NCBI GenBank assembly: GCA_028532985.1
Contig: JANCIK010000007.1
Span: forward strand, 2,294,001 to 2,358,000
Direction: 5' to 3'
DNA length: 64,000 bases
Source of the DNA: Stropharia rugosoannulata
Taxonomy: Eukaryota; Basidiomycota; Agaricomycetes; Agaricales; Strophariaceae
The stretch's first letter is position 1. Every line of letters starts with the position of its first letter. The notes under the pieces were generated by a model, which saw only the letters and a program-made list of their open reading frames with translations, did no database searches and was not told where the DNA came from. This document shows, in pieces, positions 1 to 64,000 of this stretch. The position numbers and the translations under genes are program-made.

Positions 1-2005
1 GCTCCTTGGAGTCGTTTGGTTGCGGTTTGCGTCGTGATAATCCATCTGGTCCGTGTTGAGCGCCTGGGATATGTACAAGCTCGAAATGAAACATTAAGAT
101 AGCTGCGATCCAACGATTTATGCTTGCTGAGGGTGCGATATCCGGATTTGCGAGCATACCCTTGATGTACTTGGCGTCTACTTCGACCACAAGGTTGCGC
201 ACACCTAAAATATAAAGTTTAAGCGCACGAAGCGCACGAAACAAGCCATATAACTCGAGTTTGGGCTGAGAATAACGGGATTCACGGTCATTTAGTGTGA
301 TGGATCCAAAGCGTGCATGGTAACGAAAGCGAGCGTTGTCTGGTGCACATTGTGACAGAAGATAGCCAACAGCAATGTATGAGCTGTCTACTGCAACGAT
401 AACAGGTGCTTGTGAGGTGTAATCAATTGGACGAAGTGCAGGTGACTTGAGAAGTGCTTGTTTAAGGTCTTGTTGAGCGCTTATTTGATCTTGGGTCCAT
501 TCAAATATGGCTCCCTTCCTGGTAAGTTTGACGAGGTGATGTGCACGGTGTGCAAAGTTGCGAATAAACATGCGGCATACTCCAATGGTTCCAAGGAAAG
601 ATCTGACGTCTGTGAGGTCCTTGCATGGTCCCCAGTTCGATATAGCTGAAACTCGCGATTCATCTGGTAGACGACCTTCATGTGTGCACCTGTGTCCGAG
701 AATAGTGATTTCAGGTGCGCACAGTACTGATTTAATGCCAGAGAAAGTTCCACCAGCATATTTCATACGTTGCACGACACGATTAAGACCTTGGAAGTGT
801 TCCCACACAAATCTACGTATTCCTGGATTTTCTGGGTGTGTTTCAAACTTTCCATCTGGTAATATGTAGCGGGATCGAGGTCCTTTAACAGGTACGTCGT
901 CGATGTATGGCACAGTTGTATGGGGAATTTCTGGCTGTAAAATATGTGTAACATCGTCGTGGAATATTGGGACAGAGTTAGTCCAACCCATTGGTAGTGT
1001 TGTGAGTCTCAGGGCGCCAAAAGGGGTCTGAAATGTTGTATAGTCTCGTGAGGACTCTGCTAGTGCGCGTTCGTCGTACCCTACGAATAAATCGAGGAGG
1101 CCGGCGCAAGCAAGAGCCGCAAACTGTTCAGCAACTTGTTCCGTGAATGGAGGAACACCAGAGTGTGCGATTGTGACTGCATTCAAAGGCTCGAGTGATT
1201 GAACTATGCGAAGTGATTTTCCATCCTTCTTGACAACTGCAAACCAACCACCACGATAAGAGGCGCAGGATTTTTCAAGTACACCTGCATCAAGTTTCTT
1301 CTGAAGGAGTTTGCAGAGTTCGTCATATATTCCGGGTGGTATTGGGCGATTACGGACAATCCAAGGCTTGTGAGGAATAACAGGCACTTCTACAGGCGGA
1401 AAGAAGTCCTCTCTGAAGTGACCACGTTCTGTGTCGTTCCACGCAAATGCGTCCTGGTGCAGCATCATAAAATGGTGCATTAAGTTGCGTTCTGCTGGCC
1501 ATAAGAATCCTGGTACGTGTGCGGCGTCAAAAACCTTCATTCTTTCCTCAGTATAACGTCCAGTAGGTGTAAACGTGGGTGGGTGTGGGTTAAGCGCTGG
1601 TAAGTTAGCAAGGGGGTCGCCAGTAATGTTGCGAATGATCTGGTACTTCTCAGGGAGTTCTCCGTAAACTGGGCGAGTTTTCTTCGACACAGGCTTGTAT
1701 TTCTTCTTTGTAGCTGCAAATATAGAATGGGATGGATGTGGCATGGTGTAGAGTGGAAAAACATCGTCAGAAGGATTAGTTAGAGGTGTAAAATAATTTG
1801 TATGGTGTAACTGAGCTGTGGAGTCATGTAGGGCGTTAGAAATCGAAGGGATACTGTGGTCACAGGCAGAGAAATAAGATAAGGAGACTGGAGTCGAGGA
1901 GTCTAGTGCTTGTATGGCTTCCACACGTAAGTGACCGTTATGGGCGCCTATTTTGATTGCAAACGTGTCTCCTAACGTTTCTAGATCCTCGACATCTAAA
2001 AACCC
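1..2005 (-). CDS. pol: Ty3/Gypsy Pol polyprotein (reverse transcriptase and RNase H part), 3' end outside window
   Basis: Reading the minus strand from the gag end, one frame stays open from about 2005 to position 1. It encodes the reverse transcriptase palm, with DLFVGYDER carrying the first catalytic Asp, and the catalytic YIDD box in PYIDDVPVKGPRS near 880-915. An RNase H-like segment follows (VDSSYIAVGYLLSQ), then the GPDGLSRR motif close to the window start that normally precedes the integrase. The enzyme copies element RNA into cDNA in cytoplasmic particles. The frame is -1 relative to gag, and the first residues after the gag stop read LDVEDLETLG, with no nearby ATG, so expression probably depends on the slippery site at 1999-2005. 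No stop or frameshift is visible, so the part seen could be functional. Integrase, expected next, is off the window. Confidence 0.88.
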
Positions 2006-4254
2006 TGGTTTCTGCGTTGTGCTATGCGAGGTGGACCTCTAGGTACAGTGGGGACGGTCACAACTTGTCCTGTGTTTGGATCCTCCAAGGTTATAGTCTG
2101 ATCTTCGCTCCTATAGTTATGTATGACACTGGCAGTGAGGATATCAAAAGGACGACCTAATAGAATATCGTATGCTGGGGCACGGATGATGTGGACTTGC
2201 ATATACAAGGTAACATTGCCTATGCGAAAGGGGACGTTGCGAGCGAGGCCAAGTGACTGATCTATGCTTCCATTAGCTGACTGCATGTTGAGCGTGATAG
2301 TGGGATCGTAAGTGAGTGAAAGTTCATGACAAACATCCTCGGACATTGCAATAATTTGACTTCCTGGGTCTAGGATGCATTCAATCCTTTGCGAGTTGTC
2401 GACTATAGGAAATATTGATCGAAGCGCAGCCGATTCTTTGGCTACTACAAGGCGATCTGGGTCGGGTTTTTCACCATGGTGCAGTGAGCGATAATACTGC
2501 TCAAAAGGATCATCAATAATAGTAGCACCCTCTGGTACTTGTCGTTGTTGGCTTGCTGTGAGCGCTACCATGTGTGGCATGTGGTGATATGTGTTTGCAA
2601 GACGTTCCTGGGATCGTTCCTCCTGTAGTAAATTATTCTGTGCTGTATTATCGATGTTGGTGCTTCGCTTGGCTGTGGTTGCGTTCTTGTACTGATTACG
2701 AATGTCTGGAGATATTGACAAGAGTTCCCTTTGAGTAATTGTGACTGGAGCTTCAAGTGATCGATTGTACACAGCAGTAGAGATGTCTGCCTCGTGTATG
2801 GGTGTTATATTGCGATAAGCCACTTCACCTTTCTTAACCGTGGCGTTGGGAATTGCTGGGACGTTTCTGTGCTGCGGGGGAAGGTATGTTGCGTCCACAA
2901 CACTTCTGAATGGATGTTCAGGCTCTTCATCGATTGAAGTCGGTGGTAATACCCTTGTAGATGTGTCTCGAGTGTCCAAAGGTCTGTGTACCGGTTGCGA
3001 ATCATTCTGCGACCTCTGAGGTGTTGTATCACGAGTTTGCGACGCAGTTGGAGCAGGAGTTTCGTCAAAATCTGTGTTAGGTGCTCGCTCCTTCTGTGCG
3101 CGTGTCCGGATGATTGGAGTAAAGCCTGGGCGCTTAGATCGAAGGGTGAATATTTCTGCCTCAAGTAACGCGATCCTGTCGTCTGTGGTAAGCTGATAAT
3201 TTGCTTGAGTACTCTGAGATGCTGCGTTTGAAGTATGAGGGACGGAAACTGTGTCCAGAAGCATGGCAGATGAGAGCATAGCTGTGGCGAGCTGTCCAGG
3301 GTTACGGCGATGCCATTCGTCAATTTTATCCTTTAATAATGCCCCAGTAATTTCACGAGGGACAAAGGCTCCAGTTGGTAAGACTACCTTGCCGTCTATG
3401 TTACGTTTAACCTTTCCAGCACGCTGGTATTCATCCACAAGACTGCAGGCACGGATAAAGTGGTCTTTTCCGCAGAAGTTGCACTTTACTTCACGGTTAC
3501 CGGATTCAGAGTAAGGTGTAGACGAACGTGGACGATTTTGGCTGTTATTCATGACCTCCTTAATCGATTTGGTGAACTCTGACAATATTGAGTTGAGTTG
3601 CTCCGTTTTGACAAAGTCATTGGTGCTGGGAGGTACAGGAGACGTGGTGGATGCGCCTAGTGTGCGAGAAGCGCCGTGAGTGCCGTGTAAAATAAATTGT
3701 GCTGCGGCATAAACATCTGCAACATTGTAAGGATCCCCTGGAAGATGGTCCAAAAATTTGAGCTGTAACCGTTGGGAAATTTGCGTCCAAAGTGCCTCGG
3801 GAAATCCACGAACATAGAAGCGCTTCTGCTCTAGTTCGGATAGCCTGCCTTTCGAGATTAAGAATTTTGTAATGGCCAAAAATTGCGCATGATAGTCGGC
3901 GAGATCTGCGAGAGAATGAATGCCTAAACGCTGCCGCGTTCCAATTAAAAAATCCATATCAGCCAAAGTGTACTTGTAATCTTCGTTTGCACCTGGATAA
4001 AGGTCTCGTACTGCCTGTTTGAAGTCTCCAAACGATTTCATGGGGTCTGTAAATTCTGACAAGGCTTCCCATAGATCTGCGACACTGTAATCCACGTAAC
4101 GAGTTGCGTGGCGCTTCATTTCTGTCATGTCAGTAATTTTGGCGCCTTCCAGATGGTATTCAAGCTCAGAGAAGTATCTCTTGAGGTCTCGAGGTTTTGC
4201 GGGGTCAAATGTTGGTGCACTGCGGTCACCACGGGCTGGCATGCGTGTGGCCAT
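1996..4254 (-). CDS. gag: Ty3/Gypsy Gag with zinc knuckle and aspartic protease
   Basis: A 752-residue structural protein with a C-terminal retropepsin-like domain. The first 200 residues are helical and capsid-like. A zinc knuckle lies at residues 258-270 (CNFCGKDHFIRAC), with spacing C-x2-C-x3-H-x4-C, one residue shorter than the usual CCHC knuckle. A long Thr/Pro-rich linker follows, then the protease: LDPGS with the catalytic Asp near residue 629, and the flap-side motif ILLGRPF about 60 residues later. Gag packages the element RNA and the protease cleaves the polyproteins. The ATG at 4254 starts an uninterrupted frame about 300 bases downstream of the primer binding site. Pol follows in the -1 frame. 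The gene is intact. Confidence 0.88.
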   Translation of the reverse strand: MATRMPARGDRSAPTFDPAKPRDLKRYFSELEYHLEGAKITDMTEMKRHATRYVDYSVADLWEALSEFTDPMKSFGDFKQAVRDLYPGANEDYKYTLADMDFLIGTRQRLGIHSLADLADYHAQFLAITKFLISKGRLSELEQKRFYVRGFPEALWTQISQRLQLKFLDHLPGDPYNVADVYAAAQFILHGTHGASRTLGASTTSPVPPSTNDFVKTEQLNSILSEFTKSIKEVMNNSQNRPRSSTPYSESGNREVKCNFCGKDHFIRACSLVDEYQRAGKVKRNIDGKVVLPTGAFVPREITGALLKDKIDEWHRRNPGQLATAMLSSAMLLDTVSVPHTSNAASQSTQANYQLTTDDRIALLEAEIFTLRSKRPGFTPIIRTRAQKERAPNTDFDETPAPTASQTRDTTPQRSQNDSQPVHRPLDTRDTSTRVLPPTSIDEEPEHPFRSVVDATYLPPQHRNVPAIPNATVKKGEVAYRNITPIHEADISTAVYNRSLEAPVTITQRELLSISPDIRNQYKNATTAKRSTNIDNTAQNNLLQEERSQERLANTYHHMPHMVALTASQQRQVPEGATIIDDPFEQYYRSLHHGEKPDPDRLVVAKESAALRSIFPIVDNSQRIECILDPGSQIIAMSEDVCHELSLTYDPTITLNMQSANGSIDQSLGLARNVPFRIGNVTLYMQVHIIRAPAYDILLGRPFDILTASVIHNYRSEDQTITLEDPNTGQVVTVPTVPRGPPRIAQRRNQGF
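1999..2005 (-). promoter_or_regulatory. Candidate -1 ribosomal frameshift heptamer (GGGTTTT)
   Basis: On the minus strand the gag codons end CAG GGT TTT TAG. This places the canonical X XXY YYZ heptamer G GGT TTT in register directly before the gag stop. Slipping back one base reads GGG TTT TTA GAT and enters the pol frame, which is open without interruption. GGGUUUU is a known slippery sequence in barley yellow dwarf virus. I did not test for a downstream stem-loop. Confidence 0.65.
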
Positions 4255-4552
4255 TGTAGGTGTTGAAATTAATGATTCTTCAGATGAACTTGGGAATAGA
4301 GATAAAGCTGCTAGCTCTGCGTCGAGTGAAGAGGTTGATGAGGATGGGGAGTAGGATGGTAGATCAGATAGATTAAATTGAGGAGAGGTTGGTGTTGGTA
4401 AATTATTGTGTGTAGCTTCGATGTCAGGTACTTCAATAAAGAATGAGTCGTCGCTGAGGTTTTCTGGGTTTTGAAAGGCTGCAATTAACTCGTCACGGAA
4501 TGTGCGAGTGCGAAGGCGATTGTTGATTGAAGGCTCAATGTTGAATGAAACC

Positions 4553-4570
4553 CCCTCGCGGTGGGCTCCA
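4553..4570 (-). other. Primer binding site of element 1
   Basis: On the minus strand the 18 bases begin TGGAGCCCACC, the TGG complementing a tRNA 3' CCA. The identical 18-mer occurs at 48,820-48,837 in the second, very different Gypsy element. In both it starts exactly 3 bases inside the LTR edge. I cannot name the tRNA primer with confidence. Confidence 0.75.
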
Positions 4571-4573
4571 AAA

Positions 4574-5192
4574 TGATACGCCTACGAGCGCTCCACGTGC
4601 GGAATGGCGACGAGCAACAAACAAAAACGAAGGGGACACGTAGGGAACTCGTAGAAGGTGCGTAGGGGTGCGAGTGTGTTTCCAAAGGCTTCTAACCAAC
4701 AGTTCTCGAAGGTGAACAAAGTTTCTCCACAGTGTAAGCTGCCAATCAGCTTTGAACCACTTGGAGGCCGAAATGCGACGAGTAACGAGTGCGAGACGAG
4801 GTAGAACAGTAGACGAGAAGTCCACGCTAGGACTGGGCGATAAAACGAATATTACTTGTTATTTTGTAGCTGAAAGTACATGTCTTTTATACTACAGATA
4901 TGAGTCATAATTGTAAGCAAAGAATTATCTAGAAAAATTGTAAAATGGAACGGATGAGTAAGGAAATGAGTAATCTACATATTTACAAATTTTTAGAATG
5001 AAGGGGAACATTTTATGCAGTGAGGAACATAGATGCTACAACCATATTCCGTGAGCTGTGCACAAGCTGTGCGTGAAGCCGCGCCGGCCGCAAGTTTCCG
5101 GGTGATGCCGAGATATGCCGGGCGTGGGAAATGGACTTGTGCGCATCGCATTTTGTGCCGTTTTCGTGCGTGGAGCCGGCTACGGCTCATCA
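4574..5192 (-). repeat. 5' LTR of element 1 (boundaries tentative)
   Basis: The LTR begins 3 bases beyond the primer site with TGATACG and is proposed to end with ...CTCATCA, just where similarity to the HET gene family starts, giving TGAT...ATCA ends and a length of about 619 bases. On the minus strand a TATAAAAG box lies at 4884-4891, suiting a U3 promoter. The partner LTR is outside the window, so neither the outer end nor the target duplication can be verified. Confidence 0.55.
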
Positions 5193-5594
5193 TCGGCCAC
5201 TATGTTTATGAAGTTGCCCAGTGTCTTCAACAGCTGTTGCCCCTCGGCAGACGCGTACAGGCGGGTAATATCAGCGTCTTGAATGCCATTATGTGATCAA
5301 CCTCCAAGTACACAGCAGCCAAATTGTACTCACCTGGTGTCGTAGGTCTTAAGAACCCAATCAAACTCGCCAAAAGAGCTGACCCGCGTGCGTTGACGTC
5401 TACTCGTCGCTCTTAGCTTTCAAGGTATATCGCGATCTGTCATCAAATGCATCTCATTTACCAGCTGATTTCAGATGCGAGGGACCTGGTAATTCTGTTC
5501 ACCGTGGAGGCTTAGCTTTGATCTGATGACAGATGTTTTGTAACTCAATCTACTCACCTTGACCTGGAGTTAGGGAGCTCGTACTAGAAGTCAT
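5193..5594 (-). pseudogene. 5' remnant of a HET-domain gene, cut by the Gypsy element
   Basis: On the minus strand this stretch matches the upstream exons of the intact HET genes at 12.5 and 24.2 kb. It retains an exon encoding the equivalent of ADITRLCASAEG (ending near 5277), the preceding intron with GTGAGT donor, and an exon encoding ...SALLASLIGFL. A conserved ATG at 5594 opens MTSST, followed by a GTGAGT donor. The match stops abruptly at about 5193, inside the exon that corresponds to 14,300-14,419. The HET body is absent and is expected beyond the left window edge, on the far side of the retroelement. This copy cannot make the protein unless the whole element were spliced out. Confidence 0.7.
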
Positions 5595-5665
5595 TGAATT
5601 ACAGAGCAGCGATTTCAAAGTGTCTGGGAATAGGGATGCAACGTGTGGCCGTCACGAACTGGGCT

Positions 5666-5675
5666 CCTTTATATA
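5666..5675 (-). promoter_or_regulatory. TATA box of the interrupted HET gene
   Basis: On the minus strand TATATAAAGG lies about 70 bases upstream of the conserved ATG at 5594. The same box sits at the same place upstream of the HET copies at 14,804-14,811 and 26,563-26,570, within a stretch of about 130 conserved bases. Confidence 0.55.
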
Positions 5676-5676
5676 C

Positions 5677-7339
5677 ATGTCAGGATACTCTATTCATAGG
5701 ACATCAGTGTCAGACAAATTTGGATACATCGATGTTTTGATCAGGCATGCGGCGCAGGTTTTCAATAGTTAAATAGACATTTTTACTCGAATACAAGAAC
5801 TGCTTTGCTTTTTTCAGGCTCAACGCAGTAGGCTCAACCCTTCCCACCAATCCACTGATTAGCGCTTAGTGCTTGCGCTGCCGATAGAGAATAGCACTGG
5901 TTGGTCTGAGGTGCGCAGAACAATGCGGACCATACAGGATTAGACCAAGATTATACCACGCACAGCGTGTGCGTGATCGTGCGGAGCATGGATAGAGTGA
6001 TCAAAAAAGCAAGAGAAAAAGCTGAGGACAGGGTAATATATTTACATTGTATGTTCTTTGTCCCTGATCCATCCTGAATGCAGTCTACAATGTCATCAAT
6101 CTATGTCCTATAGAGGGCTATGTTCAAAGTTCAAACTATGCTGGTATAAGATAAGGCTGGTGTCGCTCTTGCTATGATAAGAATGGGAACGAAAGAGGTG
6201 TGAACTCTTCGGGGTAAATATGTTGTCTGGGGGAGTTCGGATGTTGCGTAGCACTCTCGCGCTTGAGTGCTCGGAGGCGCCCGCGATCACAACCGGGTCA
6301 CCGCGGTGGGTACACAGCGAGCATTCCAAAGTGATTCTGAAATCTCACAATGACCCAGTGCGAACTTGGAATCATCGTCCCAGAGACAACCTGAGTGCCT
6401 GGAACCAGACAGCTGCGGCGAGAACGCGCCAAAGTCAAGCTGGTGAGCTAAACAATGGAACGAGGGTTGGTGGGTCTAAAATAGATAGTAGGAGCATGAG
6501 AGCAAGCAAAAGTCTGTCCACTGCGTGGTGGCAAGAGGACGAGTCTTGAGGGACAGGGTCTTGTTTGATAAATCAGCGCTTCAGCTCTGATCCTAGCTGC
6601 TCAGCTCATATTCGCTCATCTTATCTTAAGCTCTCATTAAGGAATAATTTGACATGGTAGGGTATAGTAGCATGCATATAAAAACCAACGTTCAAGGTAG
6701 GTTTTAATATGAGCTGGTCTTCATTGCAAGATCATGGAAGCTTATCAGCGTCACCTTGGTAGAAGTACGGCATAAACGTCAATATAGTTTCCGATATAAA
6801 AAGTATTAAAGACAGGCAAGTGGGAATACCCTTACTAGACGGTGATACAATACCTACTATAAAGCTGTAGTTAAATGTACCAGTCCCTGACGAGACATTG
6901 TACATATTGTTTCCACTCGCTCCTTCTAGTGATAAACTGTCCCGGGAAACTGCTGGGTACCTGTTGGAACTATTCAGTATACCAGGGTCGGAATCGTCGA
7001 CGATTATGGTAACAGACATTAGCTGTGCAAGTGTGAGTGTGGATGGATAACCTTGAACTTCATCAATTCAGCCTGTAAGATATCTTATATGCCTATATCA
7101 AGCACTTTTATTAGTTCAATGACGTCTGATTCTAAGTAATGGAGATTATCTATAGGTGTGGGAACCAGGAATACCGGTGACAGAGAATAATTACCTGATC
7201 CGGGTCACAATGTCTGCAAGGAGACTTGCATAGACTTTATTGGCTTCAGTACTTCAGTTATAGTTACATGGGACGATAATGAATCAGAAACGGTGACAAC
7301 TTTCACTACGAGACAATAGAATCCCGATTCCCATCCTTT
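5677..7339. other. No confident gene; possible small fragment
   Basis: Only short open frames occur. The one with protein-like character is on the minus strand at 6732-7019. It begins MSVTIIVDDSDPGI, which recalls the start of a family of agaricomycete single-pass surface proteins, followed by a plausible hydrophobic segment (IVGIVSP... LSLILFI). It lacks the rest of such a protein and is probably a relic. Positions 5677-5770 still belong to the conserved upstream region of the HET family. Confidence 0.4.
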
Positions 7340-10300
7340 GTTTCGGTATAAAATGGTTGGGAGTGAGCAACCTGGAATTCTGTATTGTGCCCGCCTTCGA
7401 GTGTCCCGTGTATACATCACATCACTGCTTGATCACTGGGTGCACCAGCCGGGCGATCCACTGTACCTGCCCCATCCCGAGTCACTATGTCTGCTGGCAC
7501 ATCTGAAGTTCAAGTTGGCCAGCTGCTGCTTACGGTGCGGCCTGCATCGACTTGTATCTACGCCTCCTTGTCACAACTCACGGCCATGCACGGGTCAGGG
7601 CGTTGTCGAGGCCACGGGAGCACGACGGGGATTGTGGATTAGCATCCCGACCGACTCAAGCTCAAGTATTCAATTATTCATCTCGTGGGACTCAAGTACT
7701 CGTACCGCTCCAGGCTCCTCACTGACGGCGTCACTGCTCGGGACTCACCTTGTCCATCCGCAGTGCGCATTAAGACAAAAAGTACATACAGCCCGCCCGT
7801 CCCTGCATTGCCCTGCCCTGCCCGCCTTAAGGCCTCCTCATTTCTCACATCCAGCGCGAGGGCCGAGCGAGAGTGACACGTGAGAAAGAGGAGTGAGTCG
7901 GGAGCGAGCGGGAAAAGCAAGAGGTACGTAGGAGCGAGCCGACCGAGAGGGACTTGCGGACCCGGGACCGCTGGATACGGGGTACGGGTTGAGGAGCAGA
8001 TAAGCGGGACGAGCGAACGGAGGTGGAAGTGGGCTTCAGAGCGATGAAGGTGGGGTGCGAGGTGCGCAGGGGACTAGACACGCGCAGGCGGGTGGTATAA
8101 GCACGTGAATGTGGGCATGGGCTTGAGCTCGGGGGAGGTAAGACGATGGAGATGTAGTAGGTACATGGGATAGACCGCACACACGCGGTCTGCGGAAGGC
8201 TCAAGTTGTGGAGCATACGGCACGAGGCAATACCGTTGAGCTAGGTGAGGTGAGACGGCGATGGGCTGGGTGATGGCCGGCCAGGGCGTGTGGACTGGGA
8301 CTGGCGGTGGCCTCCCATACTGTAGCAGCTTTGCTTGGGCCCATTAGTGTTAATGTGATCTGTACCCAGGTTGTACCACGAACGAGGGCGGAGCATGCTG
8401 GTGCTAGGGGTAGGGCCCTAGGGTACTGCCGGTGACGACTGTCCGGAGTGTGACGGACACGCACTTGGAGCGGAGATCTGTGTGACTGGGGAAGGCGGGC
8501 ACAAGGGAGCGCAGACGAGACCTTGCGCACTGAGCAGACGACGGGTGCTCACTGTTGCGATACTGCGGCTGGAAGCGGACGGGGGATGGCTGATGTTTTC
8601 ATCTCGTGGCTCGAGCGCGGGCCGAGCATGTGCGGGGCGCCTCTGAAGGGCAGTGTCGCAGACGGTGCTGGGAATCTGATCAGTCCACACGGGGAATGCG
8701 CACAGGCGCCTGCTTCCGTGCATCCACATCCCCGCGGCCCTACGAGCACGACCCATTGGTTTGCCTGGGGCACCGGCGACCGCCCTTGTCTGACGGCGGC
8801 CTAGTGCATGCCTCTCTGCACGCCTGACCTCGGTGCTCCATACGACACAGACTCCCGGAGCGACGTCTGCCGTCCGCTCCCCCTACTATACCTCGCTCAC
8901 AGTCGCAAACATTCCTAATTTGTCCATCAAGTTGGGCACCGACGCATCATCAAGACATTACCAAGTGTAGTAAATCCCTCTCTACTCACGCACCGAGCAT
9001 TTGTGTCGCAATGCAAATCAGACTCTACGCGTCACTAACCCAGTTCATGGCAGACTATATAATAGACTCACTTAATGACCATCACTGTTCAATGTGATAT
9101 CGATATTTTGACTTTTCCCGGGCCTGGTCTAGCACGACATCCAAACGATGTAGGTCAGATACTATTGTACCATATTAATCAGTGTTCATTTACCGTTCAG
9201 GCTCGGCAAAGGGGAGCCCCAGCAGAGGTCACCTGCAATGTAAGCGAGCCAAATCATCGCAGCTGAACCAGCAGTGCCACGCGGGCCCGTAGTAAGAATT
9301 TTGCATGTAGTCGCAAGACTACCAGGACAGTGCAACGGCGCTGTAAAAGGCTGCATTGGCCTAAGCTTCAAGACCCGGACGCGCCAAATCTGATCAGTAC
9401 GAACTTGTGGTAGGATATGCAGCTTGCACTCACGACATACCAGGTAAAAATCACAGAAACCGCAAGACAAGGCCAGCTCCTGAAGCATAAGAGGGACCAT
9501 GCCAATGCGTTGCACAGTGGCATACAGCGGGGCCGTTAGCGCGTTCGCGATGGGCACTGCTTACTGCAGAAGACAAATTGTGAACGCTGAAAAAACGATC
9601 TGCAAAGTAAACAAGCCAAGTAAGTAAATAATTTTACTACGCTTACATTATTGACTGACTCCGTCTCCAGAGAACGAGTCCGCACAGTGCGTAGCAGTAC
9701 CCCCAGCTCGGAAGTCGACCTGGACTGTCGAACCAGCGCGACGTTCGGGGACAGACGCATCCGTGGACCTAGCTTAAGGCTGAACTAACGACGAGTCGAA
9801 GCGCCGCAATCACCACTTGTAAAGTGAGCAAGCCAATGTCTGATGTACTCACACTAACCAGCCCTGTTTTTAGTGGATGGGTACGCGCCCCACCATTGCG
9901 CGATGGCGCATAGCAGTCTCCCAGCTCGGCCGCCTCGACTGTGGAGACAGCACAACGTCATGGATGCATCCGTGGACCTAAGTAGAAGTTCCGGGCGCTC
10001 CGGTTCAGGTCAATCGTCAGTGAGGAGTCCTATTGAGATTAATGGCTATTATTTACTATAAAATAAATGTCCAACGCAAACCGTGGGTGAGCATATCAGT
10101 GTTCAACATGCAGCATTCAATGTGCAAAGTCCGCTGCAAAATGACGCGGGAACGGCAGTCTTCTGAGAGCTATTCCGTGAGCCTGGTATTCAGTTACTCC
10201 GAATTTGACTCACCGAGGTACACCGGCTTGCTGTGCCCAGAATCTCAGCTCAGATTCACTCAAGTACTTCCGACATTTGCTCTCGCGCCTCGCAGCCAGT

Positions 10301-12060
10301 AGCGCAAGTACATTCCGCCCCGTAATTGCGAGGCCACGGAAACTGCCGCGCAGCAGACAGTGCAGGTGTGCAAATCGATTGCGGGGCTGGCGTCTTGTGC
10401 GTTCGCGGCGCGGAGCCAGAAAAAGAGGGTTGATACCGTAAGGAAGCAGGTCAAAATGTCAGTCCATTTCCATAATAACAGGCCTGACTTACCTTCGCGC
10501 ATGGTCCCTCTTCGTTGTACATCCTGCGCATAGCACCGGAACCGCACGGTGCGTATAGCAGAACTCTTGAATCTGGGCCCTGGTGTGCTGCAGACCCGTC
10601 ACTTAGAAGGCAGGATATGACTGGAAAACGTATAGGTGAGTGAGTAGAACTTCAATGCAATAAACTCACTTCTTCCCTCGACCCAATCCCGCCGCAAGTT
10701 GATGAACTGCCACGGCGCAGGACCCGACGCATGGTCCACTCATAGTGTGTTTTCGTCTTCGTCATTGTACGTGGTGTTCTTGACCTGTCAGAACAGCTGC
10801 ATGGCTCGTCATGGAGGACTGAAATTACGTGTTGTACCAGACAGGTCATACCTATACCTGAGATATGTTTATAACTATACCTGAAATATATTCTTAACCG
10901 CGCCCTTATTCTCAACCGCACCAGACAGAGACAGACTCTCGCTGTCTGTGCGTGTGTGATTACAGGCGCGACTAGTAACTACAAGTGCGATGCATCGACC
11001 TGGATCATGGCTGATATTCCACGGAGTCCGGACGTCCACAAAGACCGTCTGACGTGCACACCTTAAACAACATACAAGGCTGTTACACATTCTGGGAGTG
11101 CACATGCTTACTTGCAGCGCAGTACATGATCGACCCCGTGCTCCCCAGACGCATCGACCCCTTACTCCTTCCGCATTGATATCGAGCCCGTGCTGCTCCT
11201 GCATCTCTCAACGCTCTCCCTGGTCGCGACTCGTGCGAGCGGGAAGATTCAGAAGGAAGGTCGTAACGCTGGAAAAACGATGGACCCTGCCATGGCGCCC
11301 GACGTGCGTGGGAGGAGGGCACAATAAAGCATCAGCTGCAGCTGCCTTACCATGCTATCAGCCCTCTCTGCTTCTCTGCACCTCTCCCTACTATGGCAGT
11401 CTATCTCCTTACCCTGTCCTCGCCGGCCACATCGCCCCGCCGCCCTGCCGCCACACCGAATTGTGGGGTATTTGAGAGTGGGTTTCCCGACCCCCCCTCC
11501 TGTTGTGGTCCGCTAGTCATTTTCCTGGTAAGGATTAGACCACACAGCGCGGAGAGCTGGATATAAGCGTTTTACACAGCATGGGGGACACATGGACGAC
11601 AGAAAAGGGGAGGTGTGAAGACGGAAAGACAGGGCAGACAACGGGAAAAGCGGGGTGCAGGGAGGGACGTAAAGTCAAAACAAGACCGCCAACCAGTGGG
11701 GCTGAGGTATGTGCGCGCAGACGCGCAAAGGGTAGAGGGTGCTGGTGGGGGTGTGAGTGGGTGAGTGGGTGACCAGCATGGTGCGTGCAGGGTGCGGTGT
11801 GTTGGGAGTGCAAATGTATGCGTCACACTCGTGTCATGTCTCGGGAACCGGCACGGGTACTGCTCCGCGTGGGGGATAGGTGTCGGTGGCCGGAACGGGA
11901 TGCTACGGCACGTCGGGAGTGGGGCGTGGCGGCATCGAACAATGTTACACTATCTTCAATATATGCATAAATATTCACACCACCTCGGAATCCACCTGCT
12001 CAAGCAACCATTGTTCTGCCCGAATCTGACCAGCAACGGCTCAGCAACAGTAAACTGAAT
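7340..12060. repeat. GC-rich interspersed repeat, copy R1
   Basis: Most of this stretch recurs elsewhere in the window with 75-90% similarity by eye. The 8560-8780 part matches 18,420-18,540 and 58,430-58,560. The 9290-9760 part (tcaagacccggacgcgccaa region) matches 17,770-18,130, 29,570-29,860 and 59,230-59,610. The 9760-10,200 part matches 59,640-60,140. The 11,520-11,900 part matches 21,080-21,260 and 61,070-61,570. Open frames in it are not conserved in frame between copies, so I treat it as non-coding repeat. No terminal repeats or recognisable transposase are visible. Confidence 0.6.
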
Positions 12061-12496
12061 CTCAAGTACACATGTTTGTCAATGTGCGACTCTATGGCAC
12101 GTCTAGGTCCATATTCTACAGCTCGGGCTGCTTGAACTTACCAAAGTCATGCAACGTATCTGCGAATCTTGTAAATACATTCCAGCAGTCCCTTCTATCG
12201 AATCCCCACTGATATATAATTCCTGCATTTCTGGGGCGCTTCGTGACGAGCAACGTGTCTCGCATGGTAATGCAGACATGGGCACCAGAGGCAAGACTCA
12301 TAGCTCGACCTACCAGGAGAACAGGAGAGCGGAGAGCTAAGACGGATTGAGGGGTATGCTGCCCCGGCCCCTTCTTGACACCACATCTGGTCCCCACCCA
12401 CTCGCAACCTCCAGTACTTAGGAGCCACTGTACATGTATGGAAGTCATATATTACATCACATTACAAGTATCCACACTAGATTTGACCATACACTG

Positions 12497-14553
12497 CTAA
12501 CGGAAATTTGCCGAAATTACTCTAAAGCCCAGCCGCTTTGCATCTGCTCCAGAAAGGGTATAGAAACCTTCCTCTGATACATCAAGTCCGCTATATCGGA
12601 GATGTATCTGGCGTGGACCAAGAGATTTCCAACGTTCGGAATATGAAGATGAATTGAGGGGGTTTATGTCTGTGAACCGTGTTGTGAGAGAGTCATGACT
12701 AGGATTTGACAGGTCTGGAAGCACAGTTACACCAAGATTGTTGCCAACAGGTATGTAAACCTTGTCATGATCTTGATCAATTTCTGCCGTGAAAATAGCA
12801 AGAAAAATGAAAGGACGGGCTTCATATAATTTGGGCCTGTCTGGGGGAAGGGTAATGTTTAGGTTTGAGATCCACTCCGATGTGTCTGCGCTATCATCTA
12901 GTGCAGTATATGTTACCATATATATATCACCATAATGCTCTGACCATAATATATGGCTCATAGATATATTGGGTGGGAAGTCATCTTTGTATTTATTTTT
13001 GTTGAACAGGGGAATCGCCAAGAATGTCGCATGGACTCCTAAATGTGACAGTAGTATTGGCTCCTGCAGAACAATTTTGGGGTTTCTGACCATTTTTGTA
13101 TGTCCAATGTAGCTAGTAATTGTGGACGGCAGGATGGAAAATCTGTCAGTGTGATTGAAGAGATCCCGAAAGTCGCGCCAGGAGATCATTACTTGCTGAA
13201 TCATGCGTCGTAGTGCATTCGCGGATCCCTCACCATATGCAATTGGGATACTAGCTTGGAGAAGACCCATTAGGGAGTAGACTTGATCTTCTGCACGGGT
13301 AACCTTGCGCTTTGCTGCAAGCTCCATGATTCTGCAGATTGGAACAAATTCGGCCAAGCCCAAGCTGAGAAAGTTGAGCTCTGTCTGTGTAATTGATGTT
13401 GCTTTGAAAATTTGGTACTGCACTTCCACTGCTATGCGATTTTTGATGTAAGGTGGTGGAGACTCAAACTCAGGGTCGCTCAGGTGTGTGTCAAAACTGC
13501 CTGGGACTCGAAGCTGCATCCAGTCACGGTTGTAGAAATAAATGTTCCGATTTGCCACCAACTCTTGCAGTGTCCATCCCCGCGTGAACCACACATCACC
13601 CGGGATCTCCAAAAACTCCACGGTGTCGCCTAGGTAGGCGATGCAGACGTCCGCCTCTTTATACCATTTGTACATTGAACGAATGGACTCGTCCAGCTCA
13701 GTGCTGCTCTCCTTGTTTATACACACTGTATCCATCCAACCAAGTTGCACACCGTGATCGTGTGCAGCTACAGCGCAGAAATTGTCAATCTTGGCATTGC
13801 CGCGGGTATTCCTTGAGAGCCTGCGGTGGGCCCAGTCGTGGAATAGGACATCTCCGGGAGTGCCACGCAGCCAAGTGTGCGAAAGGATTGCGTACTTGCA
13901 GAATGTAGTTACAAATTGCACCGGATCAGTCCCACGCCATATTTGTTGTCTGAGCTCCTGTTCTTTTGGATAGGCAGCGCGTATGCGGGTGAGAATGATG
14001 TCAACCAGTGTGCTGCGGTCGACTAGAGTACAACTGCCCCCACTTGAGTCAAAGCTTATCATGCGGATTGGCATCGAGTTGAATACTCTCTTGTTAACTT
14101 CTTCAACCAACCCGATGGGAAATGCTAAAGAGACTTTTAATTAGGTGAAAACATGCAAGTGAAACTACACACCATATTCATTTGGATACAAATCTACTAA
14201 TTCCTCCGCAAAGTCCGACATTGATTCTTTTGGGAGCGTCTCATTTGCTAGAGATATCCATGTCAGCAGCGGATATCGTCCAGATAATAAATATACTACC
14301 ATCTTGCGCATCAGCTGTACCCTTCCCTTCGGAATCGACCACTAAGTTTATGAAACTGCCCAGCGTCTTCAACAGCTGTTTCCCCTCGGCAGACGCGCAC
14401 AGGCGTGTAATATCTGCGTCTGAATGCCATTATTTAATTCAACATCTAAGAACGCAGCAGCCAAATTGTACTCACTCGGTGTCGTTGGTCTGAAGAACCC
14501 AATCAGACTCGCCAAAAGAGCTGACCCCTGTGGGTTGATGTCTACTCGTTGCT
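12497..14553 (-). CDS. HET-domain (heterokaryon incompatibility) protein, copy 1
   Basis: HET-domain proteins act in the cytoplasm in non-self recognition and programmed cell death after fusion of unlike hyphae. The last exon (12,497-14,124) encodes the domain. From its first internal Met (14,110): AILSHTWL at about 74-81, GWMDTVCINKESS near 124-136, MYKWYKEADVCIAYL to 160, and WFTRGWTLQEL at 174-184. The usual C-terminal helper block follows (RAEDQVYSLMGLLQ, then IAYGEGS). Upstream exons with good splice sites and continuous frame are 14,173-14,247, 14,300-14,419 and 14,476-14,553. They encode ...SALLASLIGFFRPTTP, ADITRLCASAEG and SDFAEELVDLYPNEYA. The 5' end is not resolved: a conserved ATG at 14,732 with a GTGCGT donor may be the true start, but I could not keep one frame across the next two exons. 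The 537-residue body is intact. Confidence 0.85.
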
Positions 14554-16802
14554 CTTAGCTTTCAAGGTATATTGCGATCTTCCATCAAATGCGTGTCATT
14601 TTACCTGCTGATTCCAGGTGCGAGGGACCTGGTGATTCTATTCACCGTGGATGTTGAGATCTGACAATAGAGGTGTTGTAACGCAGTTTACGCACCTTGG
14701 TCTGGAGTTACAGAGTGCGTACTAGAAGTCATTGAGTTACACTGCAGCGATTTCAAAGTATCTGAGAATGGGGATGCAACGTGTGACCGTCATGGACGGG
14801 ATGCCTTTATACACATTTCAGAATACTCTATTCATAGTACATCAGTGTCAGATAAATTTGGATACATCGAGGTTTTGATCACGCATGCGGCGCCGCTGCT
14901 GTGCTTATCTCAACAGTTAATTAGACATTTTTATTTGAATGCAAGAGCTGCTTTTCTTTTAGTAGAAATAAACGAACCACAGAATGAGCTAGTACAAAGC
15001 TACTACATATACTGATACAGCAAATACCAAGTAGTATATGTCGGGGATAACACGTCGAGTGGGCCGGCGTACCCAAATAGCACAGTGTGCGTGGGCTTGG
15101 GCTTGGGCGTAGGGTATATGGTGTCCATCAATACCTGCCAGCCAGCTATTATGGGCGGTGGGCAGCTGCGGTGGCCTGGGGCACGTCAGATGGTCCAGGC
15201 AGTGCATGCATATATAGCAATTTAATCTGGCGTGTATGGGAGATATCTTCCTGGAACGCGTTTGCACGTTTTATGTAGCCGCGGTGGTTGAATACGTGCC
15301 TGCAGGGCACTGTTGGCTCAGCCGCGATGACTTGGCTGGTTTACTTTGCAAGTCATCGTTGCTGTTGCTCTGCGGTCTGCGCACGAGATCAGGTTCACCG
15401 CACAGAATGCTCGACACATGAACGCTGCGTGCACTTACAGCCGTCTATGAGAACACATCCGGGGCTCCGCTGCATGGCGCGTGCCGAGTCCGGAACAGTG
15501 TCTGAACAATAAGTGAGCACCAATTATGGTATAACAGGATCTGACCTGCGTCGTCTGCAGGTATTCAGTTAAGCTTGTGCCGGACCATGCCGAGGCGCAA
15601 GTCAACTGCACAGTGATCATTGGTGTTCGAAATTCAGTAAGTATACTATGTAATCTGCGATGAACCGTGTTACTAACACGCAGTGTCTGATTTGTGTAGC
15701 AGTCGTTTCCGCGCTGCGGCGCGAACGCTTGGTGGATGAATGCGGAGCATGTAAGAAGGATTCACTATACTCACCAATGTCTCGTTGACGTGCTCTGTGG
15801 TGGGGTAAGGCTTCAGAAGTTAATGGTAGGTATATTGAATTTGTTGTAAATGTCGGGGAATCATCACCAGTGACTGAGTGCGGCGGGTCCCTTCTCAATC
15901 AAATAAATACAATTTGATCAGATACTTACTATACTCACTGATGTGTTCTCGTCGAGGTATGCCATCGTGCATGCGCCAGTGCCCAGGGACGGGTAACAGA
16001 GGTAAGCATTTGAATTTTATGAAAACATTCAGCAACTAAGTAGTCACGGCTTCCTCTTGACAAGTGCTCGTTGGCATATATGGCGAGGTCGCTCAGGTGC
16101 CTGCATTGCGCCTGCCCGTATGTCATCGGTATGTCCGTCCATTGGATTAGACTAGGCGCTGTATATATGGGATCCGGCGGTTTTCTCTCTGCCGTGTATG
16201 GTGTCGGTGAATGTTTCAACTGTCCTTTAGGTTGTTGATATTGCTGCGATAGCACGCTGTACTGCGTGGTCTTTTACAACAAAGTCCACGCAGGCGTATG
16301 GGCAATTGTGGGTACGGCGGTTTGTGCGTGACCTGCGCAGGAGAGCGCCCGCACGGATCGCAGTTTGCATGTACGCGGTCCGAGCAATATGTATCTAGCG
16401 GAAGGAGAGATATGTAACCAAGTTGTACTGCGAATGAGGGCGGAGCGTGTGGCGCGTGGCAGGGGGGTGCTGATGCTAATTGTACGCTCCCGTTTCCGCT
16501 GAGAAAAAGAAGAGATTGATCAGTGGCGCGAACAGGAAGCCGAGAGGAATGCGGTCCTGAAATGTGTTAACTGCGCCAGGTACTTTCTCTCTGTCACGCG
16601 GCGCTGCAGTGCCTTGGTGGTCAAGCTGTTGGTGAACTTGTAGACACCTGTCGAGCGGCTTTGAGCCCGTGTTACTTTGTAGAATATCAGGATACACGCA
16701 CAGTACATCGAGAAGACGGAGTCCGCGGTAAAGTCCTCGAGGGTCTTGAATAGGATTGGAACCTAACTACAGAGCGCATCTTAGCATCTCGGTTGTATAG
16801 AG
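14554..16802. repeat. Segmental duplication upstream of HET copy 1 (partner 26,313-28,680)
   Basis: The first 450 bases are the conserved 5' region of the HET gene. From 15,000 to about 16,330 the sequence matches 27,404-28,680 closely. The minus-strand frames at 15,617-15,898 (93 codons) and 15,935-16,255 (106 codons) survive almost unchanged in the partner (27,965-28,246 and 28,283-28,600). They resemble no family I know, and this may reflect recent duplication rather than selection. Positions 16,330-16,802 are present only in this copy. Confidence 0.65.
14804..14811 (-). promoter_or_regulatory. TATA box of HET copy 1
   Basis: TATAAAGG on the minus strand, about 75 bases upstream of the conserved ATG at 14,732. 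It is conserved in position in the other HET copies. Confidence 0.55.
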
Positions 16803-19170
16803 ACCTTGATTCCAGCGTACTAGGATAATTCTGAAATCGGCCTTGGGATCTTGCGCGGTCTTGTAAAGCTTGCATTATCTGGAAAGTACCAAGGTACTGC
16901 TGGGGAGGGGTCCGTGGACAGTGACAACTGTGACGACCGTGCACTTTTAGCGGAGGTCTATGGGACTGGAAAGGGAAGGGAAGGCGGGTACTAGGGCCGC
17001 CCCCAGACGAGGTCTTGCGCACTGTGCACTGCACAGGCAGACACGTTCTTGGCCTCGCGGCTCTGCTGATACATGATGCACGGACCGAGTCATGGATCCC
17101 CGCGGCCCTCGGAGCCCGTCCCAATGGCTTGCATGTCGCGAGTACAAACTCCACCCCCTACATATGTGGTGCTGGTACATTTGATGTCAATACTGAAGCT
17201 GAAGTGTCTCATGTTAGGTATGTATGCGCCGCTGTCTAGCTCCTTTGCGCGCCCGACCTCGGTTTCGCACGCTCAGCCCCGCGCCGCCCACCGTCCGGTC
17301 CTGCGAGTCGATCTATCCGGTCCAGGTCTGTCTCTATCGGCCCGCCGGCCCCTGCCTCGTGGCTATGCCTCCTCTCTGTCTCTCCTCCCTACCGCATACC
17401 CATCTCACTCTCGCTCTCCCCCATCTCACTCTTGCTCTCACCCAAGGCATCCCACACGCCTCCGTATGCCCCCATTCCTCCCAGCCCGATTCCGAGAATC
17501 CAATACTCACCCACCTCTGCACGTCCCTGCCCCATCTTCGCCCAGCCCGTCTCATCTTCGCCTGGCCCGCTTCCTCTTCTCCTGCCCTGCTCCATCTTTG
17601 CCGGCCCCGCTCCGCATTCTGCATCCGTCAGCTCGTCAGCCCATCACCCATCATATTCATGACTCACGGATCCGGCTCACACTCGCACTCGTTTCCTATC
17701 CCAAGCACAAGTCTTGCCCAACTCTTACAAGCCGCCCCCCCACTGTTCCCCGTCTGCGGGCATGTAGTCGCAAGAATATCAGGACTGCACGACGTTGCTG
17801 TAAAAGACTACGGCGTGCCGTGCATTGGCCTGATATGCAGAATCCGGACGCGCCAAATCAGGTCAGTACGGATTTGGTTAGGATATACGACGTACTAGGT
17901 AAAACCAAGCCCAAACTACGGTAACCGCAAGAGAAGGCCTGCTGCTGCTGCATGAGAAAGATCATGCTAATACATTGCATATTATAGGGTGGGACCGTTA
18001 GCGCGTTCGCGAGGCTTACTGCGGAACAGAACTCGGGCTCAGCTTACGAAGCGCCGAAATAACGGTCTGCAAGGTGAGTAAACCAAGTAAATACAGAATT
18101 TTACTGTGCTTACATTGGCTGACTCCGTCTCCAGAGAACGAGTGCGCGCCTTTCAACATTCAAAGTGCAAAGACCACTGCAAAATAATGCGGGAACAGCA
18201 AACTTCTAGCAGCCCCGAAATTAAGGGGCGGAATGTACTTGCCCTCCCGGCTGCGAGGCACGAGAGCAATCGCCGAGTGAGTAGAACTTCAATGCAATGA
18301 ACTCATCACTTACATGCCGTTCAATTCTTCCCTCAACCCGAGCCCGCTGCAAGTTGGTGGGGGTGCAGAACCCGACGAATGGTCCACCCATGGTGTGTCT
18401 TCGTCTTTGTCGTTCTTGGGTTGCTCGAGCCTCACGGTTCTGCTGATTCGTGTATATGGAACGAGTACGGCCTGTCGCGCCTGCTTCCGTGCATCCCCGC
18501 GGCCCTCGGGGCCCATCCCATTGGCCTGCCTGGGTAAAGTATGAAGTATGCTCCTCTCCCCTCAGCCCGTGCATGCATTCGCCCGTCTTCTCTACATCCG
18601 TGCGTCGGTGTGCTGGCTCGACGGCTGCAGCGGCTGCTCAGTGCCTCCCCCGCTGGTAGATTTGTCAGCCTGCACTGTCCGCCGTCCGCTCCTGCGAGTC
18701 GGTCTTGCACAGTGGTCTCGGCCCAGGTCTGTCCTTATCCACCCGTCGACCCCTGCCTCCCCTCCATACCGCGTCCTTATCCCCGCCCCCTCTCACTCTC
18801 ACTATCACTCTCACTTGCCCCAGGCATTCCACCTGCCCGCCCCCGACTCCCCCCATTTCCATTTCTCCGCCTCAAAGAATGCGATCCCCACCCGCCCCTG
18901 CTTATCATGCACCTGATTCCTCGCTCGGCCGGCCTCATCTTCTCCTTCCCCGCCCCCTCTTTGCCCGACTGCGGTCCGCATCCTCAACAGTTCACGCCCG
19001 TCCACTCACTCCGGCAACCGCTCACATCGCTCACAGTCCGCTCTCGCTCGGGCACAAGCCGGAACAGGTATGGTATGTCTATCTCTATGTCTAGAGCTCT
19101 ACCACCAGCACCACAACAGTCACCCCTCCCGCAGCCCGCATTCGCGGTACATCTTGGGTCCAGATCATAT
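16803..19170. repeat. GC-rich interspersed repeat, copy R2 (two partial units)
   Basis: 16,803-18,130 matches 28,681-29,865 and 58,800-59,610; 18,140-19,100 matches 58,300-58,970 and parts of 8560-8900. The C-rich stretch 17,220-17,660 and its counterparts are open in several frames at once because of base composition, including a 283-codon frame at 17,073-17,924. These are not accepted as genes. Confidence 0.55.
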
Positions 19171-19449
19171 TAACACCAGTGGACCCAATCAAGACCGCTC
19201 GGGTATGGCTTACTGTATGCATGCGCCAGCTTGACTTGCTGCATGCACTGCCGTCTGACGTCGTATCCCAGCCCACCGCAGCCGCCTCCCACCCCTCTAG
19301 CTGGCTGGCATTGCCTCGCGCTGCATACCCCACAAACTTGAGCATTCCGCGGACGCGTGTGCGAACTACCCATGTGCGCCACATGCCCCTACCTACCGTG
19401 TATGCGCGAACTCTTCGTACCTCCCCCATGCTCGCACACAACTGTGCCA

Positions 19450-19870
19450 ACGCTTATGCGGCGCCCACGCTCACAACGGGCTCCCGATCGATCATCAGCG
19501 TGCCTGTACCACCCGCCTGCGCGCATACATGAACCCAGTCATGGACACTAGTCCCCCACGCACCCCGCACCCTGCCTTCAGCCCTCAGCAGTCCACTTCC
19601 ACCTCCGTTCGCTCGTTCCGCTTGTCCGCTCCTCTCCCCGTATCCGGCAGTCGAGCAAGTCCCTCTCGGTCGGCTCGTTCCCTCGCCCCTCTCGCTTTTC
19701 CCGCTCGCTCCCAACTCGTCCTTCTTTCTCGCTTGTCCAATCCAAGTCCAAGTTCCAATCCTCGCTAGCCCCTCTCGCACAGCACTCTCTTTAGATGCAG
19801 GAGATGAGGCGGGCAGGCCAGGGTAGGGACGGGCGGGCGATGCGTACTTTTTGTCTTAATGCGCATTGCG
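19450..19870. repeat. Inverted copy of the 7770-8200 segment
   Basis: The reverse complement of this stretch matches 7770-8120. Shared blocks include cgcattaagacaaaaagta, gagcgagcgggaaaagc, gagccgaccgagagggactt and gaacgagcgaacggaggtgg. Elsewhere the family is mostly in direct orientation, so an inversion or opposite insertion occurred here. A shorter related motif repeats at 19,980-20,060. Confidence 0.6.
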
Positions 19871-20459
19871 GGTGGACAATGCAATGCAATGCAGTCAATA
19901 CCGACTCACTGTGGGGTACTGGTGAGTCGTGCAGGTGAGCCTTTGGCCTGAGCATTGGGGTCTGCCACTCTCGCTCGGCCCTCGCGCTAGATGCGCTAGA
20001 TGAGGAGGACTTGAGGCGGGCGGGGTAGGGCAGGGACGGGCGGGCTGTATGTAGGAACAGATTTGTTGCTCTTGGTGGTTTAGTAGCCTGTTAAGGCCAC
20101 TATCGGTGCTGGAAATTACTCGATTGATTCACAACTATACTCGGCAAATATTCCTTGTCAAAACAAGTCCTTTCACGCGTGTATTCGGGTATGATTTTAT
20201 TCAAGTTTTCAACCCTTAGTTCCACGGAAGCGCACACACTTACTCACTTGACACTTGCTCAAATGGACGTCGTCCCTTGCGTACCTGAGCAACATTAAAG
20301 CAGGATTTGGAGGATATAAGAGAAAGACACGCAGGTAGGTTTAGAGATAAGTATTACTGAAGTATGTATTCTGTATTTTTCTATACTGATCATTTGTATG
20401 TCTTTCGTTCGTCTTTTCTTCCCGTGCTCACTGGTGAGCAAGTGAGGGAGTAGGCCATG
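19871..20459. other. Intergenic, no gene seen
   Basis: After the repeat remnant ending about 20,060 there are 400 bases of mixed composition without an open frame, splice pattern or match to other parts of the window. Confidence 0.4.
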
Positions 20460-21520
20460 CATTTAAATTCACCGGACCGCTCCATTACCTAGGATGGACT
20501 CCCCAGTGCTCCTGCATTGACCCCTACTCCTCCCGCAGTGATATTGACCCCGTGCTACTCCCGCCCCTGTCCCTGGACTGTGGACGCGAGCAGGAGGACT
20601 CAGAAGGAAGGCTGAGGCGGTGGAAACACGACGGACCTGACATCAACCTGACACGGTGCCCGACGCGCGTGCGAGGAGGTTTGCGACGGGCTGCGGGCCT
20701 AGGGGTAGGGACCCAATAGGCGCAGGTTCCGAGGCAGGTACATGGTTAGAATATCGGGGCCCGTGACCCATCGGACGGACGGATGGAATGTGCATAGTGC
20801 ATCAATTTCAAGTCCCTCCGGAACCCTGCCTCCCGCCCTGCAACCTCGCGCGTACTACGGAGGAGCAGTTCCTCCTGCCTCACCGTGGCGCAAAGGTGAA
20901 AATGCGGGGCATATGCTGTGGGGCCACGCAGGGGCACACGGCGGTTGATATGCATGAGCAGGTAGACGCGCAGGAGGGTGAAAGCTTGGGCTCGGGCTCG
21001 GGATGACTCGGAAGGGGTACAAAGATGCGGGACGAGAAGGGGCAGAGGGATGAGGAGGGGCAGAGGGATAGGGGATGAGGCCTGAGCAGGAGGGAGTTGA
21101 AGCCAAGACAAGACCGCCAACCCAGTGGCAGTGGGACGGAGCGTAGGCATGGTTCGATTCTGAGAGGGGTAAGGGTAGAGGGTGCGGGGTGAGGGGGTGA
21201 GCAGCGTACGGGGTGCGTGCGGGGTGCGGTGTGCTGGGAGTGCCGTGTCTTGTCTCGCTCACCGGGGGTGAGGGTTCAGCACACGGGGCGGCTGGACTCC
21301 GAGGAGCCCGAGCGCGGGATGCGCGAACGGGTATGGACGTTGCGTGCTTGAAGGCGGGGAGCGTGATCCCGGGTGCACTGGGGACCAGTGAGTATGTCCG
21401 GCTTCAGTACGCGCCGATTCGGGTGGCATAAGCACATCAATGCACGGGAGCCTGGTGTGGGCGGGAAGGAACCAAAGTAATTCATTGTGAGTGAAATGTC
21501 TTGGGACATAGCTCGGCCAT
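20460..21520. repeat. GC-rich interspersed repeat, copy R3
   Basis: Matches 11,140-11,930 and 60,840-61,580. The shared order is a 'gtgctcctgcattg' block, then 'gatatgcatgagcagg', then 'aagaccgccaa', then 'tgtgctgggagtgc'. It lies between the R2 copy and HET copy 2, as R1 and R5 lie before HET copies 1 and 3. Confidence 0.55.
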
Positions 21521-24118
21521 GAGAAGTGTCACGCGAGGGCGCTTGGGGAACGTCGATACCTCGTGTTGCGACCTTTGTGCGGCGTTTTCTGTGCATAGTG
21601 TCCGCTGTTGAGCGATGTGAGAAGCAAATAGGAAAGATAGTATGTCGGAAAAATCCAAAAAGGCATATCAGTAGGTGATGCTGCTGATGAAATTATAAGT
21701 ACTTACCATCTGGCCCAGAGAAACATATCACCAGGCTTGTCAGGTCTGATCAGTCTCATATAATCTATTTACAACGACCAGAAAGGACTTAATATGGATT
21801 ATCCTGGATTATCCGTAAAATGTAAGTACATATAGCACACAAGCGGCAAAATTATCAGGCTGTGATCAGCGCTCATTATTGCACATTTGTTGCGTATAAG
21901 TACTTATTTTCAGGGCCCTTCAAGTTTCGTAAGTAGTTCAGGACCCCGAATACAGCTCTCCATTATCGTTGGAGTTGGAAATGTCCCTGCATCTTCACTA
22001 GTGGGGCATGACGTAGACTTCTATTTTGGCCCCACCCCAAAACAGCATAAAAGCGTCGCCGGATTCTCGTGTACGTCGCATCGGAAGCCCCTCCTCTCTT
22101 ACAACCTTTAAGCCCCTTTCGACACTACTCCTTACCCATTTTATCATATGATAAGTTCAAGGTTAGTTATATCTGCTTTGACTCGATTTACCCACTGGCA
22201 GTGCTTACTCGACCTTTGTGTTACCTTTTATTTGCAGTTAGGTTTAGTTCCTAGAGTATTAGCAGCTTACATCCATAGTTTTGCAGTAGTATACCGTCCA
22301 TAATCCTGTTATATTTATGTAAATCAGAGTAATATATTGCCATTTGACTATACTTTGGTTGTTCAAGTTTATCAGAGTTGTCAAGAGAGAAAATTATAGC
22401 AATAACCAGCTATCAATAAGCTGTCACCAGCCGTCAGCCTGATCAGACAATATAGGAGGAGGTCAGAGTGTATCATTCTGTTAGCTAGATATAAGTGATT
22501 TCTTAAGAATATCAATATGAACACAAGAGTCAGAGCATGTCATTATGTTAAATAGTGTAACTAGATATAAGTGATTTCTTAAGAATATATGCCTCCCGTT
22601 TTGCTGATGGCCTGATATGCACATATCTCGCCATATGTGACGAGGTATGCCTTTTTCGATTTTTCCGACATATCCTTGCAATTTGCCTGTGTCGTCGCAG
22701 CTCGCGCAGGCTGCTCCTCGACATCTTTTGCCCCTCCACCCAGTGTACCACCCGCCGCGGGGCTTGAACGCTTGAACATTGATCCAAGGGCAATGTATAA
22801 TTGTCATGAATGGTCTGCCTGTGAGAGGTGTAGTGCAAGGGCGTTATCGGGAAATCAATACGTCGTATTGACGCATGAGTACGATGTTCCTAGTGTATCC
22901 TGAATGTATTTTAACTGGACATCTACAAAGTAAGTGAAGATAGAAAAGTAATTGTGTGCAACGTACCTGTGTCGCAGAATCACAGCTCTCCGCGGGACCT
23001 CGTCCTCTCTTCCCAGGCACCGTGAATTGCTGTAGCTAGAGTGATTGACGGTATTGCGTTCACTGGGCGTCAATTTGTCTTCTCGCGACCTGACAACGCT
23101 GCGTCCAAGGCACGTTCGGAGATACGGTGGTGTAGTGACGTCGTAACGCTAGGGCGCTTCTTATTGCCCACTTGGATCCGGTTTCTGTTTGTTACTCCAG
23201 TAAGACGTGGTGCTTTCTGCGTTGTATACCAGTACCATTTGTCCGGTCTGCACATAGAGAGGTAAGTAAGCATTATAGTGTATATGGGTATCATGGACTT
23301 ACTGTTACTTCAGCCACGGCAGTCCCTCCGCTGGCATGGGCGTGCGCTTCCCGCAGGGCGTTGAAATAGCAGAAGAGAGTCGTTCCAGACGTGTTCCATG
23401 GCCCAATCACTATGTCTTGAATTGTGTCGGGTGTCAGCGTTTGCGGGGCGTTGAAAAAACATAGTTGCATGCTGCAAGTCGTCTAACCGTCCAAGCATGT
23501 CGAGGAGCGCGTATATACGGCTGAAGAGGGACAGAGAGTCAGTACCAGACGTTAGGGTAAGGAAATACACGACGTACCACGAGTGTATACATCCAGGAAG
23601 GTATCGGGGCAGCATGAGGTGGCAGTAATAGAGGTGAAAGGGCAGTATCGGTTAGAAAGTACGTAAAGTACCAGCCCCGGCATACTCCCTCACCCCGCAC
23701 ACGGCCAGGGACGCGCTCCCGAGCACCGGACCATTCCTCCGTCCCCTGGGTGTTCTCATTGCAGATATAGACATCCTATTCCTGTATCTCCATTTGGGAA
23801 ACACCAAAACTGCGCAATGTGCACGCATCCCCGTTCCAAATGTTCTGCGCAATAACGCAGAAATTACAGCTAGTCTACCAGCTCACAGCATCACCGCTGA
23901 CCATTACACTACGGCTGGTACTCCGATGGCGGCAAGAAAAACGCTTGCAAACTAGCTTCAAGTTCACGAAGATTATATGGGGTGTACGCCCTCAATCCAG
24001 GCGTACATCCCGAAACTACACGCGAACATAGATTCCCGTTAAAATTCCATGGCAGTATGTGAACGCTCACAGGAGCCGAGATTATGTCCGGGAGTATCTG
24101 CCATATGCATTTGGATTC
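21521..24118. other. No confident gene; small local duplications
   Basis: Only short frames are present. Several GTAAGT-like donors (22,930, 23,262) suggest decayed gene pieces, but I could not join any exons into a recognisable product. Confidence 0.35.
22483..22589 (+). repeat. Direct repeat, about 29-bp core, two copies
   Basis: The core ctagatataagtgatttctt plus aagaatat occurs at 22,483 and 22,561, about 78 bases apart. Both are preceded by similar gtcagag...atcatt...gtta sequence, so the duplicated unit is about 80 bases. Confidence 0.7.
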
Positions 24119-24223
24119 AGGTCCCCACCCACCCGCAACCTCCAGTACTAAGGAGCCACTGTACATGTATGGAAGTCATATATTACAATTACAAGTATCC
24201 ACACTAGAATTGACGATACACTG

Positions 24224-26312
24224 CTAACGGAAATATGTCGAAATTACTTTAAAACCCAGCCGCTTTGCGTCTGCTCCAGTGAGGGTATATCGACCTTCCT
24301 CTGATACATCAAGTCCGCTATATTGGAGATATATCTGTTGTGGACCAAAACATCGCCAATGTTTGGAATATGTAGATGAATTGAGGGGGTTTATGTCTGT
24401 GAACCGTGTTGTGAGAGGGTCATGACTAGGATTTGACAGGTCTGGAAGCACAGGTACACCAAGATTGTTGCCAACAGGTATGTAAACCTTGTCATGATCT
24501 TGATCAATTCCTGCCGTAAAAATAGCAAGAAAAATGAAAGGATGGTCTTCAGATGGTTTGGGCCTGCCTGGGGGAAGGGTAATGTTTAGATTTGAGATCC
24601 ACTCCGATGTGTCTGTGCTATCATCCAGTGCAGTATATGTTGCCCTAATTCTATAACCATGATGCTCTGCCCAGAGTATACTGCTCATAGATATATTCGG
24701 TGGGAAGTCATGTTCGTATTTCTCGTTCTTGAACAGGGGAATTGCCAAGAATGTCCCATGGACTCCTAAATGTGATAATAGTATTGGCTCTTGCAGAACA
24801 ATTCGGGGGTCTTGGATCATCTTTGTATGTCCAATGTAGTCAGTAATTGTGGACGGCAGGATGGAAGATCTGTTAGTGTGATTGAAGAGATCCCGAAAGT
24901 CGCGCCTGGAGATCATTATGTGCTGAATCATTCGTCGTAGTGCAACCTTGGACCCTTCACCATATGCAATCGGGACGCTAGCATCGAGAAGACCCATTAA
25001 GGAGTAGACTTGATCTTCTGTACGGGTGACCTTGCGCATTGCGGCAAGCTCCATGATCCTGCAGATTGGGACTGCGGTGGCAAGCCGGTTCATAAATTCA
25101 AGCTCTCTCCCTGTAATTGTCGTTGCCTTGAAAATTTGGTAACGCACTTCCACTGTCATCAATATGGGTCGGTGGGAAAGGTACATCTCGTTGTCCTGAG
25201 AAAGAAACTCAGGGTCGCTCAGGTGTGCATCAAAATCGACTGGGACTCGAAGCTGCATCCAGTTGCAGTTGTAGAAATGAATGTTCCGGTTTGCCACTAA
25301 CTCTTGCAATGTCCATCCCCGTGTGAACCATACATCGTTCTGTATCTCCGAAAATTCTAGTGTGTTGGCAAGGTATGCAATACAGACATGCGCCTCTTTA
25401 TACCATTTGTACATTGAGCGAATGGACTCGTCCAGCTCGGTGCTGCTCTCCTTGTTTATACACACTGTATCCATCCAACCAAGTTGCACACCGTGATCGC
25501 GTGCGGCATTGGTGCAGAAATTGTCAATCTTGGCATTGCCGCGGGTATTCTGAGGGAGTCCGCGATTGGCCCAGTCATGGAAGAGGACGTCCCCGGGGAT
25601 GTCACGCAGCCAAGTGTGCGAAAGGATCGCGTACTTGCAGAATTCAGTTACAAGAAGGAACAGATCAATGCCATGCCTTATTTTTCGTCTGAGCTCATGT
25701 TTTTCTGGATAGGCAGTGCGTATGCGGGTGAGAATTATGTCGACCAATGTGCTGCGGTTGACTAGAGTACTGCTGCCCCCACTTGAGTCAAAGCTTATCA
25801 TGCGGATTGGCATCGAGTTGAATACTCTCTTGTTAACTTCTTCCACTAACTCGCTGAGAAATGCTAAAGAAAATTTTAATTAGATGAAAACATGCACTGA
25901 GTGAAACAACACACCATATTCATTTGGATACACATCTACCAGATTGGATAAAAGCAAAAATTCCTCCTCGGAGTTCGGAATTGACTCTTTTGGGACCGTC
26001 TGATTTACTGGAGATATTTATGTCAGCAGCGGGCATCGTCCAGATAATAAATATACTACCTTCTTGCGCATCAGCTGTACCCTCCCCTTCGGAATCAACG
26101 ACTAAGTTTATAAAACTGTCCAGCGTCTTCAAGAGCTGTTGCCCCTCGGCAGACGCGCACAGGCGGGTAATATCTGCATCTGAATGCCATTATTTAATCA
26201 ACATCTAAGAACGCACCAGCCAAATTGCACTCACTTGGTGTCGCTGGTCTGAAGAACCCAATCAGACTCGCCAAGAGAGCTGACCCGCGTGCGTTGACAT
26301 CTACTCGTTGCT
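24224..26312 (-). CDS. HET-domain protein, copy 2
   Basis: Paralogue of the gene at 12,497-14,553 with the same exon layout. The last exon is 24,224-25,863, giving 540 residues from the first internal Met at 25,846; upstream exons are 25,915-26,007, 26,060-26,179 and 26,235-26,312. The HET motifs AILSHTWL, GWMDTVCINKESS and WFTRGWTLQEL are present, followed by the DQVYSLMGLL block. The second-last exon is 18 bases longer than in copy 1 (SEEEFLLLSNL-type insertion) and keeps the frame. Differences from copy 1 are scattered substitutions without stops, so this is an expressed-looking duplicate rather than a relic. The role is expected to be non-self recognition and cell death. The true start is unresolved; a conserved ATG lies at 26,491. 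Confidence 0.85.
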
Positions 26313-26562
26313 CTTAGCTTTCAAGGTATATCGCGATCTTCCATCAAATGCGTGTCATTTTACCTGCTGATTCCAGGTGCGAGGGACCTGGTGATTCTAT
26401 TCACCGTGGATGTTGAGATCTGACAATAGAGGTGTTGTAACGCAGTTTACGCACCTTGATCTGGAGTTACGGAGTGCGTACTAGAAGTCATTGAGTTACA
26501 CTGCAGCAATTTCAAAGTGTCTGAGAATGGGGAAGCAACGTGTGACCGTCATGGACGGGATG

Positions 26563-26570
26563 CCTTTATA
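26563..26570 (-). promoter_or_regulatory. TATA box of HET copy 2
   Basis: TATAAAGG on the minus strand, about 72 bases upstream of the conserved ATG at 26,491. Confidence 0.55.
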
Positions 26571-26769
26571 CACATTTCAGAATGCTCTATTCATAGTACA
26601 TCAGTGTCAGATAAATTTGGATACCCCGAGGTTTTGATCACACATGTGGCGCCGGTGCTGTGCTTATCTCAACAGTTAATTAGACATTTTCATTTTAATG
26701 GAAGAGCTGCTTTTCCTTTTAGTAGAAATAAACAAACCACAGAATGAGCTAGTACACAGCTACTACATA

Positions 26770-27401
26770 CTCGTGGTCACAAAAAGTAACGGTCACATGA
26801 TTTCATCGTTGCGTCTTCACTCGGATTCACGACGCACAATCCACTTCATATCTCTACAACTACATACTCCTATACTACAAAATGTCCTCTGTAATTACTA
26901 TACATACTGAGCATGATACTCCAAAAAAGAACCAATTAATCAGACGTGTTTTGGTCAATTAAACAGCAAAACCCGCAGCTGAAGCAACAAACATTCCAAT
27001 TGTAACTGCGAAGAAGATTATTGCAAAGTAAACTCAATTTAAATGCAAATTGAGCCAGTTTGATATGACTTCAAGGCTATTGTTTTCTCTCAACCTTCGG
27101 TAAACTCAGTTGATGCACTCAAACACGCAGTCCAAGCCGCACGGGAAGAATTACCAATCAAAAAGATCAACAAGTACATTCTACAAATGCCTCAGCGTGT
27201 GCAGGCTGTTTTGGAGGCAAAAAATAGTCATACACAATTTTAATTTTTGTTTTATGTAGAGATTAAATCAATCTATTTAATTACAAGTTTTTGTGGCTCA
27301 AAATTGATGTTAAAATGAAATATACTTGTAAAATGTCGGAAGTAGGAGGAGGCCAACCCGTGGAAAAATGGTATGTGACCGTTACTTTTTGTGACCACGA
27401 G
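26770..27401 (+). mobile_element. Deleted Tc1/mariner element
   Basis: 632 bases with perfect 29-bp terminal inverted repeats starting CTCGTGGTCACAAAAAGTAA, flanked by TA on both sides. The empty site is preserved in the duplicated partner at about 15,005-15,015 (tacatatactg), which proves both the insertion and the TA duplication. The interior holds both ends of a transposase gene with the catalytic middle missing. Confidence 0.9.
27064..27243 (+). pseudogene. Tc1/mariner transposase, C-terminal remnant
   Basis: The frame ends ...INKYILQMPQRVQAVLEAKN and stops at 27,241. This is the characteristic end of Tc1-type DDE transposases (a helix with MPxRxxAVxxAxG before the stop). The final catalytic residue and everything before it are missing. 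A separate short frame from ATG 26,882 (MSSVITIHTEHDTPKKNQL) looks like the N-terminal DNA-binding end and hits a stop at once. The element therefore cannot mobilise itself. Confidence 0.75.
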
Positions 27402-27403
27402 TA

Positions 27404-28680
27404 TACTGATACAGCAAATACCAAATAGTATATGTCGGGGATAACACGTCGAGTGGGCCGGCGTACCCAAATAGCACAGCGTGCGTGGGCTTGGGCTTGG
27501 GCGTAGGGTATGTGGTGTCCATCAATACCTGCCAGCCAACTATTTTGGGAGGTGGGCAGCTGCAGTGGCCTGGGGCACGTCAGATGGTCCAGGCAGTACA
27601 TGCATCTATAGCAATTAAATCTGGCGTGTGTGGCAGATATCTTCCTAGAACACTTTTGCATGTTTTATGTAGCCGCGGTGGTTGAATACGTGCCTGCGTG
27701 GCACTATTGGCTCAGCCGCGATGACTTGGCTGGTTTACTTTGCAGGTCATCGTTGCTGTTGCTCTGCGGTCTGCGCACGAGATCAGGCTCACCACACAGA
27801 ATGCTCGACATACAAACACTGTGCGCTTCGTGCACTTGCAGCCGTCTATGAGACCACTTTTGTGGCTCCGCTGCATTGCGCGTGCCGAGTCCAGAATGTG
27901 AGTGATGACAGTACAACAGGATCTGACCTATCTCGTCTGCAGGGGCAATTCAATTGCACAGTGATCACTGGTGTTCGAAATTCAGTAAGCATACTATATA
28001 ATCTGCCATAAACCGGGTTAGTAACACGCAGTGTCTGATTTGTGCAGCAGTCGTTTCTGCGCTACGGCGCGAATGCTTGGTGGATGAATGCGGAGCATAT
28101 AAGAAGGATTCACTATACTCACCAATGTCTCGTTGACGTGCTCTGTGGTGGGGTAAGGCTTCAGAAGTTAATGGTAGGTATATTGAATTTGTTGTAAATG
28201 TCGGGGAATCATCACCAGTGACTGAGTGCGGCGGGTCCCTTCTCAATCAAATAAATACATTTTGATCAGATACTTACTATACTCACTGATGTGTTCTCGT
28301 CGAGGTGCGCCATCGTGCATGCACCAGTGCCCAGGGACGGGTATCGGAGGTAAGCATTTGAATTTTATGAAAACATTCAGAAATTAAGTAGTGACGGCTT
28401 CCTCTTGACAGGTGTTCGTTGGCATGTACGGTGAGGTCGCTCAGGTGCCTGCGTTGCGCCGGCCCGTATGTCATTGTTATGTCTGTCCATTGGATTAGCC
28501 TAGGAGCTGTATATATGGGATCCGGTGGTTTTCTCTCTGCCGTGTATGGTGTCGGTGAGTGTTTCAAGTGACCTTTAGGTTGACATTGCTGCGAGAGCAC
28601 GCTACGCTGCGTGGTCCCTTACGACGACAAAGTACACGCCGGCGTATGGGTAATTGTAGGTACGGCGGTTTGTGCGAGAT
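27404..28680. repeat. Segmental duplication upstream of HET copy 2 (partner 15,003-16,330)
   Basis: Near-identical to 15,003-16,330 in the same orientation, starting at the TA that flanks the Tc1/mariner relic. At 28,678 this copy jumps directly to sequence matching 16,803, lacking about 470 bases found in copy 1. No gene recognised. Confidence 0.7.
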
Positions 28681-29865
28681 TCCAGCGTACTAGGATAATT
28701 CTGACATCGGCCTTGAGCTTCCGTTATCTGGAACAGTGGAAAGTACCGAGGTACTGCTGGGGAGGGGTCCGTGGACGGTGATGACTGTGACGACCGCTCA
28801 CTTTAGCGGAGGTCCATGGGACTGGAAAGGGAAGGGAAGGCGGGTACTAGGGCCGCCCCCAGACGAGTTCTTGCGCACTGTGTAGACACGTTCCTGGCCT
28901 CGTAGCTCTGCTGATATGTGATGCTTCCATGCATCCCCGCGGCCCTCGGAGTCCGTCCCATTGGCTTGCATGGCGCAAGTACAAACTCCACCCCGTACAT
29001 ATGTGGTGCTGGTACATTTGATGTCAATACCAAAGTGTCTCATGTTAATGTATGTATGTGCAGCTGTCTAGCTCCTTTGCGCGCCCGACCTCGGTTTCGC
29101 ACGCTCAGCCCCGCGCCGCCCACCGTCCACTCCTGCGAGTCGATCTATCCGGTTCAGGTCTGTCCCAATCGGCCCGCCGGCCCCTGCCTCGTGGTTATGC
29201 TTCCTCTCTGTCTCTCCTCCCAACCATTTACTGCGTCCTCGTTCACACCCGAGGCATCCCACACGCCTCCGTGCGCCCCCATTTCTCCCTGCCCGATTCC
29301 GAGAATCCAATCCTCACGGGCCTCTGCACGTCCCTGCCCCATCTTCGCCCAGCCCGCTTCATCTTCGCCTGGCCCGGTCCGTCCTTTGCCAGCCTCGCTT
29401 CGCATTTTGCATCCGTCAGCTCGTCAACCCGTCACTCATCCCGTTACGCATCATATTCATGACTCACAGACCCGGCTCGCACTCGCACTCGTTTCCTATC
29501 CCAACAACAACAACTCTTGCCCTTGAAGCCTCACAAGCCGCCCATCCACTGTCCGCTGTCTGCAGGCAGGTAATTGCAAGAATATCAGGACTGCACGACA
29601 TTGCTGTAAAAGACTATGGCGTTCCGTGCGTAGGCCTGATATACAGGATCCGGACGCGCCAAATCAGGTCAGTACAGACTTGTTTAGGATATACGACATA
29701 CCAGGTAAAACCGAGCCTGAACCACAGCAACCGCAAGACAAGGCCTGTTGTTGCAGCACGAGAAAGATCATGTCAATGCCTTGCATGACATATGGTGGGG
29801 CTGTTAGCAAGGTGAGTGAGCCAAGTAGATACAGAATTTTATTATGCTTACATTGACTGACTATT
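28681..29865. repeat. GC-rich interspersed repeat, copy R4
   Basis: Matches 16,803-18,110. The match ends at about 29,865, where sequence of the disrupted host gene begins, so this boundary is probably a breakpoint of an insertion or rearrangement. Confidence 0.55.
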
Positions 29866-30107
29866 TGGGTTTGAGTATGGTGCGCGGATAAGCTTGAGCT
29901 CGGGCGCAGCTTCGGTCGCGGGGTACACCTACGCCCCGCGTAGTTCGAGCCTCTCCGTGTCGCCTACGATCCTTTCTGCGTCGCCCGCTATGTCGCGGCA
30001 TATGTCCCTCGGCCCTTCCCCTGTTGGGAGCCACGTTTCGTTGGCGCCGTCGCCAGTGACGCGTCATGCTTCGCTCGCGCCTTCCGTTGCGCCCTCCGTT
30101 GCGCCGT
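29866..30107 (+). pseudogene. Ser/Pro-rich host gene, fragment 1
   Basis: The plus frame reads SSGAASVAGYTYAPRSSSLS... PVTRHASLAPSVAPSVAPS, low-complexity Ser/Pro/Ala sequence. The same style (PMTRQASLAPSHAPSVAPS) resumes at 31,356. Removing 30,108-31,355 with one GT copy joins the two in frame (...VAPSVAP-SPMLQASPL). Upstream coding sequence is lost in repeat R4. No domain is recognised; proteins like this are often regulatory, but I assign no function. Confidence 0.55.
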
Positions 30108-31355
30108 CATCAGCAAATCCAACCATTTTCTCATAGCATGTCATAATAATACCACATGGTCTCATAGAACGGCATAGTAATACCGTACAATCTCATAGCA
30201 TGTTATAGTAATTAGACTAGGCTTATAATGGCCCATAATCACGTAGCACTATATAGTATAATTATAATCGTTATATAGCATGTTGTAGTACTCTATAATA
30301 GGCTCTGCAAGTCATGCCATAAATACTAATCTAATAACGACTATAGTTATAGCTTCAGCAGTTTTCAAAGTTCGTAGATCTTGTTATGTCTTTGGCTCAT
30401 TTTTATATCTTTCCAGGCTTTCGAACCGCTACATACTAAGTTAAATAAAGTATACTGTGTGTAGATGTAATGATATCGACATGTCGTACAAGTTACAACC
30501 AGCAGTAAGCCAAATTTCATGTATGCTAACTTATTAAAAAATGCGACCAGCAAGAATTGAACCCCAAGCCTCAAGGGACTTATGTAGTAGAAGGCCGTAA
30601 TAAACCACCTAGGCCATACCACCATTTATTTTGATTGAACTAAAGAATACATATACCGCTTTTTCTCGGCTATTTCCGAAGGCTGTGTCAAGGCTGTGTT
30701 ATGGATATTTCTTGCCACGTCGCAGCCGTTCCCTCTTCATCCACTACCACCACCATGCCGAACTCCCCTTCCCTCTCCCCCATAGTGCAACCACCCTAAC
30801 AATGTTGACGACGCCAATGACGCCAATGACAAGATGACGATGAAGCTGCAGGGAGCAGGGAACAGGCACGAAAAGGGGTGAAGCATAGGTGAGTAACCAA
30901 ATCCCCCAATCTGTCCATGCAGGTCCCACTGCCTCGTATGTCCCAACCACCCCATGACCCTGCCACATTGAAAAACAACTACCACGAGACCCATGCCATG
31001 CCATATATGACCCCACTGCATCACGAAACAGCCCCTGTCTAGCCCGTGCTCTTAATGTACTTACATATATATATATAAGTTTAATATTATGTTGTTTGTA
31101 ATAGACGTAAAGTGTGAATAAGTAATAAACAATATTATAGCCCTTGATCTACCTAAATGCCGCTCAAATTTAAGTACTGGTACTGTACTATGTAATTCTA
31201 CAGAGTGTTATATAATACTACATAATGTAGCCGAGTTACTATGTAGATATGAGCCTATGCTATGCCGTGCTAAATAGATAAGAACCCTTACTATGGTGCT
31301 ATGGTATTATATAATGCTAGTAGGTACTATATAGTAAGTCCCAGATTTGCTGATG
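30108..31355. mobile_element. Non-autonomous DNA element, 1.25 kb, in the host gene
   Basis: Perfect 12-bp terminal inverted repeats (CATCAGCAAATC ... GATTTGCTGATG) with GT on both sides. Both ends (30,120-30,310 and 31,080-31,340) are AT-rich and full of short catagta/atagtaat repeats in both orientations, typical of subterminal transposase sites. No transposase frame is present. Excision restores the reading frame of the host gene. The superfamily is not identified; a 2-bp duplication is ambiguous because the flank reads gtca. Confidence 0.6.
30533..30612 (-). other. tRNA-like / pol III-type unit inside the 1.25-kb element
   Basis: On the minus strand an A-box-like TGGCCTAGGTGG is followed 41 bases later by a B-box-like GGTTCAATTC, then GGTCGCA and a run of six T. 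This is the order of an RNA polymerase III gene. The two acceptor-stem strands do not pair and no good anticodon arm forms, so it is not a functional tRNA. It may be a SINE head or a tRNA pseudogene. Confidence 0.35.
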
Positions 31356-32229
31356 GTCACCTATGCTCCAGGCGTCGCCGCTCCCGCCAATGACGCGCCA
31401 GGCCTCGCTTGCTCCTTCCCACGCACCCTCTGTTGCACCCTCGCTCGCGCCCTCGCCCATGCTCCAGACATCGTCGCTCCCTCCCGTACTACAAGCATCG
31501 CTGCTCTCGCCCAGTGTGCCCCCGACACGGTGCTCGCGCGCGGGTTTGCTGAGCGCGGCGATGAGTCTGAGCCTGAGCATGGCACCTGTAGGCTGTTGGT
31601 GAGGCTGCAGTGATTGGCAGTGGGGCGACAGGTGCGGATGGTCCGGTACAAGGCCACTCGAGCACGGGGAGTATTGGCGCGGGGATGCGTGACGCGGTGT
31701 ATATCGACTCGGAGGACGTGAAGGCGAGGCTGGACGAGCTGCTTGCGCAGGCGGGCGAGGAGCGGGAGGTGGAACTGGAATGTGGAATGGGGTTAGGGCT
31801 GGAGCGTGGGATCGGGTTGGGCTTGGAAGGCGTGGACGAACAGGCGGGAGGGGAGGTTGTTGTGAAGGACGCGTTGATGGGCCGCGACCCCGCCGAGGAG
31901 GAGGAAGCGGTGAATGCGCTGTGCACGCCACCGCCGTCTGTGCTTGGAGTTGGGCCCCCGCCGAATGTGTATGCGACGCCTACCAATGCGAATGCATTCT
32001 CGAACCCGGTTGGGCGCGTCGTCGTCGTGCCTTCCTCGACTACTTCGGTTGGTGCTTTGGGCGCACCGCACTCTCCGGGGTCTGCTGCCTCGCGCCTGCT
32101 GCCGGCCATCACTCAGCACAGGCGTCCCAGGCGTCCTTGCGCTCGATCTCGACGCAATCGCAGTCGCACCCATATATGACGCAGCACGCATCGTGCTCGC
32201 AGGTCTACCTCGGCCCTGCTAGCGCTTAG
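31356..32229 (+). pseudogene. Ser/Pro-rich host gene, fragment 2
   Basis: Continues fragment 1 (SPMLQASPLPPMTRQASLAPS...). An acidic, more ordered part follows in another frame (DAVYIDSEDVKARLDELLAQ, from about 31,690), then Ser/Gln-rich sequence (SQASLRSISTQSQSHPYMTQ) in yet another frame. At least two frame changes are needed, which could be short introns or decay. The fragment ends at the KDZ transposon: its last codons GPASA run into TAG inside the 8-bp target duplication GCGCTTAG (32,222-32,229). Confidence 0.5.
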
Positions 32230-32237
32230 CACCTTTT

Positions 32238-32558
32238 CCAACCACCTAGGTGCAAGACCTAGTACAGCCGTAGGCAAGACCTGATGCACGATATGCTACA
32301 GCTGTAGCTAGGCGCTCTGCACGTAGGCTTGCAGCAGCAGTCGTGCAAGACTTGTGCAATACACGATACATACGCCCACATACGCTAGCCGTGGGCTTAG
32401 CGCGTGGCACGCCTCCGGCACCGCACAATTCCGTATACAATTGTGCCCGTTGTTGCCGCCCTCAGCGTGTCCTGCCTGTTTCCTCGCTGTCCGGCATTTG
32501 ATGTCTCCCCTCTGGCGCGCTTCGTTGATGCGCCTGGGCCCCAAACCGTACCAGCTCA
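32238..32558 (+). repeat. Left terminal inverted repeat of the KDZ element
   Basis: Starts CCAACCACCTAGGTGCAAGA and matches the reverse complement of 56,136-56,478 along its length with scattered substitutions. It ends at accagctca. The right copy is about 22 bases longer because it carries extra tandem caagtcttgca units. Confidence 0.85.
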
Positions 32559-32999
32559 TCTACGGGGAGGATGTATTTTTAGCAGCCAATACATATGTAT
32601 TCTATATATATACTTATTTAATACTACCACCTCATAGATATTCTATAGTGCCTCGAGCTCCTCACAGTGACGGTCATGAGTAGCCCCGTCGAGTAGCCCC
32701 GTCCATTTAAGTACAGGACAAGGATAAACATTGAGTTCGCTTTGTTGGTTTCGCTCTATTTTAAAACGGTGGGAACCTTGTGCAATACTCCGCTAATTTT
32801 AGCAGTCGACTGATAGTGCAAGAGCAGGTAGTAGAAGCAACATTGTGCAAGACATTTTTTCGTGCAATAATCGTGCAAATGAAGCTACGATATGTTGCCG
32901 TGAAATTTAGAAGATAACAAAGTTAACAATCTTGTGCAAGACTACGTTTGTGCAAGAATTTTTAAAGTATATTAACGCAGTAAGTAGTGAGATAGGTAA
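32559..32999. other. Left subterminal region with GTGCAAG sites
   Basis: No gene. It holds four of the six left-end GTGCAAG heptamers (32,816, 32,845, 32,934, 32,950; the other two, 32,250 and 32,343, are in the inverted repeat) plus several gtgcaat/gtgcaaa variants. Such clusters suit transposase binding. It is also the 3' region of the transposase gene, which ends at 33,000. Confidence 0.6.
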
Positions 33000-35900
33000 T
33001 TACGGTGAAGATGTAGGAACTGCCGCCTTCCTTCCTCCTCTCCTTTTTTCTTTGTCCAATTCTCCTGCATGAGCTACCGTTGGGTCGTCAATTATTTCTC
33101 TCATTCGCAAGATATAGGCCGGAACTGGTTTCCAAAGACTATTGAAGCGGCTTCCTAGTCGTCGATAGAATGTGGCCATTTTTTGAGCATATGATCTCCC
33201 ACCCTCAGCGTGCATCGCGGTCAAATTCAATTGTTTGAGAAATTCTTCGCCTTTGATCTCCCAATCATTCGCTTTCCATTCCATGAATAGTTGAACGCAT
33301 ATCATTTCTTCTGTTAATATCTGAACCTCCTCGGTAAACCAATGCATTCTTGCCCTTGACTTTGCCCATTCGACGCGAACAGCTGCGGAGAAGTATTGAA
33401 TTACAAGTCTATTATAATCTCTGAGACTGCATACCATCGCAGTAATGACCCTCACCCGGCTTATCAATTCGGTCCAAAGCAGTGGTACGCCATATCCACG
33501 ATATTTCTGTACGCCCCATTGATTGGCCAGGGAGCCCTTGTGATAGATCTCTTATATCATTTTTGGTGAGAGGTAAGTACTCGTTCTTCCAATCCATTTT
33601 GCCTAATAGTGTCCCCAAGCTGAGAAGACTATCATACGCGGCCTTATACTCATCTGCAAATGCTTCTATTTTTTCTTCGACTCCATCTAATGTCGTCTTG
33701 GCTCGTGTGTTGGCAGCTTGACCCCTCACAAATCTATTCTTAGCACCGCGTAGATGCGCCCTGACCTGTAACTGGGCTCGGAGCTCATCCAATGCCTCAC
33801 CGGCTTGTGCAATACGAAGATCGAATTTGATTTGTCGATATTGATTGTCGACGGATAACTGGCTTTTGATTTGAGAAGGGAGCCAGAGTGGAATATTGTA
33901 TGCCTTGACTTCTTTCGAGGGATCTAAAGCCCTTAGGAACGTATCTCGTATGCATATTACCCCTGGCATGTATAGAGCTTGAAACTTGGAAAAGCTTTCA
34001 ATTTTCCGCAGAAGTGTATTGCCACGTAAGATGGCCTTGGTGTGCTGACGATCCCGGGCATGAGCCCACAACTTCGAGCACAGTCGTTTATAAACATGCC
34101 TACCAAGAGTTCATCAACATTGTTGTAAGAAAGCATGAGTACACTTACTGTTCATCCTCCAGATCAATACCTGTTGCAATCAGGACACTCGGTGTAACTC
34201 TGTCATCCAATGACATGTCCTTTCCGACCGCAAGCATCCTCTTTTCGTCCTCAGCGAGTTGCCTGCGAACTGCAGCCTGCGTTGGACCTTGATCAATGTA
34301 AGTAGTTGATAAGTAGTCAATATAGTAGCCGGTAAGTACCTGTTGTTAGAGTGACAAAAGGATTTGTTTTAGAGTGGTCGGCCTCCCATTCTTCGACGGC
34401 CGTGGTCCATTCAGCGATGTTCTCGGGTGATATCGTCCCCTCTAACTCTTCATGTGCGATAGTATGCTCGGCCATTTGCCTGGCAGCTTCCATCATTTTA
34501 TGTAGTAAGCTTTGACCTGTGCAATAGATTGATCTGGTATTAGTAGCTTGTCTTGCACAAGAGTCAACTTGTAGTTAACACACCAATACCAATAACCTTC
34601 TTGTGATTCATGTCACCGAAGTGGAAGTCTAATGTGTCCCGACAGGAGCCTGGTCCCATCTCCTTTGTACTTGGAGCTAGCGCATTAGAATCTGCCCAAC
34701 CCCTCTCGGAGGCTTCACCATCAGTACAGCCAACATACGGTGTAAGGTTGAAGGAGAACTCGGTTCTACACTGAGAAATGTGCGCGGGAAGATGAAATTT
34801 GGGGACAAGGAATGTGACATTGCGGTTTTGGTCCAGTAAGAAGAAGTTTGGGTCATTGGTGTAGGCTTTCATCTGTTCGCGGACGTGCTTACTCCATTGG
34901 CAAGCAATGTCATAGGCAATCACAACGGTCGTCAGCTCTGAGTCCTTCATAGTTGAATGCATGATGTAGTCGATGTTGCAGTATCTATGCGTAGAGAATT
35001 TGAGTAACAGTATCTCAAATAAATTTGAATTACCTTTCACCGCGCTGCAGTTGAGCAACAGAAAGTGGACGTTTCATGTCGTGCCGTGAGCAAACAACTG
35101 CGGCGATTCCTGTAGCGGCAAGTCCCTCCCCTGGCTTGGTCTGCGATAAATTCACAGCGTCATGTCTTGAGCATGTGCTTTTCTGTTACAATGCCAATCA
35201 GTGAGGCCGAATTACGGTTAAAGAAATAAGACTGACAGGTTCCAACTCTTTAACGTAGGTTGCTAAGTGGTGACGATACAAATTCTCTTCGACAAAGTAA
35301 GAGTACCCGTGACTAAGGCCGGGGTCTGCCTCATGACTTGAATTGTTGTTCCGTCTGCAACGGAAATTCGCATCGGTGGATATAAATAGTGTGTTTAGAT
35401 ATCTGCGGTGCCTGAGTGAGTACATAATACATCACCTCGATTATTGACACTCACTGTTGCTCTGCTGGCCGCTCCTTCCAGTTCTGGGGCATGTTGATTG
35501 TGGGGCGAGGGCAAGCCGGACATAACATGGCACACTCGCCCATCTTTGTTCCGGATACTCCCTCGGCAGAATGACCTCTTCCTCCTCGCTTCAACATCTT
35601 CAAATGCCTCCATTCATGGGCCATCCTGATGAACGCTGGATATCGGTCCTGGATAAGTGTATTAGTGAGTACCATTTATTTGCTTATTTGATGTATTCAC
35701 TTACAGGTGGGGGTCCCAATCCAGTGTTATCAGTCAGCCGACTAAGTGTCTGGTAGAATTGATATGCAGACATCTTACTTTCATATGACAGCATTGAGAA
35801 ATGGTCGAGTACGGCAATGGTCGCACAGGTCTTTGGTGACTTGACTGTGGCCGGAAAAAGGTACGAACAAATCAACTGAATTGTCGATAATTGACTGTCC

Positions 35901-36791
35901 TTTCCACATCCACAGAAGTCAATGGAGATTTGATGGATTCCATTGACGTGCAGAACAGTGAAGTTGTCACCAGCACAGCAGATAGGGTTCCCGCATGGCT
36001 CCCCTCGAGGATGCCCGAGCTGAAATCGAAGACCTAGCTCCTTCAGAGATACTTTCTCAAAGAAGGTGCCATTCCATTGCTGGTACACCAGACATATCGG
36101 TCAAGCTGAGTACACTTCTTTAGTTTTGTTAAAGGCTCTGGCTCACCTGAATTCTATGCAAGAACAACGTCTGGTGTGATTTCACCATGCAATCGGCGCA
36201 CAACATCTCGCGGCTAAAGCACTCTATGCATTGGAATATCCCAGTATCTTCTGCATGACACAATGAACACTGATCCTGAGCCCAGGGACTCCTTCCATCT
36301 AGCCCTATTAATTCCTGCAGAAACCGATCAGTCTGAGGGACGAAGTCGCGCAGAGCTTGGTCCTGTAATTTATCGCCCTTGAATATACTCATTTAATTAA
36401 ACCTCGCAGATGAACGTACCCCTTGATCCCGTACCCTTCCCAACTTCTCAAAGGACTCGGTGCTCCTTAAATGGTCGATGTACTCTTGATCGAGTAGGCT
36501 AACATCAAGAATATCTTCCTCATGTGTTTGACTTATATCCACATCGGCCTCTATCTCATTGAAGCCCTCGACCATAGCGGAAGTATCGTCTGTCATTGAA
36601 GAGACATTGTTTTTGTGCTGAGCAACGGCTGCTGTCTGTATTGAAGACGATGATCTTGACATCCTGCCAGCGCTATCCAAGGAGAATTCGGTGTATGTGA
36701 AGCGTTTTACCACATTTTCTGTCGCAAGATGGGGTGCTTTGTAGAATGTAAGAGTTGCTTCTTTCTTGTTCTTCTTTGTTCCCTTGGGCAT
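33000..36791 (-). CDS. KDZ (Kyakuja-Dileera-Zisupton) transposase, 11 exons
   Basis: Exons on the minus strand: 36791-36420, 36362-36147, 36079-35705, 35648-35455, 35402-35237, 35182-35034, 34984-34584, 34516-34340, 34288-34149, 34099-33456, 33382-33000. All introns are 45-75 bases with GT..AG ends. The protein (about 1060-1070 residues) has an N-terminal CxC2-like zinc region (CSLCHAED...CIECF...CADC...H). The family's DRYPAFIRMAHEWRHLK and CPACPRPTINMP motifs follow. The RNase H-fold core has STDANFRCRR, GLAATGIAAVVCSRHD, YDIACQW and DGEASERGWAD, supplying the acidic catalytic residues. The end carries RVEWAKSRARMHW. It should cut and rejoin the element's inverted repeats. Exon 9 from its first acceptor carries one extra base near 34,260 and hits a stop; an acceptor 25 bases downstream (TTCGCAG) keeps the frame. 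Confidence 0.88.
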
Positions 36792-36994
36792 TTTTTGCTT
36801 ATACTACAAACAGACTGTTTATGGCGCAAAGTAGTGGGGAACGTCTGTGGTAAAGCCCAAGTGACGTAATGACTTGCATGCTTTCGTGTTCTTCCGCTAG
36901 TAGTCCAGTCTTGCACGATGCTGCTCTTCAAGTCCGCGGCTTAGTTTATCTTCCAGTACCCCATCATACTGATTAATCCCGCTATCTTCTCAAC

Positions 36995-37747
36995 ATGCTT
37001 GAACCAAGTTTGAAGTATGAGTCGCCACGCAAAGTATCATATCGAAACCGAGTGTATGGAGGGTCAAAAGCAGGCAACAAAACAGTACTACAAGACCGAG
37101 AGGTGCGTCGAACAGCTATGAATCCTCTTTCTGTGGCTTACGTGTACTCGAGGGGGAAACAATTACGAAGCGAGCAGAACCGCCAGGCTTACCTGCGTCG
37201 CGTTGCTGGCAGGAGCAAGTTAAACCCATCATGGTCTACAATTCCTCGTGCCCTTCGCGCGCAGGCTCGGGGTGAACTACCAGTGCGATCCCATTTTTTT
37301 TGTCGGGAGTTTCGCTGTGGCGGAGAATTACACTTTGACGACCCTCTTGCCATCTGGGACCACTTCCCCCCTTACAATTCGGCCTTCAATCCAATAGGCT
37401 CTGGAGGTATAGAAGCAATAGTAGAAATGGTCCATGGAAGGCGCCTGCGGGAGCAACTGAACTACGAACGCGAGCGCCTAGCGTGCTATGCATCAATGAC
37501 CGACGACGAACTACTGTTGGAGATCGATCGAGCCGTGCATACATATCTTGAGGCCTGGATGGACTTAAAGGAGCGCCTTTCGTTTTTACCTGCTCTGCCG
37601 GTCATGAATCATATCATGGGAAACCACCTTCTGTTTTGGAAAGCTAGACGAGTCATTGTGTTAATTCAAGACTGGAGGGTAGCAAAAAAAGGCCGAGCTC
37701 AAAATTATTTCCAATCACACTACGTACAAAGATGGGCCGTTTACTAG
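36995..37747 (+). CDS. KDZ-borne protein of unknown function, 250 residues
   Basis: A single-exon frame starting 203 bases from the transposase ATG and pointing away from it, so the two share a bidirectional promoter region. The protein is basic at the N terminus (RKVSYRNRVYGG...). It has a central stretch HFFCREFRCGGELHFDDPLAIWDHFPPYN, an acidic helical part (MTDDELLLEIDRAVHTYLEAW), and a C-terminal basic tail. No domain is recognised. Length, codon use and position inside the KDZ inverted repeats make it a likely cargo or accessory gene rather than chance, but this is inference. Confidence 0.65.
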   Translation: MLEPSLKYESPRKVSYRNRVYGGSKAGNKTVLQDREVRRTAMNPLSVAYVYSRGKQLRSEQNRQAYLRRVAGRSKLNPSWSTIPRALRAQARGELPVRSHFFCREFRCGGELHFDDPLAIWDHFPPYNSAFNPIGSGGIEAIVEMVHGRRLREQLNYERERLACYASMTDDELLLEIDRAVHTYLEAWMDLKERLSFLPALPVMNHIMGNHLLFWKARRVIVLIQDWRVAKKGRAQNYFQSHYVQRWAVY

Positions 37748-38281
37748 GTACACGATGGTAGTCAACTAGTAACTGTTTAGTCGAGCTAACTTGGCGAACC
37801 CGGACCACACAATAGAGTGTCGAATATACTGTATCACATGAATGTAGTCAGTGCATTATACTTACGTCTAAATGATGTTAAATTCATACGGCTTCCGTTG
37901 TACTGAGCCTCGCCATGCTAGAATGATCATCCCGCTCGTTGATTCCACGTTGAATAGGGCAGTGGTCGAACCAGACTACGCATGCCTGTTTGAAAAATAT
38001 CTCCCTCTCTTGGAGAGGTTTATTCGCGATTGTGTTGAACAACGGCATCAGATATTTGAGTGCCTGCATTTCTTGGGGGGTAAATGTCATTTTCTACACA
38101 ACCATATGATTAGCATGAACAACACAATGGTCCGGTAATCTGTGCTCACTGTGTTAAATAAGAACTAAGGGGTTTTTATTTTTGATCCTCAATGCTACCT
38201 TTAAGTAGTTCAATTTGAACTGTACAGTTATTCAAAAAGACTGACTTCCGTGCTTGTTCTATAATTAGATGACCTAGCCGT
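37748..38281. other. Intergenic KDZ sequence up to the Gypsy insertion
   Basis: A 68-codon minus frame (37,884-38,090, TPQEMQALKYLMPLFNTIAN...) is amphipathic and could be a small exon; the overlapping plus frame (37,872-38,138) is weaker. Neither has a partner exon that I can join. The Gypsy element is inserted at 38,281/49,794, in sequence without a visible gene. Confidence 0.35.
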
Positions 38282-39234
38282 TGTGAGGTGCGAAGTTGGG
38301 TAGGACGGGTCTGAAAAGCCTGTCTCTATAGTTCACAATGTGCGAAGGCAATGTGTGTACAACGATAACACGTTGAAAAGGTTTTACTTGTTTTAAAACA
38401 AGGAGCTTCCAGTGTACGAGGTTTAAACAATGGTTTCCGATGCGAACTAGTATGAAGTGTGTAGGTAGAATTTAACCCTGAAGGAAGCTGGAGAAGTACA
38501 GAGATATTCTACTCCTTAAATACCCGTCTGGTTGCCATGCCCAGATGGTTCCATATACATCCACGAAGATCCGACCGCCTGTGCTGTCTTTATCTCGTCG
38601 GAAACCATGCTGCACTACAGCATGCTTCATATCTTGGCCACAAATTTCCTTATCTTCGGAAACCAAGCCCAAGCACAAGAAATCTTCCTGTGGCTGGATC
38701 ATCTCCATGTTCACCCCTAAACATACATCTCCTCCAACCCTCTCTCCACACCTATGTCCCTTGTGTTTGTGTCGAGATTCTTCTTCTCTCTGCTACCACA
38801 CGCCTGCATGTCGTCGGAAACCCTTGCATATCGTCGGAATCCGTTGCCATATTTGTCCCAGGTCGTATGTATGAGTATTTCCATGTGATTGACTCCCTTG
38901 TGGGTCCATAGTTACATCAGATTGTTAATATTGATCTGATGTTGTCGGCATCAGAAGTCCAATATTGCTCTGATGCTGTTATCATTCTTGATCTGCCATT
39001 GAGTTGTAATAACATCTTGAGTCTTCCTTGTGCTTGTCTCTTGTTTCATCATGTACATATTTCATATCTTGCATCTTCATATCTTAGACTTCATATTTCG
39101 TGCTTCTTCTTGTTCTTTCAGTTTCCGATAGTAGTTTCCGATCGTCATGGCGGATATGTTGCTTCTTGTGTATCTATGTTCTGAACCTTATGGTTTTTCA
39201 TGTTTTCACGAGGGGCCAGCCCCAGCCCCTCACA
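38282..39234 (-). repeat. 3' LTR of element 2
   Basis: 953 bases, TGTGAGG...CCTCACA, ungapped match to 48,841-49,793 with one difference. It contains six TTTCCGA/TCGGAAA sites (38,434, 38,598, 38,656, 38,814, 39,122, 39,135). Open frames inside it (up to 124 codons) are duplicated only because the LTR is. Confidence 0.95.
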
Positions 39235-39250
39235 TCTCCCCCCAACTTTT
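39235..39250 (-). other. Polypurine tract of element 2
   Basis: On the minus strand AAAAGTTGGGGGGAGA lies directly before TGTGAGG of the 3' LTR, the expected primer for plus-strand DNA synthesis. It fixes the inner LTR edge and shows that the antisense genes lie inside the element. Confidence 0.85.
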
Positions 39251-39272
39251 AAAACACCACCCTCCTGGGTGG

Positions 39273-39288
39273 TCGGAAACCTATAAAT
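39273..39288 (+). promoter_or_regulatory. TCGGAAA motif plus TATA box of antisense gene A
   Basis: TCGGAAA (39,273-39,279) is followed after two bases by TATAAAT (39,282-39,288), 33 bases before the ATG at 39,321. The side-by-side placement suggests a regulated core promoter on the plus strand. Confidence 0.55.
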
Positions 39289-39320
39289 TTCAGCCAAAAG
39301 CGTCGTCGCCATCAAGCACC

Positions 39321-40064
39321 ATGGACCCCGCAGCAGAAAGAATATTTCGCTCGCTCTGTTTTGCTCCAGGAAACCGAAGCCATGCATTCGTTGTACCAAC
39401 AACCATGCGTGAATTTGCGTTGTCCATCCGTCACCAACATGAAATCCTGTGCCTCGCCATCTACAAGGACATCCGCACACGCAGCGTACGAGAACTGAAC
39501 ATAATCGACCATGCGCAAGTGGGAGCATACGTCCATGATCACCTTGATCACATGGTAAGCCCTCGAACCGTTTCACAGCTGGCCCTGCTAATGATAGCAC
39601 AGCGCTTATTGCTATGCTCTCGTGTCAACATGCGGCCATCAAACGAGCGTGAAATTGAGCATATGATTCCGCCTGAATGCCGCTACCTAAGCGCAAGTGC
39701 CAGACATTTACTGGAGATGTTTCCGATGGAGGAACACGAAGGGTTCGAGTATTGGTCAACCATACTGCGGTTCATGGCGCTATATGCTGAGGACACCGCC
39801 GATGCAACCAAAGAAAACCAAGTCGACTTCAAAGAATTTAATGAACTGGACAGCAACAGTCAGTGGTGGATACAGTTTTCAAACCGTGTCAAAGCCGAAG
39901 ACCCCCTTGAAGAGCACCTGCCCGCATTCAGGCCAGCCGCAACACCTGAAGACACATCGGATATCGAAGAAATCCCAGCGGCGATCTTTCATCTTCAAAC
40001 GGCTGTGCCCTCCCAGCGTCCACATGCCAGATTCCGAACATCGGTGCAAGAGATGGATATATAA
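39321..40064 (+). CDS. Antisense gene A of element 2, unknown function
   Basis: 247 residues from MDPAAERIFRSL to ...SVQEMDI. The frame remains open upstream into the LTR, but the ATG at 39,321 is preferred because it follows a TATA box and a pyrimidine-rich leader. The segment 39,555-39,602 (GTAAGC...CTAAT...CACAG, 48 bases, a multiple of three) is a plausible retained or removed intron. The protein is mostly helical, with an acidic C-terminal third (EDTADATKENQVDFKEF, PEDTSDIEEIP). I recognise no domain. It runs opposite to gag-pol, between the polypurine tract and pol, and is tightly packed against gene B (38 bases). Confidence 0.6.
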   Translation: MDPAAERIFRSLCFAPGNRSHAFVVPTTMREFALSIRHQHEILCLAIYKDIRTRSVRELNIIDHAQVGAYVHDHLDHMVSPRTVSQLALLMIAQRLLLCSRVNMRPSNEREIEHMIPPECRYLSASARHLLEMFPMEEHEGFEYWSTILRFMALYAEDTADATKENQVDFKEFNELDSNSQWWIQFSNRVKAEDPLEEHLPAFRPAATPEDTSDIEEIPAAIFHLQTAVPSQRPHARFRTSVQEMDI

Positions 40065-40066
40065 AG
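40058..40066 (+). promoter_or_regulatory. TATA-like box of antisense gene B
   Basis: TATATAAAG overlaps the stop codon of gene A and lies about 40 bases before the ATG of gene B. Confidence 0.4.
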
Positions 40067-40102
40067 CGTAGAGCACTAGTAGATAGTTCCGTAGCACCCA
40101 CA

Positions 40103-40591
40103 ATGCAAGCACCTTTGCGTCTATATCTTCAATCCTTAGTGCTTGAGTTGCCCACCGATCTAAACGATTTCCGATCGCGATTTCCGATCCCATACGTCTT
40201 CAAACATTGCCTTGATCCCTTCGTCGACGCCCTAGAATACAAATACACACAAATACTCCAGCTTGACACACCCAACCTGCAACCTGTCATAAATGATCTC
40301 CGGTCCTTCTTGTTCCTAGGACAGACCATAGCAGTACGCAGCTTCTTCAGATGACGTGCCGCCCTAACACAAGCACAGTATATTGCATGGCATGGTCGTC
40401 AGCATGTAGCCATACATCGGTCACCTGTCGAGCAAATCACCATGGTCGAATTGAGGGTGTTAATGCGTATGCGATACATGACAATGACATTTGGATACAC
40501 CGGGCACAAGATTCCCGAAATCAAGGAGCGCATGGACGACGTTTTCTTCCAGTATCAACAGGCATGTGTGTGCAGAGTAGGCGACCCATAA
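40103..40591 (+). pseudogene. Antisense gene B of element 2, with an in-frame TGA
   Basis: The frame from ATG 40,103 reads MQAPLRLYLQSLVLELP... AVRSFFR, meets TGA at 40,352-40,354, then continues in the same frame with equally protein-like sequence (RAALTQAQYIAW ... IPEIKERMDDVFFQYQQ) to a stop at 40,591. It is 163 codons in all. The sequence is FFR-TGA-R, so a C-to-T change in CGA would create it. It may be a recent null allele, a read-through codon (TGA followed by C), or the end of a shorter 83-residue protein. No domain is recognised. Two TTTCCGA sites (near 40,158-40,176) lie inside its coding sequence. Confidence 0.5.
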
Positions 40592-40695
40592 CCAACAACC
40601 GGCGGTCGGAAATTAGCTAGATAATCTCCAGACAAGTGACATGTATCCATGCGTCCAGATCGTCCAATGCCAAGCAACCCAGCGCCTGAAATCCG

Positions 40696-40704
40696 CATAA
40701 AAGG
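40696..40704 (+). promoter_or_regulatory. TATA-like box of antisense gene C
   Basis: CATAAAAGG lies 39 bases before the ATG at 40,735, the same spacing as in genes A and B. Confidence 0.4.
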
Positions 40705-40734
40705 AAAGGCAACTGGTCTGTCCAAACACCAGAA

Positions 40735-41245
40735 ATGAGCACCACCACTCGATTCACCGCATTATTGACCACAGCTGTGAAAAATCCAACGGACATCATG
40801 CAGGTCCTAGAGCATGCCATTCGGCCCACCATAGACCAATTGTTATCCGATCAAATGCTACCTCGTTCCGCAGCAGACACGATGGAAACACATCGGACAC
40901 TTGCCGCCCTATGCCATTACGTTGTAAGTTGTCCCACTTGACCTGTTGAAATCAAACCCAATTGACAATCCATATTCTGCACAGAATGACCATTTTGAAG
41001 ATCACATATCCGCGAAACAATTCCGACCCCGGTCATCGTGGACATTACTCTTGCTTCGCCGGATCATGAGCGAATACGGAGCCGTTCTTGTAGACAGCGA
41101 GCAGGATAAGGCATTAAGCCTACTCAAAGCAGCTGAGAAGCAGTCGCAAGGTTTCCGCCACTGCTACTTGTGCGAGACTGACTTCACCATAGATGGAGTA
41201 GAGAGATGGAGGGACTGGATTGAGAGACAAGCCAATCAGCCGTAG
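40735..41245 (+). CDS. Antisense gene C of element 2, two exons
   Basis: Exon 1 is 40,735-40,923 (MSTTTRFTALLTTAVKNPTD...LCHYV); the intron 40,924-40,984 is GTAAGT...CACAG, 61 bases; exon 2 is 40,985-41,245 (NDHFEDHISAKQFRP...ERQANQP). The total is 149 residues. The intron is phase 0 with consensus ends and contains stops, so the splice is well supported. Exon 2 has CYLCETDF, which could be half of a zinc site. No family is recognised. A spliced gene lying antisense in a retroelement cannot be maintained by reverse transcription of its own mRNA, so it must travel as part of the full-length gag-pol RNA, in which its introns are in reverse and are not removed. Confidence 0.65.
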
Positions 41246-41863
41246 ATACACTGCTCATAGATGTAAACCCATTATAATAGATTTCCGCACACAATTTTGA
41301 CGCTGTCATATGATGCCGAAAGGGGCCGAATGAAAATGAAAGATGCCGAAGTAAGACTGAACATGCCGCCCAGCTTACACATGCGCCATCACAGCCGAAA
41401 ATGCCAGTTGAAAACTCCGCGGTGGCCCAGAACATTGCCGCAACAACAACCTGACAGCAGACCAAAGAGGTATTGCCATTTCCTAAAGCAGCACGGCATG
41501 TCACCATAAACCCGGCGCCATCACGCTGTCATACTTGATTAGGCAACGCCGCTTTCCAGAACAAGAGCCACGGTGATTTCCGACCTAAAAATAGAAAATC
41601 CGAACAAGATTCGCGTCGAAGTTATCGCAGTTCCAGTAAAGGCATCCCAATTGTCCAACATACAGGACCGAGTCATAGAGAAGAATCCACAGCATTCTAT
41701 CGGTTTCTTCATAATGCCATCTGCGCATGATGCTGTACCCAGTCCAAGCTAGCCGATATCCGAAAACGTGCAGAACCACAGTCCTAGAAGAATATAAAAG
41801 CCCGCCCATTCCACTCATACTTTCACCATTCTTTCCTTCCCTCCTCCATCTCCCTTCCCAATA
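41246..41863. other. Promoter region of antisense gene D
   Basis: No convincing gene; a 70-codon frame (41,297-41,509) is low-complexity. It contains one TTTCCGA (41,578), the TATA box of gene D, and a pyrimidine-rich leader (41,821-41,863). Confidence 0.45.
41793..41800 (+). promoter_or_regulatory. TATA box of antisense gene D
   Basis: TATAAAAG, 64 bases before the ATG at 41,864, followed by a CT-rich stretch typical of fungal leaders. Confidence 0.6.
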
Positions 41864-42859
41864 ATGCCTCCTCGTCGTACCGCTCGTCCTGCGTCTACAC
41901 ACGAAGTCGATATGCGCTGGGCCGCCCCTCAAATCCTTGGTCTCGCCGAAGGATGGTACGAATACGAGCAAGTAAGTAGCCATGGAGTATTGAATGTCTG
42001 TTTTATTAACCATTGATCCAGATATGTTCTTGGTGCAAAAATCACCCCGGTTACATGTGTACCTTGCGCTACACACCTCGCTGGAGCAGGGCGTGTACCA
42101 ACTGCAAGGTTGACAAAAAGAATTGCAGCAATAATACTGCCGAATGTGTAAGTTTCAGGTAATTGTTTTCAGTCGTTTTTCATGCTGATAACTTCATCCG
42201 TAATTTAGAAACAACACCCGGGCGACTTCTTGACTCGCGCCCTAGCTGGTAGCGACTTCTCATACGACCGACGGTCCTGTACCGTCCACCCAGATCCCGA
42301 AGAAGAAAGTGATGACAAGAGCGACAGCAACCAGGACGACGATGACGAGGAAGTAGACGAACTCGAAGAAAATGACGAGGACAACACAGCAGCCCTCCAC
42401 GACGCGCCCACGAGCCCTATGCGCATTGAGGATGACGGCCCTCTTCCCTATTACGACGCTATGCACGCTTTCGAGTACACAGATTCCATCGTCGCGAATC
42501 AAAAGGATGTTGGCGAAGGAACCTCAGGTAAGTAATTGCAATTTCCTATCATCGACAGATTTCGGCAACCGTATTGTACAGGTATTACGTGTTCAAGCCC
42601 CAGCACGAGTACTAGCGGTCCTGTCGAAGGTTTACCATCGTATGCGCCATATACACAGTTGGTGCGAGATTTCCGCGAATGGCAAACGACTGCCAACCCG
42701 ACAAATGGGCTTGAAGAGCTGGACGACCTCTGCAACAGAAACTTGCGACATTATTCCGATATGGAAAATCGACTTCGCAATCTGGTGGAATTATCGATGG
42801 AGCGCATTGAGGAGATCCGTAAAATGTCCGGGGAAGTCAAAAGGTTCCGTAGGAAGTAA
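41864..42859 (+). CDS. Antisense gene D of element 2: Zn2Cys6-like, acidic, coiled-coil protein
   Basis: Four exons: 41,864-41,971, 42,022-42,147, 42,209-42,527, 42,582-42,859. Introns are 50, 61 and 54 bases with GTAAGT donors. The 276-residue protein has cysteines at 38, 41, 49, 61, 64, 71 and 78. The first six are spaced C-x2-C-x7-C-x11-C-x2-C-x6-C, within one residue of the fungal Zn2Cys6 pattern, and CTNCKVDKKNC resembles the basic half-site. Residues 107-137 are almost all Asp/Glu/Ser, like an activation domain. The last 50 residues (NRNLRHYSDMENRLRNLVEL...) form a predicted coiled coil with a basic end. This is the plan of a DNA-binding regulator. Zn2Cys6 proteins usually contact CGG, which lies within TCGGAAA, the motif enriched throughout this element. 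Function is inferred. Confidence 0.7.
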
Positions 42860-42938
42860 AAGGGATTATATGTATTTCTTCTTGTCGTATTTCCTTTCAC
42901 CCTTCGTCGGAAACCAGTTGTCATAATATCTTGTAATC

Positions 42939-42944
42939 AATAAA
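42939..42944 (+). terminator. Polyadenylation signal of gene D
   Basis: AATAAA 80 bases after the gene D stop, in an AT-rich stretch between the convergent 3' ends of gene D and pol. Confidence 0.5.
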
Positions 42945-43029
42945 TTGTCTTGGCCATGCATATTTTAGTTTGACAACCATAATTTCATAATCTTGTAAAA
43001 AACAGAAACATAACCTAAAGGAAAAAGAG

Positions 43030-43035
43030 TTTATT
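43030..43035 (-). terminator. Polyadenylation-like signal after pol
   Basis: AATAAA on the minus strand, 82 bases beyond the pol stop. If used it would end gag-pol transcripts before the antisense genes; full-length genomic RNA must read past it to the 3' LTR. Confidence 0.35.
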
Positions 43036-43116
43036 TAACAAATGAGAAGAAATGAACTTGAAACTGTTGAAGCTCCAATAAGAAATTTAAGTTGTGTAAG
43101 TGTTTTCGGAAACTTG

Positions 43117-46100
43117 TTATTCATCATCAGGCGCCACTTGCGAGTCCTCGGGTACTTCTTCATGAACCATGCCTTCAATTAAATCCTTGGGTTGGGATAA
43201 TAGTTCCCATGGTATTGCCAGCGGTTCCCTTGATATATAAGGTATCAAGCGATATGCGGCGAATCTCTTGTAGGAGACAGCTCCACTAAGTTCAGCACAG
43301 ATGTAAGACCCTCCTTTCGTTCGTCGTAACACCATTAGAGGCCCGAAGTATTGTGGTTTTGTTTTCCGATCAAGTGATTTTTCAACTGGTGAATTCCTGA
43401 CTAGAACCAAAGTACCTGGTGCGAAGTCCTGCGGTACGATGCGATGCTTATTATACTGTTCAAAATAACGAGCTTGTCGCAGCCGTGCTTGCTCCACTTT
43501 GTCCTTGACCCTTTCAAGATCTTCCGGTCGCTTCTGCAGCATTATAGCTCTTCTTGCTATTAGCTCTTCTTCGGAAATCATATCGACTTGATCGGGAAAC
43601 ATGAAGGTCGCTTCTGTGATGTCAAATGGGAATAATGGCTCCACTCCGTGCGCGATATAGTAGGGAGTATAACCTGTTGATTTTTGTACCGTAACACGTT
43701 CGGCCCATAAAACAAATCGGAGAATTAGTGGCCATATTGATAAGTCGCCTTCACAAGTCTTGACTATTGCTTCCCTAACATCGAGATGTCGTTTTTCAAT
43801 CAAGCCGTTTGCCTGTGAATTATATCCCGAAATTCTGATGTGGTAGATTCCATATTTTTCCGCCAAATAGTTCACGGCTTTAACCCAAGGTGTACCATTG
43901 TCTGTCACGATAATAGCCATAGCTCCCCATCGCGACATAACATCCAACAGAAATTCTCCTATAACCGTATGGTTTTCCGACGCTACAGCCAGAGCTTCAG
44001 GCATTCCCGAAAGTGAACATCGTAGATGAAGACAGAGATGTTTTCCCCCTTTTCCTTTGGGCATAAAGAAAGTATCTGCATGAACCTTGACAAATAGCGA
44101 CAATGGACGAGCTACCGTTGGCGGAATGAGGTTGTTTACCCTTGACTGTCGCTGACATATATCGCAAGTCTTCAAGTACCACGTAAGATCATTACTGATG
44201 TTAGGCCACCAAAAACGCTTCGTGAGCCTATTCCACACAGTAAAATAAGACTTATGTCCTAAATTATTGTGTACTTCTTGGAGTATCCGAAGCCTATCTT
44301 CTTGTTGTACCACTTGTTTATGTTCACCATCGTCGGACCTTTTCCATAGTTTTCCGTCCAGTATGAAGAATTGCCTTACTTTCTTGAGGAAGCGGTCGTA
44401 CTCCTTTCTTGTGCGAATCCATGCGGGTCTTTCGGGGTCGCCTAGAAATTCTTTGACCTTCTTTAATTCCTCATCCATGTCAGCTCCTCTGTCGGAAACC
44501 GGTAACTTAAGCGTTGTAGTAATCTCCGAACGGTGAGGTACCGATTTAGCTGCAATAAGTACCATAGCCTTGTAAGACAATGACGATCCCGGTATTTTCT
44601 TCTGTACCATGGACATGTGAGTGAATTTCCGATTGTCATTTTTGTTTAAGACCCAGATTCCGAAGCCACATGCCCTGTCAATCCAGTCTTCTACTTCTTC
44701 TTCGGAATCTTCTTGAGGATCTAATTCTGATCGTCTCCTTCTTGACAGACCGTCTGGTGAATGTGATTTTCCAGGGACGTGTTCTGGCTTGAAGTCAAAC
44801 AAAAGTATAGCGGCTATCCAGCGATTTATCGTAGCATTAGGTTGTATATCGGGGTTGTTTAACATTCCCTTGAGGTAACTCGCATCAGTCCTGACTATCA
44901 AGTTTTCCACTCCAACCAGGTATATCCGATACGCTCTAAGGCTGCGAAATAGACCATATAACTTGATCTTGGCTTGTGAGTATCTTGATTCTCTTTCGTT
45001 CCAAGTTATAGACCCAAACCACGCAGGATGTTCCTTTCCGTCTTCTTTAACCTGAGATAAAATAAAACCCACGGCTATGTTGCTTGAGTCCACCTCCATT
45101 ATTATCTGTCCTTCGGATTCATAGTCCAATGCCGTTAATGCTGGAGACTGAATTAAGAGACGCTTTAAACTGTCCATTGCTTCTTGTTCTCTTTGTCCCC
45201 ATGTGAATTCAACGTCCTTCTTTGTTAGTTCAGTTAATGGTCTTGAATGCATTGCATAATCTTTTATAAAGATATGCATTACACCCAATGTTCCCAAGAA
45301 TGAGCGAACTTCTGTCAAGTTTTCACAAGGTTTCCAATCCCTGATAACTCTGACTTTTGACTCATCAACTGTCCTTCCTTGGATGCTGCACATATGGCCA
45401 ACAACATTAATTCTTGGTACAGCCAAAAAGGATTTCGAGGCATTGAAGGTTCCTCCAGCATGCTGTATCCTTTGAATAATGCGATGTACATTGTTCAAGT
45501 GTTCCCAGACAAATCTTCTGATACCAGGGTTTTCGGAAATCGTTTCATAGACCCCATTCTCATCTTGATAATAAGATCGTGGTCCTTTGACCGGTACATC
45601 GTCCACAAAAGGTGCCGTAAATTCAGGAATCTCCGGCTCCAGGATAAATGACACATCTCCTTGTTGGACTTGAACCGAATTTGTAAATCCTTGTGGTAGA
45701 CGGGTCAATCTCAGGTTTCTGATAGGTGAAGAGAACGTAGTATAATCCCTTGAATCTTGATGAAGAACCCGATGGTCAAATCCTACAAACAAATCAAACA
45801 TGGCATAGATAGTTCTTCCACCGAAAGATTCCGCATAGAGTTCTACAACTGGCGGTAGAGCTGAGTCTTTTATGGTTACTGCATTCAACCTTCTCAGGTC
45901 ATGCACTACCCGTATTGCTCCGCTTTTCTTTGGCACATATAGGATCCTGGACCGATAAGGTGAACTAGAAGGTTCATATACTTTGCTTGCGACTTTATCT
46001 TGAAAAATTCTCGTGACTTCTTTAGCTATGCCTGGAGGTATCGGTATCGGTTTTTCCGCCCATGGTTCATGCGGTACAACGGGTATCTTTAGTGGTTCAA

Positions 46101-46653
46101 AATAGTCTTCTCTGAAGGCACCTTTCTCCATCTCATTCCAGGCGAATCCCATCTCATGTTCTTTAATGATCCATTGAACTAGACGGGCTTCATCCGGTGT
46201 CAAGAAGCCATCTTCATTTATGTTCCAGGCGTCCATTCGTTCTTTTGTATAGCGTATTCCTGGTTCAATATGGTCCACTTTAAAAGGTAATGGTTTCATA
46301 TTAGCCAGAGGATCCGATGGAATTCTTCTAATAACACGATATTCTTCGGGAAGCGTAGTTGACACAGGAAACGTCCGTCTCGCCACAGGTTTATATTTTT
46401 TCCTAGCTTTTATTATTAGTGCTCTTTGTTGAAAAGAGTAAGCATAAGTCTTCTGTAAACATTGGCCGATAAATCTGGCCGAAACTTCAAAATTAAAATT
46501 AGTAGGGTATATTTCGTGATATGATGATCCTCTTTCATCATCTATTCTTGCTGTGAATAAGGGAGTTATAAATCGTCCAAATGATAGTGCTGAAGGAATA
46601 TCCTTCTTGTGCTGTTCATGTCGTTTCTCGTGCACTATATTTAACATGAACAT
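43117..46653 (-). CDS. pol: Ty3/Gypsy Pol: reverse transcriptase, RNase H, integrase
   Basis: 1178 residues counted from the first in-frame Met; the frame is open further, to the slippery site at 46,689-46,695. Reverse transcriptase: MFDLFVGFD with Asp near 287 and FVDD at 349-352. RNase H: MEVDSSNIAVGF. GKSHSPDGLSRR then leads to integrase. The integrase zinc part is HNNLGHKS...CDICQ. The DDE core has HADTFF, VTDNGTPW and GLIEKRH, with 34 residues between the last Asp and Glu. A C-terminal GPL/YICAELSG module follows, with no chromodomain. All key residues are present, and with near-identical LTRs this copy is probably active. It replicates the element in virus-like particles and inserts the cDNA. 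Confidence 0.95.
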   Translation of the reverse strand: MFMLNIVHEKRHEQHKKDIPSALSFGRFITPLFTARIDDERGSSYHEIYPTNFNFEVSARFIGQCLQKTYAYSFQQRALIIKARKKYKPVARRTFPVSTTLPEEYRVIRRIPSDPLANMKPLPFKVDHIEPGIRYTKERMDAWNINEDGFLTPDEARLVQWIIKEHEMGFAWNEMEKGAFREDYFEPLKIPVVPHEPWAEKPIPIPPGIAKEVTRIFQDKVASKVYEPSSSPYRSRILYVPKKSGAIRVVHDLRRLNAVTIKDSALPPVVELYAESFGGRTIYAMFDLFVGFDHRVLHQDSRDYTTFSSPIRNLRLTRLPQGFTNSVQVQQGDVSFILEPEIPEFTAPFVDDVPVKGPRSYYQDENGVYETISENPGIRRFVWEHLNNVHRIIQRIQHAGGTFNASKSFLAVPRINVVGHMCSIQGRTVDESKVRVIRDWKPCENLTEVRSFLGTLGVMHIFIKDYAMHSRPLTELTKKDVEFTWGQREQEAMDSLKRLLIQSPALTALDYESEGQIIMEVDSSNIAVGFILSQVKEDGKEHPAWFGSITWNERESRYSQAKIKLYGLFRSLRAYRIYLVGVENLIVRTDASYLKGMLNNPDIQPNATINRWIAAILLFDFKPEHVPGKSHSPDGLSRRRRSELDPQEDSEEEVEDWIDRACGFGIWVLNKNDNRKFTHMSMVQKKIPGSSLSYKAMVLIAAKSVPHRSEITTTLKLPVSDRGADMDEELKKVKEFLGDPERPAWIRTRKEYDRFLKKVRQFFILDGKLWKRSDDGEHKQVVQQEDRLRILQEVHNNLGHKSYFTVWNRLTKRFWWPNISNDLTWYLKTCDICQRQSRVNNLIPPTVARPLSLFVKVHADTFFMPKGKGGKHLCLHLRCSLSGMPEALAVASENHTVIGEFLLDVMSRWGAMAIIVTDNGTPWVKAVNYLAEKYGIYHIRISGYNSQANGLIEKRHLDVREAIVKTCEGDLSIWPLILRFVLWAERVTVQKSTGYTPYYIAHGVEPLFPFDITEATFMFPDQVDMISEEELIARRAIMLQKRPEDLERVKDKVEQARLRQARYFEQYNKHRIVPQDFAPGTLVLVRNSPVEKSLDRKTKPQYFGPLMVLRRTKGGSYICAELSGAVSYKRFAAYRLIPYISREPLAIPWELLSQPKDLIEGMVHEEVPEDSQVAPDDE

Positions 46654-46667
46654 CTTTCCCGACCATG

Positions 46668-48650
46668 TTAATTCAGTCGGGATTCTGGAAAATCCGCTGA
46701 CTCTTTTTCGGAAACCTTATTCCTGGGCTGAGTTGGAATAGTAACCACCTTCTGCGTGTTGGGGCAAGTCAAAGTGATTTCCTGGTCGCCATTTGTATAA
46801 TCCCTAGTAGTGCATCCAGTATACACAAAGAACGGTCGTCCTATCAGGACTTGAAAAGGGGCTTTATCCACGACATGTACTTGAAAATAGAGTTCAAGGC
46901 TTCCAATAGTGATTTTAAGGTTTTCGCACATTCCATCCGTTTGCGATAATTCCGTGTTGGCAGACTCCATGTATATTTTCCTTTCTGGGTTTATATTGTG
47001 AGACAGTTTCCTCCATATGCGCTTGTCCATTGCCATGATTTCCGATCCTTGGTCCAAAACACATTCCGCCGTGAATTCACCGTTTAGCAACGCAGGTATC
47101 ACCCTGAGTTTCATAAGGGGAGAAGCCGTCAAAAGGACTCTATCTGATGGCCCATTTTCCGAAGCAAATTGTAGCACATAAGACCCTTCATTTTCTTCGC
47201 CGTGGACATAGCTAACCGTCGGAATTCTCTTTGGTGTAGTTGTTTCCTTGAAATATTTCCGAAGTTCTCCAGAAATAGCCAACAACTCTCTTTGAGAAAT
47301 AGTAATTTCTGCATCCAAAGATTTCGATATGACTTTCTTAAGAAGGTCCAAATTTTCCGCTCCTGAGGTGAATCTATACTGGGGTCCTTTAGCCGGTTCA
47401 AATCTTACATGTGCTTCTGGTATTGTCTTTTCCGATTTCCTTTCGGCAATCACGACTTCAGGGACTTTTTCATAAGCAGATGAGTTTTTTCCTGGTCCAG
47501 GTTTGTCTTGGGGCAAAGACCTTGTCTTCAGATAAACCTCACCGATTTCTTCGTCGACTTCTTCGAGTTTACTGGAAGAATTAAACAAGGTTTCAGCCGT
47601 AGTACAGGAAAACATCATCGTGGTAGCTGGCGACAGGTGAGGGGGTGCATCTTGAGCACGTTGTAGTTTGAGAATGTTTTCGATCCTTTCTTTTATTGTT
47701 CCAGTTCCATTGATCCAGTCGCCGTTAGCCATTGTGAATCTACCATTCAGTCCTTGTTTGATGATTCCCTTGTTTATAAATTCATCCAGCAAGTTGCAAG
47801 ACCTCATAATATGATTAATGTCTCCGCAAAACAAGCAACCAGGGGCATAGCGCGGAGTGGAACGATACATAGGTCTTTCTTGCATCGGAAAAGATGTATT
47901 TGGTTGGCCTTGCATAAACATCTTTATTGATCCTAATTCCGATGTCATTTTCCTTAGCATGAGCTCAAGAGCAGTTTCTTCGGTTTTCGTCCGTTCACGA
48001 GGTGTGTCTTCAAGGCCATACCTGTCAGAATAAGCGTTATCTTGAAGAACATATCGAGCCGCTTGATTAACTTGAAGATAATCATGAACTAGGCCCGGTT
48101 TCCGCTTTGGGTCTTCAGCCGTTAATTGAGTAAGAACCTTCGCCCTGAATTCTTTTGGGAGACCTAGAACATAGTTTCTGTTGATGTCGTCTCTTGATGA
48201 TAATTGCTCCTTCTCCAGATAAGTAGCTATAATCATGAATTCACAATGATATTCTGCTAGAAGTTCTTGATTATCCATGGGTTTGCTCGAAAACTTCTGT
48301 ATTAATTTATGCAGGTCGTTGACTGAGTATTTGTAGAGCGAATCCAACCCAGGGAAATATTCCAGTAATATTTGTTTATTCTCCTTCCAGGATTTGTTTT
48401 CATCTAGAATATTCTTCCATGTTTCGTGGTATCGGTAATCCACATACCACAGGGTTTTTGTAATCCGCGTGATATCCGAAGTGTCTCCCCTGTCTTTGCA
48501 TAATTCCTCGATGTCCTCTAGGTATCGATGTAAAGGAGTAGTTGGTCCTGTAAACGATGGAGCATCTTTTGAGTTGCGGTTTGGGTAAGGCTTGACTTTG
48601 GGCGCCACGGTTTGAACTTCAAAAGGGTTAGCTTCGATTCCGTGATCCAT
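46668..48650 (-). CDS. gag: Ty3/Gypsy Gag with CCHC zinc knuckle and aspartic protease
   Basis: 660 residues. The N-terminal capsid-like half is mostly helical. One canonical CCHC knuckle lies at 272-285 (CLFCGDINHIMRSC). A Glu/Lys-rich linker follows, then a retropepsin-like domain with LDQGSE (Asp near 533) and VLIGRPF about 70 residues later. It forms the particle and matures the polyproteins. The ATG at 48,650 lies about 170 bases from the primer site, and TTTCCGA directly precedes it. Pol follows in the -1 frame. Architecture equals that of the gag at 1996-4254, though sequence identity is low. The frame is intact. Confidence 0.92.
   Translation of the reverse strand: MDHGIEANPFEVQTVAPKVKPYPNRNSKDAPSFTGPTTPLHRYLEDIEELCKDRGDTSDITRITKTLWYVDYRYHETWKNILDENKSWKENKQILLEYFPGLDSLYKYSVNDLHKLIQKFSSKPMDNQELLAEYHCEFMIIATYLEKEQLSSRDDINRNYVLGLPKEFRAKVLTQLTAEDPKRKPGLVHDYLQVNQAARYVLQDNAYSDRYGLEDTPRERTKTEETALELMLRKMTSELGSIKMFMQGQPNTSFPMQERPMYRSTPRYAPGCLFCGDINHIMRSCNLLDEFINKGIIKQGLNGRFTMANGDWINGTGTIKERIENILKLQRAQDAPPHLSPATTMMFSCTTAETLFNSSSKLEEVDEEIGEVYLKTRSLPQDKPGPGKNSSAYEKVPEVVIAERKSEKTIPEAHVRFEPAKGPQYRFTSGAENLDLLKKVISKSLDAEITISQRELLAISGELRKYFKETTTPKRIPTVSYVHGEENEGSYVLQFASENGPSDRVLLTASPLMKLRVIPALLNGEFTAECVLDQGSEIMAMDKRIWRKLSHNINPERKIYMESANTELSQTDGMCENLKITIGSLELYFQVHVVDKAPFQVLIGRPFFVYTGCTTRDYTNGDQEITLTCPNTQKVVTIPTQPRNKVSEKESADFPESRLN
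46689..46695 (-). promoter_or_regulatory. Candidate -1 frameshift heptamer (GGATTTT)
   Basis: In the gag frame the codons are GCG GAT TTT, so G GAT TTT is in the X XXY YYZ register, seven codons before the gag stop. Moving back one base enters the pol frame, which stays open (GFSRIPTELTW...). GGAUUUU is the known slippery site of red clover necrotic mosaic virus. A downstream structure was not evaluated. Confidence 0.5.
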
Positions 48651-48819
48651 TTCCGATATATGGCTGAGTACTGAAGATATTTGGCTTCCTGACGGTGTCG
48701 GTCTTTTCCTTCTTCTCTTGATGGGCGCTTCAGGAGGTTGTAGGGGTATAGCAAATTCTGCAGCAAGTTGACGAGTTATCCGACGGTCTGGAACAGATGG
48801 ATCTATTGTGAACTGTAGA

Positions 48820-48837
48820 CCCTCGCGGTGGGCTCCA
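48820..48837 (-). other. Primer binding site of element 2
   Basis: The same 18-mer as in element 1 (TGGAGCCCACC...), starting 3 bases inside the 5' LTR edge at 48,841. Confidence 0.8.
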
Positions 48838-48840
48838 CGT

Positions 48841-49793
48841 TGTGAGGTGCGAAGTTGGGTAGGACGGGTCTGAAAAGCCTGTCTCTATAGTTCACAATGT
48901 GCGAAGGCAATGTGTGTACAACGATAGCACGTTGAAAAGGTTTTACTTGTTTTAAAACAAGGAGCTTCCAGTGTACGAGGTTTAAACAATGGTTTCCGAT
49001 GCGAACTAGTATGAAGTGTGTAGGTAGAATTTAACCCTGAAGGAAGCTGGAGAAGTACAGAGATATTCTACTCCTTAAATACCCGTCTGGTTGCCATGCC
49101 CAGATGGTTCCATATACATCCACGAAGATCCGACCGCCTGTGCTGTCTTTATCTCGTCGGAAACCATGCTGCACTACAGCATGCTTCATATCTTGGCCAC
49201 AAATTTCCTTATCTTCGGAAACCAAGCCCAAGCACAAGAAATCTTCCTGTGGCTGGATCATCTCCATGTTCACCCCTAAACATACATCTCCTCCAACCCT
49301 CTCTCCACACCTATGTCCCTTGTGTTTGTGTCGAGATTCTTCTTCTCTCTGCTACCACACGCCTGCATGTCGTCGGAAACCCTTGCATATCGTCGGAATC
49401 CGTTGCCATATTTGTCCCAGGTCGTATGTATGAGTATTTCCATGTGATTGACTCCCTTGTGGGTCCATAGTTACATCAGATTGTTAATATTGATCTGATG
49501 TTGTCGGCATCAGAAGTCCAATATTGCTCTGATGCTGTTATCATTCTTGATCTGCCATTGAGTTGTAATAACATCTTGAGTCTTCCTTGTGCTTGTCTCT
49601 TGTTTCATCATGTACATATTTCATATCTTGCATCTTCATATCTTAGACTTCATATTTCGTGCTTCTTCTTGTTCTTTCAGTTTCCGATAGTAGTTTCCGA
49701 TCGTCATGGCGGATATGTTGCTTCTTGTGTATCTATGTTCTGAACCTTATGGTTTTTCATGTTTTCACGAGGGGCCAGCCCCAGCCCCTCACA
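48841..49793 (-). repeat. 5' LTR of element 2
   Basis: 953 bases, one substitution from the 3' LTR (G at 48,927). As the upstream LTR of a minus-strand element it should carry the promoter; only a weak TATTTAAG-like box is seen near 49,073. It contains six TTTCCGA/TCGGAAA sites. Confidence 0.95.
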
Positions 49794-50582
49794 CCGTTAT
49801 CCAATGGATGACTGTTTAAAATAGCGCTGAAAATACAGGGAGTTGAAGAAATGTTACATTAGGTACTGCTCAATGGCACCTGAAATTTACAGAGCTAGCT
49901 GATAAGATACATGACAATGCAATACCAAATTTTCAGTAAGATAACTTACTCTGTTCGCTCAATTTGAGATGTGGGATCTTTTCTAGCCAATCACATTGCA
50001 TATAAATTAGTGCTGAGAATATCATACAAAGGAAAAGTAACGGTAGTATTGACCTTAAACCACTACATAGGACCTTAAAATTTATGCTGGTACATGCCTG
50101 ACATAGTAGCAATGTATATGTAGTTTTTTTGTGGGGCAGAAAATTGCTGGGGTGAAGTTCTGGCAAAGTACATATGTTCTGAGTAAGACGAAGGGTGAAT
50201 CCCTTACTGAACTTGCGCCGAAAACTCAGAATTTCAATGTTCTCCTTTGGATAATTTTGACAAAAATATCAGACAGACTACATTCAAATGGTGCACAGTA
50301 GTCAATCTTCCGTTCTCTCTACCCTGATCATTGTTTCAATAACAAGGTAGAAGCATTTTTTAAGTACATTATTGCCAGGTCGTAAAACCAGTTCTAAAAA
50401 TAGATACACATCGTCGAGTGCTATCATACTAAGGCAGAAATCACTTGGATGTTATGGACACTTTCACTATGAATATATACCACTCATTTTCAAGGCTGAG
50501 CTTGTGATTCTGGCAGACATTGTTTCAAAGATCAATTCAACGGATTCACAATGTACCAAGAAAGTAATCATAAGTTGTACAT
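49794..50582. other. KDZ sequence without a gene
   Basis: AT-rich, with short frames only. It joins directly to 38,281 when the Gypsy element is removed. It lies downstream of the Cys-rich gene at 50,583-51,498. Confidence 0.45.
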
Positions 50583-51498
50583 TCAATGCTCCAACCAATC
50601 TTCGTACGTCTCAAGGCCACCGAAAAAGGAATCCATATCCTCGTGCCTGTCATATTCCTCGTTTTGAAGGACCTCGTCAACCATATCTGACAAAAGTTGA
50701 TCATCATCGAATGCCGCCTGAATCTCTTCATTACTGGCGGCCATGGGGTTGTAGTCGTCGTCTTCAAATTCTGGGGAGCCCCCACGAGAAAATAGAGCGG
50801 CACTATTGTGGCAGTGTGAAAAAGCCTGGCTAGGTACATAAGCTAACAACCGGGTGAGAAATTATAGTCTTCAGGAGCGATGTATTGATGAACTAGTACT
50901 TACATGTGTTGCTCTGGCTTGCAGCGGTCGATCTGATAACCGCAGCCCGACCACCAATTTCTACGGCAGGAGCTGCATCAATGTGGAGGTCTTTGTTCTT
51001 ACGGCAAATTTGGGCTCTAGCAGAGGACAACGGCGTATTGGGGCGTGTTGGAGGTGCGGTATCGAGAGAGCGTGAGGCACAAAATGATAGATTGATTGAA
51101 GGTAAGGCCGAACTCATTCCAAAGTTTGCCTGAAGATTAACTTCACGTGAAGCATTGCAATGTATGGAACACGGCCCAACCTCTGTGTAGCATTGGTGGC
51201 GGTGAAGGTCACAACTGGGTACTAAAAAAAGACAGGTTGAATATAAATAGTTAGTACAATGAGATTCGCGAGGATTCAAGCACTCACCAATCAAAGGGTA
51301 TATGCCATTACCCTTGTTAGCCAGATGACAACCTGATAATTGCAATCGGGTCAGTAAAATACTAAGGATCTTCCCAAGACTCGTGCAAGATCACTACAGT
51401 CGGAATGATGCCTTACCATTCACGCAGAACACTGCAATTACCGCATTTGGATTGCAGGTACACGGACGCCCACGAGTGTCATCGTTGAAACAGCTCAT
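50583..51498 (-). CDS. KDZ-borne Cys-rich protein with acidic tail, four exons
   Basis: Exons on the minus strand: 51498-51417, 51332-51288, 51221-50904, 50842-50583, with consensus GT..AG introns in consistent phase; 234 residues. The N-terminal 65 residues hold ten cysteines and two His-containing pairs (PCTCNPN, VFCVNGCHL, SCDLHRHQC, GPCSIHC), suggesting a small metal-binding or disulphide-rich module. The middle is Ser/Pro/Ala-rich. The last 65 residues are strongly acidic (EFEDDDYN, DDDQLLSDMVDEVLQNEEYD) and end in ETYEDWLEH. No family is recognised. It is divergent from the gene at 51,867, with about 370 bases between them that could hold a shared promoter. Being inside the inverted repeats, it is probable KDZ cargo. 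Confidence 0.7.
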
Positions 51499-51866
51499 TG
51501 TGAATCTTCTTTACAAGGAAGCGACCAGCAGTCAATACCATTGCTATTATCCTAGATCTTTTTTTTAAAGTTATGGTGGCTTAGAACTGAGCAGTTACTT
51601 ACGAGCTACTACTGTTCCGCCCAAGTCCCGCCTGGCTTCCGGATATTCCTATTGGTAAAAGGTAGTTCTGCCGCATGTAAGCCGTAGAGTGATAGGCAGA
51701 GCTAGATCTGCTGATTTTTGCCGCCAAACTTTGACTGCCGGGTGTCAATTTTTCTGTGGCCTACAGTACTGTCCCTCATGTTTCCAAGTTAAGACTGTGA
51801 ACAGTAGTCTACAAGGTAAGTTTACTGGTATTCCGGACAACACAACAGAGACTAAGTTAAATAAAG

Positions 51867-54800
51867 ATGTCACATTGGACATCCTCCGAGCAATGTGCTC
51901 TTCTTGACACGCTGGTTCCTGAATATCTACAAATACATGCCTCCCCAAATCCTAAATACACCGACTTCTGGGCTAATATGCAGCAAACGTGGTTTAGCAA
52001 CTTTCCAGAAATTAAAATAATATTCCCAGACGCTGATTCGGTCAATGATTTAAACGTCGAGGAGCGTAAACTTCTGTCGCAGGCAATCGAGACACGTACT
52101 AAAGTACGTCAGTTTTAATTCAATTGCCAAATAATTTACAACCATCACAGATACTTATCAATATCTTAGCAATTGAAATCTTGGTTCCAGTGGCGTGCCA
52201 GCAGAGGCAATCATCTGGGAGGCCGCAACGGTCGCACTAGTGTCAAGAGGGCTATTAAAGAATTCACCAGCACGGATAAGGATCGGGAACATTCCCTCAA
52301 AGAAGTCGAAAAATACTCAAAACTCTATTATCGAGAGAAAATCCAGGATAGTGCCCGTCAATTAATGGATGAAGTCCGAAGAGAGAATCCGGATGGAATC
52401 CCATCTGGATCATGGTTGAAGTGCATCAAGACTGCAACACAAAATGCATGGAATGAAGAGTTGGATGAAGTAAAAGCAGAAGTTAGATCCCAGCTACTTT
52501 CTGACAACGAAACTCGGGCGAAAGAAAAACTGAATTTAGATGAATTACCAAGTCCATGTACTCCGGATGAATACCTTGAGTACGAAATTTTCTATGGTTA
52601 TAATATTGGTCTTAAAAGTCTAACAAAATCTCCATTAAAGGGCAATCAAAATACTCCCTGGGTATTTACAGGGGCAATTGGATATGCTTGCAACGCGTAC
52701 AGGATGGTCATTTTCAATTTTGATGGGTGGACCTCACCCTGCTGCAAACGGTGACATTTCCGTGGCAAGGTTAGTGGGGCAACATATAGCCTAATTTTGT
52801 CGGATATTAATCCTGTTTAATGTTACCTTAGTTTTCATGTTGGAAAGACACCAATGGGTGCAACATTTGGAATGATGTCAAAGTTTCAAGATACGTTGAG
52901 CCTGTATTCAGCCTTTCTGGGAACCGTATACTGTGAGTTACTATGCTACTGATGCTTTCCGCTTACTCTAATGGATATTTTAAAGCCGAAAAAACAAAGG
53001 AGTCACACGAACCTTCTCCTACCAATGGCATTGACAACAAGTCTGAGTCCTCGGACATGATTGATGTTTCTCAGTCCGGAGGCAGCGGCCCGCCTACAGC
53101 AAGCTCGTCTATTGGTGATGCATTTCCGAGGGTACCACCTCCTCAACCTGCCATAGCCATTCCTGAACTCAACAAGAAGTCATCCGGCAATGCTGTACCA
53201 ACCCCAGGTCACATTATTGCATCGCAAACTCCTACAAACGTCGATGTTGACATGAACGGCTTACTCGCTTCAGAATCCGAAGCACCCGCGCCAGGAGCAG
53301 GCCCTGTACATCTTGTACATGCCGCTGCAGCCACTACAGATGGGAATGAACTCAATGAACTCACTGTATTGTTTAAGACACCCCCAGGACCGGCACCAGG
53401 CGAAGTTCCTCAACACGAGTCTAACTGTCCTGAATCACAGGCTGCGAGCAACCATAATATGTTTCTTGCACCGTTCAATGCGACAATGGGTACTGATTAC
53501 AGACAAGGAAGTCTTGTACCACACGCTGCAATTGTACCCCCTGTTCACCCTCCTGCATTGTTCCAGGAGGACATTCATACACCCACCCCGTCTTCTGAAG
53601 TAGGGCTCGGCTCGACATCGAACTTGTTTTTACCTGGTACCGCTGATAGTCCAGAGGTTGACTTCCATTGTAACTGTAAGAACATCTATTACTTGCAGCC
53701 AATCCTATATATTATCTGACAAATTTTATCAGTGGACTTAGTAGGAACGTCGTGGGATGGTGCATATTCCTTCGACACTTTGTTTAACCCAAATTTTGGC
53801 GCCTCGGACATGTCAATGTCGTCTGATGATGAAGTACTTGATGCTTTCTTGAAGAATCATCCAGGTAATTAGTTCCCACCCTTCTCATTACTGTGTATGC
53901 TTAAATGAACTACACAAGCTGGTGCACCGCAACAAAATTCTGATTTTTTCTTTCCGGCCCCCGTTAATAGTGTAGAGTTGCTATCCTCAGCGACTCCAGT
54001 TGTTGTTAATAGTCTTCAAGCCGACCCCATCCAACCTACCGTCTTATCTGCAAGACAGTCCCCCCCAGTTGCTGCTGTGTCCTTAACAACCTCGTCGACT
54101 GCTGTCTCTGCGACTAATACTTCTGCGGCAGCGTTAACAGCACCGGATGGTGCCGAGGAGATCAACGTGATTGGCCACAAAGAGGCTCAACCATCTGCAC
54201 CGATGACAGTATCCCCACCCGACCATGAGGCTCCCATGCAAACGGAAGAAACTTCATCGGTTACTTCTGATGCTGTCGTAGAGCCAACTCAGTCGTCCAC
54301 ATCCATGTCTTCGGCCATTCTGCCTTTAGTCAGTTCTCTGGGTGCTCTACAAGGAGATAACGTCCGACGCCGTTTGTCAAGAACGTCAGTTCCGTCGAAG
54401 CGCTCTGAGATTCTCAATAAAATTGGCAATCATGCCAGACCTCAGGCAACTACTACCCCGCTGGCCAATAAAGAAAATATCCCAGTAGATAATCTTCCTC
54501 CTGCTTGGGCAGTAGCAGCTAAGGAACATATCCTCTCCCGTGATCTTGGGGGAGATTGGAAGGCTTGTGTTGATTTGTGGTTCAAACTGGAGGAGAAGCT
54601 TGAGTTCGGTGATGTTGCTGGTTCCAAAGTGAGTCTGATAAACATTTTCACAAATGCTTATAGTTACCTGACTGAGTACAACAGACGCCTCTACCTGCTG
54701 CCGCTACTGCCCAACCAGAGGAATGGATGAAGTGGACAAAATTATCGTGCAATGGAACCCGTCGATACAACAACATCCCTTTTATTCCCGATTCTGCAGA

Positions 54801-55146
54801 GTTTGGGATTGCCGTCACAAAATGGTGGTTTGAAATGCAGCCCGAGTTCCGGAAGGGTGGGGGCGACTTCCCCGCGCCTATTTACATACCTCCCGACGAA
54901 TCAGACTGGATGCCTCTTCAAAAGGCCGGGCCCAATGGCCTGGTTTCGTTAATGACTTTGGTGGCATGGTGGGGTCAGGCACTCACTGACCGATCTCAGT
55001 TTCAAGACGATAGTAGCAAAGAATTCCGCCATATTGTTGATGATATCAAGCAGTCCCTTAGTGTGATACTTACCATGTCTTCGAACAACAAGCCGGTGAA
55101 GAAACACAAATCAACAGGATCAAGTAACTCAATCACCAAGTGGTAA
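51867..55146 (+). CDS. KDZ-borne large protein, eight exons, 956 residues
   Basis: Exons: 51,867-52,103, 52,170-52,579, 52,641-52,769, 52,832-52,932, 52,986-53,675, 53,733-53,864, 53,919-54,628, 54,685-55,146. The phases agree throughout and no stop interrupts the joined frame. The N-terminal block starts MSHWTSSEQCALLDTL and has TKQLKSWFQWRA. Next comes TPDEYLEAIKILPGYLQ with TGWSFSILMGGPHP and SFHVGKTPMG. A Ser/Pro/Thr-rich linker of about 400 residues follows. The C-terminal block is EEWMKWTKLSCNGTRRYNNI, EFGIAVTKWWFEMQPEFR and GPNGLVSLMTLVAWW. From memory this matches a large, lineage-expanded family of hypothetical agaricomycete proteins; I know no assigned activity. The intact frame argues it is maintained. 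Its place inside the KDZ element suggests co-mobilisation, which could explain the family's spread. Confidence 0.8.
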
Positions 55147-56135
55147 GCACTTTAATTCATTGCGTAAAAACACTGTAATTGATATTCTGCAGACCATGAG
55201 CGTAGGTGATCTATCTCCGGGCCATTAGAAGCGAGGTTTAGTGATGATTTTTCTTCTTGCACAACTTGTCTTCAATATTATAATATTGCGGTCTTACCAT
55301 TCATTGCATATGCATATAGTAGTAGTATTGGTAATACAAGTTGATTCCGCTTTTAGACTTTTATATTTGGGACTTTGAAGGATGCTACTATACTGTAAGT
55401 AGTAGGATATCATATTGAGAAAAGTATCTACAGGTGCAAGAATATGCCATCTTGCAGCAGTACAGGGTGGAAATAGATAGTGCGTCTTGCACTACATGGA
55501 ACCTTACGCGTACTCAGCCTTGCACAACTCATACAAGAGCAATGGTCCAGCTGTCTTCTACAGTGACTATCCTGCACGACGTTCCCAGGGAGCAAATACT
55601 GCTACTGCAGTGGTCAATCTTGCACGACATTCACTCTTGCACAACTTACCAGCACCGTAGCTTAAACTTGCACGACATTCACTCTTGCACGATAACACTA
55701 CAGACTCTCAGAGCATAAGACGGGCAACGGTGAGGTAAATTTAGAATACTGCTACTGCAGTGGTCAATCTTGCACGACATTCACTCTTGCACAACTTACC
55801 AGCAGGGCCATAGCTTAAACTTGCACGACATGCGCTCTTGCACAACATTCGCACGGTCTATGATCTTGCACGATAATGCTACAGACTCTCAGCGCATAAG
55901 ACGGGCAACAGTGAGGTAAATTTAGCACACCCTTTGACCAAACTCTGGCAGGGCAAACCATATTCTGTACTATACTGACAACAAATAATATTTTAATGTT
56001 TGAGTCCTAAGACTATTATTCTAAAATGTAACAGTCCAGACTATCAGATATTGTGGGCGGTATACAGAGCACAGGTGAAAAAGGGAAGCATTCCGCTGTA
56101 CTGTGCGAGGTAATAATAGAAACAAGCAAGTCAAC
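55147..56135. other. Right subterminal region with CTTGCAC array
   Basis: No gene. It contains at least 13 CTTGCAC/GTGCAAG heptamers (55,256; 55,432; 55,486; 55,519; 55,620 to 55,862 in close order), with four more inside the right inverted repeat. The arrangement often alternates CTTGCACGACATTCA and CTCTTGCACAAC. Confidence 0.65.
55603..55925 (+). repeat. Tandem repeat, about 150-175 bp, two copies
   Basis: The unit runs from actgctactgcagtggtcaa through four or five CTTGCAC sites to cgggcaacrgtgaggtaaat. It is present at 55,603-55,743 and 55,748-55,925, the second copy with an extra stretch around the site near 55,862. Confidence 0.8.
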
Positions 56136-56478
56136 TGAGCTGGTACGGTTTGGGGCCCAGGCACATCAACGAAGTGCGCCAGAGGGGAGACATCAAATGC
56201 CGGACAGCGAGGGAACAGGCAGGACGCGCCGAGGGCGGCAACAACGGGCGCAATTGTATACGGAATTGTGTGGTGCCGGAGGCATGCCACGCACTAAGCC
56301 CACGGCTAGCGTATGTGGACGTATGTATCGTGTATTGCACAAGTCTTGCACAAGTCTTGCACAAGTCTTGCACGACTGCTGCTGCAAGCCTATGTGCAGA
56401 GCGCCTAGCTACAGCTGTAGCATATCGTGCATCAGGTCTTGCCTACGACTGTACTAGGTCTTGCACCTAGGTGGTTGG
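56136..56478 (-). repeat. Right terminal inverted repeat of the KDZ element
   Basis: Reverse complement of 32,238-32,558, ending cctaggtggttgg. It carries three tandem caagtcttgca units near 56,338-56,372, where the left copy has one. Confidence 0.85.
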
Positions 56479-56493
56479 ATGGGCTGTGCTTAG

Positions 56494-57780
56494 ACTGCAT
56501 CGTCCCAGCCGCAGTCGCCTGCTGCGTACCCGCCACAGCAGTTGTTACCCGCGGGGTCTTATTCACACTCGCATTCACACTCGCATTCTCACTCCCAAGC
56601 CCACTCGCAGACGCCCTCGCAGGCCCATTCGCGCGCGGGTTCGCTAGCATCCTCGTGTAAGATTAAGTTTATGTGTGTGTAGGTGCGAGCGACGACTGGT
56701 GGGGTCGTCTTGAGGGTAGTTCAAGGCAGAGAAATAAGAGAATAAATGATTGACTAATGTAGAGTGAATTTGACGAGGTAAGGCTCTATAGACTGATTGC
56801 AACTGAGCTGTGGATGGTAAAACGAAGGTGGGTCGTAAATTAACTACCTAGCTACATGTACACGGCGTCCTTTTATACTATAAAAGTATGTATATATAAA
56901 TAAAATATATAACTTCTCCTAACTCCTGAAGGCCAACCGAGTTCTCTCCAGAATATTCTTGCTATTATGCCCGAAACCTAAAGATATTCCGTGGACCTAT
57001 ACCAAATGGATCTTTTCTGCGCGCACGCAAATAGCGCACCTTACACTCGGGTAGCCGGCGCCGCTCGCAGCCGCGCTCGTCGCGTATCCACTCACACGCG
57101 GCGTCCCGCGAGGGTATGAACGGCGCAGCTGTGTCTGTGACCTCGTCCCCCGCCCCAGTGCACGCACGGCTTTCTCGCTCGTCATCCGCACTTATGGGTG
57201 CACAGGCGCAGGCGCATAGCAGGAGCCACAGCCGCGCGGGCTCGGGTGCGTCCCCGATGACGATGAGCATGACCATCCCTGTGCCGGTGCCGGTGTGCAC
57301 TGAGCCTGTGGAGAAGCCTACGCGTCCGCCGCCTGCCCCGCCGCTTGATTTAGGTGTTGTGGGCCTGGGCCTTAGGCTCGCGCAGGGAGGGGCGGAGGAG
57401 ACGAATAGGTATAATCAGGCACGGGAAGGCGGGGAGGAGAAACCGACGTATACAGAGGTGGATGCGGATGCGGAGGTGGTGGGAAGGGAAGAAGAAGAGG
57501 AAGATATGTCGGATGAGGAGCTGGAGCGGTTACAGTTCCTCCGCGGGCTGTGCCTCGAAGACCGGATGGAGGAGTTTAGAGGCGTCAATTTCCCGTCGGG
57601 TTTGGATGATGGGTTTAGACTTTCTTCTATTTATTTAGAGATTGAATACGAAGTAGAAAGGAGACCTATTACATTTAGATATCTGACTTATTATTTGGCA
57701 AGAAATAACAAACATTTTACTTTCAATTTCAGCCGTTCGAATACAGTTTCTTTTGTTCAAGTTGATACATGTCAATGAAA
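56494..57780 (+). pseudogene. Ser/His-rich host gene, fragment 3
   Basis: Directly after the right target duplication the plus frame reads TASSQPQSPAAYPPQQLLPAG, then SYSHSHSHSHSHSQAHSQTP, ending at a GTGTAAG donor near 56,654. It is the same frame in which fragment 2 ends at 32,229. About 370 bases without coding signal follow, then another open frame from about 57,032: NGAAVSVTSSPAPVHARLSR, Pro-rich sequence, and the acidic segment EEEEEDMSDEELERLQFLRG, ending at 57,778. The last part (after about 57,610) is AT-rich and may be read-through. No domain is recognised. The gene cannot function with the KDZ element in it. Confidence 0.5.
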
Positions 57781-58209
57781 TGATTTATGTTTGGTGTTGA
57801 TTTATGCCCTCAAATATATCACGTAGCTGGTCGCTTAACATATGGTAGATATGTTTCATATTGCACGCTTATACCATGCATGAATACTCACCCTTTTTGC
57901 GGCCTTTTTGTTGCCTTTTCGTCCGATATACATTAACCGAACGCAAACAATATTACCGGGTAACATATGGAATCAGACATGTCACATATTATTTTGCTTG
58001 ACATTCTAAGGATATATATCATTTTCGCTATCTATATGTTCTTCACATATGTGCCATTTAAAATAGCATATTTGCAATGGAAATATATAATAGTAAGGTT
58101 TCATTTTTGTCATTTATTTCATGGAAATATAGGTAAAGTATTTGGCTGACAAATAATCTTTTTAAATATGTGCCATATCTGATAATACATATTTGGCGGC
58201 CAAATATAG
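57781..58209. other. AT-rich intergenic stretch
   Basis: No gene. It contains repeated atatttggc/gccaaatat pieces around 58,135-58,215 that could fold into a hairpin, at the junction with repeat R5. Confidence 0.4.
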
Positions 58210-61200
58210 GTGGCCGCCAGCAGTGCATACAGGCCACAGCTACCAGTGTCGAAATCTCCGCGCTGGCACGTAGGGTCGAGGTGGAGAGCGGAGGGTCGAC
58301 GTGGTGTATCACAGGGAGGCCCGAGGTGGAGGGTGCACGGGGGCGACGGCGTGCGGACTGGGACGAAGGCGGGGGCATGCGTAGCCTGGGGACGGCGGGT
58401 AGGACTCAGCGGCTCGGAGTCGCAGACTGTGCTGGGATCAGTCCTCTCAGGCTGCTCGAGCCTCGCAGTTCTGCTGATTCGTGAACGAGTAGGGGGGCGA
58501 GTACTGCTTCTGTGCATTCCCGCAGCCCTCGGAGCCGGTCCCATTGGCTTGCCAGGGGAAAGTACCAAGTATGGCCCTCTCCCTTCCCATGCATGCAGTC
58601 CATTCACCCCGCACGTTTCCTCTACATCTGTGCGTCCGTGCGCTGACTCAGTGGCTGCAGCGGCTGCCGGTCGTGATGCCGCCCGGAACGGCCTCTTGAA
58701 GATCAATATTGAAGGCATACAGTAGCACGAGCCATGCACACCCTTGCTACACGACGGCCTCGTGTGTCGTATTATCGGTGCTCCATATGACCCAGACTTC
58801 TTTCGCACACTTATTCCTGAGCCGTCCGCCATCCGATCGATCGCGCACCTCGTGCACCAGCAGTCTCAACATCCCAGGCCTGTTCACCTGCCCCACCTCC
58901 CTACTGCGTCCTTATCCCCGCCCCTTCTCACTCTTGCAGCCCGCCCTTGTTCGTGCGTGCGCCTCCGAGAATTAGATCCTCATTCACCTGTGCTGATACT
59001 ACGTCTGATTCCTCGCCCGCCCGGCCCCTGCCCGGCCCGCTGCGTCTTGTCCTGCCCCGCTCTATCTTTGCCGGCCCCGCTCTGCATTCTGCACCCATCA
59101 GCTCGTCAGCCTGTCAATCATCATATCCATGATTTACAGATCCGGCTCGCCCTCGCACTTGTGTCCTATCCCAAGCACAACTCTTGCCCAAGCCTCTCAA
59201 GTCGCCCATCCACCGTCTGCCGTCTGCTGGCATGTAGTTGCAAGAATATCAGGACTGCACGACGTTGCTGTAAAAGACTACGGCGTGTCGTGCATTGGAC
59301 TGATATACAGGATCCGGACGCGCCAAATCAGGTCAGTACGGATTTGTTTAGGATATACGACGTACCAGTTAAAACCAAGCCCAAACAACGGTAACCGCAA
59401 GACAAAGCCTACTGTTGCAGCTTGAGGAAGATCATGCCAATGCCTTGCATGTTATAGGGTGGGACCGTTAGCGCGTTTGCGAGGCTTACTGTGGAACAGA
59501 ACTCGGGCTCAGCTTACGAGGCGCCAAAATAACGGTCTGCAAGGTGAGTAAACCAAGTAAATACAGAATTTTACTATACATACATTATTGACTGATTCCG
59601 TTTCCAGAGAACGAGTGCGCGCAGCACTGAGCAGTACTCTCACCTCGGGAGTCGACCTGGACTGTCGAAACAGCGCGAAGTTCGGGGGCTGACCGCATCC
59701 GTGGACCTAGCTTAAGCCTGAACTCACGAAGAATTGAAGCGCCGCAATAACGACCTGCAGAGTGAGCAAGACAAGGTGTGATGTATTTACACTAACCCGC
59801 CCTGCTTTTAGTGGGTGGGTACGCGCTCCACCATTGCTCGATGGCTCATAGCGGCCTCCCAGCTCGCCCGCCTCGACTGCGGAGATAGCGCAACGTCAGA
59901 GCTTCATCCGTGGACCTAAGCAGAATTCGGCTTAGGTCAACCGTTAGTGAGGAGTCTTACAAAGATTTTTGGCTAGTACTTACCATGAAATGAATGTCCA
60001 GTCGCCTGGAACACGCGAACCGTGGGTGAGCACTCGACCTTTCAATATTCAACCTGCAAAGTCCACTGCAAAATAATGCGGGAACAGCGTACTCCTGAGA
60101 GCTATTCCGTGAGCCTGGTATTTAGTTGCCCTGAAACCTGACTTACTGAAGTACACTCCCTCGCACAGCAGGACGCGCTTACAACCATTGCTGACCAGTG
60201 ACCTGGCGCGTAGATAGCAGAACCCGAGGCGGTGTCAGTCGACCCATGTCAGTGCTGGTCTAACTACATGTTGTACCAGACAAGTCATAAATTACGTATG
60301 CAAGAGTTACGTTCATACCTGTACCTGAGATATGTGTATACTAGCTATGCCTGAAATATATTCCTAACCGTGCCCTTATTCTGAACAGCAACAGCCCAAG
60401 GCAGACTCTGCCCCTGCCCCTGCCCCTTTCCTGCTGTCACCTGGACCATGGTGGATATGCCACCGAGTCTGGATGTTCAAAAACATGCACATCTTAGACT
60501 ACATACACGCAGATAATCTCAGAAATGCGGGTGTCTGATAACGTAGATATTGATTGGATAGCGCAGATGCCAGAGGTTGACGCAAATGCATGATCAATAT
60601 ATAATAAATACATGGGCTCCTACTAAGCCTTTAATACTCCAGTACTGCAGGCTAGTGGTACGAGCTAAATACCCCTACTACCTTCAGAACCTCGACGACC
60701 TCTGACTCTTGAGAAGATCTGTAATACGGAAGTGCTCGGAGCAGGAAGAACGCGTGTGTATGCAAGGATACCCTGGCACGCAAGTCACGGATATTGTATG
60801 TATGCCAAGTTCACACGCCATTGTGGCAGCTTTAATTCACCCAGTCATAATGCATAACCCGGTGCTCCTGCATTGCTCAATGTTGTCCCTGAACCGTGGA
60901 CGCGACTCACGCGAGCGGGACTCATGACCGCACGCCTGCACTTCCATACCGCCTCTCCGCTACCCTGCCCTGCGCTACTATGCCCCTCCGCCTCATAGCC
61001 CCCTGCTACGGTGCTACTCCACCTCGTGGAGTACTCGACTCTCCCCTGTTGTGGTTGCTGGTCTGCTCAGCAATTTCCCTGCTAGGATTACCTTGCACGT
61101 GCTGGACATAGGCGACATTGTGATATGGGGGATGCGGCACATGGAGCGGGCGACGGAAAAGGTGAGGCGCAAAGATGGCGGGTGAAGAGTCGGTGAGGCC

Positions 61201-61880
61201 ACGCAGTGGCGCATGGCGGGTGATATGCATGAGCAGGCGCAGCACTCAGGAGGGTGCGAGCTTGGGATCGGGCTCGGTATCACTCGGAAGAAGTAAACGT
61301 ATGCGGGACGAGGAGGGGCAGAGGGATGCGGGATGAGGGAGGGAGGAGCTTGAAGCCAAAATCAGACCGCCAATGAGGTGTGCGCGGTGTGGTTTGGGCA
61401 GACGCGCAAGCGGTAGAGGGTGCCAGTGTGGGGTAAGCGGGTGAGTGGGTGAGCGGCGTGCGGCGTGCGGTGTGCTGGGAGTGCAAATGTGTGCATCAGG
61501 TTCACTCGTGTGATGTCTCAGGAACCAGCGCGGGTACTGCTCCACTTGGGGGATAGGCGTCGGTGTCCAAAACGGGTTACTACGACGCGACAGGCGTGGG
61601 GTGTGGGGGCCATCGAACATAATGCATAATACATTAATGCGTGGTGCTTGAATGTAATGCGCGTGGTCTTGATCCTAAGCGTAGGGCTTGAAAGTGGGAC
61701 TGGGCGCGTGCGCATCAGCCTGTACATTGGGATTGGGGACCCGGGATGTGGATGGGCCGGGGGCGGACCGTGGACTGCCGGATACGGGATGGCTGTAAGT
61801 AGGAGGAGCGGACATGAACTGTTGTATACTGAAGGCGGGGAGCCGAATGCACTGCGACCATTGACCATGGCCGGGTTCTT
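58210..61880. repeat. GC-rich interspersed repeat, copy R5
   Basis: Same block order as R1: 58,430-58,970 like 18,420-18,880; 59,100-59,610 like 17,640-18,130; 59,610-60,140 like 9,680-10,210; 60,840-61,580 like 11,140-11,900. It stands before HET copy 3 as R1 stands before HET copy 1. Long frames here are composition artefacts. Confidence 0.6.
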
Positions 61881-62324
61881 TTACACGCGTAGGCAGGTGA
61901 TATTATTACACAAGTCGATGTGCGGGAGCCTGTGCTCGGGATCTGTAGGTGTGGGGGAGGTAATAGGACCACATACACCCGTCGTATGGACACTGCGACC
62001 CCATACTTCTTGGTCAGAGTGCGTACCCATGACACTCTGGACTTCACGCGACAGCTTGACTTGCTGCTCACCTAGCTGGCCGGCATAGACGTGCGCCACA
62101 TATTGGACCGCGTATGCACGGACTACATGGGGTACCTACAAACTGTCCTGCATCTTGATGTTAACCTGCTCAAATTTTCAAGGACATTATAACAAGATTT
62201 ATTTCAGACTTCGGTCCGTCCGTTTAAATTGACCACTGGCATTCAGCGCACAGCTACTGTACATGTATGGAAGTAATATATTACGCTACGTTACAAGTAT
62301 GGCACTAGAGTTACCCACACACTG

Positions 62325-64000
62325 CTAACGGAAATATACAGTAATTACCTTGAAGCCTAGCCGCTTTACATCTGCTCCAGTAAGGGTGTATACACCTTCC
62401 TCTGATATACCAAGTCCGCCATATTGGAGATGTATCTTTCGTGGACCAAAGTGCCCAGAATATCTAGATACAGTGAGGGGGTTCACATCTGTGAAGCGTA
62501 TTGTGATAGGGTCATGGCTGGGATTAAACAGGTCTGGGTCCACAGATACACCAAGATTGTTGCCAACTGGCATGTAAAACTGGTCATGATCTTGATCAAC
62601 GTCTGAGTTAAGAATGGCAAGAAAACAGAAAGGAGTGAATCTGGAGGGGGTCGTTTGTGGAGGAACAGTGATGTTTAGGTTTGAAATCCACTCTGATGTG
62701 TCTGTGCTATCATTCAGTGCAATATATGTTAACGAATTCCTGACATCTAATATCCAGGTTATACTGCTCATAGATGTATTGGGTGGGAAGTCATCTTTGT
62801 ATCTATCTTTGCTGAACAGCGGAATTGCCAAGAATGTTGCACGGACTCCTAAATGTGACAGTAGTATTGGCTCCGGCGGAGGGATTTGGAGTTTTCTGTC
62901 TATCTTTGTATGTCCAATGTAATCAGTGACTCTTTTCGGCAGGATGGACATATTGTTAGTGTGATGAAAGAGATCCCGAAAGTCGCGCCTGGAGATCATT
63001 ATCTGCTGAATCATTCGTCGTAATGCATTCTCGGACCCCTCACCATATGCAATGGGGATGCTAGCCTGGAGAAGACCCATTAAGGAGTAGACTTGATCTT
63101 CTGCACGGGTAACCTTGCACTTTGCTGCAAGCTCCATGATCCTGCAGATCGGGAATTCGTTAGGCCACATGTTGAGGACAAAGAGCTCTTTCTGTGTAAT
63201 TGAGGTTGCTTTGAAAATTTGGTACTGCACTTCCACTGCTATAGAATGTTGGCTGTAATACTCTGGATAAACAAACTCAGGGTCATGCAGGTGTGCGTCG
63301 AAATTGCCTGGGACTCGAAGCTGTGTCCAGTCGCGGTTGTAGAAATGAATGTTGTGATTTGCCACCAACTCTTGCAGTGTCCATCCCCGTGTGAACCACG
63401 CATCGTTCGGGATCTCCGCAAACTCCAGTGTGTCGGCTAGGTACGCGATGCAGACATGCGCCTGTTGATACCATTTGTACATTGACCTAATGGACTTGTC
63501 CAACTCGGCGCTGCTCTCCTTGTTTATACACACTGTATCCATCCAACCAAGAAGCACACTGTGATTGCGTGCAGAAACGGTGCAAAAATTGTCGATCTTG
63601 GCCTTTCCGCGGGTATTCCGAGGGAGCCCGCGGTTAGCCCAGTCATGGAAGACGACGTCGCCGGGAAAGCCACGCAGCCAAGTGTGCGAAAGGATCGCGT
63701 ACTTGCAGAATTCAGTTACAAGATCCAACACATAATTGTTATCCCCTATTATCGATCTGAGCTCCATGTCCAGTCCGTCTGGATAGACAGCGTGTATGCG
63801 GGTGAAAATGATGTCGACTAGTGTGCTGTGTTCGACTAGAGTACAACTGCCCCCACTCGAGTCAAAGCTTATCATGCGGATTGGCATCTGGTTGAATACT
63901 CTCTCGTTAATTGCTTCCATTAATTTGCTGAGTAATGCTAAAGAAACATTTAATTCGGTTACAATATGCAAGTTAAATAACACACCATATTCTTTTGGAT
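62325..64000 (-). CDS. HET-domain protein, copy 3 (5' exons outside window)
   Basis: The last exon is 62,325-63,937, followed by an intron (63,938-63,985, GTGTGTTA...TTTAG) and the first bases of the next exon (63,986 on) at the window edge. Motifs are as in copies 1 and 2: AILSHTWLRGFPGDVVFHDW, GWMDTVCINKESS, WYQQAHVCIAYL, WFTRGWTLQEL and RAEDQVYSLMGLL. It is more diverged than copies 1 and 2 are from each other, with several small length changes in the C-terminal half, yet free of stops. The frame continues through the intron by chance, so an ATG at 63,983 is not the real start. Role as for the other copies: non-self recognition leading to cell death, inferred from the family. Confidence 0.82.
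   Translation of the reverse strand, partial: PKEYGVLFNLHIVTELNVSLALLSKLMEAINERVFNQMPIRMISFDSSGGSCTLVEHSTLVDIIFTRIHAVYPDGLDMELRSIIGDNNYVLDLVTEFCKYAILSHTWLRGFPGDVVFHDWANRGLPRNTRGKAKIDNFCTVSARNHSVLLGWMDTVCINKESSAELDKSIRSMYKWYQQAHVCIAYLADTLEFAEIPNDAWFTRGWTLQELVANHNIHFYNRDWTQLRVPGNFDAHLHDPEFVYPEYYSQHSIAVEVQYQIFKATSITQKELFVLNMWPNEFPICRIMELAAKCKVTRAEDQVYSLMGLLQASIPIAYGEGSENALRRMIQQIMISRRDFRDLFHHTNNMSILPKRVTDYIGHTKIDRKLQIPPPEPILLSHLGVRATFLAIPLFSKDRYKDDFPPNTSMSSITWILDVRNSLTYIALNDSTDTSEWISNLNITVPPQTTPSRFTPFCFLAILNSDVDQDHDQFYMPVGNNLGVSVDPDLFNPSHDPITIRFTDVNPLTVSRYSGHFGPRKIHLQYGGLGISEEGVYTLTGADVKRLGFKVITVYFR

Follow-up and report, generated by a model that had tools for sequence, protein, structure and literature searches.

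VANDALs are Mutator-like DNA transposons. In Arabidopsis, sequence-specific self-regulation encoded by a transposable element has been worked out for the VANDAL/VANC system, as set out in excerpts of PMC5735166 and PMC10398659, and the excerpted text of the former describes VANC21 sites as mostly non-coding, arranged in same-orientation tandem arrays and rapidly gained and lost. Plant Ty3/Gypsy elements of the Retand type carry antisense ORFs between pol and the 3′ LTR; according to excerpts of PMC11963269 and PMC7264820, the commonest of these is predicted to be DNA-binding and a regulatory role has been proposed, while the function of antisense genes of LTR retrotransposons is stated to be unknown. 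Also, fungal DNA transposons with TET/JBP dioxygenases are thought, in the excerpted account of PMC12730594, to work against methylation or hypermutation on behalf of their own family.

In this study, we analyzed a 64-kb window (the whole stretch of DNA under study) containing an 11.5-kb element in which a short word is dispersed, and whose antisense gene D may encode a regulator that, like VANC, targets its own element, here an LTR retrotransposon; to this favoured reading we assign a probability of about 0.52. Among the titles and abstract beginnings listed by searches of open-licence PMC papers, no fungal LTR element with a comparable regulator and word was found.

The element occupies positions 38282-49793 on the minus strand and belongs to Ty3/Gypsy by its paired LTRs, target duplication, gag, and pol with reverse transcriptase (RT), RNase H and integrase. 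The target-site duplication CCGTT, read from the letters and not assigned to a strand, lies at 38277-38281 and 49794-49798. The 3′ LTR (38282-39234) and the 5′ LTR (48841-49793), both on the minus strand, differ by one mismatch in 953 positions. On the same strand, pol (43117-46653) encodes RT, RNase H and an integrase zinc domain, the latter two scoring over their Pfam cut-offs and RVT_1 with 23.4 bits under its cut-off of 29.6; gag (46668-48650) encodes DUF4100 and found six relatives (42-55%) in a protein search. Four antisense genes, A to D, are all located between pol and the 3′ LTR.

The initial annotation had counted 33 exact copies of TCGGAAA/TTTCCGA in the element, six of them per LTR, about six elsewhere in the window and none in the window's other Gypsy element. 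Exact counting reproduced these figures and the element borders: 33 copies in the element, six in each LTR (in the 3′ LTR at 38434, 38598, 38656, 38814, 39122 and 39135), 6 in the remaining 52,478 nt, and 0 in positions 1-5500, where the other Gypsy element sits. The independent sites number 27, with 6 in the LTR, 8 in the region from pol to the 3′ LTR, 6 each in pol and gag, and 1 at the gag start. With a z of 14.1 under an order-2 Markov model the word is the highest 7-mer of the element, the next six 7-mers overlap it, and in seven of eight other copies it ranks first among the 7-mers scored. The enrichment survived control for codon use and composition, since none of 2000 codon-preserving shuffles reached the observed count of 6 in gag (mean 1.03) or of 6 in pol (mean 0.69). 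For the LTR and the 3′ region, Markov models of order 1 to 3 never gave the counts of 6 and 8 in 1000 simulated runs each; with an order-4 model, in which much of the word is already built in, both were attained (mean 3.3 and maximum 9 for the LTR, mean 3.9 and maximum 11 for the 3′ region). Duplication of a longer unit as the source of the word is unsupported, because the flanks of the sites are unlike one another.

Both strands are used equally (12 vs 15 of the 27 sites, P 0.70), and the sites occupy coding as well as non-coding DNA, as had been claimed, with 12 inside gag and pol and three more inside genes A and B. Per kb, LTR sites are denser than those in the rest of the element (6/27 sites, P 0.031). 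Two placements were made more exact: the plus-strand word at 39273-39279, described as touching the TATA box of gene A, adjoins it but ends 2 bp short of TATAAA at 39282, and the minus-strand word at 48650-48656, described as lying just before the gag ATG, is at that place but overlaps the ATG by one base, its last base being the A. Long arrays of the word do not occur in the element. A head-to-tail pair with a 13-bp period (TCGGAAA-N6-TCGGAAA) was found in the LTR (39122-39141, minus strand), and a second pair with the same period and a different spacer inside gene B (40168-40187, minus strand). Genome-wide, this pattern occurs 97 times and the reversed pattern 0 times. The single word has no genome-wide excess (TCGGAAA 6,966 vs 6,815 for the reversed word).

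Preservation of the sites was compared with that of matched nearby CpG 7-mers across genomic copies. Word sites in gag-pol were intact at 0.94 vs 0.67 (13 sites, 8 copies, taken from the 20 other copies with a full-length RT match of at least 96%), those around D at 0.90 vs 0.61 (7 sites, 24 copies; three sites are common to this and the gag-pol set), and those in the LTR at 0.96 vs 0.72 (6 sites, 29 copies, from 29 of 40 other places, 40 of 121 candidates being scored). In three non-overlapping sets, 0/50, 12/35 and 0/30 of the non-CpG word columns were variable, each less than same-base neighbours (P 0.028, 0.026 and 0.021, values that are optimistic because the copies are related). CpG columns outside the word vary more than other columns (0.07-0.14 vs 0.02-0.09), and CpGs in TCGG context outside the word change 2.4-6 times faster than those inside. 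Seven word columns present in other copies are absent from the reference, a number equalled by 14 of 2324 CpG 7-mer types, and the gain rate per one-mismatch opportunity is 0.156 vs 0.091 for sampled CpG 7-mers. The word sites are under selection, and this applies to their CpG and non-CpG columns and to LTRs as much as to coding DNA.

Gene D (276 aa, plus strand) consists of four exons at 41864-41971, 42022-42147, 42209-42527 and 42582-42859. For its alignment, 25 of 29 matches were used; L057, a piece of 191 nt, was left out, as were L058-L060, each the second piece of another match (L056, L054 and L053). GT-AG is kept at the three introns in 25 of 25 copies, the reading frame is open in 18 of 25, and exons 1-2 gave a dN/dS of 0.016-0.057 at a dS of 0.34-2.4 (nine pairs among 12 of the 25 copies). 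D is a real, constrained spliced gene. As a new finding, it is a hypervariable cassette reassorted among gag-pol backbones that are 96-98% identical; the Cys domain and the word are nearly invariant among the D variants. Copies without D yet with identical LTRs exist, and D is therefore dispensable in cis, which weighs against the D reading. Ahead of the gene, a word-like block (41753-41765, plus strand) lies 29 bp from the TATA box at 41793; at its seven bases 41757-41763, 14 of 25 copies have the exact word and 10 differ from it by one base. The window's own block reads TATCCGA there, which weighs against the D reading.

D had been described as having a Zn2Cys6-like domain, an acidic region and a coiled coil. 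The six cysteines of exon 2 (C-x2-C-x7-C-x11-C-x2-C-x6-C) and the acidic, hypervariable exon 3 agree with this in outline, but the Pfam cut-off is missed: Zn_clus (PF00172) scored 9.2 bits (E 1.7) on the domain piece against a cut-off of 21 and is not among the matches of whole D at E ≤ 1, where D has no Pfam family. Exon 4 encodes a Ser-rich stretch and then a likely helical C-terminus with a basic tail, the coiled coil being judged by eye. Zn2Cys6 proteins have the spacing C-x2-C-x6-C-x5-12-C-x2-C-x6-8-C with x6 usual, Gal4-type clusters have their basic half first, and some yeast members prefer CGGAAA-like sites. D shares with this fungal class (Gal4-type, PF00172) the six cysteines at near-canonical spacing, and the word contains CGG; D differs in its C-x2-C-x7-C, an interval one residue longer, and in its basic segment, which lies in the second half. 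The term "Zn2Cys6-like" denotes a resemblance in spacing only. The second position of the basic half and the score below the Zn_clus cut-off are points that weigh against the D reading. No solved structural relative was found (best E 0.099), and the predicted fold of exon 2 alone has a pLDDT of 67.6, too low for use; both results also weigh against the D reading. Protein searches (E ≤ 1, E ≤ 10) and viral contigs yielded no relatives of D, a weak negative because small spliced genes easily escape such searches. A host origin of the Cys domain, considered from one weak genome match (36%, E 0.021), was rejected, as no such gene was seen in the surrounding 1.5 kb in a shallow check of frames holding C..C.{5,8}C.

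The other antisense genes are also on the plus strand. Gene A (39321-40064, 247 aa), found only in this element's family, has a pN/pS of 0.07-0.28 in eight copies, with the frame open to the end in five of them. Gene B (40103-40354) runs for 83 codons up to a stop that is conserved in the 10 rows compared (two of them the window itself), and the window frame extends to 40591. Gene C (149 aa, exons 40735-40923 and 40985-41245) has a pN/pS of 0.16-0.61 in 11 copies. A and C have no Pfam family (B was outside the scan). A by-eye likeness of A, B and C to an antisense frame in the sister-family LTR was discarded (shuffle P 0.20, 0.33 and 0.57).

The expectation that relatives without D lack the word holds in two Gypsy families, a small number, each read in part. 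The sister family (RT 61-62%) has no D and 0 words within the element as read, with 1 in flanking DNA; a 53% family has no D and 0 words in 5.5 plus 2.6 kb. A comparable dispersed word of another kind was sought in the sister family and the window's other Gypsy element and rejected (best 7-mer z 4.9 and 7.6 vs 14.1); a sister-family 8-mer has a z of 8.4 with 6 copies vs 15.0 in the 11.5-kb element. The link between word and D exists in a single family, and their co-occurrence is therefore one evolutionary association, which weighs against the D reading.

With some 27 preserved copies of the word and its own fast-changing putative DNA-binding gene, the element may mark itself for its own protein. 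The initial proposal, that D binds the word and activates its family or protects it from silencing, is supported in part. D would bind the word and act in trans on every word-bearing copy, driving or protecting transcription of the LTR, the antisense genes and its own promoter; the most likely means would be that D counters silencing of the element by chromatin or CpG methylation. Its acidic, fast-changing part may be an effector or host-facing surface that diversifies and is swapped between copies, and its DNA-binding part and the many sites would hold each other fixed. We infer action at the DNA rather than the RNA level because the strands are used equally. More tentatively, and with the odds somewhat against it, the retrotransposon may bear a sequence-specific anti-silencing system, in which words in LTRs, non-coding DNA and gag/pol would let D cover the whole element and an ancient, freely reassorting pool of D with one fixed DNA-binding domain would reflect an arms race with host silencing. 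An antisense gene is here paired with a candidate target word that is under selection, and the gene's function is therefore testable. The element also shows that codons of gag and pol can preserve a DNA-level word, and that a homogenised retrotransposon backbone can carry an accessory gene as a hypervariable cassette.

Many LTR elements employ host factors, and a host transcription factor could bind the word at sites evolved to recruit it, D serving otherwise. The promoter-like density of LTR sites fits this, and binding by D is itself something we infer, but we consider such recruitment unlikely: the 12 preserved gag/pol sites would be needless for it, the word lacks a genome-wide excess, the 74 of 97 paired matches examined by letters carry only the element's two spacers or one-base variants, and the same genome has two related Gypsy families that, as far as read, manage without the word. 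The chance is lower still that D binds the word yet represses, as a copy-number control or autorepressor keeping new insertions quiet in a copy-rich genome; the block ahead of the D TATA box suits autoregulation, and self-limitation has a precedent in Ty1 p22 (PMC4599808, excerpt), but the acidic region and the sites in coding parts would better suit activation or chromatin opening. From sequence, activation, protection from silencing and repression by D look the same.

The word might instead be recognised by another antisense product, that of A, B or C, either by itself or together with D; we regard this as improbable. Purifying selection on A and C, the restriction of A to this family and the word adjoining its TATA box speak for it, but A and C lack a Pfam family, and a metal-binding-like Cys6 pattern (by eye) is present in D alone, in a part that is among the most constrained. 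That A and C are conserved too, so that either could be the binder, is a point weighing against the D reading. A neutral by-product of composition, codon use, unit duplication or unmethylated CpGs spared decay would agree with the faster change of CpG columns outside the word, the order-4 counts and the modest difference in gain rate; as a full explanation it is very improbable and already contradicted by the codon shuffles, the conserved non-CpG columns and the same-context CpGs, and the unlike flanks also oppose it.

Like Retand-type elements, the 11.5-kb element has a long region from pol to the 3′ LTR with antisense genes, and Boty of Botrytis cinerea and Sclerotinia is a fungal element with an antisense ORF in this position, according to an excerpt of PMC7264820. 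Compared with the Retand type, the 11.5-kb element differs in having four small genes, C and D being spliced, in that A, C and D have no Pfam match whereas the excerpted accounts of Retand-type elements describe a TRP28 domain, and in its dispersed, preserved word in place of the tandem repeats they report for about half. TET/JBP carriers are enzymatic and DNA transposons, and the excerpted PMC12730594 reports that no TET/JBP retrotransposon was found. VANDAL/VANC had been named as the closest parallel, which holds for the family-enriched word but not for transposon class, protein family or site arrangement. The element has LTRs and reverse transcriptase, unlike a Mutator-like DNA transposon; D is set apart from the VANC family by its lack of a Pfam match at E ≤ 1; and its fixed word occurs in both orientations, with 12 of 27 sites in gag/pol and no long arrays, unlike VANC21 sites. 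That VANC sites are few in such coding parts is a further point weighing against the D reading. As far as the excerpts on VANDALs go, both have a short word enriched in their own family and rare in other transposable elements (here, two part-read Gypsy families), several encoded proteins, and a regulator, here putative, with conserved and highly variable parts. VANDAL/VANC is best regarded as an analogy for the D element, not as a class to which it belongs.

The word TCGGAAA (TTTCCGA on the other strand) occurs as 33 exact copies in the Gypsy element at 38282-49793, in agreement with the count in the initial annotation, and 27 of these are independent. It is by a wide margin the most over-represented 7-mer of the element (z 14.1). 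The proposed enrichment also persisted after control for codon use: gag and pol hold six words each, a number reached in 0 of 2000 codon-preserving shuffles. The excess in the LTRs is modest (P 0.031), and an order-4 Markov model attained the counts of the LTRs and the 3' region, which counts against enrichment. The word ranked first in seven of eight copies examined from the D groups and third in L070/L053, a gag-pol copy with its D that carries deletions. Genome-wide, with the family's own copies included, it showed no excess (6,966 versus 6,815 for the reversed word).

At the 27 independent sites, C never precedes and G never follows the word, and C stands two bases past it in 16 (P 2e-5). 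Orientation is balanced between strands (12 versus 15), which favours a DNA-level target. A head-to-tail arrangement with a 13-bp period is common to one pair of sites in the LTR and another in gene B, whose spacers are unlike. This arrangement was found 97 times in the genome and never for the reversed control; the 74 of these matches printed with letters carry either of the element's two spacers or a one-base variant thereof. The 9-mer TCGGAAACC is in genome-wide excess (740 versus 421), and among the matches listed its clusters coincide with family LTR places. The sole exact genome occurrence of TCGGAAATCGGAAA (G000:C13:2341544-2341557) is absent from the listed family places and has no other words within 3 kb.

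The element lies on the minus strand in a genome of 48 Mb and 20 contigs. It is a young insertion, since its LTRs (38282-39234 and 48841-49793, minus strand) differ at 1 of 953 bases and a CCGTT duplication borders both ends. On the same strand, gag (48650-46668) contains DUF4100 above cut-off, while pol (46653-43117) contains RNase H and integrase zinc domains above and RVT_1 below cut-off. Six gag relatives were found (identity 42-55%), the three named ones coming from Galerina marginata and Agrocybe pediades, both agarics, which makes an agaric host probable. The frame of pol stays open over 63 nt ahead of its first ATG (46653-46716) and overlaps the gag end in a different frame; pol may be expressed either by a frameshift or from its own start. 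The 3.9 kb between pol and the 3' LTR hold the opposite-strand genes A (39321-40064), B (from 40103), C (40735-41245, one intron) and D (41864-42859, three introns), all on the plus strand. In gene B, a stop is kept in all ten compared rows and followed in the window by 78 open codons (40354-40591), with another stop soon after in four rows; the extension is possibly an intron or a second product.

For site conservation, the reference sites were set against 7-mers that contain a CpG and lie at most 300 nt away. Sites were kept at 0.94 versus 0.67 for controls in gag-pol (0/5000 draws as high), 0.90 versus 0.61 around D (P 0.0002) and 0.96 versus 0.72 in the LTRs (0/5000 draws), with sites 43363, 43571 and 43974 belonging to the gag-pol set and the D set alike. 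Given the decay of CpGs in family copies, the comparison was repeated with non-CpG columns and with CpGs of the same context, using non-overlapping sets. Non-CpG word columns varied in 0/50, 12/35 and 0/30 cases (P 0.028, 0.026 and 0.021), and word CpGs changed less than other TCGG-context CpGs, at 0.031 versus 0.075, 0.021 versus 0.132 and 0.026 versus 0.069 (P 0.02, 0.0006 and 0/5000, the last from three LTR controls only). All these P values are optimistic, as the copies are related. Site 42907 is kept in just 17 of 25 copies. Seven word columns occur in other copies and are missing in the reference, some of which may be reference losses; CpG 7-mer types average 1.77 such columns, and 14 of 2324 attain seven. 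Per one-mismatch opportunity, the gain was 0.156 versus 0.091, a scale on which the excess is smaller.

Gene D has GT-AG at all three introns in 25/25 aligned copies despite differing intron letters. Its frame is intact in 18 copies and broken in L038, L039, L042, L045, L046, L047 and L053; the alignment cut the last codons of L054-L056. In exons 1-2, which include the Cys domain, dN/dS was 0.016-0.057 (nine pairs), compared with 0.13-0.28 in the acidic exon 3 and 0.11-0.19 in exon 4 (seven unsaturated pairs). Uncorrected pN/pS in exons 1-2 was 0.020-0.083; A ranged over 0.07-0.28 in 8 copies and C over 0.16-0.61 in 11, while gag and pol, in 8 copies each, ranged over 0.07-0.33 and 0.08-0.26, respectively. 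By this comparison, the Cys part of D belongs to the element's most constrained parts, its range partly overlapping those of gag, pol and A.

D and its promoter (41680-42960; L032-L056) form a divergence island, while the rest of the copies is about 85-99% identical per 200-nt block. In the farthest variants, identity to the window copy is 52-59% in exon 3 and rises again past D, with L054 and L055 unmatched beyond 43880 and L056 diverging beyond 43480. Synonymous divergence (pS) is 0.27-0.72 in D exons 1-2 versus 0.03-0.15 in gag and pol. Relative to the window copy, L063/L052 (gag-pol copy/its D) is 1.7% apart in gag-pol and 24% in D, whereas L065/L038 is 4.3% and 3.9% apart; over 36 pairs of nine copies, backbone and D distances correlate at r = 0.29. 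D and the gag-pol backbone thus have separate histories, D variants having been reassorted among backbones, and it is likely that old D lineages were reassorted through recombination, e.g. template switching, a locally raised mutation rate being the less likely alternative. For an element with some 27 scattered sites, a shift in specificity would be costly, and a binder with so many sites is predicted to keep both the word and the DNA-binding-like part constant. In the D groups examined both are constant while the rest of D changes, which is suggestive of such a pairing.

A block upstream of the D TATA box (41793) has an exact word as its central seven bases in 14 of 25 copies; in ten others, including the window copy, a single base differs. 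At gene A, a word ends 2 bp ahead of a TATA box. The D-less copy L072 misses the stretches matching 40697-41153 and 41479-43210, has an identical LTR pair (0/953) and keeps six words in 2.2 kb. This pattern is as expected if D acted in trans; alternatively, D may have been deleted after insertion. Two shortened copies, G000:C5:322916-332228 (LTRs 0/953 different; read in part) and C7:1621819-1629984 (0/965), have no D match and, given their identical LTR pairs, are perhaps non-autonomous and moved in trans.

That relatives without D also lack the word was borne out in two Gypsy families, each partly read, with RT identities to the element family of 61-62% (sister family) and 53% (the window's other Gypsy). 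The sister element, read over C12:322500-334500 from within its first LTR, contains neither D nor the word, whose sole copy there (333797) lies past the second LTR. Within or beside that LTR (G000:C12:330349-331051, minus strand), two open frames run antisense, one of 94 and one of 151 codons; they were rejected as relatives of A, B or C for lack of similarity. The 53% family, noted as word-free in the initial annotation, showed neither word nor recognisable antisense gene in window 1-5500 and C7:2289900-2292500, the two stretches read on either side of 1.5 kb of presumed pol. Its second LTR (at least 2291553-2292160) lies near pol. The LTRs of this other Gypsy (window 29-5181 with C7:2289900-2292500) are marked by repeats common to window 4574-5181 and C7:2291553-2292160, and a long open frame to its left resembles HET-domain proteins, judged by eye. 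Among the matches listed, D and its Cys domain matched only at element-family places, bar one 36% hit (E 0.021); gene A has genome matches at such places only.

From sequence, D is a putative binder that would recognise TCGGAAA and might act on the element either positively or negatively. Of the Zn2Cys6-like domain in the initial annotation, the cysteine spacing is close; Pfam does not support the label. By the features tested, the element stands outside both the VANC and the Retand groups, so the suggested VANC parallel holds as a likeness and not as membership. VANC is the nearest working parallel to D and its word (PMC5735166, PMC10398659), and the Retand antisense genes are nearest in architecture to the element's 3' region (PMC11963269, PMC7264820).
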